Source: Muribaculaceae bacterium
Lineage (GTDB): Bacteria > Bacteroidota > Bacteroidia > Bacteroidales > Muribaculaceae
Reading direction: 5' to 3'
DNA length: 58,179 nt
Assembly (NCBI GenBank): GCA_017964485.1
Contig: JAGCRW010000040.1
Span: 1 to 58,179, forward strand
Shown here piece by piece: positions 1 to 58,179 of the stretch. The first letter of the stretch is position 1. The number at the start of each line of letters is the position of its first letter. The notes under the pieces are model-generated. The model worked only from the letters and a program-made list of their open reading frames with translations. It was not told the DNA's origin and made no database searches. The translations under genes and the position numbers were made by a program.

Positions 1-1928
1 GGGCGCTTGTTGTAGTAGACGGGTAACTGACCGACGCTCACTGGAACTGACACGGGCAGTCGGCCAGCGGGGTTGTAGTCTCCGAAGAGCACGTCGGCAA
101 CAGCTTTTCCACCTTCCTGACCGGGATAGTAAGCCGTGAGTAGGGCGTCGGCATGTTGTGCTGCCCAACTCTTATCCATCGGGCGTCCCTCGACGTAGAC
201 CACGACGAGCGGTTTGCCGGTTGCCTTGAGGGCTTTGAGCAACTGCATCTGATGACCTAAGGGGGTGAGTGTGGCGCGATCGAAACCCTCGCCGCAGTCG
301 ATATCCTGAAGTGTTTGCTGTGTGGCATCAGCAGCACCAGTTTCCTTGTAGTTGGTCTTGAAGTCGCGTGCCGAAGAGCCTCCCACGACCGCTACGATAA
401 CATCGGCATCGCGGGCGGCAGAAACGGCTGCGGAAATGTTGGATGTAGTGGTGTCGCGAACGGCACAGCCACGAACGTAGCTTACCTGCGGAGCATTCAA
501 CTTGGCGCGTATGCCGCTAAGAATAGTAGTAACATTGCCTTCATCCTGTGGCGCTGTGTAGTCGCCAAGTAGATTATAGACATTATCGGCATTCGGACCG
601 CAGACCAGCACCTTGCTCGTTTTGTTCAGGGGCAGCACGCCGTTATCGTTCTTTAATAAGGTGATGGATGCGCGGGCCATATCAAGCGCTACCTGCCGAT
701 GGGCGTCAGAACGCACCAGCCGTCCGGCAGCATCCTCATCGACAAAAGGATGCTCGAAGAGCCCCATCTCGAACTTCATGCGAAGGATGCGGCTAACGGC
801 TTTGTCGATGTCGTCAACCGTCACCATTCCTTTCTGAACAGCATCGGTCAGCTGTGCAAAAGCCTGTGCTCCTAAGTCAGCATCAACGCCGGCATTGAGG
901 GCCATCACGCCGGCCTCCTGGCGGTTACGGGCCACATGATGGGTGTTCCAAATCACATCGATGCTATACAGGTCGCTCACCACAAACCCGCGAAAGCCCC
1001 AACGATGGCGCAATACGTCTGTGAGCAGTGCTTTATTGGACGTGGTTGGTGTGCCATCAATAGTGTTGTACGAGGTCATTACCGAGAGTGCTCCGGCATC
1101 GATAGCTTTCTTGAACGGTGGCAGTAAACACTCTTCGAGCTCATGCGGTCCGGCAACTGTAGGTGAACCATTCTGTCCAGCCTCCGTAGTGCCGTAACCA
1201 ACGAAGTGCTTTATCGTCGCAAGCGTGGCGAAGGGATTTTGCAGATTACCGCCGCCCAGTCCGCGCACCATTGCAGCTCCCATCTCTCCGCTCAGCACAG
1301 GGTCCTCGCCCATCGTCTCTTCAACGCGCGACCATCGAGGATCGCGGGCCAAATCGAGCACGGGGCCGTAGCTGATGTGCCCGCCCTGCAGACGTATCTC
1401 ACGAGCAATGACTGCTCCCGTCTGTTCCATAAGCTGTGGCGACCACGTAGCGGCCATGCCCAGCCCTGTAGGAAAGACGGTTGTGCCTATGGCCATGTGG
1501 CCGTGAGGTGCTTCTTCGGCTAAAAAGAGTGGAATTCCCAAGCGCGTGTGTTCGATAGCATAGCGTTGCAGCGCATTGGCTGCCTTAGCCGCCAACGTAG
1601 GGTTCAGGCCGTCGGTAAGTGTCTTTTGTGTCCACGGGTCGGCGCGAAAAGTGGCCCAAAGCATACCGATATGCCGCTCGGCAAGGTCTTTCTTGAAACT
1701 CTCAGAGGGGTGGATAGTGTCGCGTAATGAGCTGATGGTGTAGTAGTTCCACGCGAGAGCACAACACATCTGCCCTACTTTCTCTTCGAGCGTCATGCGG
1801 CTGAGCAGGTCGGCCACACGCTCTTCTACGGGTAGTTCAGGGTTCTTGTAAGGTACAGATGCCTGCCGACCGGCATATGTCGCCAGCGATAGTGTTGCAA
1901 GCAGTAGCGCTATAATGGTTTTCTTCAT
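1..1928 (-). CDS. Glycoside hydrolase family 3 beta-glucosidase/xylosidase, 3' end cut by window edge
   Basis: The frame is open from the ATG at 1926-1928 to the left edge, giving about 642 visible residues, so the C-terminal FnIII-like domain is missing. The product starts with a signal peptide (MKKTIIALLLATLSLATYAG), then PVEERVADLLSRMTLEEKVGQM, the usual GH3 opening. The nucleophile motif GFVVSDLYSI lies near residue 319 (codon about 972-974), where GH3 enzymes place the catalytic Asp. KHFVGYG and the second alpha/beta sandwich (EGRPMDKSWAAQHADALL) follow. The family removes non-reducing-end beta-D-glucose or xylose from oligosaccharides in the periplasm. It is divergent from a GH92 mannosidase, which suggests a glycan-use locus continuing to the left. 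Substrate cannot be told from sequence. Confidence 0.95.
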   Translation of the reverse strand, partial: MKKTIIALLLATLSLATYAGRQASVPYKNPELPVEERVADLLSRMTLEEKVGQMCCALAWNYYTISSLRDTIHPSESFKKDLAERHIGMLWATFRADPWTQKTLTDGLNPTLAAKAANALQRYAIEHTRLGIPLFLAEEAPHGHMAIGTTVFPTGLGMAATWSPQLMEQTGAVIAREIRLQGGHISYGPVLDLARDPRWSRVEETMGEDPVLSGEMGAAMVRGLGGGNLQNPFATLATIKHFVGYGTTEAGQNGSPTVAGPHELEECLLPPFKKAIDAGALSVMTSYNTIDGTPTTSNKALLTDVLRHRWGFRGFVVSDLYSIDVIWNTHHVARNRQEAGVMALNAGVDADLGAQAFAQLTDAVQKGMVTVDDIDKAVSRILRMKFEMGLFEHPFVDEDAAGRLVRSDAHRQVALDMARASITLLKNDNGVLPLNKTSKVLVCGPNADNVYNLLGDYTAPQDEGNVTTILSGIRAKLNAPQVSYVRGCAVRDTTTSNISAAVSAARDADVIVAVVGGSSARDFKTNYKETGAADATQQTLQDIDCGEGFDRATLTPLGHQMQLLKALKATGKPLVVVYVEGRPMDKSWAAQHADALLTAYYPGQEGGKAVADVLFGDYNPAGRLPVSVPVSVGQLPVYYNKR

Positions 1929-1950
1929 CTCTCTTTCTGTTGTATCGCTA

Positions 1951-1958
1951 CAAATATA
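1951..1958 (-). promoter_or_regulatory. Bacteroidetes -7 promoter element for the GH3 gene
   Basis: The minus strand reads TATATTTG, a match to TAnnTTTG, 22 bp before the ATG. No clear -33 TTTG is present at the usual spacing. Confidence 0.6.
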
Positions 1959-2053
1959 GGAAATTTTATCTATATTATGAACAAAAATCATCAAAAATCG
2001 AATTAGACCCTCAAAAAGCCATTCGAAACCTTCAAAGATGGAAAAATATTTCC

Positions 2054-2061
2054 TAAATTTG
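2054..2061 (+). promoter_or_regulatory. -7 promoter element for the GH92 gene
   Basis: TAAATTTG matches TAnnTTTG. It lies inside the longest possible reading frame (ATG at 2038), so transcription should begin near 2068 and that upstream ATG cannot be used. This fixes the real start at 2083. Confidence 0.65.
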
Positions 2062-2082
2062 CAACGAGAAAAAGCTGACACA

Positions 2083-4233
2083 ATGAAGAAACTCACGATG
2101 ATTTTGCTGATGGCGCTGCTGACAGTGAGCTGCGCGAAGGCTGCCGACAACTGCAAGCACGACGGCAGCAGGTATACCGACTACGTGAACCCCTGGATAG
2201 GTACGGGTGGTCACGGACATGTGTTCCTTGGGGCGAATGTGCCCTTCGGGCTGATACAGCTTGGCCCTACACAGCACTGCCGAGGTTGGGATTGGTGCTC
2301 GGGCTATCATGCCAGTGACTCGGTGCTCACGGGCTTCAGTCACATGCACCTCAGCGGTACGGGCGTGGGCGATTTGGGCGATGTGTTGTTCCTGCCCGTA
2401 GCCCATTGTAGTAGTAAGGAGACGCGCTTCTCGCATGCCAACGAGACAGTGCGACCGGGCTACTACGCCATCCGACTGCAGCAACCGAACGTCTTCGTAG
2501 AGCTGACGGCAACGCAGCGGGTGGGTTTCCACCGCTATACCTTCGGGGCCGACCAACAGCGGGCAATGATGCGCATTGACCTGAAATGGGGTATTGGCTG
2601 GGACCGTTGGGTGGAGAGCAGCATCCAGCAAGAGACGCCGACGTTGATAACAGGCTCGCGCCGTTCGTCGGGATGGGCAAAAGACCAGCAGGTGTTCTTC
2701 GCTGCAGAGTTCTCTACGCCTGTGAGCATCAAGCGGCAGGAGGGCGACAGCATCATGGTGTTGACCATCGATGATGTGACGAAGCCCGTGCTCATAAAAT
2801 GTGCGCTCTCGGCCGTCAGCATCGATGCGGCAAAGGCAAACATGAGGGCCGAATTGCCCGGATGGGACTTTGCAGGAACGGTGGCAGCGGCCGACAAAGC
2901 GTGGAACGACGAGCTGGGGAAGATTATCATCGAAACCGATGACTCTCGCGCACGAACCATATTCTATACAGCGATGTACCACACGATGACGGCCCCTTCG
3001 GTGTTCTGCGACGTCACGGGCAGTTATCGCGGTTCTGACGGGAAAGTGTATCAGGGCGACTTCACCAACTACACCACGTTCTCGCTCTGGGACACCTATC
3101 GAGCCGCCCATCCGCTGATGACACTTATACACCCCGAGAAACAACACGATATGGCTCAGACGTTCCTGCACATCTTTGAGCAGCAGGGGAAACTACCCGT
3201 TTGGCATCTGATGGGCAATGAGACCGATTGTATGGTGGGAAACCCCGGCGCAGTCGTACTGGCCGATATGGTGCTGAAGGGGTTTGTTGACGATAAAGAG
3301 GCCGCCTTCCGTGCGATGAAGGCATCGGCAATGCTCGACGAGCGAGGCATGAACCTGCTGAAAAAGTACGGCTACATACCTTTCGACATTGACGGCACCG
3401 TAGAATCGGTGGGCAAGGGACTGGAATATGCGCTGGCCGACGACGCTATTGCGAAGGTCGCGAAGCTGTTGGGCAAGAAGACTGACTACAAATACTTCTT
3501 CAATCGCAGCCGTTCGTACAAGCATTATTTTGATCCTAAGACCGGTTTTATGCGCGGAAAGAGCAGCGAGGGAAAGTTCCACGAGCCCTTCGACCCCGTT
3601 GCTACTACCAGCCGCCATCACGACTACACCGAGGGGAATGCCTGGCAATACACCTGGCTCGTGCCACACGATGTTGACGGGCTGGTGAAACTCTTCGGGG
3701 GTAAGGAACGGTTTGTCGAAAAGCTCGACTCACTCTTCATCATCAGTAGTGATCTGGGCGAAAATGCACCTCCCGACGTGTCAGGACTGATAGGACAATA
3801 CGCTCACGGCAACGAGCCTAGCCATCATGTGCTGTACCTGTACAACTATGTGGGCCAACCCTGGAAGACGGCACAGCTGGTTCGCCGGACGATGAACGAG
3901 CTGTATAGCAACGACCTTGATGGGCTCTCGGGCAATGAGGACGTGGGCCAGATGTCGGCGTGGTATATCCTCTCCTCGCTGGGACTCTACCAGGTGGAGC
4001 CCGCAGGAGGGAAATACGTCTTCGGCAGCCCCCTCTTCAACGAGGCGACGCTAAACGTAGGCAACGGAAAAACATTCACCATCCGGGCTCACAACAACAG
4101 CGCGGAGAACATTTACGTGCAAAGCATAAAGCTGAACGGCAAACCCTACACGAAGTCCTACCTGATGTTTGACGACATCGTGAAGGGCGGACTGCTCGAG
4201 TTTGAGATGGGTAGCAAGGTTGCAGGGCTATAA
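2083..4233 (+). CDS. GH92 alpha-mannosidase, lipoprotein
   Basis: A 716-residue GH92 enzyme, near the usual family length of about 730-750. A lipobox (LLTVSC) follows the short signal peptide MKKLTMILLMALLTVSC, so the protein should be lipid-anchored. The N-terminal beta-sandwich opens with YVNPWIGTGGHGHVFLGA and contains GFSHMHLSGTG. The (alpha/alpha)6 catalytic domain shows KYGYIPFD, YTEGNAWQYTW, HGNEPSHH (calcium-ligand region in the family) and GNEDVGQMSAWY (base region). GH92 enzymes are calcium-dependent inverting exo-alpha-mannosidases that trim host or yeast N-glycans and mannans. An in-frame ATG at 2038 was rejected because the promoter lies between it and 2083. It is divergent from a GH3 gene, suggesting a glycan-degradation pair. 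Confidence 0.95.
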   Translation: MKKLTMILLMALLTVSCAKAADNCKHDGSRYTDYVNPWIGTGGHGHVFLGANVPFGLIQLGPTQHCRGWDWCSGYHASDSVLTGFSHMHLSGTGVGDLGDVLFLPVAHCSSKETRFSHANETVRPGYYAIRLQQPNVFVELTATQRVGFHRYTFGADQQRAMMRIDLKWGIGWDRWVESSIQQETPTLITGSRRSSGWAKDQQVFFAAEFSTPVSIKRQEGDSIMVLTIDDVTKPVLIKCALSAVSIDAAKANMRAELPGWDFAGTVAAADKAWNDELGKIIIETDDSRARTIFYTAMYHTMTAPSVFCDVTGSYRGSDGKVYQGDFTNYTTFSLWDTYRAAHPLMTLIHPEKQHDMAQTFLHIFEQQGKLPVWHLMGNETDCMVGNPGAVVLADMVLKGFVDDKEAAFRAMKASAMLDERGMNLLKKYGYIPFDIDGTVESVGKGLEYALADDAIAKVAKLLGKKTDYKYFFNRSRSYKHYFDPKTGFMRGKSSEGKFHEPFDPVATTSRHHDYTEGNAWQYTWLVPHDVDGLVKLFGGKERFVEKLDSLFIISSDLGENAPPDVSGLIGQYAHGNEPSHHVLYLYNYVGQPWKTAQLVRRTMNELYSNDLDGLSGNEDVGQMSAWYILSSLGLYQVEPAGGKYVFGSPLFNEATLNVGNGKTFTIRAHNNSAENIYVQSIKLNGKPYTKSYLMFDDIVKGGLLEFEMGSKVAGL

Positions 4234-4269
4234 ATTCGCCCTAGAATGTGAGGCTTATGCTATGACATA

Positions 4270-4295
4270 GGGGGAGCGCACGCTCCCCCTTTTTT
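4270..4295 (+). terminator. Rho-independent terminator after the GH92 gene
   Basis: A 9-bp perfect stem (GGGGGAGCG / CGCTCCCCC) with a 2-nt loop is followed by six T. A near copy, including flanking TGACA on both sides, ends the next plus-strand gene at 6265-6290. Confidence 0.9.
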
Positions 4296-4329
4296 GACAT
4301 CTTATGCCACAATAAGTTATTTCGGGGTA

Positions 4330-5001
4330 TCAGTGTTGCTTTTTGTTAAGCATCAGCAGTGCTATCATTCCTGCCAAAATGTTGGCAACGAAGGCGGCTG
4401 CTATGAGCAGTAAAACGACAGCCAAGCTGGTAAGTGCCGAAAGGCCTCCAAGCAACATACCAGCATACAACATTGGCATGACCATCACAAGGGGCTGAGC
4501 CATCGACCTTACTTGAGGCAGTATGCTCTCACGCCAAGACTTTTGAACTCTGGACTCTTGATGCATGCCGCGCTGGTAGTTGAGCATAGTCTGGAGCATC
4601 GAAGCCGTCAGGCATGCCATCAGCACCGAATAGACTGTCAAGAAAACACTTGTCGGCAGACATAGCATCGCACTGCCAGCTACCACTATGCTGCCCGCCA
4701 GCATCGAAACGGCAACAGGCACCAGCATCTTTTTCCACATGGATTGAAATGGATAGAGGCACCAGCCAATCGACAAAAGCACTACTAGCAGGTACCATAG
4801 CAGATAGGCCCACCAAGCATTAGTTTGGTAAACCAGCCACACAACGGCAACCACAAGCGCCATCTGCGCCACCGTCGCTCCAAATATCACCAGCATTCGT
4901 CGCAGCATCTTCCTGTCGATGAAGGCAAGCACTATTGTTGCTACAATCACTAAACACGCCACAATGATTGAGCCCAATAAAGAGATTTCTTTTACTATCA
5001 T
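4330..5001 (-). CDS. FetB/YbbM-like (UPF0014) membrane permease
   Basis: A 223-residue, very hydrophobic protein with about seven membrane segments. The C-terminal half, with the pattern SILPQVRSMAQPLVMVMPML then LLGGLSAL, resembles the UPF0014 family (FetB), whose E. coli member works with the ATPase FetA in iron export. FetB is about 260 residues, so this copy is somewhat short. No FetA-type ATPase is adjacent. The gene stands alone, convergent with the GH92 gene, with its own promoter. The family assignment rests on pattern resemblance and is moderate. Another small polytopic family is possible. Confidence 0.55.
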   Translation of the reverse strand: MIVKEISLLGSIIVACLVIVATIVLAFIDRKMLRRMLVIFGATVAQMALVVAVVWLVYQTNAWWAYLLWYLLVVLLSIGWCLYPFQSMWKKMLVPVAVSMLAGSIVVAGSAMLCLPTSVFLTVYSVLMACLTASMLQTMLNYQRGMHQESRVQKSWRESILPQVRSMAQPLVMVMPMLYAGMLLGGLSALTSLAVVLLLIAAAFVANILAGMIALLMLNKKQH

Positions 5002-5023
5002 AGTATTTAAGTTTTTAGATGCA

Positions 5024-5031
5024 CAAAGTTA
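5024..5031 (-). promoter_or_regulatory. -7 promoter element for the FetB-like gene
   Basis: The minus strand reads TAACTTTG (TAnnTTTG) 22 bp upstream of the ATG. Confidence 0.6.
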
Positions 5032-5109
5032 CAACATTATATTTAATTGACGCATAACTATGGTTGGGAAAAATCGTCGCATCTTTCTTCTAAAGAAAAA
5101 ACAAATTTC

Positions 5110-5142
5110 TTGGCTTATAAATCGGTTTTTTGTGTAACTTTG
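5110..5142 (+). promoter_or_regulatory. Promoter for the 5205 lipoprotein gene
   Basis: TAACTTTG at 5135-5142 (-7 element) has TTGG at 5110-5113, 21 bp upstream. The predicted leader is about 55 nt. Confidence 0.65.
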
Positions 5143-5204
5143 CAGTGCGAAGCATCGAGGCTAGCAAAAATCATTATTCTCCTGTAATTCAAACATTTTA
5201 GACA

Positions 5205-6227
5205 ATGCGTTTATATACAATTTTAGCAATAGCACTTGTCGTTCTATCGTCGTGCAACTCAAAGCCAACTGGTAATGTAAAAACCCAGGAGCCAGTTGAC
5301 TCATTGGTCAACATTGAATCTGTCGATTCCAATGAAGTTCATAATGAATATTTTAATGACACATTGGCAAATTGGACCGATTCTGAGATTGTAAATAATC
5401 ATCACGAGCTTGTTGATGTGGCTCAATATGTGTGGCTGATGAACCGCCATGATACTGTTCCACAAAACATAGACTTTTTGTTGAAAGAGGTGGAGAGAAT
5501 AAACCCAAAACTTGTGGCTTATTATGATAAGCATCACAAGGCTCGCGGCTTGAATGAAGAACAGAAAATCGACTCAGTTCTGAACGAAATAGAGAATGTT
5601 TATGAACCAATGACGTCAGGTTCCACATGGTCAATAATTGGAGGACAAAGCGTATACCTTGCGTTAGATTCCTATCGAGAGGCTTTATTGTTCTCTAGAA
5701 TGTTGCAGAAGGCTCAAAATGAGAAACTGCGTGCAGCGCTTCGTGAAGAGATGCTTAAATGGAGAGCTTTTGAGCACAATTTGTCCTTATATTTCTCAGG
5801 TGTCGCAAGATTGTACTATTGGGGTGGTTCTATTTCCACTCCAGCAAGTCTCATGGCTCATCAAGGAGTTATTAGTTCAAGAATTGAAGACCAAAAGAAT
5901 CTATGGGCTATATTGTTCGACAAGAAGGTTTTGAAATCGGGAGTTAACCTGAGCCAAACTGAATCTAATTTCATGCAAAGCCTAAAGCAACCTTTAGACA
6001 GAGTATATTCTGACGACCTTAGCAAGGATTTTGAAGACTATGTCGAGGAATATAAAGGAACGCAAAAACTGCAATCTGATATCAAAAACACTTTGAATCA
6101 ATGGTTGAAAGCAAGAGAAAGTTTAGGGCTTGCCGCAAACCTACAGAAAAATGAATTTCAGTGGGCAACCGAAGCGTTACTGACAAAGTATAGCAAAGAT
6201 GTGATCACAATTGCAACAAACCCTTAA
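5205..6227 (+). CDS. Orphan lipoprotein of unknown function
   Basis: A 340-residue protein starting MRLYTILAIALVVLSSC, with lipobox LSSC and the lipidated Cys at about residue 17. The mature part is rich in charged helices and Asn/Gln with no recognised motif. An acidic linker precedes an alpha-helical domain with the segment RMLQKAQNEKLRAALREEM, followed by YYWGGSISTPASL. The gene is monocistronic, with its own promoter and terminator. It is visibly more AT-rich than the neighbouring glycosidase genes, which could reflect later arrival or weak codon selection. No function is proposed. Confidence 0.8.
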   Translation: MRLYTILAIALVVLSSCNSKPTGNVKTQEPVDSLVNIESVDSNEVHNEYFNDTLANWTDSEIVNNHHELVDVAQYVWLMNRHDTVPQNIDFLLKEVERINPKLVAYYDKHHKARGLNEEQKIDSVLNEIENVYEPMTSGSTWSIIGGQSVYLALDSYREALLFSRMLQKAQNEKLRAALREEMLKWRAFEHNLSLYFSGVARLYYWGGSISTPASLMAHQGVISSRIEDQKNLWAILFDKKVLKSGVNLSQTESNFMQSLKQPLDRVYSDDLSKDFEDYVEEYKGTQKLQSDIKNTLNQWLKARESLGLAANLQKNEFQWATEALLTKYSKDVITIATNP

Positions 6228-6264
6228 TGCCACAAAAGATATCTATCATTCCAGTTTTGACACA

Positions 6265-6290
6265 GGGGGAGCGTGCGCTCCCCCTTTTTT
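6265..6290 (+). terminator. Rho-independent terminator after the 5205 gene
   Basis: A 9-bp stem GGGGGAGCG / CGCTCCCCC with loop TG and six T. It is almost the same sequence as the terminator at 4270-4295. Confidence 0.9.
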
Positions 6291-6376
6291 GACAGTACAT
6301 TCAAGACCTTAATAATTGCAATTGAGAAAAAAGTATAAAAAAGCCTCTAATATTTGGCAGAATGATTATATCCTAC

Positions 6377-6384
6377 TATTTTTG
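6377..6384 (+). promoter_or_regulatory. -7 promoter element for the 6496 gene
   Basis: TATTTTTG fits TAnnTTTG. It would give a leader of about 105 nt, longer than for neighbouring genes. No good -33 box was seen. Confidence 0.4.
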
Positions 6385-6495
6385 TGGGTGAATAGCGACA
6401 TGTGCAAAGGAACATGAGCCTATAGCAAAAATGGACAAATAGAAACAAGAGAGTTTTTTAAATATTATCAACTAATTAACTAAACAATTTTTCTT

Positions 6496-8181
6496 ATGAA
6501 CCGAAATTTACTTTTAACTTTGGTTTTATGGGTAATGGCGGCATGCATGCCAGCTATGGCCCAGAACAGTTTGACCGTTTATGACGGTGATGAGGGCAAC
6601 GCCTATGTTCCCGTTTATGGTTACTATTGTGACGCTTACCTGAAGTGTGAGTTTGTCATTCCTGCTGGCGATCTTACAGCTATGAAAGACAGTGCTATCA
6701 ATGAGATTACATGGTATTTGAAAACCAAACCTACCAAAGCTTGGTCTGACAACTTCCAGGTGTTTATGATGGAGGTTGCAGATGCCACAATCTCTGATTT
6801 CTATGGTCCTGAGAATGCGACTATTGTCTATGAAGGCACCTTCGATGCCAGTGGCGAGAACTTTACTCTTGTGCTTGAGGAGCCCTACGTCTATAATGGC
6901 GGCAACTTGCTCATCGGTGTATATCAAACCGACAAGGGCGCTTACAGCCAATCTTCATTCTATGGCATGACCGTGAGTGGTGCCAGCGTTCAGGGCAACA
7001 GTTATGGTTCACTGGAAGGCATTACTGCCACTCAGCGCAACTTCATTCCCAAAACAACGTTTAGTTACGCTCCTGCAGGCGCTGCTGTTTATGCAAAGCC
7101 CAAGAACCTTGCAGCTAGCAACATTGGTCCCAACGAGGCAACCCTCACTTGGGAGGCTGGCAGCACCGAGACCGCTTGGAACGTAGAGTACAAGAAGGCT
7201 ACCGAGACAGAATGGACAGCGGCAGGTGAGGTAAGCGAGCCAACCATCGTTCTCGACGCTCTTGCCAACGGCTACTCTTATGAGGCTCGTGTTCAGGCCA
7301 AATTTGATGACGGAGTGAGCAACTGGGTTAAGGTTGAGTTTGCAACACCATTGTGCGACGAAGAGGACCAGGGCGAAATCTCTTACACTCTTGGCGACAA
7401 ATATGCCGACAGCTGGAACAACGCCTACATCCAGGTAATTAGCGAAACCACCGGCGAAGTGGTTGAAACTATCTTCATGGCTTCGGGCTCGACCACCGTT
7501 ACAGGCACTCTGCCATTGTGCTACGGCGAGACCTACAACTTCGTTTGGGTTCCTGGTGCTTACGACAATGAGTGCTCGTTCACCTTCACCGACCCAGAGG
7601 GCAACGTGATAGCAGAACACGCTCAAGGCGACGACTTCATCGGTTATGACTTGTTCACCTATACCATGGAAATGCCTGAGACCAACGTCGAAGAGCTCTA
7701 CCTGGTTGGCACATTCAATGGCTGGAGCCAAGAGGAAGGCATGATTGCCTTTGCCGAGAACGACGGCGAGTACACTGCAACTACCAACCTTGAGGCTGAA
7801 GCCGAGTTCAAAGTTATCACTCCTAAAGAGGATGGTGGCTGGACATGGTTTGGTGGCCTTGACGAAAACGGTGTTGGCTACTTCCTGATCAACGCTGACG
7901 TGCTCAATAACGAAATCGAACTTATTGACGGTGCAAACTTCCGCGTTGAGGAGGCTGGTGAGTACACCTTCACAATTGTGGTATATACCATGGCTCCTGA
8001 GGAGAAGACTGGCGAAAAGATCTACGTGATGACTGTCGCCAAGACTCCAACCGCTATCAGCACTATCGCTGTTGACAGCAAGAGCAACGAGTGGTACAAC
8101 CTCAATGGCCAGAAGCTCAACGGCCAGCCCACCGCTCCTGGCATCTACATCAACGGCAACAAGAAAGTTGTGATTAAGTGA
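6496..8181 (+). CDS. Secreted multi-domain protein with FN3 and CBM/E-set-like domains
   Basis: A 561-residue exported protein with a signal peptide at about residues 1-22 (ends PAMAQ). Residues about 25-195 form a beta-rich domain with a GNLLIGVYQT core, as in surface adhesin-like proteins of this phylum. A fibronectin type III domain follows at about 199-285 (PKNLAASNIGPNEATLTWEA). Around residue 399 the motif ELYLVGTFNGWS resembles SusE/CBM-type starch-binding E-set domains. The C-terminus (WYNLNGQKLNGQ, then GIYI and KKVVIK) is the short tail common on secreted Bacteroidales proteins. No catalytic domain is visible, so a glycan-binding or structural surface role is inferred. It has its own promoter and terminator. 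Confidence 0.75.
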   Translation: MNRNLLLTLVLWVMAACMPAMAQNSLTVYDGDEGNAYVPVYGYYCDAYLKCEFVIPAGDLTAMKDSAINEITWYLKTKPTKAWSDNFQVFMMEVADATISDFYGPENATIVYEGTFDASGENFTLVLEEPYVYNGGNLLIGVYQTDKGAYSQSSFYGMTVSGASVQGNSYGSLEGITATQRNFIPKTTFSYAPAGAAVYAKPKNLAASNIGPNEATLTWEAGSTETAWNVEYKKATETEWTAAGEVSEPTIVLDALANGYSYEARVQAKFDDGVSNWVKVEFATPLCDEEDQGEISYTLGDKYADSWNNAYIQVISETTGEVVETIFMASGSTTVTGTLPLCYGETYNFVWVPGAYDNECSFTFTDPEGNVIAEHAQGDDFIGYDLFTYTMEMPETNVEELYLVGTFNGWSQEEGMIAFAENDGEYTATTNLEAEAEFKVITPKEDGGWTWFGGLDENGVGYFLINADVLNNEIELIDGANFRVEEAGEYTFTIVVYTMAPEEKTGEKIYVMTVAKTPTAISTIAVDSKSNEWYNLNGQKLNGQPTAPGIYINGNKKVVIK

Positions 8182-8279
8182 GAGCAGAACTGAGCTCGCT
8201 CAAGTTATGCCGAGCGTGAACAACTTGGAGCGAAAGCTCAACGTTGTGATTAAACGATAATCCAACTTCATTAAACCAT

Positions 8280-8316
8280 AAACCCAAACCGATTATGCTG
8301 GTTTGGGTTTATTTTT
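8280..8316 (+). terminator. Terminator after the 6496 gene
   Basis: An 11-bp perfect inverted repeat (AAACCCAAACC / GGTTTGGGTTT, loop 9) is followed by ATTTTT. It lies between convergent genes. Confidence 0.8.
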
Positions 8317-8332
8317 CTATGTAGTAAAAAAA

Positions 8333-9655
8333 CTATTTGTTTAGAGTGAACGATATTTTCTGCTTCTTGTGCAGGAAGAAGATGATTGCCGCCTCGATGA
8401 TGTAGGCTATGAGATAGCTGTACCAGATGGCGCTGGGAGCATATTTTGAGATAACCCACAGCACTGGAATCACCGTGAGCGACAAGGCAAAGGAGATGAA
8501 AAGCGCCATGCGGTGGTGGCTGTAAAGCTTGTAGATAATCATCAGCACATAGATGTAGCAGAAGGGGATAAAGCTCAATGCGAAGACACGCAGGGCATGG
8601 CTGCTCTGGGCGAGCATTTCGGGCTCGTCGCACCCAAAGAGCCTTGCGATGCCTTGTGGCCATATCCACACAAAGACGCAGGTGACAACCATCGCCACAG
8701 TGATGAACCGCAGACCTTTATCGATGACAGTTTTCACGCCACTCGCATTGCCTTTGCCCACTTGAATAGCACCCAGCGACTGCAGCGTTTGGCACGTACC
8801 CGAGAGGAAGAGGTTATAGACTTGCAGCAGATTCATGCACAGCGCGAAGACAAAGATTCCTGTGCGGCCAGTGGTGGAGAGCACGATTTTGTTGGCGCTG
8901 AACAGCAGTAGTGTGAGGCAGATTGATGCCAACGCCAAAGGAGCGCCCTGCGAGACGATGCGACGCCACGAGGCGAGCAGACCGCCACTGCCAAACTGCA
9001 AACGCAGCCGCCTGTTCTCAGGCTTGCGCCAATGGCTGAGCAGGATAGCGATTCCCACAAGATGCCCTACTATAGTGGCGGCACTCGAACCGGCGATGCC
9101 CCATCCAAAAACCTGAATGAAGACTATGTCGAGCAGCAGGTTCACGGCGTTGTCGATAATCACCGCCATCGACACTAACTTAGGGCTGCCGTCAACGCCC
9201 ACCATTGTAGAGAGCCCCCACATCACGATGAACGCAGGGTTGCCGATGAGCAGAATCTGCATATAGTCCTCGGCGAGAGGCATGATTTGCTCGTTGTCGC
9301 ACAGCATGTGAGCCGTCTGCACTGGGAACAGCAAGCCGCCAAAGATAGTGAGCAGCAAGCCCAAGCCAGTGCTGAGCGTCAAAGCGCGAGTGAAGAAACG
9401 TCGTGCGTCGCCTATGTTGTTCTTGCCCAAGGCATAAGCCACAAGCATTCCCGCGCCAGCATTGATGAGCAGGTGCAAAGTGAAGATAAACTGGTTGATA
9501 GGCTTGGACAGGTTGATGGCACTCACGCCGTCTTCACTGATGAGGTTTCCCACGATAATGCCGTCAACCACATTGCCCAAGCACCCTGAGAGCGCCACCA
9601 GAATATAGGCCCACAAGTAGCCGTAGAATTGCTTGTGTATATTGTTCTCAGTCAT
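8333..9655 (-). CDS. MATE-family multidrug/metabolite efflux pump
   Basis: A 440-residue inner-membrane protein with about twelve hydrophobic segments and the MATE pattern: an N-terminal repeat with GNVVDGIIVGNLI and AINLSKPINQ, then GVDGSPKLVS and DNAVNLLLDIVFI. MATE proteins export cationic drugs and secondary metabolites using proton or sodium gradients. The longest frame begins at a TTG (9676) that overlaps the promoter element at 9674-9681, so ATG 9653-9655 is preferred. It lies 1.3 kb downstream of the NRPS on the same strand, but a plus-strand gene intervenes. A role in exporting the NRPS product is therefore a guess only. Confidence 0.9.
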   Translation of the reverse strand: MTENNIHKQFYGYLWAYILVALSGCLGNVVDGIIVGNLISEDGVSAINLSKPINQFIFTLHLLINAGAGMLVAYALGKNNIGDARRFFTRALTLSTGLGLLLTIFGGLLFPVQTAHMLCDNEQIMPLAEDYMQILLIGNPAFIVMWGLSTMVGVDGSPKLVSMAVIIDNAVNLLLDIVFIQVFGWGIAGSSAATIVGHLVGIAILLSHWRKPENRRLRLQFGSGGLLASWRRIVSQGAPLALASICLTLLLFSANKIVLSTTGRTGIFVFALCMNLLQVYNLFLSGTCQTLQSLGAIQVGKGNASGVKTVIDKGLRFITVAMVVTCVFVWIWPQGIARLFGCDEPEMLAQSSHALRVFALSFIPFCYIYVLMIIYKLYSHHRMALFISFALSLTVIPVLWVISKYAPSAIWYSYLIAYIIEAAIIFFLHKKQKISFTLNK

Positions 9656-9673
9656 TGATTCAAAGCTTTTGTG

Positions 9674-9681
9674 CAAAGTAA
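9674..9681 (-). promoter_or_regulatory. Probable -7 element for the MATE gene
   Basis: The minus strand reads TTACTTTG, one mismatch from TAnnTTTG, 18 bp before the chosen ATG. The same variant precedes the STAS-NRPS operon at 18675-18682. Confidence 0.45.
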
Positions 9682-9764
9682 CGCATTAATCTCGAGAAAA
9701 GCAAAAAATGATATCACAAAACCAAAAACCTACAACCTACAACCAATAACTGAAAACTTTTTAC

Positions 9765-9772
9765 TACCTTTG
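9765..9772 (+). promoter_or_regulatory. -7 promoter element for the dockerin-FGE gene
   Basis: TACCTTTG (TAnnTTTG), followed by a leader of about 45 nt. It is preceded by an ACCTACAACCAATAACTG-type simple repeat. Confidence 0.6.
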
Positions 9773-9825
9773 CGGTGCTGAAATTGAATAATTAGTAAAT
9801 CCAACACAATAAACCAAATTACATT

Positions 9826-10857
9826 ATGAAGAAAACATTACTTGCTCTTTTAGCGATTGTCACTTGCAGTGTGGCAGCCAATGCCAATGTGTATGGCGAC
9901 GTTAACGGTGACGGCAATGTGACTGTTGTTGATGTTACCGCAATCTACAATTACCTTCTCGACGATGACGACACCTTCCTCGCCACCAGCGACATTGACG
10001 GTGATGGTTATATCACAGTTGCCGATATAACAATCATCTACAACATCATTCTCGGCAACGAGTCTCCCGTGGAGCCTCCCGCACCAGTGACAGAATTCAC
10101 TGTAAACGGCGTTACCTTCAAAATGATACAAGTGGAGGGCGGCACTTACATGATGGGAGTCGACCAACACGTGGGCAGCGCTTATCCTCCTCACGAAGTT
10201 ACACTGAGCACCTATTGGATAGGTGAAACCGAGGTAACTCAGGAGCTTTGGGTGGCAATAATGGGCATAAACCCTAGCTATTTTAACGAATATGGCAACG
10301 CCGATCTTCATTCCAACCATGCCAGTTACGACGCAGGAATCAATCTCCAGCGACCTGTTGACTATGTAAATTATGGCGATTGTCTAGAATTTTGCGCGAC
10401 TCTAAGTCAGTTAACAGGCAAGAACTTCCGCCTTCCCACTGAGGCTGAATGGGAGTTTGCTGCTCGTGGCGGAAATCTGAGTCATGGCTATGAGTTTGCC
10501 GGCAGCGATAGTATTAATGATGTGGCCTGGTACAAAGGCACTTTACCTTCAACGGAACTCTGGACCGAAGGCTGGGGCACACAGACCGTGGCAACAAAAG
10601 CACCCAACGAACTTGGAATATATGACATGTGTGGCAACGTTGATGAATGGTGCTTTGATTGGTTCGGCACCTATAGTGCTGACGCTGCGCCACTGACCAA
10701 CCCCACAGGACCAGAGACAGGTACTCGCCGCGTTATGCGCGGTGGTAATTGTCTTACCACCAACCCAGGAATTATGAAAGTATATTATCGCAACCAGCAG
10801 AATCCCGATGCAAGAGGCAACGCACGAGGTCTGCGCATCGTAATGGAAGATGAATAA
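9826..10857 (+). CDS. Secreted protein: N-terminal dockerin-like pair plus formylglycine-generating-enzyme-type domain
   Basis: A 343-residue exported protein with a signal peptide at about residues 1-20 and then two dockerin-type calcium-binding repeats at about 22-78 (GDVNGDGNVTVVDVTAIYNY and DIDGDGYITVADITIIYNII). Residues about 90-343 form a C-type-lectin-like FGE/SUMF1 domain: GGTYMMGVDQH, IGETEVTQELW, FRLPTEAEWEFAARGG, GNVDEWCFDW, RVMRGGNC and GLRIVMED. True FGEs oxidise a sulfatase cysteine using two active-site Cys near the C-terminus. Here that stretch reads KVYYRNQQNP without a Cys pair, so the domain may be non-enzymatic (binding) or of another FGE subtype. It has its own promoter. 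It stands alone between the MATE and NRPS genes on the opposite strand. Confidence 0.85.
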   Translation: MKKTLLALLAIVTCSVAANANVYGDVNGDGNVTVVDVTAIYNYLLDDDDTFLATSDIDGDGYITVADITIIYNIILGNESPVEPPAPVTEFTVNGVTFKMIQVEGGTYMMGVDQHVGSAYPPHEVTLSTYWIGETEVTQELWVAIMGINPSYFNEYGNADLHSNHASYDAGINLQRPVDYVNYGDCLEFCATLSQLTGKNFRLPTEAEWEFAARGGNLSHGYEFAGSDSINDVAWYKGTLPSTELWTEGWGTQTVATKAPNELGIYDMCGNVDEWCFDWFGTYSADAAPLTNPTGPETGTRRVMRGGNCLTTNPGIMKVYYRNQQNPDARGNARGLRIVMEDE

Positions 10858-10862
10858 CTCTA

Positions 10863-10892
10863 AAGCGCCAAGGCGCTGATTAGTTGGCGCTT
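10863..10892. repeat. GC-rich inverted repeat downstream of the dockerin-FGE gene
   Basis: AAGCGCCAA at 10863-10871 pairs with TTGGCGCTT at 10884-10892, followed by TCGCGCCG. It lies just after the stop and may be part of a 3'-end structure. Confidence 0.5.
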
Positions 10893-10917
10893 CGCGCCGA
10901 TTAGAGATTAGAGAATA

Positions 10918-10955
10918 AGCCCGCACAGCTCAATAAAAGTTGTGCGGGCTCTATT
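10918..10955. terminator. Hairpin terminator between convergent dockerin-FGE and NRPS genes
   Basis: A 13-bp stem (AGCCCGCACAGCT / AGTTGTGCGGGCT, one G-U pair) with a 7-nt loop lies 30 bp past the NRPS stop and 60 bp past the other stop. T-rich sequence on both sides is weak, so it may act on both strands. Confidence 0.6.
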
Positions 10956-10979
10956 ATAGTCAGTAAATGTGCCTTGGCG

Positions 10980-13900
10980 TTACTCCATATCAAAGAATCC
11001 GAGGCCGCCGATTGCGGTGAGCATGCGCTCCACATAGTCCCAAGATGTTGGTGACCAGGTGAAGCCCAGGCGGTAGAGAACTTGTGTTGTGAGGTCGTTG
11101 TCGCGTGTCACGTCGGTGGTCTTCTGGCCGTGCGCCATGTCTTGGTAGGCAAGTAGACTTGCCATCTGTTTGGCCTTGGCTGGGTCGCTCTTGGCTTCAT
11201 CCATAGCACGCTCGAAGTCTTCCTGCTCCACAAACTTAATGCCCTCACCTACTGAGCTGAGGCCCATGAGCACATCGCCCAAGAACTGGGTGTGCAGGTT
11301 ATATGGATGGAACACGCAGCACTCGCGTGGCGTAGTCGACAGCATCACAATGGCATGAGCCACTTCGTTGATTGGCGAGAACTCTACACGCTTGTTGCGT
11401 ACAGCAAACGGGCACTCGCCAAGCATGTTATAGACCTTAATGCGGCCCATAAACGAGTTTGTGCCGAAGTTTGCCTGGAACTCTCCGTCGGTGCTTCGTG
11501 CGGCAAGGTTGCCCACACGCATAATCTTTGCGCTGAGCCCTCGGTTAGCGATGGCATCGAGTATAAGCCGCTCTGCCATAAACTTCGAGTAGATATACTT
11601 GTTACCCAAGAATTGGCCCATGTAGAGTCGCTGCTCGGTGAAGACATCGTCGCGGGGCTCGCCAGCCCACAGGCCACGCGTACTTGCCGTGGAAATGTGT
11701 ACCAATGTCGCTCCATTCTTCAAGCAGAAGTCTACGCAGCGTTGCGCGCCGCCAATGTTCACGTCTTCAATCTCAGTGCCCTCGCTGAAGTGCTTGACAA
11801 TAGCGGCACAGTTAAATACCGTGTCGATGTCGAGTCCCTCGCCGAAGTCGCTCGTCACGTCGCCCACAACGATGTGGAGGCGCTTGCCAAAGAGGTCTTT
11901 GAAAGCGTTGGCGAAGTAGTAGTAAAGCAGGGTGCGGAGTCGGCTCTCAGCCTTCTCAGCATCTTTTCCACGCACAAGGCAATAGATGTTCTTGGCGTCG
12001 CTGTCAATCAACTCACGCAAGATGTGAATGCCCAGATAGCCAGTGGCACCCGTGAGCAGCACGTTGCCCAACTCTCGGCGCTCGCCATTTCGGAAGGCAT
12101 CGAGAGTGTTCTGCGCCAGTACGTTGTTGATGGCAGTATAGTCATAGTCATTTACCTCATCAGGGCCATTTTCAACCGTCTCACCAGTGATGAGTCCTGC
12201 AAGTTGGCGCGGAGTGGGATTTGCGAAGACATCGCCGTAAGCCACATGCATTCCAGCCTTGTCGGCCTCGATAATCACGCGAGTTACAACCAGCGAGGTG
12301 CCGCCAAGTTCGAAGAAGTTGTCGGTAGCGCCGACCTTGTCCATTTGCAGAATATCGGCGAAGATTTCGCAGAAGGTGCGCTCGGTATCGTTGGCGGGAG
12401 CCTCATAGGCGGTCGAAATCGCCAGCTCAGGCTCTGGCAGAGCCTTCACGTCGGTCTTACCGTTGGGTGTGAGCGGCATCTTGTCGAGTTGGCGGTAGGC
12501 GGTCGGCACCATATATTGAGTGAGACTCTTCGAGATCTCGGCCTTGAGCGCGTCGGGGGCAATCTCGCGATCGGCAGTGTAATAAGCGCAGAGGTGCTCC
12601 TTGCCGCCAATCTTGCGAATCATTATCACCACCTTGTCGATGCCCTCCACACGGAGCATCACGTTCTCAATCTCGCCAAGCTCGATGCGCAAGCCGCGCA
12701 GTTTGATCTGGTGGTCGGTACGGCCAAGAATCACCACATCGCCATCGGGCAGCCACTTGGCGTAGTCACCCGATTTGTAGATGCGTGTGCCGTGGTAGTC
12801 GATAAAGCGCTCACGCGTCATATCATCGAGGTTGTTGTAGCCTCGAGCCACGCCTCGGCCGCCAATGTAGAGCTCACCCACAACGCCAACCGGCAACTCG
12901 TTGCCGTCGCTATCAACGATAAACTCCTTGACATTAAGCTGCGGCTTGCCCACAGTCACGAAATAGGCGCGAGTCAACTCCTTATTGTTAGATGCCACAG
13001 TAATCTCGGTGGGACCGTAGCAGTTGAAGATGCGCGCTTTAGTCACAGTGCGCATTTGATGCAGCAGCTGGTCGCTGAACTTCTCGCCACCTGCACGCGC
13101 AATCTTGATATTGGCGATAGCCTTTGCGAAGTCGTCGCTCGTGAGCCACGTCTGCCAGCGCGATGGCGTTCCTGACACCATATTGATGCGCTGCTCGGTG
13201 ATAAGTTGTGCCAAGTCAAGCGGGTTGTTGGCTTGCTCCTCGGTGGCGACGATTAGCGTCTTTCCGTTGAAATATGCCATACCAATGTCTTGCAGGGCGG
13301 CGTCAAACGAGATGGTCGTCACACCAAGCACACGGTCGGCATCGGTCATTACGGCGTTAGCAAACACATTAGCGGGATGTCCGTAGAGGTAGTTGCAAAT
13401 GCCCTCATGGCGCAGCATCACACCCTTGGGACGGCCTGTCGAGCCGCTTGTGTAGATAAGATAAGCGAGGTCGTCGGGAGTGATTTCAGGCTTTCGATAT
13501 TCTTGAGCATTATGTGTTCCGCATTCTTCATTCTGAATTGTGCATTGTGCATTATGCATTGTGCATTGAATCAATTCTTCCACATTTATCGCCTTCTCTG
13601 CTGGCACACTGTCCATCTTATCGGCTGTAGTGATGATATATCGTGCCTCGCTGTCCTCAAGGATGAGTTTGACGCGGTCGGCAGGATATTCGGGGTCACA
13701 GGGAATGTAGGCGGCGCCTGTCTTGAGCACGCCAAAGAGCGACAGAATCAGCCTACTGGTGCGAGGCAAGAGCAATGCCACACGGTCGCGCTCCCCTACT
13801 CCACGCGCTTGTAATGCAGCGGCGATGCGAGTGGTCACCTCATCCATATCACGGTAAGAGAACTTGCCGTCAATGGCAATCAGAGCATCGTGGTCAGGCT

Positions 13901-16900
13901 GAGTGGCGGCATAGTGACCAATGCACTCGTGGAAGAAACGGAACGGCGCGTCGCCAGTCGCAACCTGACGCAACTTGGAGAGTTCCTGCTCCTGAGCCTC
14001 ACTCACAATGGAGATGTGACGCACTTTCTCGGCAGGCTGCAGAATCATGCGCTCAACCACCGCTCCAATGCTTTGTGCGAACGCTATCGCTAGGTCTTGA
14101 GAATAGATGGCATCGTCATATTGCACTACGATGCCTCGTGTCTCTATCTTGATGTTTATCTTGAACTTTGGCACATTCAACTCAAGCAGTTCCTGCTCAA
14201 TCGCCTCGCCATTTAGAGTATACTGCGACAGCACTCCCACCTGATAAGCATAGGCTATAGCAGGGCGGAAGCCATAATCGGCAGCGATGCGCGCAAAGGG
14301 GTAATCTTCGTGGCGCAACGTCTGGTCAAATGTGTCGCAGGTTTCACGCAGGAAGTCTCCCACGCTCACGTCGTTGATAGCGATGCCAAGCGGCAGGGTG
14401 TTTACAAACATGCCCACCGTGTCGGCAATCTTGAGGTTGGAACGACCGCTGCTCACGGTGCAGAGATACACCTCGCGATTGTTGGTGTAACGCGACACCA
14501 CATAAGATGCGGCGGCAAGGAACAGATGAGCGGGTGTCACCTCCTGGCTACGGCAGAAGGCGGCAGCCTTATCGTGGTCAACAGCGCAGACCACCTCGCC
14601 AATCAAGCCCTGAACATCGCTCTTTGGCAAGTCGCCAGGAATCTCGCTGGCACCCTCGCAAGTGGCGAGCCGCTCAGCAAAGAACTGCTGCGATGCCTTG
14701 AAGGTCTCGCTCTCCTCGGCAGCCTGCTGGTCGGTAACGAAATCAAGGTAAGAATAGGTCTCCTTCTCCACGTCCTTGCCCTCAAGAGCGGCGTTGATTT
14801 GGCGAATCAGCAGGTCGGCAGAGCCACCGTCAAAGATAAGGTGATGCACGTCAAAGAGCAGATGCACACCACTTGGTGTGGTTACAACCTCAAAGCGATA
14901 TAAGGGTGCCTTCTGCAAATTGAATGGCTTCACAAAGTCGTTCTTATAAGTCGCCAACTCCTTGTCGTTCATGTGAGTGACGGGGATATTGACTGGCGCA
15001 CCATCTTCAATGGTCTGCATTATCTTGTCGCCCTCAGTGGTGAAATGCACGCCAAGTTCGGGGTGACTTTCCACCACACGTTTCACAGCCTCGGCAAGTT
15101 TCTGCGCATTAGTGCCATCGGGGTAAGAGAGCAGATATGGGATGTTGTAGATGGTTGAAGTTGGGTTCTTAAGGCACTCAAAATAGACGCCTGTCTGCGC
15201 GTATGACAGCGGCACGGCTGTCTTCGTCTCACCTTTCTCAACTGATTTTGCTGTGGTCTTCTCACCAGCCATCATTTGCTTGAGAATCTCGTTCTCAATG
15301 GTCTGCAATGTGCCTGTCTTGACGAGCGACTTGGAGTCGAGCGCCACGCCATAGCGCTTGTTGACCTGAACGGCAAGGCGTATCGAAGAAATGGATGTCA
15401 AGCCAGCATATCCGAGCGGAGTTGTGATGCCAAACTCGGTGTTGCCCACAATCTGAGCAATCATCTCGTGCAGTTCCTGCTCGAGTACATTCATTGGCAC
15501 GTTGCTTTCCTCTATTGCAGCGGCAGCCTTCTTCTCGGGCTTAGGCAACGCACGTTTGTTGACCTTCTGGTTCTGGTTAAGAGGAATGGCTTCAATCTGC
15601 ATAGTCACAGCAGGAACCATATAAGGTGGCTTCTCGTCGAGTATAAAGTTATTGAGAGCCTCGATGTCAATGGTCTCATCGCTCACGATATAGGCAGCAA
15701 TGAACTTGCCGCCACCCTCCTCGTCAAAGGCCTGCACCGTAGCGTCTTTGATGCCTGGGAATTCGCGAATTATGCCTTCCACCTCTTTCAGCTCAATGCG
15801 GAAACCGCGAATCTTCACCTGACCATCACGACGGCCCACAAACTGTATGTCGCCACTTGGAAGGTAACGCACGATGTCGCCAGTACGATAGATGCGACTG
15901 TATTTCTCACAATCGGCGAATGGATTGCTGATATAAACCTCAGCGGTCTTCTCGGGGCGATTTAGATAGCCACGGCTCACCTGAGGTCCTGACACCCAAA
16001 GTTCGCCCGCTGCGCCCACTGGCAGGCGGTGCCCCTGTGGGTCAACGATATAGAGCCGCATATTGTCAAGCGGCTTGCCAATGGGAATGTCCTTCAAGCG
16101 CTCATCCACAAGATAGGTGGTAGTGAAAATGGTGCACTCAGTGGGGCCATAGCCATTGTAGAATTTATAGCCTTCGGGGGGAGTGAGCGACGCCAATTTC
16201 TCGCCACCAGTGGAGAGGTGCATAAGCGAGTGGTTCTCAATGCCGGTGGCAAACTGATAAGCCACCTGAGTAGTCATAAACGAATGTGTGACATTGTTCT
16301 TTTCGAAGTATTCATTCAAGGCAATCAAGTCGAGGCGTATCTCCTCGGGAATGATGTGGAGCGCTGCGCCACAGGTTAGGGCTGGATACATATCCATCAT
16401 GCAAGCGTCGAAACCGTAACTTGCATAGGCTGCCACACGGTGCTCGGCAGCAAGGCTGTAGTAACGATGGTACCAGTTGCAGAAGGCAACAAGATTCTTG
16501 TGGGTAAGCTGGCAGCCTTTTGGCACGCCAGTCGAACCGCTAGTGTAGAGCATGATAAAGAGTTGGTCAGGCTCGATAGTAACATCGGGTGCTGGTGAGC
16601 TAGGCAGACGGCTAATGTCGCTGGTAAGCAGAACCTCGCCATCATATTCATTGACAAGTTGTCGCAGTTCGGCGTCGGCAATAAGCAGTTTAGCGCTCGC
16701 GTCTTTCATCATGAAATTCAGTCGCTCGGTGGGATAGCTTGGGTCGAGGGGCTGGTAGGCGCAACCTGCTTTTAGCACACCTAACGATGCTATCACCATC
16801 CATTCGCTGCGCGGAATGAGCACGCTCACCACATCTTCTTTGCCAAGACCCTTGCTGGCGATGGCTGCTGCAATGCGGTTGCTGATGTCATCAACTTGGG

Positions 16901-18284
16901 CGTAGGTATAGCTGCGGCCGCTATAGACAACGGCGGTGTTAGAGGGCGTTGTGGCGGCTTGCTGCTTGAAGAGCGACACAATGGTCTGAGTGTCATCGTA
17001 GTCCACATCAGTCTGGTTAAAGCTGTCAAGAACTTCAACTTGCTCTGCAGTGGCAATATTGATGTCTTTAAGCCTTTCTTGCGAGAGGAATCCTTCAACA
17101 ACAGCCTCATAGCTCTCAAGGAATTGAGCGATAAGTGCCTCACTGTACTCGTTGCTGTTGTACTCGGCCTTGACCTGATAATGGTCATTGAGGATAAAGG
17201 CCTTGATATAGAGCGAGGCATCAAGGGTGCTATTTCCCAAGCGAACTGTCTTCATGGGCTTGCCTGCCCACTGTTCATCACCAAAGAGATATCCGTGCCA
17301 GCCAAACATCACGTTGGTCTGCAGATTCAGGTCGGCCATTACGTCACTATAACTGTAGATGTCGTGCTGGCGACAGCCGCTCATCTGCTCTTGCAGCCTA
17401 AACATGAAGTCAATGGTGGTGGTTTCGCCGTCAAACTTGCCATAAACGGGCAGCGTCTTAACCATCATGCCCACGGTGCGCGACATTAGCTTGTCGCTGC
17501 GACCGTTATATACGGTGGTGAACAGCGACTCCATCTCATTGTTGTATTTCGCCAGCAAGAAACTAAAGGCTGCCGTGAAAAAGTTGCTTTTGAAGATGCC
17601 GTTGGCCTTGCAGAACTCCTCAACGCGAGTCAAATCAACGTTTAGAGTGCGAAGCAAGTTTGCCTCACTGTGCTCGGGCTCATAAAGATCGGGCATCAAT
17701 TGGGTGAAGGTGTCGCCGCAGTCGAAGTTGGTGGCATACCAGCGCTTGGCTTCCTCAAACTCAGGCTTCTGCCTTAGTTGTTGCTCATCGAGGGCAATTT
17801 GCGCCATAGTAATGGTCTCGGGCTCTATAGCCTCATTGTTATAAGCCCTCTCTATGTCATGTAGCAAGAGTTGCATCGATGTGCCGTCGACAATTATGTG
17901 GTGGTAGTCGAGGAAGAGATAGTAATGCTCGCTATCTTGCATTACACTCACATGGAACAATCGGTCGCCGTAGATGTTGAATGGTTGCACCAGGCTCGCT
18001 TTTTCCCTCTCGATATTGGTAATTCTTTTAATTTCGAGAGTGAATTGCTCATTGTCAAGGTCGATAGTTTGCACGGGCTCGCCATCATCGCCAAGCTCGA
18101 TGCGTGTGAACATGGTGGGATGCGACTTGAAGGCTGTAATCACTGCTTGACACAGGCACTCGCCATCGAGGCTGCCGTCAAGCACATAAATGTAGGGCAG
18201 ATTGTAGCATGGCTCGCCAGGATGGCTCGCACATTCCACATATAGCCCATACTGAGACTTGCTCAGGGGTGCTGTGATTTTCAT
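10980..18284 (-). CDS. Bimodular non-ribosomal peptide synthetase, C-A-T-C-A-T-R
   Basis: A 2434-residue enzyme. In order: C1 with YHHIIVDGTS near residue 129; A1 with YTSGSTGVPKG near 581; carrier T1 with AGLTSISSIRLA near 963; C2 with VHHLIFDGGS near 1148; A2 with YTSGSTGRPKG near 1615; carrier T2 with FFELGGTSL near 1997; and a terminal NAD(P)-dependent reductase with GATGYLG near 2080 and YIYSK further on. The chain is therefore released by reduction, typically as an aldehyde, and an amino-terminal C domain suggests N-acylation of the first residue. My hand-aligned A-domain codes are D-A-M-F-L-T-G-I-F-K (hydrophobic residue likely) and D-A-Q-S-A-A-C-V-A-K (no prediction). A phosphopantetheinyl transferase must act on it but none is seen here. 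It is the second gene of an operon, 6 bp after a STAS gene. A GCAT repeat is inserted in A2 (see 13500-13571). Confidence 0.95.
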   Translation of the reverse strand: MKITAPLSKSQYGLYVECASHPGEPCYNLPYIYVLDGSLDGECLCQAVITAFKSHPTMFTRIELGDDGEPVQTIDLDNEQFTLEIKRITNIEREKASLVQPFNIYGDRLFHVSVMQDSEHYYLFLDYHHIIVDGTSMQLLLHDIERAYNNEAIEPETITMAQIALDEQQLRQKPEFEEAKRWYATNFDCGDTFTQLMPDLYEPEHSEANLLRTLNVDLTRVEEFCKANGIFKSNFFTAAFSFLLAKYNNEMESLFTTVYNGRSDKLMSRTVGMMVKTLPVYGKFDGETTTIDFMFRLQEQMSGCRQHDIYSYSDVMADLNLQTNVMFGWHGYLFGDEQWAGKPMKTVRLGNSTLDASLYIKAFILNDHYQVKAEYNSNEYSEALIAQFLESYEAVVEGFLSQERLKDINIATAEQVEVLDSFNQTDVDYDDTQTIVSLFKQQAATTPSNTAVVYSGRSYTYAQVDDISNRIAAAIASKGLGKEDVVSVLIPRSEWMVIASLGVLKAGCAYQPLDPSYPTERLNFMMKDASAKLLIADAELRQLVNEYDGEVLLTSDISRLPSSPAPDVTIEPDQLFIMLYTSGSTGVPKGCQLTHKNLVAFCNWYHRYYSLAAEHRVAAYASYGFDACMMDMYPALTCGAALHIIPEEIRLDLIALNEYFEKNNVTHSFMTTQVAYQFATGIENHSLMHLSTGGEKLASLTPPEGYKFYNGYGPTECTIFTTTYLVDERLKDIPIGKPLDNMRLYIVDPQGHRLPVGAAGELWVSGPQVSRGYLNRPEKTAEVYISNPFADCEKYSRIYRTGDIVRYLPSGDIQFVGRRDGQVKIRGFRIELKEVEGIIREFPGIKDATVQAFDEEGGGKFIAAYIVSDETIDIEALNNFILDEKPPYMVPAVTMQIEAIPLNQNQKVNKRALPKPEKKAAAAIEESNVPMNVLEQELHEMIAQIVGNTEFGITTPLGYAGLTSISSIRLAVQVNKRYGVALDSKSLVKTGTLQTIENEILKQMMAGEKTTAKSVEKGETKTAVPLSYAQTGVYFECLKNPTSTIYNIPYLLSYPDGTNAQKLAEAVKRVVESHPELGVHFTTEGDKIMQTIEDGAPVNIPVTHMNDKELATYKNDFVKPFNLQKAPLYRFEVVTTPSGVHLLFDVHHLIFDGGSADLLIRQINAALEGKDVEKETYSYLDFVTDQQAAEESETFKASQQFFAERLATCEGASEIPGDLPKSDVQGLIGEVVCAVDHDKAAAFCRSQEVTPAHLFLAAASYVVSRYTNNREVYLCTVSSGRSNLKIADTVGMFVNTLPLGIAINDVSVGDFLRETCDTFDQTLRHEDYPFARIAADYGFRPAIAYAYQVGVLSQYTLNGEAIEQELLELNVPKFKINIKIETRGIVVQYDDAIYSQDLAIAFAQSIGAVVERMILQPAEKVRHISIVSEAQEQELSKLRQVATGDAPFRFFHECIGHYAATQPDHDALIAIDGKFSYRDMDEVTTRIAAALQARGVGERDRVALLLPRTSRLILSLFGVLKTGAAYIPCDPEYPADRVKLILEDSEARYIITTADKMDSVPAEKAINVEELIQCTMHNAQCTIQNEECGTHNAQEYRKPEITPDDLAYLIYTSGSTGRPKGVMLRHEGICNYLYGHPANVFANAVMTDADRVLGVTTISFDAALQDIGMAYFNGKTLIVATEEQANNPLDLAQLITEQRINMVSGTPSRWQTWLTSDDFAKAIANIKIARAGGEKFSDQLLHQMRTVTKARIFNCYGPTEITVASNNKELTRAYFVTVGKPQLNVKEFIVDSDGNELPVGVVGELYIGGRGVARGYNNLDDMTRERFIDYHGTRIYKSGDYAKWLPDGDVVILGRTDHQIKLRGLRIELGEIENVMLRVEGIDKVVIMIRKIGGKEHLCAYYTADREIAPDALKAEISKSLTQYMVPTAYRQLDKMPLTPNGKTDVKALPEPELAISTAYEAPANDTERTFCEIFADILQMDKVGATDNFFELGGTSLVVTRVIIEADKAGMHVAYGDVFANPTPRQLAGLITGETVENGPDEVNDYDYTAINNVLAQNTLDAFRNGERRELGNVLLTGATGYLGIHILRELIDSDAKNIYCLVRGKDAEKAESRLRTLLYYYFANAFKDLFGKRLHIVVGDVTSDFGEGLDIDTVFNCAAIVKHFSEGTEIEDVNIGGAQRCVDFCLKNGATLVHISTASTRGLWAGEPRDDVFTEQRLYMGQFLGNKYIYSKFMAERLILDAIANRGLSAKIMRVGNLAARSTDGEFQANFGTNSFMGRIKVYNMLGECPFAVRNKRVEFSPINEVAHAIVMLSTTPRECCVFHPYNLHTQFLGDVLMGLSSVGEGIKFVEQEDFERAMDEAKSDPAKAKQMASLLAYQDMAHGQKTTDVTRDNDLTTQVLYRLGFTWSPTSWDYVERMLTAIGGLGFFDME
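13500..13571. repeat. GCAT-rich dispersed repeat lying in frame inside the NRPS A2 domain
   Basis: This tract of GTGCATT/ATGCATT units encodes residues about 1572-1595 of the NRPS (translating as CTMHNAQCTIQNEEC and so on), just before the A3 core of A2. It shares CACAATGCATAATGCACAAT with the intergenic tract at 18919-18980 and related words with 23648-23715. It keeps the frame and has no stop. Confidence 0.8.
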
Positions 18285-18290
18285 AGTAAA

Positions 18291-18593
18291 TTACTCAAAG
18301 TTAAAGAGATTAATGAAACCTGTCATTTTAAACACGTTCTTGATGTCATCGTTGAGGCCCTTGAGAGTGACGATGTGGCCGTGCGACTTGGCTTTCTTGA
18401 GAATGCCAAGCAGAATGCGCAAACCGCTTGATGCGATGTATTCAAGTTGGGTGCAGTCGATAACAATGTCTTTGTCCTCGTTGTCGTAAAGGGGTTTCAT
18501 CTCTTTCTCCACTTCGATAGCGGCAGCAGTGTCGAGCTCGCCAATGAACTCAGCAACCAACTTGTCATCAATCTCATTAATTGTAGTCTTCAT
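18291..18593 (-). CDS. STAS-domain anti-sigma factor antagonist (RsbV/SpoIIAA-like)
   Basis: A 100-residue single STAS domain, the usual size. It opens MKTTINEIDDKLVAEFIGELDTA, the beta-strand/GELD pattern of anti-anti-sigma factors. The phosphorylation loop is YIASSGLRILLGIL, placing the regulatory Ser at residue 55 (as in the DS-T/S-G motif of RsbV). In partner switching, the dephosphorylated form binds an RsbW-type kinase and frees that kinase's other partner. Phosphorylation by the kinase reverses this. It is the first gene of an operon with the NRPS (6-bp gap). A fused RsbU-phosphatase/RsbW-ATPase lies at 26951-29164 on the same strand and is the obvious candidate partner. Confidence 0.9.
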   Translation of the reverse strand: MKTTINEIDDKLVAEFIGELDTAAAIEVEKEMKPLYDNEDKDIVIDCTQLEYIASSGLRILLGILKKAKSHGHIVTLKGLNDDIKNVFKMTGFINLFNFE

Positions 18594-18674
18594 AATTGTG
18601 TGATTTATTGCGTATTAATAATTTTATCAGTGATATAACATACCAAAGAAAATGGTATTTTCTAAAATAAACTT

Positions 18675-18705
18675 CAAAGTAAATGCTTTTTTCTATAAAA
18701 TGCAA
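18675..18705 (-). promoter_or_regulatory. Promoter of the STAS-NRPS operon
   Basis: On the minus strand TTG (18705-18703) is followed after 20 bp by TTACTTTG (18682-18675), one mismatch from TAnnTTTG. The predicted leader is about 75 nt. Confidence 0.5.
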
Positions 18706-18794
18706 TAATCTGCATAATTTATTGCCCCGAGAATGCGACAAAATAAAGAATTAATTGACACAAAGGAGTGAAAGTAGCCCATCTCACAAAACAA

Positions 18795-18826
18795 GCGTGA
18801 GGGAATTGCCCTTAATCCCCTCACGC
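18795..18826 (-). terminator. Terminator of the first BspA-like gene
   Basis: The stem GCGTGAGGG / CCCTCACGC is followed on the minus strand by TTGTTTTG. The same structure with near-identical flanks recurs at 23614-23645 after the second BspA gene. Confidence 0.65.
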
Positions 18827-18918
18827 ATCATAGTCTATTATGTATTAATTACCATTAATTTCAGCTCAGTGGAATTTTAATTCAATTTTAAGCGAAGCGC
18901 CCTTCCAGAATCAAACGC

Positions 18919-18980
18919 TATTGTGCATTATGCATTGTGAATTATACATTGATTAAAGCATTATGCATTAAGCATTATGC
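18919..18980. repeat. GCATTATGCATT tract at the 3' end of the first BspA gene
   Basis: Degenerate repeats of TGTGCATTATGCATT and AGCATTATGCATT directly abut the stop codon. They are related to tracts at 13500-13571, 23648-23715 and, more weakly, 40405-40445. Confidence 0.75.
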
Positions 18981-18985
18981 ATTGA

Positions 18986-21900
18986 CTAATTTCCCAACAA
19001 GATATTGTAGATAACAGTGATGTCGGTGGTGGTAATGATACCATCACCATCAACGTCACAGGTATCAATAAAGGTGGTGTCGCCGTTGAGCAGGTAGTTA
19101 TAAATGCAGGTCACGTCGACTGTGGTCACTGCGCCGTCGCCATCCACATCGCCTATCACAACTACTACGGCATTCGGGTCGGTGAAGTAGCCTGGGTTGT
19201 CGGGACCGCCATCGATGTGGGCATATTCCTTACCTGTGTGGCTGGCATTATAGGTCGTGCCCATGCCGCCCACCAGTGAGGTGCAGCCCGTAAACATGTC
19301 ACATGAGCCATAGACCCACTGTGTAGTCCATCCGCCACCGGCATATATGGTCTTCAGCTTCGAACAGTCTTGGAACATGGCACCAGGGTTGGTTAAATTG
19401 CGAGTGTCCCAGCCCGAGATGTCGAGCGTTTTGAGACTTGAGCATTTGTTGAACATAGACATCATTGTATAGACCTGCATGGTGTTGAAATTCGAAACAT
19501 CGAGTGATTTCAGGCTTGTGCACGAATTAAACATTGAGTTCATGTTACTCAAATTGCCGGTATTCCAGTTCGAGAGGTCTAGCGAGGTCAGGCTTGAGCA
19601 GTTTTCAAACATACTGATCATGCTGGTAACACTGCTGGTATTGACACTACTCAAATCCATGCTTGTGCAATTGGTGAAGCCCTTGAACAGCTCCGAGCAG
19701 TCGCCCATGAAGTTCACCTGATTAGTGGCAGTAACGCTCGTGACGTTATTGGCAATCACCTCGCTGCCCCACATGTCGTCCTTATTGAACACGCCCCAGT
19801 TGAGCGACAGTGCGCCTGTGGTGCTGTCGTAGGTGTAGCGCGGTATATTGGCGGTTAAGTAGCCGGGGTTGGCTGAACCGCCGTCAATGTGGGCATATGC
19901 CTTATTTGTGTGGTACTGGTCATAGGTCGTGCCCATGCCGCCAACCAGCGATGTGCAGTCATCGAACATATATCCCGACATAGTAACTTTCTCGGTGCTC
20001 CAACCCATGCCAACGACGATGGTGGTCAAGTTTGTGCATCCAGCGAACATGCTCGTCATGCTGGTGACATTGCCAGTGTCCCAGCCCGAGATGTCGAGTG
20101 TGGTAAGACCAGTACATTCTAAGAACATATAGCCCATATTGGTGGCGGTGGAGGTGTTCCAGCTTGAGATGTTGAGCGAAGTCAAACTCCCGCACCATCG
20201 GAACATATAGCCCAAGTTGGTGACTTTGCTGGTGTTCCAGTTCGAGAGGTCTAGCGAAGTCAAGGAATCGCAATTTGAGAACATGCCTTCCATGTTGGTG
20301 ACATTGGCGGTATTCCAGCCCGAGATATCGAATGACGTCATGCTTGAGCAATAGTAGAACATGCCGGCCATGTCAGTGACATTGCCAATGTCCCAATTCG
20401 ATATATTGAGTGAGGTTAAGGCTTCGCATTGAAAAAACATATCGCATGCACTCGTCATCGCACTGGTGTTTACATTACTCAAGTCCATGCTCTCACAAGA
20501 TTCAAAGTTATAGAACAGCTCCGAGCAGTCGCCAGTGAAGCTCACCTCACTGGTGGCGGTAACGCTCGTAACGTTTTCCTCATCTACATCGTTGCCCCAC
20601 TTGTTGTCCTTGTTGAACTCGCCCCTAAGAAGCGTCAGTGCACCAGTCGCGCTGTCGTAGGTGTAGCGCAGTTCCTGAAGCTCAACGGTCACGGTGGCAT
20701 CGTTTAACGGCATCTCGAATGTGTTGCCCTCGATAGCGGTCCCGTTCACGCTATAGACAACCTCTTGGCCCTCGGGCACATTGCCGTTGTAGGTGAGGGT
20801 GACGGTGGTGCCAGCGGTGTAGTAGGCAATATCGTCAATTGTGAAGACAGGAGTTACCGAAGCTGTCACATCCACAGGCAGGGTGAGAGTGAACACGCCC
20901 GTGAAGTAGCCCGGCTCGTCGGTGCCACGGTCGATGCGGGCATATTCTTTTTCAATATGGTTGCTGTCGAAGGTGGTGCCCATGCCGCCCACCAACTTTG
21001 AGCAGTAATTGAACATGTAATCTGAATACTCAATATCCCCTGCATCCCAGCTTGTGGAAGCATAGATGGTAGTAAGTTGAGCGCAGCTCGAGAACATAGC
21101 GGTCAAACCAACGACATTGCTGATATCCCAGCCTGTGATGTTGAGCATTTTGAGGCTTGTACAAGCATTAAACATATAAGTCATATCCCTAACCTTGCTG
21201 GTGTTCCAACCCGAGATGTCTAGCGAGGACCCATTATAAGCTTGAAACATATAGCTCATATCGGTGACATTGCCAGTGTCCCAACCCGAGAGATCGAGCG
21301 AGGATCCGTTATATAAGTAGAACATATCAGACATATCAGTGACTTTGCCGGTATCCCAGCCCGAGATGTCGAGTTGCAACGCTGATGTTCCACAAATGCT
21401 AAACATCCAACTCATGTTGGTAACATTGCCGGTATCCCAATTCGAAATATTGAGTGTGCTGAGGGCACCACAGTTGAAGAACATCCTTTTCATGTTGATT
21501 ACTGCGCTGGTGTTGACACTGTTCAGGTCCATACTTGTGCAATTGTAAAATTCAGCGAACAAATTCGAGCAGTCGCCGGTGAAGCTCACCTGGCTGGTGG
21601 CGGTGACGCTCTTGACGGCCGAGGCTGGCACCTCGTTGCCCCACTTGTTGTCCTTGTTGAACTCGCCCCAGTTTAGGGTCAGCTCACCAGTCTCACTGTT
21701 AAAGGTGTATTGTGCCAAACCCCATTTGGCATATAGCGTCATGTCGCCAGTGACCACTGTGTTGAAATCCCACTGATTGATGCATGCCGCCTCGGTGTAC
21801 CACCCCTGGAAGGTGTAGCCATTGGCAGTTGGAGCCGTGGGCACAGTGGCCTTGTCATTGTTGCTCCAGATGGTCTGTGACGCAGGATCGGTGCCGTGGC

Positions 21901-23461
21901 CGTTGGCGTTGAAAGTGACCGTGCAGCGCCAGTGCTCGGTGGCGGCGCTAGGATTCCAGTTGCCTCCCTTGTCCACAGCTTCCCACTGCGCCTGTGAGCC
22001 GCTGAACCAAATATCGGTCAAAGAACTACAACCCAAGAAAGCATTACTGTCTATAGAGTGCAAAGTGGGGTTGATGTACACATTCTTTAGATTGGCATGG
22101 TTAGTGAATTCCATAACTCCTAAAGAGTAAACATGCTCTAAAGTGAGCGATTTCACAAGATTCTTAGTCCAGCCTTTGTAAACTATGACCTGTTCGGAGG
22201 GATGATTAGACCAATTGTTGTCGGCACAGTCTATTTTCAGTTGCCCGGCAGCATCAAGTGTCCAGTAGAGGCGGTTATAGCTGCTTGAGGAACTTCCGCC
22301 ACACCAGCCGCAGGACCATGTGTTGCTGCCGCTTCCGCCATTGACAACCAAACTTGGCGAATACATGTACTTACTGGGGCTCCAGGCATCAATAGAGCCT
22401 GGATAAGTGACTTGGCACTTGTTGCTGCCTTCTCTTACTATGTAAGAAAAAGCGCCATCACCGATAGTGACAGGTGATTTCTTAAACTCCACACTGTTTA
22501 GTACTGTGCTTCCAGCGAAAGCATTGGCGCCGACGTTGGTGACCGACGTGAGCGTGAGATTCCTAAGGTCTGTGCCCACAAACGCTGAGGCCGGGATGCT
22601 GGTCATCGAGGCCGGAGTTTTGTTGTTTGTACTGCCCGTTTTTATGTTTTTGAACTTAGAGCATCCTTGCATCGACGCCATTTGGATGACTTGGGTGGTT
22701 TCATAAAAAAACATCGTCTCAAGGTTGGTGAACCCGCTGAAAACCGAGCCCGAGAAGCCAGTTACCGATGCGCCGTCTATGTAATTGGGTATATAGACTA
22801 TTGTCTTGTTATTCTTGGTGCCTTGATACCCCGTGATAGTGCATTGTGTATGGTTTGAGTTCATGCTGATGGTCCATCCCTTATTGCCTGTGCCAACGTG
22901 CATGTAGATGTAGTCGCCTCCGGCACTTGCGTTGAGGTCATAGCCCGTGGTGCCGCCATTCACGCCTACAGCGCCACTCTGATTGGCATCGAAGGAGATA
23001 GAATTTACTGCCGTGGAACTGTAATACTCATCGTTGTCGTTAGTGTAGTAGAGATGGATAGTGGCGCTGCTTGAGCCACAATGGCTGTTCAAGTCTCCCT
23101 TGTTGTTCTTGAAAAAGTCGCTGCCATTGTAGTCAACAAGAGTATAGGTGCGCCCGTCGTGTGTGATATTGTCGGGGGCGGTGCCATTTGCGTCGCTGAT
23201 GTAGAAGCCGGTAATAAAGCCGACATCAGTGTTCTCGTTGCTCGCCGACTTGTAGAGCAGATAGATGTAGTCGCTGCTTGAGCCGCAACCGGCGTTCAAG
23301 TCCTGGTTGATGACCTCCCAGCCCTGAGACGTGTAGGTATCCTTCAAGTTATTGACTACACTTTTAGAGCCGCCTATCACCATAACGTTGGTGATGTAGT
23401 TCTCGGCCCAGACAGTGGTTGTGGCAAGCAGTGCCACAAACAGTAGTAGAATCTTTTTCAT
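18986..23461 (-). CDS. Giant BspA-like surface protein with dockerin tail (paralog 1)
   Basis: A 1491-residue exported protein with a signal peptide at about residues 1-19. Residues about 20-200 hold three copies of a DLNxGxG...YIYLxY-type motif (DLN at 54, 123, 175). BspA/LRR_5-type repeats follow (about 200-500), then an InlB/Listeria-Bacteroides repeat (about 513-580, TVTFNANGHGTDPA to LYAKW). Three DUF285 blocks each begin with a YTFNSETGELTL- or YTYDSTTGALSL-like strand (from about 584, 950 and 1195), with many MFxxCxxLTSLDISxWDTxxVTxM units. Two dockerin-type repeats end the protein (about 1437-1491). BspA proteins bind host matrix or other bacteria, and adhesion is inferred here. The tail is identical in the neighbouring paralog, indicating recent duplication or gene conversion. 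Confidence 0.9.
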   Translation of the reverse strand: MKKILLLFVALLATTTVWAENYITNVMVIGGSKSVVNNLKDTYTSQGWEVINQDLNAGCGSSSDYIYLLYKSASNENTDVGFITGFYISDANGTAPDNITHDGRTYTLVDYNGSDFFKNNKGDLNSHCGSSSATIHLYYTNDNDEYYSSTAVNSISFDANQSGAVGVNGGTTGYDLNASAGGDYIYMHVGTGNKGWTISMNSNHTQCTITGYQGTKNNKTIVYIPNYIDGASVTGFSGSVFSGFTNLETMFFYETTQVIQMASMQGCSKFKNIKTGSTNNKTPASMTSIPASAFVGTDLRNLTLTSVTNVGANAFAGSTVLNSVEFKKSPVTIGDGAFSYIVREGSNKCQVTYPGSIDAWSPSKYMYSPSLVVNGGSGSNTWSCGWCGGSSSSSYNRLYWTLDAAGQLKIDCADNNWSNHPSEQVIVYKGWTKNLVKSLTLEHVYSLGVMEFTNHANLKNVYINPTLHSIDSNAFLGCSSLTDIWFSGSQAQWEAVDKGGNWNPSAATEHWRCTVTFNANGHGTDPASQTIWSNNDKATVPTAPTANGYTFQGWYTEAACINQWDFNTVVTGDMTLYAKWGLAQYTFNSETGELTLNWGEFNKDNKWGNEVPASAVKSVTATSQVSFTGDCSNLFAEFYNCTSMDLNSVNTSAVINMKRMFFNCGALSTLNISNWDTGNVTNMSWMFSICGTSALQLDISGWDTGKVTDMSDMFYLYNGSSLDLSGWDTGNVTDMSYMFQAYNGSSLDISGWNTSKVRDMTYMFNACTSLKMLNITGWDISNVVGLTAMFSSCAQLTTIYASTSWDAGDIEYSDYMFNYCSKLVGGMGTTFDSNHIEKEYARIDRGTDEPGYFTGVFTLTLPVDVTASVTPVFTIDDIAYYTAGTTVTLTYNGNVPEGQEVVYSVNGTAIEGNTFEMPLNDATVTVELQELRYTYDSATGALTLLRGEFNKDNKWGNDVDEENVTSVTATSEVSFTGDCSELFYNFESCESMDLSNVNTSAMTSACDMFFQCEALTSLNISNWDIGNVTDMAGMFYYCSSMTSFDISGWNTANVTNMEGMFSNCDSLTSLDLSNWNTSKVTNLGYMFRWCGSLTSLNISSWNTSTATNMGYMFLECTGLTTLDISGWDTGNVTSMTSMFAGCTNLTTIVVGMGWSTEKVTMSGYMFDDCTSLVGGMGTTYDQYHTNKAYAHIDGGSANPGYLTANIPRYTYDSTTGALSLNWGVFNKDDMWGSEVIANNVTSVTATNQVNFMGDCSELFKGFTNCTSMDLSSVNTSSVTSMISMFENCSSLTSLDLSNWNTGNLSNMNSMFNSCTSLKSLDVSNFNTMQVYTMMSMFNKCSSLKTLDISGWDTRNLTNPGAMFQDCSKLKTIYAGGGWTTQWVYGSCDMFTGCTSLVGGMGTTYNASHTGKEYAHIDGGPDNPGYFTDPNAVVVVIGDVDGDGAVTTVDVTCIYNYLLNGDTTFIDTCDVDGDGIITTTDITVIYNILLGN

Positions 23462-23517
23462 ACGCAGAAAGTTTATGGGTTATTGGTTAATTAATCATTT
23501 TTGCCTTATTTTGGTTG

Positions 23518-23525
23518 CAAATATA
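23518..23525 (-). promoter_or_regulatory. -7 promoter element for BspA paralog 1
   Basis: The minus strand reads TATATTTG followed by CAACC. Paralog 2 has TAAATTTG followed by the same CAACC at 26778-26785, so the promoters also look duplicated. Confidence 0.6.
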
Positions 23526-23613
23526 AAGGAAAAATCAGAAAAAAGCAATAAAATAAAGAAAAAATTGACGCAAAAGTATCAAAGGAGTGAAAGGAGCCCA
23601 TCTCACAAAACAA

Positions 23614-23645
23614 GCGTGAGGGAATTGTTATTAATCCCCCCACGC
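23614..23645 (-). terminator. Terminator of the second BspA-like gene
   Basis: GCGTGAGGG pairs with CCCCCACGC (one mismatch), followed on the minus strand by TTGTTTTG. It is a duplicate of the 18795-18826 structure. Confidence 0.6.
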
Positions 23646-23647
23646 AT

Positions 23648-23715
23648 CATTGTGCATTATCCATTATTGAATGGCGCAGCCCATTATGCATTGTGCATTA
23701 AGCATTATGCATTAA
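23648..23715. repeat. GCATTATGCATT tract at the 3' end of the second BspA gene
   Basis: Units of TGTGCATT, ATGCATT and AGCATT run up to the stop codon at 23716, split by a short unrelated stretch (GAATGGCGCAGCCC). Confidence 0.75.
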
Positions 23716-26715
23716 TTAATTTCCTAGCAGGATATTGTAGATAACGGTGATGTCGGTGGTGGTAATGATACCATCACCATCAACGTCACAGGTGTCGATA
23801 AAGGTGGTGTCGCCGTTGAGCAGGTAGTTGTAAATGCAGGTCACGTCGACTGTGGTCACTGCACCGTCGCCGTCCACATCGCCAAGAACAGCAGTAGTTG
23901 CTATTGCTGAGATCACCACATCCGCATTAGGCATTGTAAGTGTATAGGGGTTGGCGGTGCCAGCCAGTGTGCCTGCGCTTGCCGTGAAACCTTGCAGCAC
24001 GTCACTGCCGGTGTAGCCCAGAGTCAATGGCATCTCGTCGTTCACTCCCGCATAGAGCACGCCACCATACATGATACCTGTGCTATAGGCGGTGATGCCA
24101 CTCACGTCATATACAGTGCCCTCGCCACTTGCCGCCACTGTCACATTCTCGCCGGCAGTGATGCTGCGAGCCTGCTTGCCTTGTGCCGTGCCCAGCTTCT
24201 CGGTGTAGTAGCAATTGACGGGCGTGCCATTGTAGTTGCGGCAGATGGTGGCTCCGTTGGTGATATAGGTCTCGCCCGCGGCGAGGGTGACGTCGGCAGT
24301 GGGGGCGTAGAGGCAGTCGCTGATGGTGCAGGTTCCACCACTGTGGTAGCCCACCAGGCCGCCGCACAAGGTAGTACCGTTGGTGGTGAGCAAGCGGCCG
24401 TTATACACGCAGCCGTTCATGGTCAGTGCGCCGCCGTGCTGGTGGGCGACGATGCCGCCGTGCGTGCCGTCGCCCTCCTTGCTGCTATGGATGATAACGC
24501 TGCTGCGGCAGTTGCTCAAGCTTACGGTGCCGTACTGGTCGCCTACGATGCCGCCAGCGAATTTCTGGGAGGTGTAGATGTGTCCTTTAACATTGAGGTT
24601 GTGGATGTTGGCGCCAGTCTCAAGGTTGCGGAAAAGCGCGACATAATCCTCGCTGATGGGGTTTTGGGCGGTGCCTATGGCAAGGGTGAGCATGTGGCCC
24701 TGGCCGTCGAAGGTGCCCATAAAGTCATGGTAGCTGCTGCCTGCCATGCGCGTCACGCTGATGTTCGCTCCCAGTTTCACAAACTTGCCGCTGAAGCGGT
24801 TCCAAGTGTCATTATCCTGCAAGGCGTCGCAGAAGTGGTCCCAATCGGTGGAAGTGCTGATGACGTAAGGATTCTGTTCTGTACCGTTGCCAGACATCCA
24901 TCCTGCATAGAGCGTCATGTCGCCAGATACTACATTGTCAAAGTTCCACGGTGTGGTACATTGGGCATCGGTGTACCATCCAGTGAATCCATAACCCTCT
25001 GCCGTTGGCGGGGTGGGCTCAGTTGCCTTGTCCTGGTCGCTCCAGAGGGTCTGTGCCGCAGGAGCGGTGCCGTGGCCGTTGGCATTGAATGTCACCGTGC
25101 AGCGCCAGTGCACCTTAGTCGCATTGGGTTTCCAGTATGACCCTTTTGATACATTATCCCATTGTTGTCGTGTTCCATTGAAGTAAATGTCGGTCAATAA
25201 AGGGCAATTGTAGAAAACATAGTTATATATTTTTTTTACTGTTGAAGGAAGATACACTGCTTGGAGACTATCACAGCCGTAGAAAGCTTGTTTCTCTATA
25301 CACCTGGCACCTGATTTGATGTCAACTAATTTAAGTGTCTCTACATTTTTAAACACACCTTGGTTTATGGTGTCGACATGATTCATAGTGAGCGTGTTAA
25401 TAGGCATTTGAACAAGAACAGAATACCAATTGTGTGCTATTATAATCTGCTTTTCGGGGTGATCGTTCCAAATGCTGGAAGCGCAGTTTATTTTCAGATG
25501 GTTTTCCTTCAGCGTCCAGTACAGATGATTATTGCTAGTTTCGTCACCGCCACACCAGCCACAATACCACAAGTCATCTTTGCTTTGAACCATCATTCTG
25601 TAAGAATACATATATGACTTTGGACTCCAGTTGTCAAGATCTCCTGCGCTATAAATCAAGCATTCATCGCTGCTCAAGTTGGCAAAAGCATAATCTCTAA
25701 TCACAACGTTAGGCTTGTCAACAGTAATCAAAGACAGATTGCATCCCTCAAAGGCATGCTCGCCAATTTGAGTGACCGAATTAGTGTGTAACTGCTCTAT
25801 GGCAGTTCCATAGAACCCATAATCGGGAATACGTAAAATGGGGGACGGCAATTGGTCATAGCTGTATGCATTATTACTTATCCAGTTATTGACATGCTTG
25901 AGTGATGAACATCCTTGCAATGACGGCATATTAGCAAGTGAACAGTTATTATACATCATCAACGTGTCAAGACTTGTGAATTCACTGAATATCTGGTCGG
26001 AGCAGTACATCACCGTTTTACCGTCGATGGTATTGGGAATGGTCATCTTAGTTTTATTGTTCTTGATGCCAGCATATCCTGTGATTTGGCATTGTGTCCC
26101 ATCGGAACTTGCGCTTATGGTCCATCCTTTCTGTGCTGTGCTGGTGTGCATATAGATATATTCGCTTTCCGTGCCGCATCCCTTGTTGAGGTCGCAAGGC
26201 GTTGTGCCGCCATTCTCTCCCACAGCACCACTTGAATTATTATTGAAAGATATTGATTTCACGGCAGTTGAGCGGTAGTTTTCATCGTCGTCGGTAGCAA
26301 CGTAAAGGTGTATGTAGGCACCTTCGGCATTGTTGTTGAGATCACCTTTACTACTCTCAAAATCACTTCCACCAAGAAACTCCACAAGGTAATAGGTGCG
26401 CCCATTGTGAGTGATTTCGTCGGGGGGATTGCCGCTATTTGAGACTCTGATATAAAGATCGGTGAGGAAATAACCAGCATCACCGATTTGGTCGCTGCCT
26501 TTAGTGTAGAGCAAATAGATGTAGTCACTGCCTGTGCCGCATCCCTTGTTGAGGTCATAGTCGACTAGAATCCAGCCATCGGCTACAAGAGCTGACTTCA
26601 GGGTGTTTGTCTCGCTTTTGGTGCCACCAATTACTATTACACCGTTGATAAAATCCTCGGCACAAATGCTAGTTGTGGCGAGCAGTGCCAATAGAAGAAG
26701 TAAAATTTTTTTCAT
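23716..26715 (-). CDS. BspA/GLUG-type surface protein with dockerin tail (paralog 2)
   Basis: A 999-residue exported protein with a signal peptide at about residues 1-19. The N-terminal module matches paralog 1, with DLN motifs at 54, 125 and 175. LRR_5-like repeats and an InlB repeat (TVTFNANGHGTAPA to LYAGW) follow. In place of DUF285 blocks it has GLUG-like segments (FAGGIVGDQYGTVSLSNC, HGGIVAHQHGG, CGGLVGYHSGG), seen in adhesins. The last 55 residues are two dockerin repeats (GDVDGDGAVTTVDVTCIYNY and onward) identical to paralog 1. The shared ends with different middles suggest module shuffling between tandem copies. The gene has its own promoter and a duplicated 3' flank. Surface adhesion is inferred. 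Confidence 0.85.
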   Translation of the reverse strand: MKKILLLLLALLATTSICAEDFINGVIVIGGTKSETNTLKSALVADGWILVDYDLNKGCGTGSDYIYLLYTKGSDQIGDAGYFLTDLYIRVSNSGNPPDEITHNGRTYYLVEFLGGSDFESSKGDLNNNAEGAYIHLYVATDDDENYRSTAVKSISFNNNSSGAVGENGGTTPCDLNKGCGTESEYIYMHTSTAQKGWTISASSDGTQCQITGYAGIKNNKTKMTIPNTIDGKTVMYCSDQIFSEFTSLDTLMMYNNCSLANMPSLQGCSSLKHVNNWISNNAYSYDQLPSPILRIPDYGFYGTAIEQLHTNSVTQIGEHAFEGCNLSLITVDKPNVVIRDYAFANLSSDECLIYSAGDLDNWSPKSYMYSYRMMVQSKDDLWYCGWCGGDETSNNHLYWTLKENHLKINCASSIWNDHPEKQIIIAHNWYSVLVQMPINTLTMNHVDTINQGVFKNVETLKLVDIKSGARCIEKQAFYGCDSLQAVYLPSTVKKIYNYVFYNCPLLTDIYFNGTRQQWDNVSKGSYWKPNATKVHWRCTVTFNANGHGTAPAAQTLWSDQDKATEPTPPTAEGYGFTGWYTDAQCTTPWNFDNVVSGDMTLYAGWMSGNGTEQNPYVISTSTDWDHFCDALQDNDTWNRFSGKFVKLGANISVTRMAGSSYHDFMGTFDGQGHMLTLAIGTAQNPISEDYVALFRNLETGANIHNLNVKGHIYTSQKFAGGIVGDQYGTVSLSNCRSSVIIHSSKEGDGTHGGIVAHQHGGALTMNGCVYNGRLLTTNGTTLCGGLVGYHSGGTCTISDCLYAPTADVTLAAGETYITNGATICRNYNGTPVNCYYTEKLGTAQGKQARSITAGENVTVAASGEGTVYDVSGITAYSTGIMYGGVLYAGVNDEMPLTLGYTGSDVLQGFTASAGTLAGTANPYTLTMPNADVVISAIATTAVLGDVDGDGAVTTVDVTCIYNYLLNGDTTFIDTCDVDGDGIITTTDITVIYNILLGN

Positions 26716-26777
26716 AATGTGAGAGATTTATGTGTTAGTATTCAGTTTTTAGCAGAAACAATGCACCTTTCTGGTTG

Positions 26778-26785
26778 CAAATTTA
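26778..26785 (-). promoter_or_regulatory. -7 promoter element for BspA paralog 2
   Basis: The minus strand reads TAAATTTG, 62 bp before the ATG. Confidence 0.55.
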
Positions 26786-26894
26786 AATAAAAATCGCGAC
26801 AAATACTATATTTTACCATAAAAACATTCAAAAAACGCACAATTTCTCTAATATTTATCAAATTTGCTTACGTTTGCACATAATGCTATACATA

Positions 26895-26940
26895 AAAAAT
26901 CAGGAGGAAGTTAGTAGTTTCTAACTTCCTCCTGATTTTT
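26895..26940. terminator. Strong hairpin terminator after the SpoIIE/RsbW fusion gene
   Basis: A 20-bp perfect inverted repeat (26895-26914 with 26921-26940, loop TAGTTT), A-rich at one end and T-rich at the other, so it can act on both strands. It lies 10 bp past the minus-strand stop. Confidence 0.9.
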
Positions 26941-26950
26941 ACCCCTTATT

Positions 26951-29164
26951 TCAATTGCTTGATTTGTTGTCTATCTTCTTAGTCAATGTGAGGACGTTTT
27001 TCCCGTCGATTCGCTCGTAGTTGATGGTGTCCATGAGTTGTCGCACGAGGAAGATGCCCAGGCCACCGATTTGGCGTTCTTCGGCGGTGAGTGAGGTGTC
27101 TACGTCGGGGGCGTCGGTTGGCGCAAATGCCACGCCATTGTCGGTGATTTTAAACCGTAAAGCTGTTGCTGTGGCAGTCGCCTCAATGTCGATTTCTCCT
27201 TTTTCTCCAGCTGGATAGGCGTAGTTTATCACGTTGACTACAGCTTCCTCAATGGCGAGTTTGAGATTCTGGGTGTCACTGGGTGCGAAATTCAGCTCAT
27301 CGCCAATGTTTTTCACAAAGTCATTGACTTGTGCCAAATGGCTGAGGTCATTGGTTATAGAGAGCTCCTGATGCAAAATGGTCTCCTCTTCCTGTGGGGT
27401 AAACTTCACAGCGAGCATAGTGAGGTCATCGCTCTGCTCAGCGCCATTGACAAACTCGCTGGAGGCATAAAGCAAGCTGTCGAGCAGTTGCTGCGACGTG
27501 GCTTCAAGATGCTCGTTGACAACATCCTTAACCCGCTGCAGGCCAAACTGCTGGTGATGAGCGTTCATCGCCTCGGTGAGGCCATCGGTGTAGAGCAACA
27601 AGAAAGAACCTGGCTTCAACTCGGTCTCTTGACCCTCATAGAACCAATCAACATCCACACCAAGCGGTATGTTTGAGATTACCTCAAGCGGCAGCGCCTC
27701 ACCATTGACAATCAACGGAGTGTCGTGACCAGCATTACAATAATGTAATCGCCCAGTGGGCAGGTCAAGCACTCCAATGAAGAAAGTGACAAACATGCTC
27801 GACTCGTTGCCGTGGCACACTGCCTGGTTAATCTTCTGCATGATGCGCGCAGGATGGCTTTCGCGCGAGCCGAAAGAGCGGAACATGGAGTGTGTCACCG
27901 ACATTATGAGCGCCGAAGCCATTCCCTTTCCACTGGCATCGCCAATGCAGAAGAAGAGTTTGTCGTCACGTAGGAAGTAGTCGTATATATCTCCACCAAC
28001 CTCGCGCGCAGGCAGCAAGGTTGCTGTAATGTCAACATTGTCGTGGCTTAGGTCATCATGAGGCAGCATCTCGCTCTGAATGCGCTTTGCCACCTGTAGC
28101 TCGGTGTCAATACGGTCTTTTTCCCTCTCGTTTTGAGCCATTCTTTTGTTGTTCTTGAGGAAACGGTAGATGATATATCCCAGCAACAGGAAACCCAGCA
28201 GCATGAACAGACCTGTTCTAAGACGTATCTTATTAAGATCACCAAACACCTCATTGTCATAGCACACCACCGCCACTTGCCAGTGTGGATTTCCTTTCAT
28301 GTGGTGGAAGAAGACGCAGGCATCTTGACCATCTTCATTAACGAATTCTATCACCTTGATTTTGCTTTTGGCGACAACGCGCACATCAGCGTTTGAGTCA
28401 TTGATAAGGCGAATGGCATCGTCAAAATCTTTATAATGGATATGGCTCTTAGGGGGCTGAGAGATGAGTTTACCGTCATCGGTGAGCAACAAGCAATAGG
28501 AAGATGGATACATATGCCTGTTGTTGAGAGTGTCTCTGAGCCATTCGAGCGAGAGGTCGATGCCGGCAATTCCAGCCTGGCGGCCTTGACGGTCGATGAT
28601 AGGTACAGAATAAGTGGTAATCAGTGAGTGTGTCTCCACACTGTCGATATAGGGGTCGCTCCAATATGGTTTCCCAGTGCGCATCGGTTCGGTGTAGAAT
28701 GTCAAATTGGTATAGTCGTGTCCACCTCGTTTGGCGATATTCTCGCGCACTTTCACTCCAGTTTGCGTATTAAAAGCCCACGGCTCAAACAACTCGTCAT
28801 TATCCTCATAATATCCTGGCTTAAAAGCCAATCCAACACCTTTAAAAAAGTCATTGGCTTGAACAATAGTGCGTATGGCGTCACCGATATCGTCGGGTTC
28901 ATCGGTCAATTTGGTAATTTCTGTCACATGGCTGTTAAGCACTTGCTCGGTGGTGTTGAGCATACTCTTGATAAGGATGGCTTTCATAGTTATCTCGATA
29001 GAAGCTTTCTTCTCAAGCTCGTTTTCAAGAAGCTGCTTGGTGTAGTAGTACTGTGCTGCCGAGAACAATTCAAGCAGCAATGCGGCAAGCACTATAATCA
29101 AAGTGATCCAAGTGCGCCTATTCAAGAGTTTTCTTATTTTATTCAGCAGTTTTCCCATGGCCAC
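26951..29164 (-). CDS. Membrane sensor with SpoIIE-type PP2C phosphatase and RsbW-type ATPase domains
   Basis: A 737-residue protein. A membrane segment (about 18-38), an extracytoplasmic Cache-like sensor (about 40-310; contains PYWSDPYIDSVE and GIAGIDLSLEWL) and a second membrane segment (about 317-336) come first. A helical linker (340-365) leads to a SpoIIE/PP2C phosphatase with metal Asp at GGDIYD (392), GDASGKG (409), YTDG (527) and SDD (579-580). A C-terminal HATPase_c domain (about 600-730) has N-box EEAVVNVINYAY, G1 DNGV and G2 GGLG. The protein thus combines RsbU-like and RsbW-like functions and should reversibly phosphorylate a STAS antagonist in response to an external ligand. The only STAS gene in the window is 18291-18593. 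It is probably co-transcribed with the barrel protein upstream (49-bp gap). Confidence 0.9.
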   Translation of the reverse strand: MAMGKLLNKIRKLLNRRTWITLIIVLAALLLELFSAAQYYYTKQLLENELEKKASIEITMKAILIKSMLNTTEQVLNSHVTEITKLTDEPDDIGDAIRTIVQANDFFKGVGLAFKPGYYEDNDELFEPWAFNTQTGVKVRENIAKRGGHDYTNLTFYTEPMRTGKPYWSDPYIDSVETHSLITTYSVPIIDRQGRQAGIAGIDLSLEWLRDTLNNRHMYPSSYCLLLTDDGKLISQPPKSHIHYKDFDDAIRLINDSNADVRVVAKSKIKVIEFVNEDGQDACVFFHHMKGNPHWQVAVVCYDNEVFGDLNKIRLRTGLFMLLGFLLLGYIIYRFLKNNKRMAQNEREKDRIDTELQVAKRIQSEMLPHDDLSHDNVDITATLLPAREVGGDIYDYFLRDDKLFFCIGDASGKGMASALIMSVTHSMFRSFGSRESHPARIMQKINQAVCHGNESSMFVTFFIGVLDLPTGRLHYCNAGHDTPLIVNGEALPLEVISNIPLGVDVDWFYEGQETELKPGSFLLLYTDGLTEAMNAHHQQFGLQRVKDVVNEHLEATSQQLLDSLLYASSEFVNGAEQSDDLTMLAVKFTPQEEETILHQELSITNDLSHLAQVNDFVKNIGDELNFAPSDTQNLKLAIEEAVVNVINYAYPAGEKGEIDIEATATATALRFKITDNGVAFAPTDAPDVDTSLTAEERQIGGLGIFLVRQLMDTINYERIDGKNVLTLTKKIDNKSSN

Positions 29165-29213
29165 TGTTATTTATCTTTATCTGATTTCTGACAACTAATG
29201 ACTGACAATTAAA

Positions 29214-30563
29214 CTACCATTTGACTTGCAAGAACCGTGGACGCACTATGATATTTAGCCATGCCCAATGCAGGTCGCGATTGTCGCTCACGCGCTTAAG
29301 GCGTTCCATTGTCTCGGTGCCGTGCATGTAGCTATAGCCAAGAGACACAGTCACCTCTTTTACAGGAGAATAGCTGGCCACGAGTTCTATCTCTTGGCCA
29401 AGTGGCTTATCAAGATTATCAGTATTTGTGGCAATTGCAAAATAATGATAGGTAGCGTCAAATTTCAGCTTGGGAATGGGCTTATAGGAAACACCGGCAA
29501 ACAGGTTCTGCAAGCCAGGAGTGAAACCGTCAAAATAGGTGGACAAATAAAAGAAATCCATTGCGCCATAGAATTTGTGGTGAGAGCCATAAACGGGACT
29601 AAAACCCTTGATGGTCTTATGCTGAACAAGACCTAAACCAATACTGCCTCCTGGAGGAACAGCAAAGAAGGGGTCCCCGCTTAGTATGTCGTAGCCAGCA
29701 ATGAGTTTCCATTGCGAAGATGGTGAATAAGTGCCTTTCACGCTTGCCATCCAAGCCGAGATGTCGATTCCGTCCTCATTCTTTCCCATTTGATAATAGA
29801 ATGAGCCTTCGGCACTCCAATTCTTGGGTTTATAAGAGATATAAGTACCTATAAGTTGCTGAAAATACGTTTTTTTGAGGTCATTTTCATTGGTGCTCTG
29901 CAGACCTTGGTTCATGAACAGCAATGACGCGCCAAAAGGCACATGTGGATGGTCGTAGTGATACCACAGGTTCTGCATCAGTTTATAGGGTTTGTCGCCG
30001 TTACGGTATTCGGTGCCGCCGTTCACACTCTCGCTGTTCTGATTGTAGGCAAACATGGCGTGCACTTTGTGCTGATTGTTCTCATATCCCACCTTGATAA
30101 GGTCGTGAGAGAGCGCTGCCATCGCCCAGTCGTTGGAGCCAATGATACGCTCATCGTCGTAACTGAGTACCTGACGGCCAATTTTAGCGAAGAACCCCTT
30201 GCGCGAGGTGAGCTGCACCCACGCCTCATAGAGGTTGAACGCCCCTTTGCCTGACTGGCCCCATATTGCAGAATGTTGAGCCGTAATGTGTGACTTGAGA
30301 AAAGTGCGCTCATAGTCAATTCCAAGCCTAGTGCGCTCAAGGATGAAATAAGCCTTATTATCGTGGTCTTCCTCGTTGTCGGGCAATCCGCCAAGGCGCA
30401 TCTCGCTGCGCGTCATCAGCTCGGCATCAACAGTGAAGTTGTTAAGTTTCTCTGCCTGCGACTGAGTTTCTACATCTTGTGCCAACACACTAACAGGCAG
30501 CAACACAGCAACCGCAACAATCATCACCGCAAGCAATTTTTTATGGCATCGACAAGTAATCAT
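29214..30563 (-). CDS. Alginate-export-family outer membrane beta-barrel
   Basis: A 449-residue protein with a signal peptide ending VSVLAQ (about residue 29). The body alternates in amphipathic strands and contains GRQVLSYDDERIIGSNDWA, the characteristic segment of the alginate_exp barrel family (porins such as AlgE). The final strand ends in aromatic residues (RFLQVKW). The family forms monomeric outer-membrane channels, and in Bacteroidales the substrate is usually unknown. It is the first gene of a likely operon with the Cache-SpoIIE-RsbW sensor, so the channel could supply or relate to the sensed compound (inference). Confidence 0.8.
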   Translation of the reverse strand: MITCRCHKKLLAVMIVAVAVLLPVSVLAQDVETQSQAEKLNNFTVDAELMTRSEMRLGGLPDNEEDHDNKAYFILERTRLGIDYERTFLKSHITAQHSAIWGQSGKGAFNLYEAWVQLTSRKGFFAKIGRQVLSYDDERIIGSNDWAMAALSHDLIKVGYENNQHKVHAMFAYNQNSESVNGGTEYRNGDKPYKLMQNLWYHYDHPHVPFGASLLFMNQGLQSTNENDLKKTYFQQLIGTYISYKPKNWSAEGSFYYQMGKNEDGIDISAWMASVKGTYSPSSQWKLIAGYDILSGDPFFAVPPGGSIGLGLVQHKTIKGFSPVYGSHHKFYGAMDFFYLSTYFDGFTPGLQNLFAGVSYKPIPKLKFDATYHYFAIATNTDNLDKPLGQEIELVASYSPVKEVTVSLGYSYMHGTETMERLKRVSDNRDLHWAWLNIIVRPRFLQVKW

Positions 30564-30587
30564 AGCACAAATCTAAATTTAAACTTA

Positions 30588-30619
30588 CAAAAGTAGTAAT
30601 AAAAATTTAAATCCACAAA
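30588..30619 (-). promoter_or_regulatory. Promoter of the barrel-SpoIIE operon
   Basis: On the minus strand TTTG (30619-30616), 20 bp, then TACTTTTG (30595-30588), a full match to the Bacteroidetes consensus. Confidence 0.75.
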
Positions 30620-30676
30620 AAAAGAGCCGTTGGCAGTGACAGATAGAGGATTGTTGATTTAATTTTCTATATTTTT

Positions 30677-30707
30677 TTTGTTTAGCAAAAAAATATGACT
30701 ACCTTTG
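30677..30707 (+). promoter_or_regulatory. Promoter of the GldE gene
   Basis: TTTG (30677-30680), 19 bp, then TACCTTTG (30700-30707). The leader is about 100 nt. It includes an imperfect hairpin around AATATG...CACATATT at 30772-30798, just before the start codon. Confidence 0.75.
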
Positions 30708-30811
30708 CAATAGAATATCGCCCCAGTGGTGGGAAGTGGCTCAAAGGCACAAGTAAAAACGTTGATTATTAATATGTTGTGCCTTCGACACATATTATTT
30801 AACTAAAACTA

Positions 30812-32170
30812 TTGATTTTGGATCCTGACCCTTTATCTTGTATTTTAAATTTCTCTGCACAACTGCTGCAGTCTTTATCTATACCCTCGTCAATAACCTT
30901 TCATGCCCCAACGCTTGACGTATGGGTTGCAATCTTAACCGCATTATTAGGACTCGTGTTCTCGGCGTTCAATTCGGGCTCCGAGATTGCATATTTCTCA
31001 CTGTCGAAGAAGGATATCGAGAGTATTGATGATGACGCCAAGCGCGAGCGCGTGGAGCGCCTGCTGGAGCAGCCCGAGAAGTTGCTCGCTACAATCCTTA
31101 TTGGCAACAACTTGGTGAATATCATGATTGTGATAGTACTCAACTATGCAATGAACAAGATGTTTGAGTTCCACAGCGGCATCACCAATTTCCTAGTTCA
31201 AACAGTAATACTCACCTTCCTAATTTTGCTCTTTGGCGAGGTAATCCCTAAACTTTATGCCACTAACAACAACGTAAAGTTTGCCACAGCTACCGCATCA
31301 CCTCTCCAGATAATGTCGGTGCTGTTCAGCCCTCTCTCGCGCATTATGGTCAAGAGCATGGGATTTGTGCGCAAGGCAGTAGGTAAGCGAGCCGACGAGA
31401 TTTCTACCGAGGACTTGACCAACGCGCTGCAAATGAGTGATGTGAAAAGCGAGGATGAAAAAGACTGGCTTGAGGGAATCCTCAAGTTTGGCGACAAGAC
31501 TGTGAGCGAGATTATGACGCCGCGCATCGACATCGTGGACCTCGACATCAAGGAAAGTTTCGACGAGGTAATAAAAAGCATCGTCGAGAACGGATACTCA
31601 CGTATGCCAGTCTATGAAGACAATCCCGACAACATCAAAGGTGTGCTCTATGCCAAAGACATCTTGCCACATATCGACAAGCAGGGCAGCAATTTCCAGT
31701 GGCAGAAACTGCTGCGACCAGTGTATTTTGTGCCTGAGTCGCGCATGATAGATGATCTACTTGAAGACTTCCGCAAGAAGAAGATTCACCTGGCAGTAGT
31801 GGTAGATGAGTTTGGTTGCACCCAAGGACTCGCTACGATGGAAGACGTGCTTGAGGAGATTGTGGGCGATATAGACGACGAGTACGACACCGAGGAGAAG
31901 TTCTACACCATGGAAGATAAAGACACATATATCTTCGATGCCAAGACATCGATTACTGACTTCCTCGACGTCACCGAACTCGATGAGCGCCATTTCGCCA
32001 AATACACCGACGAGGCTGAAAGCATTGCTGGCCTGCTACTCAACATAAAAGGCGACTTCTTGCAAGAGAAAGAGAAAATCACCTGCGGACCTTGCGACTT
32101 TACCGTGCTTAAAGTAAAGAAATACCGCATCGCTAAGGTTAAAGTCCACATCAATCGCGAGGAGAGTTGA
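30812..32170 (+). CDS. gldE: GldE-type CNNM/CBS-domain membrane protein
   Basis: A 452-residue protein with an N-terminal CNNM (DUF21) domain of about four membrane segments (SAFNSGSEIAYFSLSKKDIE, then LLFGEVIPKLYATNN). A CBS pair (about 205-335; contains MTPRIDIVDLD and VDEFGCTQGLATMEDVLEEIVGDI) and a C-terminal CorC_HlyC domain complete it. This order is that of HlyC/CorC transporters and of GldE, linked to gliding/T9SS in Bacteroidetes. No ATG exists near the N-terminus. Translation must begin at TTG 30812 or TTG 30818, and GldE proteins commonly begin with the DPDPL sequence that follows. C69 dipeptidase and DUF3667 genes follow on the same strand. Confidence 0.85.
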   Translation: MILDPDPLSCILNFSAQLLQSLSIPSSITFHAPTLDVWVAILTALLGLVFSAFNSGSEIAYFSLSKKDIESIDDDAKRERVERLLEQPEKLLATILIGNNLVNIMIVIVLNYAMNKMFEFHSGITNFLVQTVILTFLILLFGEVIPKLYATNNNVKFATATASPLQIMSVLFSPLSRIMVKSMGFVRKAVGKRADEISTEDLTNALQMSDVKSEDEKDWLEGILKFGDKTVSEIMTPRIDIVDLDIKESFDEVIKSIVENGYSRMPVYEDNPDNIKGVLYAKDILPHIDKQGSNFQWQKLLRPVYFVPESRMIDDLLEDFRKKKIHLAVVVDEFGCTQGLATMEDVLEEIVGDIDDEYDTEEKFYTMEDKDTYIFDAKTSITDFLDVTELDERHFAKYTDEAESIAGLLLNIKGDFLQEKEKITCGPCDFTVLKVKKYRIAKVKVHINREES

Positions 32171-32182
32171 GGGAAACTCTCC
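32161..32182 (+). other. Small hairpin at the GldE stop codon
   Basis: GGAGAGTT pairs with AACTCTCC around a 6-nt loop, overlapping the stop. No T-run follows, so it is not a clear terminator. No promoter is seen before the next gene, so read-through is likely. Confidence 0.35.
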
Positions 32183-32235
32183 TTAGAATAGTCTGACTCG
32201 TCCGACAAAACTAATAACTATTAAACATATTAATC

Positions 32236-33918
32236 ATGAAACAATTATCTTTAAACTTTCGTGCTATTGGCTTGATGGCTGTTATGGCACTTATTATGGG
32301 CTGGAGCGCTCAATCGCACGCCTGTACCAACCTTATCGCCGGCAAAAAGGCAACCGTCGATGGCTCGACGCTGATTACCTACGCCGCCGACTCCCACACT
32401 CTTTTTGGATTTCTTGAGTATATTCCTGCCGCCGACCATAAGGCTGGCGAGATGCGCAAGATAATCGATTGGGACTCGGGCAAACCTCTTGGAGAAATTC
32501 CCGAGGTGGCTCATACCTACAAAGTGGTGGGAAACATTAACGAGCATCAGGTTACCGTCGCCGAATCGACTTGGGGCGGACGCCATGAGTGCGAAGATAC
32601 CACAGGAAAGTCGATAGTGGACTATGGCAGCCTTATATACATTGCTCTGCAACGCGCCAAGACTGCTCGCGAGGCCATCACCGTGATGACCGAACTGGCA
32701 GAGAAGTATGGCTATGCCAGCGAGGGCGAATCGTTCTCAATTGGCGACCCCAACGAGGTGTGGGTGCTTGAGATGATTGGCAAGGGAAGTGCCGAGAAAG
32801 GCGCAGTGTGGGTAGCCATCCGCATCCCTGATGATTGCATTTCGGGCCACGCCAACCAAGCCCGCATCCATAAGATTCCTTTCAAAGATAAAGCTAACTG
32901 CCTATACAGCAAAGACGTGGTGTCGTTTGCCCGCAAGATGGGTTGGTACAACGGCAAAGATGAGGACTTTGACTTCTCGCTCACTTATTGCCCACCCGAC
33001 TATGGCACTCTGCGTGGTTGTGATGCCCGCGCCTGGTCGTTCTTCAATAGATTTGCCGCTGGCATGGACCGCTATCTTCCATATCTCGAAGGCAAGAAAG
33101 GTGCCGAGATCATGCCTCTCTACGTTAAACCTGACAAACTGGTAAGCGTTCGCGATATGCAGAACATGATGCGCGACCACTTTGAGGGAACGCCTTACGA
33201 CATGACTCAAGATCCTGGAGCAAAGAACTATTTTGGAGTGCCTTACCGCTACCGTCCCATGGAATTCCAGGTTGACGGCGTGACATACTGCCACGAGCGC
33301 GCCATATCCACCCAGCAAACAGGTTTCGTGTTCTGCACACAAATGCGCTCTTGGCTCCCCGACCCAGTGGGAGGCATCATTTGGTTTGGTGTTGACGATG
33401 CCAACACTGCTGTTTTCGTGCCTATGTACTGCTGCATCAACGAGGTGCCCGACAGCTATCGCGAGGGCAAAGGCGACCTTTATACCTTTGACTTCGATGC
33501 CGCATTCTGGGTAAACAACCTGATTGCCAACCAGTGCTACCACCGCTATTCACAAATGATTCCCGACGTGCGCCGCGTGCAGCAGGGCATTGAAGACGCT
33601 TTCGCTGCCCAGCAGCCGCAAGTTGAGGCAAAGGCTGCAGCCATCTACAAGAACAACCCTGCCGAGGCAATAGAGTTCCTCACAAACTACAGTGTGAACA
33701 GCGCACAGGATGCAACCCACAAGTATCAGGACCTCGCTAAGTATCTCTTCGTGAAATTCCTCGACGGAAACATCAAGAAGGAGAAAGACGGCCAGTTTGA
33801 GCGCAATGCCTATGGAAGTCCCGTGCAGCCAAAGTTCGGCGGCTATACACAAGATTACTTCGACGCAATCGTGAAAGGCAGCGGAGACTACCTGCGCGTG
33901 AAGGAAATCGAAAAGTAA
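32236..33918 (+). CDS. Secreted C69-family dipeptidase (PepD-like)
   Basis: A 560-residue exported Ntn hydrolase. A signal peptide of about 29 residues ends SQSHA, exposing Cys30 (CTNLIAGKKATVDGS) as the N-terminal nucleophile, the hallmark of C69 peptidases. Downstream come AESTWGGRHECEDTTG, EGESFSIGDPNEVWVLEMIG and GHANQARIHK. Family members cleave dipeptides, and the Bacteroidales forms are periplasmic. It follows gldE after 65 bp with no visible promoter, and is followed after 41 bp by a DUF3667 gene, so a three-gene transcript is plausible. Confidence 0.92.
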   Translation: MKQLSLNFRAIGLMAVMALIMGWSAQSHACTNLIAGKKATVDGSTLITYAADSHTLFGFLEYIPAADHKAGEMRKIIDWDSGKPLGEIPEVAHTYKVVGNINEHQVTVAESTWGGRHECEDTTGKSIVDYGSLIYIALQRAKTAREAITVMTELAEKYGYASEGESFSIGDPNEVWVLEMIGKGSAEKGAVWVAIRIPDDCISGHANQARIHKIPFKDKANCLYSKDVVSFARKMGWYNGKDEDFDFSLTYCPPDYGTLRGCDARAWSFFNRFAAGMDRYLPYLEGKKGAEIMPLYVKPDKLVSVRDMQNMMRDHFEGTPYDMTQDPGAKNYFGVPYRYRPMEFQVDGVTYCHERAISTQQTGFVFCTQMRSWLPDPVGGIIWFGVDDANTAVFVPMYCCINEVPDSYREGKGDLYTFDFDAAFWVNNLIANQCYHRYSQMIPDVRRVQQGIEDAFAAQQPQVEAKAAAIYKNNPAEAIEFLTNYSVNSAQDATHKYQDLAKYLFVKFLDGNIKKEKDGQFERNAYGSPVQPKFGGYTQDYFDAIVKGSGDYLRVKEIEK

Positions 33919-33928
33919 GGTAAAGTTT

Positions 33929-33950
33929 GCCGCTCGTAACGGCGAGCGGC
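33929..33950 (+). other. Intercistronic hairpin between dipeptidase and DUF3667 genes
   Basis: GCCGCTCG pairs with CGAGCGGC around TAACGG. It is flanked by TTT and AAA but followed by no T-run, and lies 9 bp before the next ATG. It may be a processing or stability element, or a weak terminator. Confidence 0.45.
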
Positions 33951-33959
33951 AAAACCGCT

Positions 33960-34976
33960 ATGAAATTAAACGAATACAGAAATCGTCTGCACTCTTGGCA
34001 ACTTAACCCAGTGAAATATGAATATCCTGGGGAGAAGCATCGTTGCGACTGCTGTGGCGAGGTGCATGAAGGAAACTTCTGCCCGCTTTGCGGACAGAAG
34101 TCGACTCATGGCCCCGTCACTTGGAAGAGTGTGTGGGCTGGAGTGATGGAGATTTGGGGCATGCATTCTCGCTCCCTACCCTACACCGCCTGGCAGCTAC
34201 TTACGCGCCCTGGCCACCTTATGCGCGATTATGTCACAGGCAAGCGACAAGTGAGCTTTCCGCCAGTGAAGATGCTTGTGATACTTGGGCTAATTGTCTT
34301 TTTGATAGGCCACTGGCTGGATCCAAAAAATTACTCTCACGAGATAGACTTGTCCGCCAGCACCGACTCCTTGTATTATCTTAATTATGCTTTTAGTTGG
34401 CTAAAGGCGCATACTGAATGGTTTACTCTATTTAGTTTCTCTTTCCTCATCGTACCCACTTGGTTAGTGTTCCGCTATGCTCCATTACTCCAGCGCCACA
34501 CTTTGCCACAAGGATTTTTCATCCAAACCTTCATCGCCATTCAGGTGATGACATTAACACTGATATTTATTCCCTTTGTGTTAAGCGCAAACGCAAAAGC
34601 AATTGCCACATCAATAAAAATATGTTTGATTTTAATATATTTGCTCATTGATTACAAGCAACTTTTCGGCTACAGTTGGTGGGGCACAATATGGCGAGGG
34701 ATAATAATGCTTTTTATGATAGTATTTACACTTTTTGTTATTGGTACAACAATTAGTATATTTTCTATGAAACAAGCCAAATCAATGGAGGTATTTGGCT
34801 CCAGTCAAGCTATTTTATGGGCTATATTGCCTCTTTATCTATTGATCCACTTTACCAACGCAATAAATACTCGAGCATGGCAAACACATGGTAAATGGTC
34901 TGTGTTTAAAGGACCCGTGATTGCCGTAGCGAGCCTGTTCACATTATTTTTATTGGGGCTCATTATTGTAGATTAA
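33960..34976 (+). CDS. DUF3667 zinc-ribbon membrane protein
   Basis: A 338-residue protein. An N-terminal zinc ribbon (CDCCGEVHEGNFCPLCGQ, about residues 29-46) is followed by the DUF3667 core (LLTRPGHLMRDYVTGKR) and about five membrane segments. Function is unknown for the family. A longer frame from TTG 33927 would start inside the hairpin at 33929-33950, so ATG 33960 is preferred. The second half is markedly AT-rich compared with the upstream gene. Confidence 0.85.
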   Translation: MKLNEYRNRLHSWQLNPVKYEYPGEKHRCDCCGEVHEGNFCPLCGQKSTHGPVTWKSVWAGVMEIWGMHSRSLPYTAWQLLTRPGHLMRDYVTGKRQVSFPPVKMLVILGLIVFLIGHWLDPKNYSHEIDLSASTDSLYYLNYAFSWLKAHTEWFTLFSFSFLIVPTWLVFRYAPLLQRHTLPQGFFIQTFIAIQVMTLTLIFIPFVLSANAKAIATSIKICLILIYLLIDYKQLFGYSWWGTIWRGIIMLFMIVFTLFVIGTTISIFSMKQAKSMEVFGSSQAILWAILPLYLLIHFTNAINTRAWQTHGKWSVFKGPVIAVASLFTLFLLGLIIVD

Positions 34977-34993
34977 TAGCATAAACAGCTACA

Positions 34994-35034
34994 ACGAGGG
35001 TGTGCCAAAAAACATTGACACACCCTCGTTTTTT
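34994..35034 (+). terminator. Terminator after the DUF3667 gene
   Basis: An 11-bp stem ACGAGGGTGTG / CACACCCTCGT with a 14-nt loop and TTTTT. It lies between convergent genes. Confidence 0.85.
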
Positions 35035-35050
35035 GCTTGTTATTAGCGTG

Positions 35051-35674
35051 CTATTCGGGCAGTTTTACTGCTGGCCAACCAGAATCTTGATACATGGTGA
35101 CCTTGAGGTTGTGAGCTTTGGCATATTTTGCTATGCCTTGCGCGCGGTTCTGCTCGCGATCCTTGTCATTGGAGTGCATTTTCATAAATGCGTCATACTT
35201 GTCGCCAAAGATTTTCTTGGCAGTAGGCTCAAATTGCGAGCCATCGCCCACCTGGTCAAATGCAGTGACCTCATAGCCCTTTTCAGCCTTTTTCAGGTGC
35301 ATAAGTCCTGGATGGCTGCCGCCAGAGGCAGTCTTAAGGGTGTCGCCAGCGATGCTGTAGTTAAACACCCAGAAGTCACCCCACACCTTGATATCCTTTT
35401 CATCAGCCTCATCAGTAGCTGTCACAATCTGCTGCGGAATGCACACATCAGCTTGCGAATATTGCTTGCCAAAGGTGTCAACAAGATACTGGTCAACGGC
35501 TTGCTCAATGGTGAGCGGCTGATTAGCACTCGCAGCATCGGCGGCGCTCAGTTCGGTGGAGTTCTCACCCTCGCTTGCGGGGTTGCTTGAAGTTTCAGAC
35601 TTTGGCTGGCACGCCACAAGCATTGTCATGCCGCATGCAACAACAAATGCGACAAAAAATCCATACTTTTTCAT
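35051..35674 (-). CDS. Small acidic lipoprotein of unknown function
   Basis: A 207-residue protein. The start is set at ATG 35672-35674 because MKKYGFFVAFVVACGMTMLV and the lipobox (MLVAC) follow. The longer frame from 35737 adds an implausible N-terminus. After the Cys comes a Ser/Glu-rich linker, then a compact domain with VWGDFWVFNYSIAGDTLKTA and GGSHPGLMHL, suggesting an NTF2/DUF-like periplasmic fold. No family is recognised. It lies 70 bp downstream of the DUF3108 gene on the same strand and probably shares its transcript. Confidence 0.75.
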   Translation of the reverse strand: MKKYGFFVAFVVACGMTMLVACQPKSETSSNPASEGENSTELSAADAASANQPLTIEQAVDQYLVDTFGKQYSQADVCIPQQIVTATDEADEKDIKVWGDFWVFNYSIAGDTLKTASGGSHPGLMHLKKAEKGYEVTAFDQVGDGSQFEPTAKKIFGDKYDAFMKMHSNDKDREQNRAQGIAKYAKAHNLKVTMYQDSGWPAVKLPE

Positions 35675-35744
35675 GACTAAATTTTCTAATATATTGTTAT
35701 GATTGTAATTCTCATAATCAAAACCAATGAACAACACTATCTTA

Positions 35745-36491
35745 CTAGCGAGCGTAATAACACTTTATCTCTCCTACAGGGAGTTTGCCCACCACCATGA
35801 GAGGAATGCGCTGATCATCAGTAGAGATATAGGCATCAATGTCGTCGCTCGACTTCTTGCCATTGTCTTGGGTGAACTTGAGTTTGATGTGATATGCCAG
35901 ATGTTTCGACTTGTCCCTAAGCTCAATACCCTGAATGCCTACATATTTAATGGTTAGAATCTCCTTTTGCTTGCCCGAGAAAATCCATGTGCTGTAGGTG
36001 TTGGCCGATTTCATCTTCTCGAAGTCGATATTTCGGAGCATAAAGAACACGCTCAGCATATCATAGGCCACACCATTAGCAGTGAGACTAAGGTTGGCAG
36101 TGGGTTTGTTCTTGCGATAGCGAGTGCACTTTGCCGACGTACTGGCGCCATAGTTAGAGAACTCCACGATGTCGTGAGCATAGTAGCTCTTTTCGTGGGT
36201 GAATTTCTCATACTTCAAGGGCCTGAAATTGCTTGTCATCGTGCATTTCAGGGTGTCGCGCACAGGATATACCTTGTCGGCCCAAGAGCGAGTCTTACCC
36301 GTGAGGCGCGAACTGTAACCGCTAGCGGTCTTAGTAGTGGTAAGGGTGGCATCACCTGCATGCTTCCACACAATGCCCCAGTGGTAAACTACCTGATAGT
36401 TAAGAGTCTCATTGGTGATAGACAAAGCATTAATAGCAGGGCTCAAAATAAGTCCCGCAATAGCAATTGTCAAAAGAAAAATCTTTTTCAT
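35745..36491 (-). CDS. DUF3108 exported protein
   Basis: A 248-residue protein starting MKKIFLLTIAIAGLILSPAINA, a clear signal peptide. ATG 36489-36491 is chosen over the upstream ATG at 36512. The mature protein shows the DUF3108 beta-rich pattern: NYQVVYHWGIVWKHAGDATL at the start, DTLKCTMTSNFRPLKYEK, and a DDQRIPLMVVGKLPVGEIK end. Family members resemble lipid- or cargo-binding envelope proteins of unknown function. It is likely the first gene of a two-gene transcript. Confidence 0.8.
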   Translation of the reverse strand: MKKIFLLTIAIAGLILSPAINALSITNETLNYQVVYHWGIVWKHAGDATLTTTKTASGYSSRLTGKTRSWADKVYPVRDTLKCTMTSNFRPLKYEKFTHEKSYYAHDIVEFSNYGASTSAKCTRYRKNKPTANLSLTANGVAYDMLSVFFMLRNIDFEKMKSANTYSTWIFSGKQKEILTIKYVGIQGIELRDKSKHLAYHIKLKFTQDNGKKSSDDIDAYISTDDQRIPLMVVGKLPVGEIKCYYAR

Positions 36492-36638
36492 AATATTATA
36501 TAAAGTAGACAAGTAAAAGAGGTAACAAGCAAACTAAGCAATAACGTTGAATTGTCAATCCTCAATAATAATTTCACTGAATATGACTTTGTAATCCAAA
36601 AAAGGTTTAAACAAAAATCATAATGAACATTTAACAAA

Positions 36639-36662
36639 CGAGGCATGCCTAAGCACGCCTCG
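36639..36662 (-). terminator. Probable terminator after the amylase gene
   Basis: CGAGGC...GCCTCG with an extended inner stem. On the minus strand it is followed by TTTGTTAAA. Confidence 0.6.
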
Positions 36663-36714
36663 CTCTATGCCCGTTCACGATATGCAAATTTTAAATTCGT
36701 TTTAATTAGTTATT

Positions 36715-38967
36715 TTATTGTTTCACAAAGACTCTATAGCCTTTAGCGTCGAGGGCGAAAGTACTGCTGGCTGTGAGAGTGACATCGCTCTGAGTGGTAC
36801 CCGCAGCAATTGTGCTGCTGTCGAGCCACTGGGTGTAATCGCCTGCGGGGATACCACTAACAGTTGCTGTATTATCGAGGTTACCAAGGTTCATCAGCAC
36901 TAATACTGTGCTATTACCGCTGGTCTTGGTATAAGCAAGCACATTGGCGTTATTGCTGGTGAGGAATGTAGTGGTAGTGCCATTGGCAAGTGCCGCCTGA
37001 GTGTGCCTCAATGCCATTAGTGTGGCAATGGTGTTTTGCATCTTGGCATCAGTGGAATTCCAGTTTATTTTGGTATCGTGGAAATAGTCGAGAATCTGGT
37101 CATTACCCACCTCCTGACCGTTGTAAAGCAGCGGCATGCCATAAATAGTGAAATAGAGCGTTGTGAAGGCATATTTGTTAGCGCCATACATCTTTTGAAG
37201 CGTCTTTCCACCATCGTTATAGTTCTGGTCGTGGTTGGTAAGATAGGTCATGCGGTCAAAACTACGACCCTGGCTCTCGTTGATAAACGACTGGCAATAT
37301 CCCTGCAGCGTGGTTGCACTAGTGCCATTGGGGCCAAATCGCTCAAGTTTGCCGCTCTGGAAATTCCATGCATAGTCATAGTCAAAGCCCACGTTCAGCA
37401 GCTTATTGGCATCGCGAACGATATCGGCCTCAGCAACCATAGTGAGCGTCTTGCCAGCGGCATAGTTGCGCAACATGGGAATGGTGCTTGCCCAATAACT
37501 GCCTGGTATTGATGGACTAGAAACATAGTCGCAGCGGTAGCCGTCAACTCCCGCCTGATCGATCCAGAAACGCAAACAATCGTTCATCGCCTCGCACAAG
37601 TCGGGATTGTCGTAGTTGAGCTGATACACGTCACCATAGTTGTTGGGATGTACCATCTCGCCATTTTGGGTGGTGTAATATTCGGGGTGCTCTGTCACCC
37701 ACACGGCATTAGTGGCGGTATGGTTAGGCACCCAGTCAAGGATTACTTCCATGCCTAGTTCATGTGCCCTATCGACAAAGCTCTTGAGTTGAGCAATAGT
37801 GCCATAGCTGGAATTTGTGGCCTTGAAATTGGTCGCAGCATACGGACTGTTAATGCCTCCGCCACGCGGGTAAATAGGCATAAGCCACACGATGTCGATG
37901 CCCAAACTGCGCAGGTCGCCAAGCTTTGCTTGCGCAGCAGTAAATGTTCCAGCACTAGTGAAGCTTCCCACGTTCATCTCATAGATGACACGGTTCTTGC
38001 TAGTCAACGCTGTGGTGTTGCTCACATCGAGCGGACGGACGTTGGTAGGCACCACCACATCTCCCCCACTTTGACCACTTCCACTAGTGCTCTGAACGGT
38101 GTAGGCGCCATCGGCTGCAACTCGCACATAGATATCCTGATTGTAGTCAAAGTTCTGCATCAAGTCATATTGCTTGCCGTTATTATTGTTGTTGAGAATC
38201 CAATTAGTACCGCTAGTGGTATAATATACCTTGGGAAGCTCAAAGACATACCATAGTTCATTATCTATTGTCTTAGTTGAGGTGTAATGTTCTCCAGGCC
38301 ACGAAGCGCTTACTGGAGCGGCATTTTTCCACAAATAAAGGCAATAGTCGTCCCACCCAAGTTCGCTGTGCAGATACACTACTGGTGGCGGCGTGCCATC
38401 ATCGTCAACCACATAGCTGTAGTTGCCTGCCGAACCACTAATTGTGAGGTAGATGTCATTCTCGCCCATAGTATAATCACTCATCAGGTCGAGCTGCCGG
38501 CTAGTACCACCATTCACGGCGGCATAGTTATTGGCTATATAGTTAAGGGTACGGCTATAGTAACCATCACTCAAGTCAAAGCGGTAATAAGTCTTGCCGT
38601 CTTTATCGGTTGTGCCGCTATGATGTATACCAGGCCAAGCGTTCAACCCTTGATCGGGCCATGCATAGAGCGCCATGTCGCCCCAGCCAGCATTGTCGCA
38701 AATGTATATATTGCCGCGTTTGGGCTCTGGAGTCACATTGCCAAGTAATATATCATAAACTTCGGTGATATCGGCCGCCGTCACCGCATTATCATTGTTC
38801 ACGTCGGCAGTGGCTTCAAAGGTATAGTCATTACCCAAAAGCACATCGTAGATTGCTGTCACATCGGCAGCTGTCACTACCCCGTCGGAGTTCACATCGC
38901 CATACACTGCTGCTTTTATCTCCCCCAACGAGAGGAGAATAGTCAATAGAAGAAAAATCTTTTTCAT
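36715..38967 (-). CDS. Secreted GH13 alpha-amylase with dockerin-like repeats and two starch-binding modules
   Basis: A 750-residue exported protein with a signal peptide at about residues 1-19. Two dockerin-type repeats (22-77: GDVNSDGVVTAADVTAIYDV and DVNNDNAVTAADITEVYDIL) are followed by two CBM26-like starch-binding modules (about 86-190 and 196-292; each with a W-G/D-D and AWPG or SWPGE motif). A GH13 barrel (about 325-750) completes the protein. Catalytic residues are in place: nucleophile Asp480 (DGYRCDYV), acid Glu513 (VAEAD) and Asp580 (TNHDQN). It should degrade starch or glycogen alpha-1,4 links outside the cell. No sus genes are adjacent. A 19-bp tandem duplication covers the start codon. 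Confidence 0.93.
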   Translation of the reverse strand: MKKIFLLLTILLSLGEIKAAVYGDVNSDGVVTAADVTAIYDVLLGNDYTFEATADVNNDNAVTAADITEVYDILLGNVTPEPKRGNIYICDNAGWGDMALYAWPDQGLNAWPGIHHSGTTDKDGKTYYRFDLSDGYYSRTLNYIANNYAAVNGGTSRQLDLMSDYTMGENDIYLTISGSAGNYSYVVDDDGTPPPVVYLHSELGWDDYCLYLWKNAAPVSASWPGEHYTSTKTIDNELWYVFELPKVYYTTSGTNWILNNNNNGKQYDLMQNFDYNQDIYVRVAADGAYTVQSTSGSGQSGGDVVVPTNVRPLDVSNTTALTSKNRVIYEMNVGSFTSAGTFTAAQAKLGDLRSLGIDIVWLMPIYPRGGGINSPYAATNFKATNSSYGTIAQLKSFVDRAHELGMEVILDWVPNHTATNAVWVTEHPEYYTTQNGEMVHPNNYGDVYQLNYDNPDLCEAMNDCLRFWIDQAGVDGYRCDYVSSPSIPGSYWASTIPMLRNYAAGKTLTMVAEADIVRDANKLLNVGFDYDYAWNFQSGKLERFGPNGTSATTLQGYCQSFINESQGRSFDRMTYLTNHDQNYNDGGKTLQKMYGANKYAFTTLYFTIYGMPLLYNGQEVGNDQILDYFHDTKINWNSTDAKMQNTIATLMALRHTQAALANGTTTTFLTSNNANVLAYTKTSGNSTVLVLMNLGNLDNTATVSGIPAGDYTQWLDSSTIAAGTTQSDVTLTASSTFALDAKGYRVFVKQ

Positions 38968-38998
38968 GTTATATTATATTTTTCATGTTATATTATAT
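38961..38998. repeat. 19-bp perfect tandem duplication covering the amylase start codon
   Basis: Two identical 19-bp units (38961-38979 and 38980-38998) each contain CAT. On the minus strand this creates a second ATG at 38986 opening a five-codon frame (M-K-N-I-I-stop) that ends 1 bp before the true ATG. Confidence 0.9.
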
Positions 38999-39092
38999 AT
39001 GTGTGTTTTCTTTGGTCGCCGCAATCAAAAAGTGCGTAAAATTAAAAAAAATATTTATTCCTTGCAAAAATGTTAAATTTAGCAATCACATT

Positions 39093-39123
39093 TTTGTTTT
39101 TAAATTATTTATATTTACCTTTG
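39093..39123 (+). promoter_or_regulatory. Promoter of the Cys-rich protein gene
   Basis: TTTG (39093-39096), 19 bp, then TACCTTTG (39116-39123). Confidence 0.75.
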
Positions 39124-39221
39124 CGATGCCGATTGATTTTCAACGGTTTATTTTAGTTAGAATTTTGATTTTTGTTTAACTGCACCAACTAATATTTCAG
39201 GTGCCTAAAAACTTTAATAAC

Positions 39222-39719
39222 ATGAAGAAATTTATTGCATTAATGTGCGTGGGAGCACTGGCTCTCACATGTGTCAATGGTTTTAACGCCGAAGCAAAAA
39301 AGAAAAAAACTAACAGAAGAGTTGCCAAAACCGAGAAAGTAGCTCCAGTTGCTAACGCTGAGGCTCAACCCGAATGCCAAGCCACACTAGGTTGCGAAAA
39401 GATGAAGGGCGACTGCAAGAACCTCAAGAAAGATGAAACCAAAGGCCTCAAGAAGGTTGGAATGCTGAAGAAAAACGACTGCAAAGAGGTGAAAGGCGAG
39501 TGCAAAGACATGAAGGGCGAATGCAAAGACATGAAAGGCGAATGCGGCAAAGAAATGAAAGGCGAATGCGGCAAAGGTGAGTGCGGTAAAGGCGAATGCA
39601 AGGAAGGCGAGCACAAATGCGCACACCAATCTCCCTGCTGCAAAGAAGGCAAATGCAAGAAAGACGGCGAATGCGGCAAGGAAAAATGCAAAGATCCTAA
39701 CGGCAAGTGCTGCGAATAA
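39222..39719 (+). CDS. Secreted Cys/Lys-rich repeat protein (KGEC repeats)
   Basis: A 165-residue protein. The start is ATG 39222, since MKKFIALMCVGALALTCVNG and a signal-peptide end (FNAEA) follow directly. The mature part has 18 Cys, nearly all in a KGEC/KKDGEC-like context. Repeats of KGECKDM and KGECGK are followed by HKCAHQSPCCKEGKC and a GKCCE end, with many Lys and Glu. The spacing resembles metal-binding or metallothionein-like proteins, but few His are present. No family is recognised, and metal binding or cross-linking at the cell surface is inference. It has its own strong promoter and terminator, suggesting high expression. Confidence 0.8.
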   Translation: MKKFIALMCVGALALTCVNGFNAEAKKKKTNRRVAKTEKVAPVANAEAQPECQATLGCEKMKGDCKNLKKDETKGLKKVGMLKKNDCKEVKGECKDMKGECKDMKGECGKEMKGECGKGECGKGECKEGEHKCAHQSPCCKEGKCKKDGECGKEKCKDPNGKCCE

Positions 39720-39740
39720 CCCATAGCATATAATATAAAG

Positions 39741-39778
39741 AATGGATGCCACTTCAATTGGAGTAGCATCCATTTTTT
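39741..39778 (+). terminator. Terminator of the Cys-rich protein gene
   Basis: AATGGATGC pairs with GCATCCATT and is followed by TTTT. The loop carries a further ACT/AGT pairing. Confidence 0.85.
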
Positions 39779-39824
39779 ATGTGTTGATTTAATCGGGACA
39801 ACGCCCGTTGTCCCAACTTAGTAT

Positions 39825-40370
39825 CTACAGCTCGTATTTTGGAATTCCCACGAGTTTGATATCAAACTGCAAGGTAGAGAAAGGCTTAATGTCGCCAGCA
39901 GTGGAAATGCCGTAACCAACATTGTAGGGGACAAGAACTCGGCAACTGTCACCAATGTGCATCTTGGGCACGGCGATTGCCCAACCCTCAATCACGCCAC
40001 TGCTAAGACGGCAACGAAAGAGACTGTCGGCTGGTGATGTGCTCAAATAAGACGAGTCGACTGCAGTGCCGTCATAGAGACGAAGATAATACTTCACATC
40101 GACCATTGATGAAAACTTAGGTTTGAGGTTGTTCTTGGTCTTGCTAGTGTCATTGAACCAATGTATAAGCACTTGAGCATTAGGATCCCAAGGGGCAACT
40201 ACCGTAGTGTAATACTCGGTGCGTGCTGCCTGCTCTTGATACCATGCAGTATTTGCTGCACGCCACTCGGCATAGTCATCAGCAATCTTCTCATCATCAG
40301 TTTTCAAGCACGAAGACACTACACTGCCTAGCGCCATTACTATTATTAATATAAAAGGAAATTTCTTCAT
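39825..40370 (-). CDS. FKBP-type peptidyl-prolyl isomerase lipoprotein
   Basis: A 181-residue lipoprotein (lipobox VVSSC at about residue 21). After a helical segment rich in Trp/Tyr comes a single FKBP domain: VDVKYYLRLYDGTAVDSS, GVIEGWAIAVPKMHIGDSCR, VLVPYNVGYG and a FDIKLVGI end. FKBP enzymes isomerise X-Pro bonds, here presumably in exported proteins. It lies 57 bp downstream of the glycyl-tRNA synthetase gene, with which it may be co-transcribed. The gap carries TTGTGCA-type repeat words. Confidence 0.88.
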   Translation of the reverse strand: MKKFPFILIIVMALGSVVSSCLKTDDEKIADDYAEWRAANTAWYQEQAARTEYYTTVVAPWDPNAQVLIHWFNDTSKTKNNLKPKFSSMVDVKYYLRLYDGTAVDSSYLSTSPADSLFRCRLSSGVIEGWAIAVPKMHIGDSCRVLVPYNVGYGISTAGDIKPFSTLQFDIKLVGIPKYEL

Positions 40371-40404
40371 TTTAAGTTGTTTTCGTGAACGTTATTGGGA
40401 ATTG

Positions 40405-40445
40405 TGCACTTTGTACTTATTACTTAATTATGAGTTGTGCATTGA
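40405..40445. repeat. Weak GTGCATT-type repeat tract at the 3' end of glyS
   Basis: The words GAATTGTGCAC and GAGTTGTGCATTG flank AT-rich sequence. The second word encodes the last residues of the synthetase (MHNS), so the tract enters the reading frame's 3' end. Confidence 0.45.
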
Positions 40446-41978
40446 TTTCAGCAGATTGGTGAGACTGCATTGCTCGCCTATGATTGCTGGCAGATCACTA
40501 ATGGCAACACGTTGCTGCTCCATGGTGTCGCGGTCTCGCAGAGTAACAGTGTTGTCCTCAACGGTCTGACCGTCGATAGTGATGCAGTAAGGAGTGCCAA
40601 TAGCATCCATGCGGCGATAGCGCTTGCCCACGCTGTCCTTCTCGTCGTAACGGCAGGCAAAGTCAAACTTGAGCATCTCCATAATCTCGCGAGCCTTTTC
40701 GGGCATGCCGTCCTTGCGAACGAGTGGGAGGATAGCGCACTTAACAGGAGCCAACGCCTTAGGCAGATGCAGCACCACGCGGGTGTCGCCGCCCTCGAGC
40801 TTTTGCTCCTCGTAGCTTGAGCACATAACAGAGAGGAACATACGGTCCACACCAATCGATGTCTCGATTACGTAAGGAGTGTAACTCTCATTCAGTTCGG
40901 GATCGAAGTACTGAATCTTCTTGCCACTGTATTTCTCGTGCTGCGACAAGTCGAAGTTAGTGCGGCTATGGATTCCCTCCACCTCCTTGAAGCCGAATGG
41001 CATCTGGAACTCGATGTCGGTGGCGGCGTTTGCATAGTGAGCAAGTTTCTCGTGATCGTGGAAGCGGTACTTCTCGTCGCCAAGACCTAAAGCCTTGTGC
41101 CAGCGCAGGCGGTTCTGCTTCCAAGCCTCAAACCATTTGAGTTCCTCGCCAGGACGTACAAAGAATTGCATTTCCATTTGCTCAAACTCACGCATGCGGA
41201 ACACAAACTGGCGAGCCACTATCTCGTTGCGGAACGCCTTGCCAATTTGTGCGATACCAAATGGAATGCGCATACGGCCCGTTTTCTGAACATTCAGGAA
41301 ATTAACGAAAATTCCCTGCGCAGTCTCGGGACGCAGATACACGTCCATAGTATTATCGCTACTGCTGCCCATCTGGGTCTTGAACATAAGGTTGAACTGG
41401 CGCACGTCGGTCCAGTTACGAGTACCGCTAATAGGGTCAACTATCTCATAGTCAAGAATTATCTGCTTGAGTTCTTCAAGATTGTTATCATTCATCGCCT
41501 TCTCATAACGAGCATGCAGCTCGTCCCACTTGCGTTGATTCTCGAGCACGCGAGGATTGGTCTGACGGAACATCGCCTCGTCGAAGCTGTCACCAAAGCG
41601 CTTTGCAGCTTTAGTCACCTCTTTGTCCATCTTCTCCTCATACTTAGCAAGCTGGTCTTCAATGAGCACGTCGGCGCGGTAACGCTTCTTGCTGTCGCGA
41701 TTGTCGATGAGAGGGTCGTTGAAAGCATCCACATGTCCACTGGCTTTCCAGATTGTGGGGTGCATAAACACAGCACTATCGATGCCCACAATGTTCTCAT
41801 GCAACAGCGTCATTGCTTCCCACCAGTAGCGCTTAATGTTATTCTTCAACTCTACACCATTCTGGCCATAGTCATATACTGCGCCTAGACCATCATAAAT
41901 CTCACTTGACGGGAACACAAACCCGTACTCTTTGCAATGCGATACAATCTTCTTGAAAACGTCTTCGTTTTGTGCCAT
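40428..41978 (-). CDS. glyS: Glycyl-tRNA synthetase (single-chain, class II)
   Basis: A 516-residue class II enzyme of the dimeric type. The N-terminus reads IVSHCKEYGFVFPSSEIYDG and YDYGQNGVELKNNIKRYWW. Motif 2 appears as FRNEIVARQFVFRMREFEQME, motif 3 as ETSIGVDRMFLSVM, and a C-terminal anticodon-binding domain spans about 410-516. It charges tRNA-Gly in the cytosol. The promoter element sits 27 bp upstream. The extreme C-terminus (SMHNS) is encoded by a GTGCAT repeat word, suggesting the end has drifted. Confidence 0.97.
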   Translation of the reverse strand: MAQNEDVFKKIVSHCKEYGFVFPSSEIYDGLGAVYDYGQNGVELKNNIKRYWWEAMTLLHENIVGIDSAVFMHPTIWKASGHVDAFNDPLIDNRDSKKRYRADVLIEDQLAKYEEKMDKEVTKAAKRFGDSFDEAMFRQTNPRVLENQRKWDELHARYEKAMNDNNLEELKQIILDYEIVDPISGTRNWTDVRQFNLMFKTQMGSSSDNTMDVYLRPETAQGIFVNFLNVQKTGRMRIPFGIAQIGKAFRNEIVARQFVFRMREFEQMEMQFFVRPGEELKWFEAWKQNRLRWHKALGLGDEKYRFHDHEKLAHYANAATDIEFQMPFGFKEVEGIHSRTNFDLSQHEKYSGKKIQYFDPELNESYTPYVIETSIGVDRMFLSVMCSSYEEQKLEGGDTRVVLHLPKALAPVKCAILPLVRKDGMPEKAREIMEMLKFDFACRYDEKDSVGKRYRRMDAIGTPYCITIDGQTVEDNTVTLRDRDTMEQQRVAISDLPAIIGEQCSLTNLLKSMHNS

Positions 41979-42004
41979 TTTACTTTGTAATTTATTTTAA
42001 GGTG

Positions 42005-42012
42005 CAAAATTA
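42005..42012 (-). promoter_or_regulatory. -7 promoter element for glyS
   Basis: The minus strand reads TAATTTTG (TAnnTTTG), 27 bp before the ATG. Confidence 0.65.
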
Positions 42013-42282
42013 CTGCTTTTTTTGGAAAAATGATATGTAGATAGTATTAAATTAAGTTTTATGCCTTAAGTTTTATGCGAAAAATGATGATTTAACCCGC
42101 TTTTTTCTTGCCACAATCAACTTGTTTTTGACTACAAAAGTATTAATTAAACACTACATAATTTTTATTGGCTTAAAAAAAATCACTACAACTATAAAAC
42201 TACAATATTGTATTTCAATGATTTATTTTTTGTATTTACACTACAATAATTTACAAAAGTCGGAAATAAAACACACATTCCA

Positions 42283-42314
42283 TTTGCATATTTAATTTTT
42301 ATATTGTATTTTTG
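42283..42314 (+). promoter_or_regulatory. Promoter of the DUF47 operon
   Basis: TTTG (42283-42286), 20 bp, then TATTTTTG (42307-42314), followed by a short leader of about 22 nt. Confidence 0.75.
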
Positions 42315-42343
42315 CATTTGCTAACATAAAGCAATATTGAAAC

Positions 42344-42991
42344 ATGTTTGGACTGAAGAAAACAAATAAAACCATAAGCGATCTTGATAGTTTTCTCGAT
42401 TATCTTGACGAGTGTGTTCTAACCTACAAAAGTGGCATTAAGAACTATCTTGATGGAAACAAGAAGGAATTTGATGACAACCTGGAGAACATCACTCGAC
42501 TGCGCGACACCACTACCGACCTGCGCCGCACTATAGAGAACGAGCTTTACAGCTACTCGCTTGTCACCGACCAGCGAGTGGAGATAATGCAGCTATTGGA
42601 ACGCCTCGATACGATTATCAACCTGCTTCACAAGAACTTGTGGCAGTATGAGATAGAGATTCCCTTCTTCCCGTCGGAGCTCAACATAGATTTCCTCAAA
42701 CTCGTGGAGGTTACCGGTCTGGCGGTAGAGGGCACCATTCAAGCGTCACGAGACTACTTCAAAGCCCCCCGCTTTGTTGGCGAGAAGACTCACCGCATTT
42801 ATTTCTTTGAAAAAGAGGTGAGTAAGATAGCCCAGTCCATCAAGCGCCGTGTGTTCCACGAGATGGACAATTTCAAACTGAGCCAGAAGTTCCACCTGCG
42901 CTACTTTACCCTCCACGTTGAGGAACTTGCCGAGGAAGCTGTGCGTGTCGCAGACCGCCTTACCATCATGGTCATAAAATTGAACAACTAA
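42344..42991 (+). CDS. DUF47/PhoU-like phosphate-transport regulator
   Basis: A 215-residue all-helical protein with the TIGR00153/DUF47 pattern: SDLDSFLDYLDECVLTYKSG, the E/D-rich DNLENITRLRDTTTDLRRTI, then LYSYSLVTDQRVEIMQLLERLD and a C-terminal HVEELAEEAVRVADRLTIMV helix. DUF47 proteins are PhoU-like metal-cluster helical bundles, usually encoded next to PiT phosphate transporters. Here the next gene, 25 bp on, is a membrane protein with a DNA-binding tail rather than an ordinary PiT. It is the first gene of the phosphate-themed run. Confidence 0.88.
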   Translation: MFGLKKTNKTISDLDSFLDYLDECVLTYKSGIKNYLDGNKKEFDDNLENITRLRDTTTDLRRTIENELYSYSLVTDQRVEIMQLLERLDTIINLLHKNLWQYEIEIPFFPSELNIDFLKLVEVTGLAVEGTIQASRDYFKAPRFVGEKTHRIYFFEKEVSKIAQSIKRRVFHEMDNFKLSQKFHLRYFTLHVEELAEEAVRVADRLTIMVIKLNN

Positions 42992-43016
42992 TCTATTAGT
43001 CATAAATCTAATCCTC

Positions 43017-44609
43017 ATGGAACTCACCCTGTCGATATTACTTCTCCTTATGGTTGGAGCGTGGTTAGGATACCGGGAAATTGGCGTCAGTTTCCTGGGC
43101 ATCCACATCCGCGACCTGATATCGACAAAGCTCTTCGGCACAATGCAATTTGTGGTAGTGGCAGCATTTATAGTAGGAGTTTATGTGACAAATGCCACTT
43201 TTATTCATTTTTCAGATGAAGCATTAAATCTCACGCATATTACAAAGGTGTTGGTGATTTTGTGCGCCATTGTCATGGCAACCATGATAGTTCGCGCGAC
43301 AAATCAATACACATCAGCGATAACCGCTTTCTGGGGTGCCGTAGCTGCGCTGGGAGTTGAATGTAACTGGTTTTTTAACCACGCCCCATTACTCGTTGCT
43401 TTACTTCTCTCGCTGATAGCCGCGCCCATTGTGGGAACTATGCTATTCTATCTTTACCAGAGAGTCTTCAACCACATTATTTATAAAGGCGACACTCACC
43501 TTCTCATCAAGAACCTTTACATGAAGCGCCTGGCACTTGTGGGAATCATCCTCGGCGGCATGGCACTTGCCGTGAATTACGCATTGTTCGTGGCGCCATT
43601 TCTTTCGTGTGTGCTGAGCGAGATGAACACAACCTCACCTATCATCATAATCATTGCCGCCATGGTGTTGAGCGCCGTAATGATAATTCCCGCTGCCACC
43701 GTATTGCACAACGAGAATCATGGAGCAAAACGAATGCGTTGGGCACTGCCATCGCTTTATGCACTCTTCACCGTGCTCATTTTAGGTAACGTGGCTGGAA
43801 CACTCTTGTTGGGCCTAGTGCCAATGATAGTGTCTCCAAGCCAAATCAGAGAATGCTGCAAGCTATCAAAAGGTGACCGCCACCGCAGTCTTATTAATAT
43901 AGCCAGCATCACAATAGCAACTCCTATTATAGCATTCTTGATAGCCTTTGTTATGCTGACAGTTGTAAAAAACTCTCTCATAATGCTGATTGTCACTTGT
44001 TTTGTGTTCATCACTTGTATGCTAGTGATACAGAACTACAGGCAGAGGCGCAAGCACACTCTAACCGAGAAGGCCCTAAACGATGAGCTCACACACAGTA
44101 GCGAAACCGGCGATGAGCGCAACCGACTTGATGTCGCTGCCGTCACGTCACAATTCAACGTGATGACCAACGAAATCGACATCAAGCACAAAGAGTTAGT
44201 AAACCTTTCATTATATATTAAGCAGCAGCGTCAGTACCTCGAAGACCTGGGCAATAGCCTCTACGATTTGTCAAATGAGGACGACGTCACCCTGCTGCGC
44301 CAACAATTGCGCGAGACAGCGCAAAAACTTAACGATAACATGCGGCTCACTGATGAGATGGACCAATTCTACAACCAAGTAGAAGACCTCCACAAGAATT
44401 TCGTGAGCCGCCTGCTTATGCGTTGTTCCAACCTGTCGGAGAAGGAGAAGCGCTTAGCGATATTGCTTCGCTTGGGTTTCTCCAGCAAAGACATAGCGGG
44501 AATGATGAACGTGGAGCCCAAAAGCGTGGAGGTGAGCCGTTACCGCTTCCGCCGCAAACTCAAGCTCGAACGTAGCGTCAACATAGTAGAATATCTTCAG
44601 ATGATATAA
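43017..44609 (+). CDS. Polytopic membrane protein fused to coiled coil and LuxR-type HTH (possible PiT-derived regulator)
   Basis: A 530-residue protein with three parts. Residues 1-340 hold about ten membrane segments and occupy the genomic slot of PiT, and the MELTLSILLLLMVGAW start and membrane layout resemble Bacteroidetes PiT. The Asn-Asp substrate motifs typical of PiT (GANDxxNA or VSND) are absent, with IGVSFLG at the expected place, so transport is doubtful. Residues about 385-460 look like a coiled coil (IKQQRQYLEDLGNSLYDLSN). Residues about 470-520 are a LuxR-type helix-turn-helix: LSEKEKRLAILLRLGFSSKD, then IAGMMNVEPKSVEVSRYRFR. A membrane-bound transcription regulator controlling the neighbouring porin genes is inferred. 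The HTH call is firm, PiT ancestry is tentative. Confidence 0.75.
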   Translation: MELTLSILLLLMVGAWLGYREIGVSFLGIHIRDLISTKLFGTMQFVVVAAFIVGVYVTNATFIHFSDEALNLTHITKVLVILCAIVMATMIVRATNQYTSAITAFWGAVAALGVECNWFFNHAPLLVALLLSLIAAPIVGTMLFYLYQRVFNHIIYKGDTHLLIKNLYMKRLALVGIILGGMALAVNYALFVAPFLSCVLSEMNTTSPIIIIIAAMVLSAVMIIPAATVLHNENHGAKRMRWALPSLYALFTVLILGNVAGTLLLGLVPMIVSPSQIRECCKLSKGDRHRSLINIASITIATPIIAFLIAFVMLTVVKNSLIMLIVTCFVFITCMLVIQNYRQRRKHTLTEKALNDELTHSSETGDERNRLDVAAVTSQFNVMTNEIDIKHKELVNLSLYIKQQRQYLEDLGNSLYDLSNEDDVTLLRQQLRETAQKLNDNMRLTDEMDQFYNQVEDLHKNFVSRLLMRCSNLSEKEKRLAILLRLGFSSKDIAGMMNVEPKSVEVSRYRFRRKLKLERSVNIVEYLQMI

Positions 44610-44649
44610 TACAGTAAACATCTAATTTATTAACTAAAATGTTTCTACA

Positions 44650-46014
44650 ATGAAAAAATTATTAACCCTATCCTTTGTGCTGGCACTCTCCGCTTGGGGC
44701 AGTGTGTGGGCACAAGAAGCTGACGAGAACGTCACCTACAACCAGTATGGCGTGAAAGTCGACCGTGAAGAGCTGATCTCAGAGCAGCGCAACAACATCC
44801 TCACGTTTGAGTCTAAGAACAAGGAGTATCGTCTGTGGTTTGATAACCGCGTTCAAGTTGACGGAGCCATGTTTTTTGGAAACAACGAAGACTACAACGA
44901 CATTGGCAACAACGTGTCAATTCGCCGTGCGCGTTTCGCCGTTAAGGCCCGCCTGCCTCACAACTGGTATGGCGAGGTTGACGTGGATTTTGCTGATGGC
45001 AAGTTTGAATTGAAGGACGCTATCGTCCAATTCGACGGAATCCCCAACGTGTCAATCAAGGCCGGTAACTTCAAGGAGGACTTCTCTATGGAGCAGACCA
45101 CCTCGTCGCGTTACCTCACCTTCATGGAGCGCCCAATGGTATGTAAGGCACTTGTTCCTTCGCGTCACCTTGGTTTGCAGATATCTTATCTGCGTGACCA
45201 CTTCCGCGCCACTGGTGGTGTATTTTTCCAGACTATCGCTGGCGAGGAAGAGTTGACCTATGTTCAAGACAACAACAAGGACTTTGGCCGCAACCAGGGC
45301 TACTCGTTCACTGGTAAAATTGGCTATATGCCCTACGCTAAGGACCGCAGCTGGGGTCTCTACTTCGGCGCTAAGGCTTCTTACCGCACTCCTAAGACCG
45401 ATGTTGCCACTGGCGAGTGGGGCGGCGAGCGTTTCAGCACCCGCAACGCCACCAGCATCAACCGCAAGAAATATCTTGACACCGACGTGATTAAAGATGT
45501 TGACCACACCTTCCTCTATGGTCTTGAAGGTGCTGCCTACTACGGCCCTGCCCGCATCCAAAGCGAGTGGATTCGCAACAGCGTGGATGCAGCTAAGGCA
45601 ACCTACAACTTTGGCGGATGGTATGTTCACGCATCTTGCTTGCTCTTTGGTGGTAAGCAACGCTTCAACACTGCCGAGGGTGAGTTCACCCAACCACAAC
45701 GTGGCCGTAAATGGGGCGACATCGAGCTCGCACTTCGCTACGACTACCTCACCCTTAACAACAAGGATGTGTATGGTGGTGCCGGCGAGAATTTCACCGT
45801 AGGTCTGAACTACTGGGTTAACAACAGCGTTAAGATTGTTCTTAACTATCAGTACACTAACAACGACCGCTATGCCAACGGTAAGGGCAAACTCTTTACT
45901 GGTCACGACGCCGATGGCAAGCCTACTGCCGACTACACCAAGATTGTAGAGGCCAAGGGCAAAGGTGGTGTAAACTACAGCATGTTGGGCCTTCGCTTAG
46001 AGGTTAACTTCTAA
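44650..46014 (+). CDS. OprO/OprP-type phosphate-selective porin
   Basis: A 454-residue outer-membrane barrel with a signal peptide ending GSVWAQ (about residue 22). The family pattern of PF07396 is clear: a helical EELISEQRNNILTFESKNK start, WFDNRVQVDGAMFF, VSIRRARFAVKARLPHNWYG, VDVDFADGKFELKDAIVQF, and GNFKEDFSMEQTTSSRYLTFM. The final strand ends in Phe (LRLEVNF). P. aeruginosa members select phosphate or polyphosphate, and the Bacteroidales ones are assumed to pass anions. It lies 40 bp after the HTH membrane protein, without a visible promoter between, so co-transcription is likely. Confidence 0.92.
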   Translation: MKKLLTLSFVLALSAWGSVWAQEADENVTYNQYGVKVDREELISEQRNNILTFESKNKEYRLWFDNRVQVDGAMFFGNNEDYNDIGNNVSIRRARFAVKARLPHNWYGEVDVDFADGKFELKDAIVQFDGIPNVSIKAGNFKEDFSMEQTTSSRYLTFMERPMVCKALVPSRHLGLQISYLRDHFRATGGVFFQTIAGEEELTYVQDNNKDFGRNQGYSFTGKIGYMPYAKDRSWGLYFGAKASYRTPKTDVATGEWGGERFSTRNATSINRKKYLDTDVIKDVDHTFLYGLEGAAYYGPARIQSEWIRNSVDAAKATYNFGGWYVHASCLLFGGKQRFNTAEGEFTQPQRGRKWGDIELALRYDYLTLNNKDVYGGAGENFTVGLNYWVNNSVKIVLNYQYTNNDRYANGKGKLFTGHDADGKPTADYTKIVEAKGKGGVNYSMLGLRLEVNF

Positions 46015-46047
46015 TCTATTGTTTAACTCTTTAAATGATATATAGCA

Positions 46048-46929
46048 ATGAAAACTATAAAGTTATTATTCGTGGCACTTCTCGCAGTGGCGATGACTGC
46101 CTGCGTTGAAGACAAAGTATATGAGGGTCCTAACACCATCGAAGCTGTTTCGATAAATCCAGATGCACCAACTTCGTTTGACGAAGTGGTTGTAACAGCA
46201 AAGGTGTCGGGCTTATTAAATGTTACTAAAGCCGTTCTGCGTTATTCTATAAATGATGATTTCGTTGAAGAAATCAACATGACAGGCGACGGCAAAACCT
46301 TCACAGCCACCATTCCCGCGCAGGAAGACGGTGACAAGGTGAACTTCTCAGTAATCATCACCAATGAGGCTGGCTACACCTCTACCGTTGACAAAGACTA
46401 CACAGTGGGCGACAAACCCAGCGACTTCACCAAGCTCGTTATCAACGAGGTATTTGGTGCTGGAAATGACAACGAGAAATATCTCGAGCTTTACAACAAT
46501 GGCGAAGACCCCATCAAGTTGAAAGGCGTAGTGATTCGCAAGGACGAAGCCGATAACGTTTGGGTTGGTGAAGAAGGCGAAGTCATCATGGGCCATGGCT
46601 ATTTCTGTATTGTAGGTGCCAAGGGGGTTCTTGGCGAAGGTGGAAGTGGTCCTAATCCTCGTCCTATGACTAAAGGTCTCTCGGCTAAGAAAAATGTTCT
46701 CATGGAGGTTTATGACCCCAACGGTAACCTCGTAACAAAGTTCCAGCGTGGCATTAAAGGCGATGAAGGCTGGGGAAACGGATCATCTTACAACGGGTTA
46801 TCATACACCGAGAACAAGAAGACCTGGAGCCGCTGTCCAAACGGCTCTGGCAACTTCATGATTGCCGAAAAGAGTCTGGGAGCCAAGAACCCTGACTCTG
46901 GCGAAGAAGATCTAACCATAGTACAGTAA
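46048..46929 (+). CDS. Lipoprotein with lamin-tail domain
   Basis: A 293-residue lipoprotein (lipobox MTAC, Cys19). An Ig-like domain (about 30-120) is followed by a lamin-tail (LTD) beta-sandwich at about 128-240: LVINEVFGAGNDNEKYLELY, NNGEDPIKLKGVVI and GHGYFCIVGAKG. Bacterial LTDs occur on surface proteins, often with nucleases or phosphatases, and are thought to anchor or bind. It lies 33 bp after the porin gene and is closed by a strong terminator, making it the last gene of the DUF47-HTH-porin transcript. A role in surface capture of phosphorylated substrates is inference. Confidence 0.85.
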   Translation: MKTIKLLFVALLAVAMTACVEDKVYEGPNTIEAVSINPDAPTSFDEVVVTAKVSGLLNVTKAVLRYSINDDFVEEINMTGDGKTFTATIPAQEDGDKVNFSVIITNEAGYTSTVDKDYTVGDKPSDFTKLVINEVFGAGNDNEKYLELYNNGEDPIKLKGVVIRKDEADNVWVGEEGEVIMGHGYFCIVGAKGVLGEGGSGPNPRPMTKGLSAKKNVLMEVYDPNGNLVTKFQRGIKGDEGWGNGSSYNGLSYTENKKTWSRCPNGSGNFMIAEKSLGAKNPDSGEEDLTIVQ

Positions 46930-46951
46930 ACACAATCTATAAAACTTCTTA

Positions 46952-46991
46952 AGACTTGGCAGGCGATAAGCCTTGCCTGCCAGGTCTTTTT
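46952..46991 (+). terminator. Terminator ending the DUF47-porin-LTD transcript
   Basis: A 13-bp stem AGACTTGGCAGGC / GCCTGCCAGGTCT (one G-U), 10-nt loop, followed by TTTTTG. Confidence 0.9.
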
Positions 46992-47033
46992 GAAAAAACA
47001 AGCAAAAAGTAATCCAAATAAAATCCTATAAAA

Positions 47034-47678
47034 ATGGCAAAAGAAGAATTAAAGATTGGTGAAATTTCTAAACCAAGGTTTGAGTTCCGCAGCTTCGGTC
47101 GCTGCTTCTGTGAGGCTGGCAAGCGCATGGCTCGCCTTAGTGCTCCTGTTCCCGAGAAAGTGTGGGAGCGCCACAGCACCGAGACCTACATCGTGAGCCG
47201 TACCAACGACGTGAACAACACTAAGATACGCGACGGCAAGATGGATATCAAGACCTTCGTTCAGGAAGTTGACGGCCTCGAGCAGTGGAATCCCTTGATG
47301 AAGGGCGAGTTCCCCATCAGCGCACAGGTGTTGAGAGAAGAGGTATTCCCAGCCTTCAAGGTAGAAGGAATGCCTGAGCTCACCAAAGAGAAATATACAC
47401 TTGAGGAGTTCCTCCAGATGATTGACGAGCATCCCGACCTGCAGGCTGTCAAGGTTGAGAAGGCCCGCTACGGCTATATGGTTAACGACACCATCTGCGA
47501 GACTGGCGAGGTTTACATCAACGGCGCTATGGTTCGCACCATCAACAGCGAGAGCACCGAGATTGAGGACATCAAGAAGACCATCGCCGACCTTGGTCTT
47601 GAGGGCGTTGAGAACATCAACTACCTGCAAGCCATCAAGCGCGTGATTGGCATGATTAACAAACCCTTAGCAAATTAA
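47034..47678 (+). CDS. Divergent CYTH-superfamily-like protein
   Basis: A 214-residue cytoplasmic protein. It shows an E/R/K-rich alternating pattern of a triphosphate-tunnel-type barrel: ETYIVSRTNDVNNTKIRDGK then MDIKTFVQEV, LEQWNPLMKGEFPI, and VYINGAMVRTINSESTEI then DIKKTIADLGLEGVENINYL. This charged-strand layout and the short intergenic distance (6 bp) to a true CYTH gene argue for a CYTH-like fold, though the ExExK signature is absent. CYTH proteins act on triphosphates, polyphosphate or cAMP formation. Function here is unknown. Confidence 0.6.
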   Translation: MAKEELKIGEISKPRFEFRSFGRCFCEAGKRMARLSAPVPEKVWERHSTETYIVSRTNDVNNTKIRDGKMDIKTFVQEVDGLEQWNPLMKGEFPISAQVLREEVFPAFKVEGMPELTKEKYTLEEFLQMIDEHPDLQAVKVEKARYGYMVNDTICETGEVYINGAMVRTINSESTEIEDIKKTIADLGLEGVENINYLQAIKRVIGMINKPLAN

Positions 47679-47684
47679 ACGATT

Positions 47685-48155
47685 ATGGCACAAGAGATAG
47701 AAAGAAAATTCCTTGTAAAAGGTGATTTTAAAGATGAGGCTTTCAAGGCCACTCGCATCATTCAAGGTTATCTTTGCTCTGTTCCTGAGCGCACTGTTAG
47801 AGTTCGCGTGAAGGGGGAGAAAGGATTTATCACTGTCAAGGGCATTGGCAACGAGAGTGGAGCCAGCCGCTTTGAGTGGGAGAAAGAGATTCCTGCCGAC
47901 GAGGTTATGGAGCTGCTCAAGATCTGCGAGCCTGGCGTTATCGACAAGACCCGCTATCTGGTGAAAGCCGGCGAGCGTACCTTCGAGGTGGATGAATTCT
48001 ACGGCGACAACGATGGACTTACCGTTGCCGAGGTGGAGCTGCCTAGCGAAGATGCCGAGTTTGACCGTCCTGCCTGGCTGGGCGAGGAGGTTACTGGCGA
48101 CGTGAAGTACTACAACTCCATGCTCATGAAGAACCCTTACAAGAACTGGAAATAA
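47685..48155 (+). CDS. CYTH domain protein (triphosphate tunnel metalloenzyme)
   Basis: A 156-residue single-domain protein. The ExExK signature is at residues 4-8 (EIERK), followed by RVRVKGEKGFITVKG, RFEWEKEIPADE, KTRYLV, FEVDEFYGDNDGLTVAEVEL and a typical end with WLGEEVTGDVKYYNS. This is the bacterial YgiF/NeuTTM class, in which characterised short members mostly hydrolyse inorganic tripolyphosphate with a divalent metal. The link with DASS and porin genes supports polyphosphate or phosphate metabolism. It is the second gene of a pair, closed by a hairpin at 48179-48214. Confidence 0.93.
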   Translation: MAQEIERKFLVKGDFKDEAFKATRIIQGYLCSVPERTVRVRVKGEKGFITVKGIGNESGASRFEWEKEIPADEVMELLKICEPGVIDKTRYLVKAGERTFEVDEFYGDNDGLTVAEVELPSEDAEFDRPAWLGEEVTGDVKYYNSMLMKNPYKNWK

Positions 48156-48178
48156 TCTTTTATCATTGATTTGCAGCA

Positions 48179-48214
48179 GGGGTGTCAGGAGACACACATC
48201 TGGCACCCCTTTTT
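48179..48214 (+). terminator. Terminator or attenuator between the CYTH and DASS genes
   Basis: GGGGTGTC pairs with GGCACCCC (15-nt loop) and is followed by TTTTT. It lies only 17 bp before the DASS ATG, leaving no room for a promoter in between. Confidence 0.8.
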
Positions 48215-48231
48215 CAAAAAACCTTAAAGAA

Positions 48232-49953
48232 ATGGCGGAAGAGACAAACAAGCAGGAGGCGGTTTTTGATCCTCTTGATATGAACAACTACAAGCTCGAG
48301 AAACTGCCCAAGATGCAGAAATCGGGCTTCGAGAAGATATTACAACGCATAGGCGGGCCTTTGGCAATACTCGTCTTTGTGGTCATCTATTTCTTTGCCG
48401 ATATTCCTTTTATCAACAAAATAGACACCAACAAAGAGACCACCGAGCTTGCCGATGGAGCCGTGAAGCGTTATGAAGAGATGTATAAGAAGGCCGAGAA
48501 GAAAATCGCGGTAGAAGTTGACAAAAGCGGCAAGGAGACCAAACGCGAGCTTACTGCCGCCGAGAAGCAACAACTCACTGCCGACACTCACGACCATTTC
48601 TTGCGCATCAACTATGCGATGCTCGCAATATTTGCTGCCGCCATTATCCTTTGGATTACCGAAGCTATACCCAACTACCTCACCTCGCTGATTGTCATAA
48701 TGTCGATTGTTCTAACCGGGGTGACAAGCGACAAGGAGGCCTACGCCCAGCTGGGCCACCCTGTCATGTGGCTCAATATCCTGTCGTTTATCTTAGCTAG
48801 TATGCTTGTCAAAACCCAAGTGGCTAAACGCTTCGCGCTATGGTTTGTGATAAAGTTTGGCAAGAGCACCAACGGCATAATTTTGAGCTTTATCGTTATC
48901 AACATCGTTCTTTCAGCGTTTATTTCGGCAACTACTGCTAAAGCGGCAATCCTGCTGCCCATTTTCATGGTAGTGGCTGCCATTTATGGTGCCAGTCAAG
49001 GCCATCGCAACAACTTTGGCCGCAACTTGGTGCTTCAAAACCTGTTCCAGATTAACTTAGGCGCCAACTCCTTCCTCACCGGCTCAGGCGCTACACTGCT
49101 TGCAGGTGCGCTTATTGGCGGTGCGCTTGGAATCGGCTCTATCAGTTATCAAAACTGGTTTATGGCAGCGTTCCCCATGAATATTATCCTGATCTTCATT
49201 GGTTGGTTTGTGGGCTCAAAAATCTTCTTCCCCCTCAAGAAAGAAGAGCGCAAGCCACAAATTGAAGGTGGAATGGACCGTCTGCGCGACGAGTTATACA
49301 AACTCGGCAAGATGAGCGGACAGGAATACCGGGCAGTCGCCATCTTTGTGACAGTGCTGGCATTGTGGGCTACTGGCGATTATCATGGCATAGGACAAAC
49401 GGCAGTCGCCTTTATGGGTGCTGTGGTTGCTCTGTTGCCCAAGATTGGCATTGTGAAGTGGAACGATGTTGATATTCCATGGCACTTGCTGCTCTTCTCT
49501 GCTGGTGCCTATACCCTCGGAGCAGGCCTTGAGGCGACTGGTCTGCCAGGAACTATGATTAACGCCCTCTTTGGCGCACTTGGCATTGGTGCCAGCACGC
49601 CATTCTGGGTTATCTATATGATTCTCACAGCAAGCATCTTGCTGTTCTCGCTCATCTTTGAGTCGAAGACCATGCTTACCCTCATCTTCGTGCCCATCGC
49701 CATTGGCGTGGCGCAGAGCAATGGTTACCCAATCATGAGCCTCGCATTCCCAGTGGCATTGCTCGTAGGCCATGTGTATGTGCTGCCATTTAACAGCAAG
49801 CCCGCTGCCCTACTCTACACAACCAACCAGTACAGCATCAGCGACACCTTTAAGTTTGGTATCACCATGATGTTCATCAGTTGGCTCATGATTCTCCTGT
49901 GGGGCGACACCGTACTAAGATGGTTTGGCTACACCAATGGAGTGTTCTTCTAA
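48232..49953 (+). CDS. DASS/SLC13 family sodium:anion symporter
   Basis: A 573-residue inner-membrane transporter. TM1 is at about residues 36-60, then a hydrophilic insertion (about 62-125) rich in Lys/Glu precedes the DASS core with AIFAAAIILWITEAIPNYLT, LGHPVMWLNILSFILASML, the hairpin region NIVLSAFISATTAKAAILLP, and LPFNSKPAALLYTTNQYSI at the C-terminus. DASS proteins carry dicarboxylates, citrate, sulfate or phosphate. The CYTH/porin context hints at phosphate, but this is only inference. The longest frame (TTG 48166) starts upstream of a terminator hairpin, so ATG 48232 is used. Confidence 0.9.
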   Translation: MAEETNKQEAVFDPLDMNNYKLEKLPKMQKSGFEKILQRIGGPLAILVFVVIYFFADIPFINKIDTNKETTELADGAVKRYEEMYKKAEKKIAVEVDKSGKETKRELTAAEKQQLTADTHDHFLRINYAMLAIFAAAIILWITEAIPNYLTSLIVIMSIVLTGVTSDKEAYAQLGHPVMWLNILSFILASMLVKTQVAKRFALWFVIKFGKSTNGIILSFIVINIVLSAFISATTAKAAILLPIFMVVAAIYGASQGHRNNFGRNLVLQNLFQINLGANSFLTGSGATLLAGALIGGALGIGSISYQNWFMAAFPMNIILIFIGWFVGSKIFFPLKKEERKPQIEGGMDRLRDELYKLGKMSGQEYRAVAIFVTVLALWATGDYHGIGQTAVAFMGAVVALLPKIGIVKWNDVDIPWHLLLFSAGAYTLGAGLEATGLPGTMINALFGALGIGASTPFWVIYMILTASILLFSLIFESKTMLTLIFVPIAIGVAQSNGYPIMSLAFPVALLVGHVYVLPFNSKPAALLYTTNQYSISDTFKFGITMMFISWLMILLWGDTVLRWFGYTNGVFF

Positions 49954-49982
49954 GTGTAAAGTATTAAGTTTTAAGTGTTAAG

Positions 49983-50026
49983 CGAGCTACGCCAACTGAC
50001 AACCAATAACTGATAACTGACAACTC
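49983..50026. repeat. CTGACAACCAATAACTG simple repeat tract
   Basis: Degenerate CTGACAAC/AATAACTGA units lie directly upstream of the 50030 gene. Related tracts occur near 9729-9753 and 29189-29213, all in gaps. Confidence 0.6.
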
Positions 50027-50029
50027 AAA

Positions 50030-51475
50030 ATGATTGACATCAAGCCAAAGATTCATGACAGCAACACGCTGGAGTTCAAAGTGGGTTTCCTACCTAACGA
50101 CGGGAAAACCTACGATGACTTCTACATGAACACGTGGATTTTCATCCCCGAGAGGCTTGATGTGAACAAGCACACCTATAGCAAAGACACATTCTACTGC
50201 GACACACTTTCCTACCTGCGTCTCATCACGCCACGCTATGAGCTGCGCGAACTCACCGATGTGCACTCGCTTCCGTTCACGCGCATCAAGCAGGCGTGCG
50301 AGAACCCCATAAATACCAACAAGGAGTTTGAAACCGAGGTAAAGATGTATGCCTCTATCGTAAAGAGCAGCGTTCGAGACGCGTATATCAGAATTACACG
50401 TCAGGATAACGAGGAAGTGCAGCGCAGCCTTGCTTGTGACCTGGTAGAGCAAGTCAAAGCTGTGGCAGAGATGTATCGCTCTCTTCGCCCTACCCTGCTC
50501 GAGAGTGATGAGGGAAAGCAGGTGGCGGTCTATTACGACTTTGGCGACGAGTTTATATCCAACATTATTGAGCAACATCTGGGACGAATCGTCAAACTCC
50601 TGAACCCTCGCGAGAGAAGTGGAGGGCCGCTCTTGTCAATGCTCACCCAGTTGCTTGATAGCGAACGCAAATACCGCAAGAGCCACAAATATCTTGAGGT
50701 GGAGGCAGATAGTCCCGACAGCAACCGCCAATTTGTTTATCACGCCAGTCAACTCAAAAAATACATCGAGAGTAATCTCTACCTACCCACCCACAAGCGC
50801 CGCAACACCGCCTTCCTTGAGCAAGTGGCGTTCAGCGTGGCTGCAGGAATCTCGATGGTATTTGCCACGGTGGTGTCGTTTGCCTTCCAGCAGACCTATG
50901 GCAACTTCACGCTGCCATTCTTTATCGCATTGGTGATAAGTTATATGTTCAAGGACCGCATCAAGGACATGATACGCAACTACTTCGCTCACGGTATCGG
51001 CAGTCGTTTCTACGACTATCTAATTTCCATACGCGTGGGACTGCGCAAAATTGGTAAGGTAAAGGAGGGGTTCGACTTTGTGTCACCGCAAGACGTGTCG
51101 CGTCATGTCAACGAGAAGCGTGCCCGCAAGAATCCGCTCGTGGTGAACCGCGGTGTGGATGAGCAAGTGATTCAGTACCGCAAGTACGTCCACCTCAAGC
51201 GAAAAGAGGTTGACAAACTCTCGGCCTACCCTATCAACGGCATCAACAATATCGTGCGCTTCAACCTCGCTGGTTTTATGCGCAAGATGGACAATCCCAC
51301 CGTGCCGCTATATGTGAACCAGGGCGATGCCGCCAACCATTTCACCGATGGAGACAAAGCCTACTACCTGAATTTTATCATACAATGTAAATATGAGGAC
51401 AAGAGCGAGTACAAGCGTTACCGTGTGTGCTTGCGTCGCGACGGAATTCAAAGCATAGAGGAGAAACACCAATGA
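50030..51475 (+). CDS. Conserved-looking membrane protein of unknown function
   Basis: A 481-residue protein. The first 260 residues are soluble, with a segment RYELRELTDVHSLPFTRIKQ and helical EVQRSLACDLVEQVKAVAEM. Two membrane segments follow at about 264-312 (SVAAGISMVFATVVSFAFQQ and FTLPFFIALVISYMF). The C-terminal part is again soluble, with basic FKDRIKDMIRNYFAHGIG and a final beta-rich part. No domain family is recognised. It lies downstream of DASS and overlaps the following lipoprotein gene by four bases, so the two are translationally coupled. Its link to phosphate is positional only. Confidence 0.75.
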   Translation: MIDIKPKIHDSNTLEFKVGFLPNDGKTYDDFYMNTWIFIPERLDVNKHTYSKDTFYCDTLSYLRLITPRYELRELTDVHSLPFTRIKQACENPINTNKEFETEVKMYASIVKSSVRDAYIRITRQDNEEVQRSLACDLVEQVKAVAEMYRSLRPTLLESDEGKQVAVYYDFGDEFISNIIEQHLGRIVKLLNPRERSGGPLLSMLTQLLDSERKYRKSHKYLEVEADSPDSNRQFVYHASQLKKYIESNLYLPTHKRRNTAFLEQVAFSVAAGISMVFATVVSFAFQQTYGNFTLPFFIALVISYMFKDRIKDMIRNYFAHGIGSRFYDYLISIRVGLRKIGKVKEGFDFVSPQDVSRHVNEKRARKNPLVVNRGVDEQVIQYRKYVHLKRKEVDKLSAYPINGINNIVRFNLAGFMRKMDNPTVPLYVNQGDAANHFTDGDKAYYLNFIIQCKYEDKSEYKRYRVCLRRDGIQSIEEKHQ

Positions 51476-51843
51476 AAAAAATAGTCACTTTAGCAACTAT
51501 TGCGACAATGACAATGCTGTTTATCGCATGTGCCAACAAGAGCACAGTCAATATCCTTATCGCCAACGAGCATGAGCGCGACACTACCAATGTTGTGGTG
51601 CATGTTCCTGTTGAGGACATAATGCAACATGTTGATGCTCCGTCGATTGACTCACTTACACTGCTAAACGAGAAAAATCAGCCAGTGAAATTCACCACCA
51701 CAAGCGACGGCAAAAACATTGAGTTCACCGTCCACATCATCAAAGCCCGCTCACAAAAAAACTACTCCCTCAACACTAGCAACCCCAGCCTCAGCGATAA
51801 CCTCTTCTCCTTTCGCACCACAAGCATCAATGTGAACTTATAA
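51472..51843 (+). CDS. Small lipoprotein with DUF4861-like N-terminal pattern
   Basis: A 123-residue lipoprotein (lipobox FIAC). The start is ATG 51472, which overlaps the upstream TGA (ATGA); a longer frame from 51427 lies within the upstream gene. The strand pattern VNILIANEHERDTTNVVVHV, then IDSLTLLNEKNQPVKFTTTS and FTVHIIKARSQKNYSL, resembles the first domain of DUF4861 proteins. The family link is tentative. It probably works with the upstream membrane protein. Confidence 0.75.
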   Translation: MKKIVTLATIATMTMLFIACANKSTVNILIANEHERDTTNVVVHVPVEDIMQHVDAPSIDSLTLLNEKNQPVKFTTTSDGKNIEFTVHIIKARSQKNYSLNTSNPSLSDNLFSFRTTSINVNL

Positions 51844-51901
51844 TTTGGTTCAGTTAATCTACACTTTTTGAGGGGCTTTTTGTTGGAATTGATGTGATTC
51901 T

Positions 51902-52426
51902 TTAGCGTTTCAGCTCTAGTCTCAGCACGCGTATTGGTCGGTTTTCGCCGAGGTATTGTGTTGAGTCAATGCAGGTCTCGCCAGTGGGAATAAAGCCGCA
52001 TTTCTCCATTACGCGGCCTGAGGCTGGATTGTCGATGAAATGACCACTGATGAGTGATGGCATGTCGGTTGTCTCACAAATGTAGTTAATCATCAACCGA
52101 AGTGCCTCGGTACAGATGCCCCTGTTCCAATATGGTTTTGCTATCCAATAGCCGATTAGGGGCTCGTTTTCACGGGCAGGCAGGTCGCAGTCGCACGAGG
52201 GGCCATAACCTATCGCCCCGATAGGTTCGCCACTTTCTCCTTTTAGGGTTATCGCCCAAGTGGTGTCGTTATTGAAGACCGTGCGTATAATCTCTCGACT
52301 CTCCTCCACGCTTTTGTGCGGAGGCCATCCAGCGCGCCCACCCACGTCGGGGTCCGAAGCCCACTTGAATAGAACCTCGGCATCACTTTCGCGCCATGGC
52401 CGCAGTATCATTCTATTTGACTCCAT
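51902..52426 (-). CDS. GNAT acetyltransferase (RimJ/RimL type)
   Basis: A 174-residue acetyltransferase_3-type domain: RMILRPWRESDAEVLFKWAS, WAITLKGESGEPIGAIGYG, IGYWIAKPYWNRGICTEALR (acetyl-CoA loop) and NPASGRVMEKCGF. Members acetylate ribosomal protein N-termini or small molecules, and the substrate here is unknown. It is the last gene of a three-gene minus-strand operon, with a 4-bp gap from the methyltransferase gene. Confidence 0.92.
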   Translation of the reverse strand: MESNRMILRPWRESDAEVLFKWASDPDVGGRAGWPPHKSVEESREIIRTVFNNDTTWAITLKGESGEPIGAIGYGPSCDCDLPARENEPLIGYWIAKPYWNRGICTEALRLMINYICETTDMPSLISGHFIDNPASGRVMEKCGFIPTGETCIDSTQYLGENRPIRVLRLELKR

Positions 52427-52430
52427 AAGT

Positions 52431-52910
52431 TTACTTTATAAAATAGCGTGGAACCTGTTTCTTGTAGGCCCTATATTCTTCACCAAAATCGGCTTCTAGT
52501 CGTTTCTCTTCTGAACGTACCTGAATGGTGAGAAAAACAACTTGTACAGCAAAAACCAGCAATGCCCACCAGCTCAGTAGCCAGAGCATCACACCGATGT
52601 CATAGATGTAGATCCCCACGAGCATCGGGTTGCGTGAGAAGCGGTAGGGACCGTCGGTCATCAGGTGCTTAGTGCGAGGTGCTACCTCATGGTTATAGGC
52701 ATCAAACGGGTTACCTTCGCCCACTTTTTTCATGTGAACTATTGCCCAAATGCTCAAACATAGCCCCACTAGCATTAGAACACCAGCAATTATTGCCCAA
52801 GGCAGCGCTGGTACCCAAGGGAAGGGTCGTCCCGACACCCACCACATCAAAGCAGGGATACCAGCAACGAAGACAAGAAAACCCAAGATGTATCCAAATG
52901 CGTTTTTCAT
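52431..52910 (-). CDS. ICMT/PEMT-like membrane methyltransferase
   Basis: A 159-residue protein with about four membrane segments and the isoprenylcysteine methyltransferase-type core: LMTDGPYRFSRNPMLVGIYI and the C-terminal EEKRLEADFGEEYRAYKKQV then PRYF. Bacterial members methylate lipids or small membrane substrates using S-adenosylmethionine. The start is taken at ATG 52908-52910, giving an ATGA overlap with the upstream stop. An ATG three codons earlier (52919) is possible. Confidence 0.88.
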   Translation of the reverse strand: MKNAFGYILGFLVFVAGIPALMWWVSGRPFPWVPALPWAIIAGVLMLVGLCLSIWAIVHMKKVGEGNPFDAYNHEVAPRTKHLMTDGPYRFSRNPMLVGIYIYDIGVMLWLLSWWALLVFAVQVVFLTIQVRSEEKRLEADFGEEYRAYKKQVPRYFIK

Positions 52911-53788
52911 CGTCTCCATCGTTTTAGCATCGGGAAAAAGCCTCGCATCATCGCAACATATTCATCACGCGTCATGGGTTGGGGCATATTCTTATTCACC
53001 TCATCAACAAACTGAGCGCAGTGCTCTATCATCTCGTCCATAGTGCACTCTTGCAGGAATTTACCACCATGGTAACAGTACTTGCAGTAGTCAAAACAAG
53101 TGCTGCCATCAGCATTGGTACCACAATCATCGATACTAGTCAGCGGCATTCCGCAACTTTGGCAAAACTGTGGCAACTGGCCTTCTTGAAACTTCTTTTC
53201 TTTCTTTGGAAATGAAGCTTCAAAGGCCTCATAATCCTCTGGCTTCTCGTCGGCAACAAAGTAGCCTTTTGGTGGGCAATATGTCGCCTCAACGCCTCCG
53301 AGCCAGCCAGGAATTAGCTCTTGGGCAAGGAAGTATGGCACCTCCGCATCGCGTGGCTCGCTATGATAATGGATGCCCATCTTGCTGGCGAGGTCAAAAC
53401 CAGCGTGCTTGTAAAAATTTATGTTCCCTTCCATGCACAGGAAGCCAACACCTAAGTCGCGTGCTTTGTCAAGCGCATAGTTGAGCAACTTGAGTCCATA
53501 ACCTTTGCGCTTGTAATCGGGATGTATACTGATTGGCCCAAAAGTCCACGATGGGCGTCGAGTGCCATCATCGAGCACAAGTTCGGCTTTTGAGAACATA
53601 ATGTGCCCTATTATCTTGCCGTCCTCCTCCATTACAAAATCGAGTTCGGATATGAAATCAGGATTGTTCCTGAACTGGTTGAGCACAAAATGCTCGGTAC
53701 ATCCAGGACGATACACGTTCCAAAATGCCTCACGCGTGAGCTCCTCCACCTCACGATAATCACCGGGTTGTTCTAATCTTATGTTCAT
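52907..53788 (-). CDS. GNAT acetyltransferase fused to a zinc-ribbon domain
   Basis: A 293-residue protein. The N-terminal GNAT domain (about 1-190) has MNIRLEQPGDYREVEELTRE, FGPISIHPDYKRKGYGLKLL and FYKHAGF. The C-terminus (about 210-285) is a putative zinc-ribbon (FCQSCGMPL, DCGTNADGS, then FDYCKYCYHGGKF) followed by EECTMDEMIEHCAQFV-like helix. The start at ATG 53788 follows a good promoter (53807-53814); the longer frame from 53890 spans that promoter. It is the first gene of the three-gene operon. Confidence 0.9.
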   Translation of the reverse strand: MNIRLEQPGDYREVEELTREAFWNVYRPGCTEHFVLNQFRNNPDFISELDFVMEEDGKIIGHIMFSKAELVLDDGTRRPSWTFGPISIHPDYKRKGYGLKLLNYALDKARDLGVGFLCMEGNINFYKHAGFDLASKMGIHYHSEPRDAEVPYFLAQELIPGWLGGVEATYCPPKGYFVADEKPEDYEAFEASFPKKEKKFQEGQLPQFCQSCGMPLTSIDDCGTNADGSTCFDYCKYCYHGGKFLQECTMDEMIEHCAQFVDEVNKNMPQPMTRDEYVAMMRGFFPMLKRWRR

Positions 53789-53806
53789 TGTCGTTTGTTT
53801 TAATTG

Positions 53807-53814
53807 CAAAGATA
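53807..53814 (-). promoter_or_regulatory. -7 promoter element for the GNAT-ICMT-GNAT operon
   Basis: The minus strand reads TATCTTTG, 18 bp before ATG 53788. Confidence 0.7.
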
Positions 53815-53852
53815 AAGAAAAAATAATTGCCAGCAAACTGTTTCTATTAATA

Positions 53853-53888
53853 GGTAATTCACGAAAAAATAATTTTCCGTGAATTACC
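53853..53888 (-). terminator. Inverted repeat after the TonB-linked receptor gene
   Basis: An 11-bp perfect stem GGTAATTCACG / CGTGAATTACC with further A/T pairing inside. It lies 27 bp past the stop codon and before the next operon's promoter. Confidence 0.65.
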
Positions 53889-53914
53889 ATTGAATGTACT
53901 ATTATGAAGCTAGG

Positions 53915-56284
53915 TTACATTCTCGCCTTCTGCTTCTCGCCGGCACCCGAGCCGCGGTATTTGCTACCTGCGACATTGAACTTCCATGTGAGATCGACCA
54001 TGAAGGTGCGACGGGCGGGGTTATAGGTATAGAGTTCTCTCACACCATAGATTACAGCACCTGTCTTGCTAGTATTAAAGATATCGTTGCATCGGAGGTC
54101 AGCAGTCAGTGTTCCCAATCGTCCCAGGCTGAAGTCGCGTTGAACACCCAGTGTTGAATTGAAGCGGGTTTTTGTGAGGCGGAAGTTGTTATAATCTCCA
54201 CGTGAAGCCCAATATATGCTTGCATTCAGGCGGAATCCCTTTGGCAACTCTATATCGTTTTGCCACACGAGGTTCAGATATGGGTGGTTAAGGGTGAGGA
54301 TTGAACCATCGGCGCAAGGTGTCTTATAGTTTTGGAACACAGCGAATGCACTCCACTGTGGATGCCAGCAGCCAATCACTGGACGTGCAACAAAATTGAT
54401 TGACAGTTGGTTGAAATCCTCGGCGCTATTGATAGGACGAACAAGACTTACCAGTGGATCATCGGCTCCGGGATAAGGCTCAGTCGACATTGTCTCGCAG
54501 TCCTTGATGCGCCCATAGTTAAAGGTGAGGTTCATCCACTTGTAGGCAGTGTTTAGCACGAGGCTGTGGGTGTAAGTGGGTTTCAGGTAGGGGTTACCAC
54601 TCTGATAGGTGTAGCGGTTGACATATATAGTTGAGCTAGTGAGGTTGCCATAGTTTGGACGCTCAATGTCACGGCGATAGGATAGCGAAAGCTGCACGTC
54701 ACCAATGGGGACTGAAATCATCGCTGAGGGGAACCAGTCGCCGTAGTTGCGGCAAACCTCGTCCTCGCGAACTCCAAAGTTGAAGTAGTCGTTCTTGAGG
54801 TGCTCATAGCGAAGTCCCACTTGTGCAAACACTCGACCAAACAGTCTTCCATATTCCATGAACGCTGCTGTTGACGACTCATTGATCTTGGTGTCTGTCG
54901 TCTTTACTGGCATAGCATCGGTAGCTGTGAACGAATAGGCATCAGTGCGATGGTTGTGTGAGTACTCGCCGCCGAGCGACAGGTTACCATTCCACACAGG
55001 ATAGGAGAAGATAAGCTTCGTTGCCCAGAAGTCGTTGCCACTGCGGGTGTTGCTCTCAATGCTACGCTGTGAGGTCTCCCCTGTAGCCGATGTTGCAGTC
55101 TCAAATGTGCTACCTGGAGTCTCGGTTTGGTCGAAGAGTCCGTCCACATTGAAGTCGACGCCCAGTTTGCCAATTTTGCCATTGTAGTAAGCGTTAAAAA
55201 TGTGCTTCTTGAAGGTATCGCTCTGCCTGATGTCGCTCTCGGAGTGTTCGGTTAAGATACCGTTCTCATAATTGTCGGTATAGAACATGTCGCTGAAATC
55301 AGTGCCGGGGTGGCGGTCATATTTATAAAATGCTCCAAAGCTATGATTCTCATTTACCATATAGTTAATCTGAAGTTGTGGCGACCAACCTTTCCAGATG
55401 TTTTTACCTTCCTGAGTTATAACGCTATTATAGTAGTCAGGGCCTACATAATAAATAAGCTCGTTGTCCTGCAGCTGCTTGCTGTGGCCATAGCGTCCTG
55501 CCCAGAACGAGGCAGTGAGGTCAAGACCGCCAATGCGGTAGTTCATGTCGAGGTTGTTGGCGATGGTGTAACCATACTGGTACATACCATTCAGGTTATC
55601 CTGGAAACTGAAGCCCTCGCCTTGCGCTTTCTTGAGCTGGATGCGCACAACGGCCTTGGTCGAGGCGGCATAGCGGGCTCCGGGGTTCTGGATCACATCA
55701 ACGTGCTCTATTTGGTCGGAACGCAGGCGTGAAAGCTCATTCATGTCCTGAACTTTGCGGCCGTTGATATATACCTCGGCTTCGCCACGGCCAAGTACCT
55801 TAAGACCCCCATCACGCTCAGCTTCGAGCGATGGCACTCTCCTCAGGGCGTCGGCCACAGTACCAGCCTTCTCAAGTATGGTCCCCTCGATGGTGGTGCG
55901 CATGGCCTCACCCTTGACGCGGGTCTTGGGCAACTTGCTCACCACTACCACCTCGCCCAGCAATGTGGCTTCGGGCTGCAAGGTAATTATGCCAAGGTTT
56001 ACCGCACTAGAGTTGATATACATTGTCTGGTAACCTATATAAGAAATCTTTACCAGTCCACCATTTTGGAGAGCAGTAAGATTGAATGCACCTTGCTCAT
56101 CGGTAATGCCGCCCTGCACATAGGCCGAGTCGGGCATCGATAGCATCACAACGTTGACAAATGGCATTGGCTCACCATTCTCGTCAACAACTTTGCCGTT
56201 AACATCGGGAGTTTTTGCTACAGCGCTCACAGCCATCATCCTGACAGCCATCAGAGCAGTAATTCTCAAAACTAAATCTTTCAT
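53915..56284 (-). CDS. TonB-dependent-receptor-like outer membrane protein (OMP_b-brl_3 type)
   Basis: A 789-residue outer-membrane protein. A signal peptide (about 1-23) is followed by a CarboxypepD_reg-like domain (about 27-110: VNGKVVDENGEPMPFVNVVM), a short plug (about 120-225: GTVADALRRVPSLEAERDGG then LKVLGRGEAEVYINGR) and a large beta-barrel with GRVFAQVGLRYEHLKNDY and LSLSYRRDIERPNYGNL, typical of outer-membrane beta-barrel family 3. Such proteins are common solitary receptors in Bacteroidetes, with substrate mostly unknown. There is no SusD partner next to it, and no clear promoter was found. Confidence 0.92.
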   Translation of the reverse strand: MKDLVLRITALMAVRMMAVSAVAKTPDVNGKVVDENGEPMPFVNVVMLSMPDSAYVQGGITDEQGAFNLTALQNGGLVKISYIGYQTMYINSSAVNLGIITLQPEATLLGEVVVVSKLPKTRVKGEAMRTTIEGTILEKAGTVADALRRVPSLEAERDGGLKVLGRGEAEVYINGRKVQDMNELSRLRSDQIEHVDVIQNPGARYAASTKAVVRIQLKKAQGEGFSFQDNLNGMYQYGYTIANNLDMNYRIGGLDLTASFWAGRYGHSKQLQDNELIYYVGPDYYNSVITQEGKNIWKGWSPQLQINYMVNENHSFGAFYKYDRHPGTDFSDMFYTDNYENGILTEHSESDIRQSDTFKKHIFNAYYNGKIGKLGVDFNVDGLFDQTETPGSTFETATSATGETSQRSIESNTRSGNDFWATKLIFSYPVWNGNLSLGGEYSHNHRTDAYSFTATDAMPVKTTDTKINESSTAAFMEYGRLFGRVFAQVGLRYEHLKNDYFNFGVREDEVCRNYGDWFPSAMISVPIGDVQLSLSYRRDIERPNYGNLTSSTIYVNRYTYQSGNPYLKPTYTHSLVLNTAYKWMNLTFNYGRIKDCETMSTEPYPGADDPLVSLVRPINSAEDFNQLSINFVARPVIGCWHPQWSAFAVFQNYKTPCADGSILTLNHPYLNLVWQNDIELPKGFRLNASIYWASRGDYNNFRLTKTRFNSTLGVQRDFSLGRLGTLTADLRCNDIFNTSKTGAVIYGVRELYTYNPARRTFMVDLTWKFNVAGSKYRGSGAGEKQKARM

Positions 56285-56628
56285 TTTACCTTATTTTTTA
56301 ATTATACAATGTTATTTGCTTTGTTCTCACGTTAGACGTAATGAGCGTTGAAAATGTTTCGGTGATTTTAATGTTGTTCTCAACTTTTTAAACATTTTAA
56401 CAATGACCATGTTTTAAAAAATCATGAACAGCGGTTTATCGTCTGCATGATTTTAGATAAATAAGGCGGCGCTTCGGCAATGCTCATGCAAGCATGGCAC
56501 TGCACTCGGCTTGCACTAATTTTGACGCAAAATTACTACTAGAATTACAGCAATAACAAGCTTTTGGGATATTCTGCAGTGTTTTGTGACGAGTGGTAGT
56601 ATTATTTCACTATATCCCCAAAAAGTTG
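56285..56628. other. Intergenic region between the receptor and alcohol dehydrogenase genes
   Basis: No gene is seen. It is AT-rich except for a GC-rich patch at 56463-56517 with GGCGGCGCTTCGGC, an ATGCTCATGCAAGCAT hairpin and GCACTCGGCTTGCAC, which looks like a small repeat element. Confidence 0.6.
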
Positions 56629-56636
56629 TATCTTTG
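56629..56636 (+). promoter_or_regulatory. -7 promoter element for the alcohol dehydrogenase gene
   Basis: TATCTTTG with TTTC 20 bp upstream (56605-56608). The leader is about 20 nt. Confidence 0.65.
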
Positions 56637-56662
56637 CGAAAAGTTACTAATAAGATGTTATT

Positions 56663-57808
56663 ATGATAAAGGATTTCAATTTCTACGCACCCACAAGGGT
56701 TGTGTTTGGTCGTGAGTCGGAGAATAAGATAGGTGAACTAGTGGCTGCCAATGGTGGCAAAAAAGTGCTGATACACTATGGCGGTGGTTCGGCGCAGCGT
56801 TCGGGCCTGCTCGATGTGGTGCGAGAACAACTGAATGATGCTGGTATCGCATTTTGCGAGCTGGGCGGTGTGGTGCCTAACCCGCTGCTGTCGAAGGTTC
56901 GCGAGGGCATTGAATTGTGCCGTCGTGAGGGAGTGGACTTCATTCTTGCCGTGGGTGGTGGTAGTGTTATTGACTCGTCAAAGGCGATAGGCTATGGTGT
57001 GCCTTATGATGGTGATGTGTGGGATTTCTGGGCAGGAAAGGATGTGCCCAAGCAGTGTCTGCCCATCGGCGTGGTGCTGACGATTCCTGCAGCCGGTAGC
57101 GAGATGTCGTCGAGTTGCGTGATTACCGCTGACGAGGGTCTGCTCAAGCGTGGCATCAACAGCGACCTGTGCCGTTGCCGATTTGCCGTGATGAATCCCG
57201 AGCGCACCTACACCTTGCCTCCCTACCAGACGGCCGCCGGCGCAACCGACATCATGATGCACACCATGGAACGCTACTTCTCGAAATATGAGGACATGAC
57301 GCTCACCGATGCCATCAGCGAGGCCTTGTTGCGTACCGTCAAGGACTCTGCCCTGGTGGTGATGCGCAATCCCGAAGACTATCGTCACCGTGCGCAAATC
57401 ATGTGGGCAGGTTCGCGGGCTCACAACGACCTGACCGAGTGCGGCACCGAGAAAGACTTTGCCACGCACCGCCTCGAACATGAGTTGAGCGCGCTCTTTG
57501 GGGTCACTCATGGTGCGGGTTTAGCAGCTATTTGGCCCTCGTGGGCACGCTATGTGAAGGATAAGCACCTGAGCCGATTTGTGCAGTTTGCCGTGAATGT
57601 GATGGGAGTACCCAACGACTTTGCGCATCCCGAGGAAACTGCCGAGCGCGGCATTTGTGCAGTTGAGGAGTTCTATCGCCAGATAGGTATGCCCACCAGC
57701 ATCCATGAGTTGCTGGGCCGTGACATCACCGACCAGGAGATTGATATCATGGTTGAGAAGTGCTCGCGTGGCGGTACCATCACCCTGGGTGCCATGGAGG
57801 TGCTCTAA
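56663..57808 (+). CDS. Iron-containing alcohol dehydrogenase (butanol-dehydrogenase-like)
   Basis: A 381-residue group III dehydrogenase. The N-terminal NAD(P)-binding domain shows FYAPTRVVFGRESENKIGEL and AVGGGSVIDSSKAI (GGGS at 98-101). The iron-binding C-terminal domain has Asp196 and His200 (GATDIMMHTMERY), His269 (FATHRLEHEL) and His283 (VTHGAGL), the canonical ligand set. It reduces aldehydes to alcohols or the reverse, in fermentation or aldehyde detoxification. It is monocistronic, with its own promoter and terminator. It resembles the BdhA/YqhD branch, and cofactor choice cannot be settled by eye. Confidence 0.95.
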   Translation: MIKDFNFYAPTRVVFGRESENKIGELVAANGGKKVLIHYGGGSAQRSGLLDVVREQLNDAGIAFCELGGVVPNPLLSKVREGIELCRREGVDFILAVGGGSVIDSSKAIGYGVPYDGDVWDFWAGKDVPKQCLPIGVVLTIPAAGSEMSSSCVITADEGLLKRGINSDLCRCRFAVMNPERTYTLPPYQTAAGATDIMMHTMERYFSKYEDMTLTDAISEALLRTVKDSALVVMRNPEDYRHRAQIMWAGSRAHNDLTECGTEKDFATHRLEHELSALFGVTHGAGLAAIWPSWARYVKDKHLSRFVQFAVNVMGVPNDFAHPEETAERGICAVEEFYRQIGMPTSIHELLGRDITDQEIDIMVEKCSRGGTITLGAMEVL

Positions 57809-57871
57809 GCTCAAGCCATGCGCGACATCTATCGCATGGCCCGGTAAGAGATTGAATTCAAATGTAGAAAA

Positions 57872-57907
57872 AGGAGGAGGGCAAGAACAGTCCTCCTCCT
57901 GAATTTT
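57872..57907 (+). terminator. Terminator of the alcohol dehydrogenase gene
   Basis: AGGAGGAGG / CCTCCTCCT with an 11-nt loop, followed by GAATTTTT. Confidence 0.8.
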
Positions 57908-57996
57908 TAGGGGTGACACGATGGGGTGTGTGGTGTGAGTTGCTTGCCGCTCATGCTGATTTAAAGATGAAATGTTAAGAAATGGTGTGTGATTGC

Positions 57997-58026
57997 TTTG
58001 TTTTTTTAAAAAAATTGTTATATTTG
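57997..58026 (+). promoter_or_regulatory. Promoter for the BspA-like gene at the right edge
   Basis: TATATTTG (58019-58026) with TTTG 18 bp upstream (57997-58000). Confidence 0.65.
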
Positions 58027-58045
58027 CAAAAAAACAAACAACATC

Positions 58046-58179
58046 ATGAAAACGACACACTTGTTCCTGGCTATTCTATGCTCTCTGATGGGAGTGATAA
58101 GTGTCAATGCTGCTGAGGGTTGTGCAGCCGTTGACGCCACTACCAAGACACTCACCTTCTACTACGATTCTGAAGCGCA
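58046..58179 (+). CDS. BspA-family surface protein, start only (cut by window edge)
   Basis: 44 residues are visible before the window ends. A signal peptide (MKTTHLFLAILCSLMGVISV to NAAEG) is followed by AVDATTKTLTFYYDSEA. That strand is the conserved opening of DUF285/BspA modules, as also seen inside paralog 1 (YTYDSTTGALSL). No other domain can be seen. The gene has a good promoter. A third BspA-type gene 35 kb from the tandem pair points to a dispersed surface-protein family. Confidence 0.7.
   Translation, partial: MKTTHLFLAILCSLMGVISVNAAEGCAAVDATTKTLTFYYDSEA

Follow-up and report, generated by a model that had tools for sequence, protein, structure and literature searches.

A reductase-terminated NRPS cluster of Muribaculaceae with a putative partner-switching module of its own

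A gene for a STAS protein of the anti-sigma-factor-antagonist type, an NRPS gene ending in a reductase and a gene for a sensor protein with both kinase and phosphatase domains (26951-29164) occur together in a stretch of 58,179 nucleotides from a Muribaculaceae bacterium. This whole stretch was analysed and is called the window below. Comparison with related genomes supports the view that the three genes form one conserved, recurrent cluster rather than a chance neighbourhood. The best explanation of the sequence data appears to be an NRPS cluster of the peptide-aldehyde type that carries its own partner-switching module.

The cluster in the window

The features on which the analysis is based are as follows (all on the minus strand):

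8333..9676, minus strand: MATE-family exporter, 447 aa, plain, i.e. without HATPase (PF01554, 3e-28)
10980..18284, minus strand: NRPS with domain order C-A-T-C-A-T-R, 2434 aa (Pfam: two Condensation, two AMP-binding, two PP-binding, one NAD_binding_4)
11349..12056, minus strand: terminal reductase (NAD_binding_4) of the NRPS, aa 2077-2312 (PF07993, 1.6e-34)
18291..18593, minus strand: single-domain STAS protein of the anti-sigma-factor-antagonist type, 100 aa (PF01740, 2.7e-16)
18429-18431, minus strand: codon of Ser55, the predicted phospho-acceptor of the STAS protein (acceptor loop YIASSGLR)
18795..18826, minus strand: terminator-like hairpin separating STAS from the BspA-like gene upstream of it, 13 pairs and a T-rich tail (single consensus match)
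26951..29164, minus strand: sensor phosphatase-kinase with Cache, SpoIIE-type PP2C and RsbW-like HATPase, 737 aa (PF22673; PF02743; PF07228, 2.4e-49; PF13581, 8e-27)
29214..30563, minus strand: outer-membrane beta-barrel ('porin'), 449 aa (PF13372, 3.4e-11)

Open reading frame coordinates and Pfam results agree with the sequence-only reading of this DNA, which had placed a STAS protein with an intact serine loop 6 bp upstream of a complete C-A-T-C-A-T-R NRPS. The protein passes the TIGR00377 model for anti-sigma factor antagonists (70 bits against a curated cut-off of 53.45), and in the alignment to SpoIIAA its Ser55 coincides with the serine that is phosphorylated in SpoIIAA. This serine is invariant among the aligned STAS homologues (13/13). 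Of the 107 STAS proteins collected, NRPS-linked or not, 106 carry a serine at the position and the remaining one falls outside the search motif.

The ATPase domain that had been assumed for the 26951 protein is indeed present, and it is fused to a SpoIIE phosphatase and a Cache region. Within its own genome (approximately 91% complete) this protein is the only SpoIIE-type match and also the only strong RsbW-like match, the other HATPase_c_2 match being marginal and located in a 775-aa frame. Of 84 sensor proteins, again NRPS-linked or not, 81-83 retain the RsbW-type catalytic residues (E and N; DxG and G boxes), while strict patterns for the PP2C metal-binding motifs are found in 76 of 90 (GGDxxD) and 87 of 90 (D-x-SGKG). 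Judged by sequence, the predicted module is a partner switch, a known target excepted: it combines a conserved acceptor serine with an RsbW-type HATPase and a SpoIIE-type PP2C. The 26951 gene is separated from STAS in the window by two large genes for BspA-like proteins with dockerin domains (18986-23461 and 23716-26715); in many relatives its homologue directly adjoins STAS. The window MATE is the cluster homologue, separated from the NRPS by an inserted gene on the opposite strand, and a MATE homologue is also located 3' of the NRPS in several family genomes. As a side observation, type I dockerin domains occur in four window proteins, the two BspA-like ones, an FGE-sulfatase-like one at 9826-10857 and an amylase-like one at 36715-38967.

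Since the gap of 6 bp between STAS and NRPS is too short for them, a separate promoter and terminator between the two genes are ruled out, in line with the earlier claim; the terminator scan also found no terminator-like site inside the gap. The single promoter proposed for both genes is a different matter. The gap leaves no space for a second one, but no exact Bacteroidales -7 element occurs in the 400 bp upstream of STAS, where only six one-off matches are seen, and neither the sigma-70 nor the Bacteroidales promoter scan was informative. The hairpin at 18826-18795 may close the gene upstream of STAS, though as a single terminator-like site it is weak evidence and no proof, because the scan overall yields 12 sites against 10.6 in shuffles.

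The closest NCBIfam model for the NRPS is that of the aureusimine synthetase AusA (NF047350), at 1135 bits. AusA itself has the order A-T-C-A-T-R, and protease inhibition is ascribed to its product in the aldehyde form (PMC12153313). The window NRPS resembles AusA and the gut dipeptide-aldehyde NRPSs in its two modules and reductase end; unlike AusA it has an extra N-terminal condensation domain, and it misses the equivalog cut-off of 2500 bits.

Recurrence in the family and the order

A search with the window STAS protein yields a match in 16 of 149 family genomes, and the NRPS reductase domain (E 1e-20) is found in 13. These 13 are identical to the 13 genomes with the best STAS scores; the remaining three (G144, G004 and G041) have weaker STAS matches and no reductase. 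The adjacency thus extends beyond the genome in which it had been noticed, with STAS and NRPS close together on one contig in 12 of the 13 (in G146 they are on different contigs). All 13 genomes belong to the same five out of 30 genera, and the probability of such an overlap by random draws is 6e-19 by genome and 7e-6 by genus, kinship being ignored. The two genes are also absent together: within one genus G095 lacks both, and within another G002 has neither while G101 has the pair. The SpoIIE phosphatase follows the same tendency (13/13 NRPS genomes versus 2/8 chosen comparison genomes). Together with the short gaps described below, this co-occurrence leads us to reject a chance adjacency of STAS and NRPS.

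Gene order was analyzed in named genomes, which were scanned with the STAS alignment; we used the best 80 of 587 confirmed relatives, chosen by STAS similarity. They are mostly ruminant-gut assemblies of Muribaculaceae, Prevotellaceae, Bacteroidaceae or Bacteroidales, and two loci (L053 and L111) come from one genome. An NRPS lies within the fetched stretch in 56 of the best 80. The commonest order is kinase/phosphatase-STAS-porin-NRPS (22 loci), and the full order with a MATE after the NRPS and a full-fusion sensor is seen in 16. In 63 loci STAS is preceded by a kinase and/or phosphatase gene (median gap 21 bp, range -17 to 408), and a cluster gene on the same strand follows STAS in 58 (median gap 13.5 bp, range -166 to 329). 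This following gene is a porin in 34 cases, the NRPS in 16, an SNF-type symporter in six (one of which is confirmed by Pfam) and a MATE-HATPase fusion in two. Several gene orders share the same gene content. For the earlier interpretation this means that STAS, the 26951 protein and the NRPS do form a recurrent cluster, but that co-transcription of STAS with the NRPS is just one arrangement among several. The proposal that the operon feeds back on its own control is not supported in the form given.

Where the stretch contained no NRPS (24 loci), we checked the genome as a whole. A reductase is present elsewhere in 20 and absent in four (those of L094, L105, L112 and L114). At six of the 20 reductase loci a STAS, HATPase, PP2C-HATPase or MATE-HATPase gene adjoins the NRPS (G540, G546, G547, G548, G549 and G554), and at one (G555) a PP2C gene is nearby. 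No switch gene is seen beside the reductase in 11 (G536-G539, G541, G543-G545, G550, G553 and G557), and the stretches of G542 and G552 are too short to judge. L036, L038 and L040 have a STAS protein 92-93% identical to that of the window and a single reductase match, approximately 50% identical, that is located elsewhere; its frame measures 1436-1441 aa and adjoins no switch gene.

On the level of the order, 217 of 393 genomes have some STAS match and 12 a reductase (E 1e-20). A cluster of this kind is present in G411 and G501 in addition to the window's genome. In the distant G400, a member of another family, an NRPS with reductase is followed 11 bp on by STAS and then by a PP2C-HATPase in a row. 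At the remaining eight reductase loci no switch gene appears in the sequence fetched, which is short for four of them. Conversely, eight order genomes other than the window's have a STAS match with E below 1e-37, of which only G501 and G411 have a reductase, whereas it is absent from G459, G390, G431, G375, G248 and G515. Because reductase loci occur without the switch and close STAS relatives without the reductase, the linkage, as far as the sequences tell, characterises a single NRPS clade and one distant case; it is not general among the NRPSs or the STAS switches of Bacteroidales.

Divergence of the blocks and MATE-HATPase fusions

Pairwise distances were compared for loci having all parts, initially 37 of the best 80; the sets of 31 and 24 loci exclude two duplicate genomes and include additional loci from the family. 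Because STAS similarity governed the choice of loci and the comparison had no species tree behind it, all correlations below are to be read as indications only. Distances of STAS, HATPase and PP2C agree with each other (r 0.61-0.67, 37 loci), and so do those of the NRPS parts (r 0.71-0.89). Between STAS and the NRPS parts there is no significant correlation in any set: r is 0.02-0.08 for 37 loci (permutation p 0.20-0.42), 0.17-0.25 for 31 and 0.06-0.21 for 24, the highest value being that of STAS against the reductase in the 31-locus set (r 0.25, p 0.055). Values for the other switch parts against the NRPS, calculated for the 37 loci without permutation, are 0.19-0.25 (HATPase) and 0.04-0.09 (PP2C). 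The porin follows both sides (31 loci; r 0.42-0.53 with the switch, 0.31-0.39 with the NRPS). The MATE follows the NRPS (r 0.55-0.72) and not the switch (-0.16 to -0.04) in the 24 loci, one of which is a fusion. This suggests a switch block (STAS, kinase, phosphatase) and a production block (NRPS, MATE) that may have been recombined repeatedly.

The peptide itself probably varies as well. In seven loci the identity to the window NRPS is 62-68% for module 1 and only 37-40% for module 2. The adenylation-domain codes, which some domains do not yield, are mostly DAMxSGxIF in module 1; in module 2 they fall into a few classes, mostly DAQxRGCVA besides DMKxMGTVS, DAMxSGGIF and DCMxIAGIL. A product prediction from these codes yielded no amino acid assignment. 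The low identity and differing codes of module 2 point to different peptides behind one kind of switch.

Some MATE exporters carry a C-terminal RsbW-like HATPase_c_2 domain. We found 12 such genes in 10 genomes, both domains scoring above the Pfam cut-offs. Five had been noticed first, and the others were collected with a profile of the C-terminal end applied to 55 chosen and 393 order genomes. The MATE-HATPase fusions are:

L178 1041-2777: MATE-HATPase fusion
L179 8412-10169: MATE-HATPase fusion
L224 8664-10439: MATE-HATPase fusion
L225 7991-9766: MATE-HATPase fusion
L226 13542-15323: MATE-HATPase fusion
L227 7823-9598: MATE-HATPase fusion
L228 8222-9970: MATE-HATPase fusion
L229 1499-3313: MATE-HATPase fusion
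L230 3634-5412: MATE-HATPase fusion
L232 15325-17091: MATE-HATPase fusion
L233 5213-6967: MATE-HATPase fusion
L234 6900-8654: MATE-HATPase fusion

Ten of the 12 lie at most one gene from an NRPS-type gene, seven directly adjoining it; the exceptions are the two in G568. Among the matches listed in the 393 order genomes, the sole strong fusion-type frame is that of G411, which is an NRPS carrier; frames of similar length in G400 and G316 turned out not to be MATE fusions. A profile of the MATE-fused kinase domain gave no match to solved structures at E 0.01.

Possible outputs of the switch

We consider it fairly probable that a dedicated, membrane-sensed partner switch governs when the NRPS peptide is made or exported. 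An external ligand, perhaps admitted by the barrel, would set the balance between phosphatase and kinase activity of the Cache sensor. This balance would fix the phosphorylation of Ser55, and the free or phosphorylated STAS protein would then decide whether the NRPS-MATE block makes and exports its peptide.

The likeness to the RsbU/RsbV/RsbW and SpoIIE/SpoIIAA/SpoIIAB systems of Bacillus lies in the STAS protein with acceptor serine, the RsbW-type ATPase and the SpoIIE-type PP2C. Unlike these systems the window has kinase and phosphatase in one membrane sensor protein, an NRPS as partner and no recognised sigma gene in the core cluster. STAS/kinase/phosphatase switches are likewise found in Gram-negatives: SiaA-SiaB-SiaC-SiaD and RssB/RssC (HsbR/HsbA) of Pseudomonas, SypE/SypA of Vibrio fischeri and BtrU/V/W of Bordetella. 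None of the Sia, Hsb, Syp and Btr systems is an NRPS cluster, and their domain order and partners differ from those of the window; the SiaA and RssB models match the 26951 protein far below their cut-offs. An output other than simply a sigma factor is described for SypA (PMC12826045) and for Btr, which controls secretion (PMC8256260).

For the window, a sigma-B-type factor is the less likely output. Such a target is disfavoured by the region-3 sigma factors, the only class counted, of the 13 NRPS genomes, of which nine have a single one, two have two and two have none. As no region-3 sigma factor at all was found in the window's genome, its assembly must be incomplete. A wider form of transcriptional control is one possibility, though a less than even one: the HATPase might sequester a DNA-binding partner whose gene lies elsewhere, such as an ECF sigma factor, and STAS would release it in the RsbV/RsbW manner. 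The presence of all three canonical components with intact motifs, and of a STAS protein that passes TIGR00377, speaks for this possibility, as does a parallel from Vogesella. The pigment indigoidine is NRPS-made. Its regulator in Vogesella, TciR, is a response regulator consisting of a receiver and an RsbW-like domain, and the authors report no RsbV homologue in that organism (PMC12826045). TciR shares the RsbW-like domain with the window switch and has a receiver in place of Cache-PP2C; by analogy it may serve as the nearest precedent found. Besides the sigma counts, what weighs against transcriptional control is that no sigma or other recognised DNA-binding gene recurs in the core cluster, whose outer neighbours are not all identified.

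A second possibility, of about the same modest probability, is control at the level of export. The switch would act on transport, and where the MATE carries a HATPase, STAS might bind and gate the exporter or report its state. In sister clusters export is the most concrete candidate output because the kinase domain sits on the MATE itself, and all 12 fusions retain the catalytic E, N, D, G and F, ten of them being within one gene of an NRPS-type gene. In the genome G101 (approximately 87% complete) the PP2C protein is without a HATPase and the only PF13581 match above cut-off is the domain fused to the MATE; the PP2C protein of L051 also lacks one, though its genome (G560) has two other HATPase matches. 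It is conceivable, if doubtful, that the kinase partner of STAS can be the exporter with its C-terminal RsbW-type kinase, peptide secretion rather than sigma release being the output or the sensed variable. However, 10/12 fusions have another residue in place of the first glycine of the later G box, and STAS is present in the cluster of only 6/12, several stretches ending early. In the window, where the MATE is plain, the same contact is counted against, because the MATE shows no co-variation with the switch; a specific MATE-STAS contact is not indicated in the 24 loci.

It seems improbable that switch and NRPS merely share a mobile or permissive neighbourhood while the switch serves another cellular function. 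The independent divergence of the two blocks would agree with this, as would the lack of a reductase in 6/8 order genomes with an equally good STAS and in the four named genomes mentioned above, and the RelA/SpoT-type, citrate-transporter-type or other genes found beside close STAS relatives in other Bacteroidales. It accounts poorly for the coincidence of the 13 closest STAS proteins with the reductase in 149 family genomes, for the short gaps, for the constant gene content in several orders and for the independent arrangement in another family. A direct effect of STAS on the NRPS enzyme or on its folding is very unlikely: STAS does stand just upstream on the same strand in the window and in 16 of the best 80 loci, but a porin or other gene often intervenes, and the lack of a significant correlation between STAS and NRPS distances argues against a specific contact.

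In the literature searched, which covered few subscription journals, we found no description of a STAS protein with an NRPS in Bacteroidota or of a MATE-RsbW fusion. Rumen genomes are described as rich in NRPS clusters, with Bacteroidaceae among the main holders (PMC8241843), and an account of how these clusters are controlled was not found in the same literature. The arrangement recurs in many rumen bacteria, and the sensor-kinase-phosphatase-STAS module may offer a concrete handle for activating silent clusters. The role of STAS switches in bacteria that lack an obvious sigma-B target becomes testable as well, and a transporter fused to an anti-sigma-type kinase would, if true, tie partner switching directly to secretion.

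Some smaller observations concern other neighbours of STAS and the NRPS genes. A RelA/SpoT-type protein follows STAS in L112 (10303-11349), L181 (9295-10353) and L114 (10300-11358), of which L112 and L114 are named Prevotella strains; the assignment is Pfam-checked for L112 and the other two are alike at the N terminus. The pairing might hint that alarmone synthesis and switches of this type are connected. A CitMHS-TrkA_C transporter directly precedes STAS in L183 (8282-10078), L189 (6509-8299) and L185 (7327-9123), Pfam-checked for the first two, and these loci also have kinase and phosphatase genes nearby. L253 (106-18172) contains STAS, a porin, two tandem reductase-ended NRPS genes and then a MATE. 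L020 (8609-18574) has an NRPS of 3010 aa with a third adenylation domain, and upstream a full STAS and an ORF with a 35-aa STAS remnant. Finally, a dispersed repeat with a 7-base period (ATGCACA/ATGCATA) is located in the window at 13530-13566, 18920-18982 and 23649-23712. One copy is in frame within the second adenylation domain of the NRPS, and the residues diagnostic of it are absent from 66/66 other NRPS ORFs checked; in the genome the repeat has 184 matches (overlaps counted) versus 13 for the reversed control.
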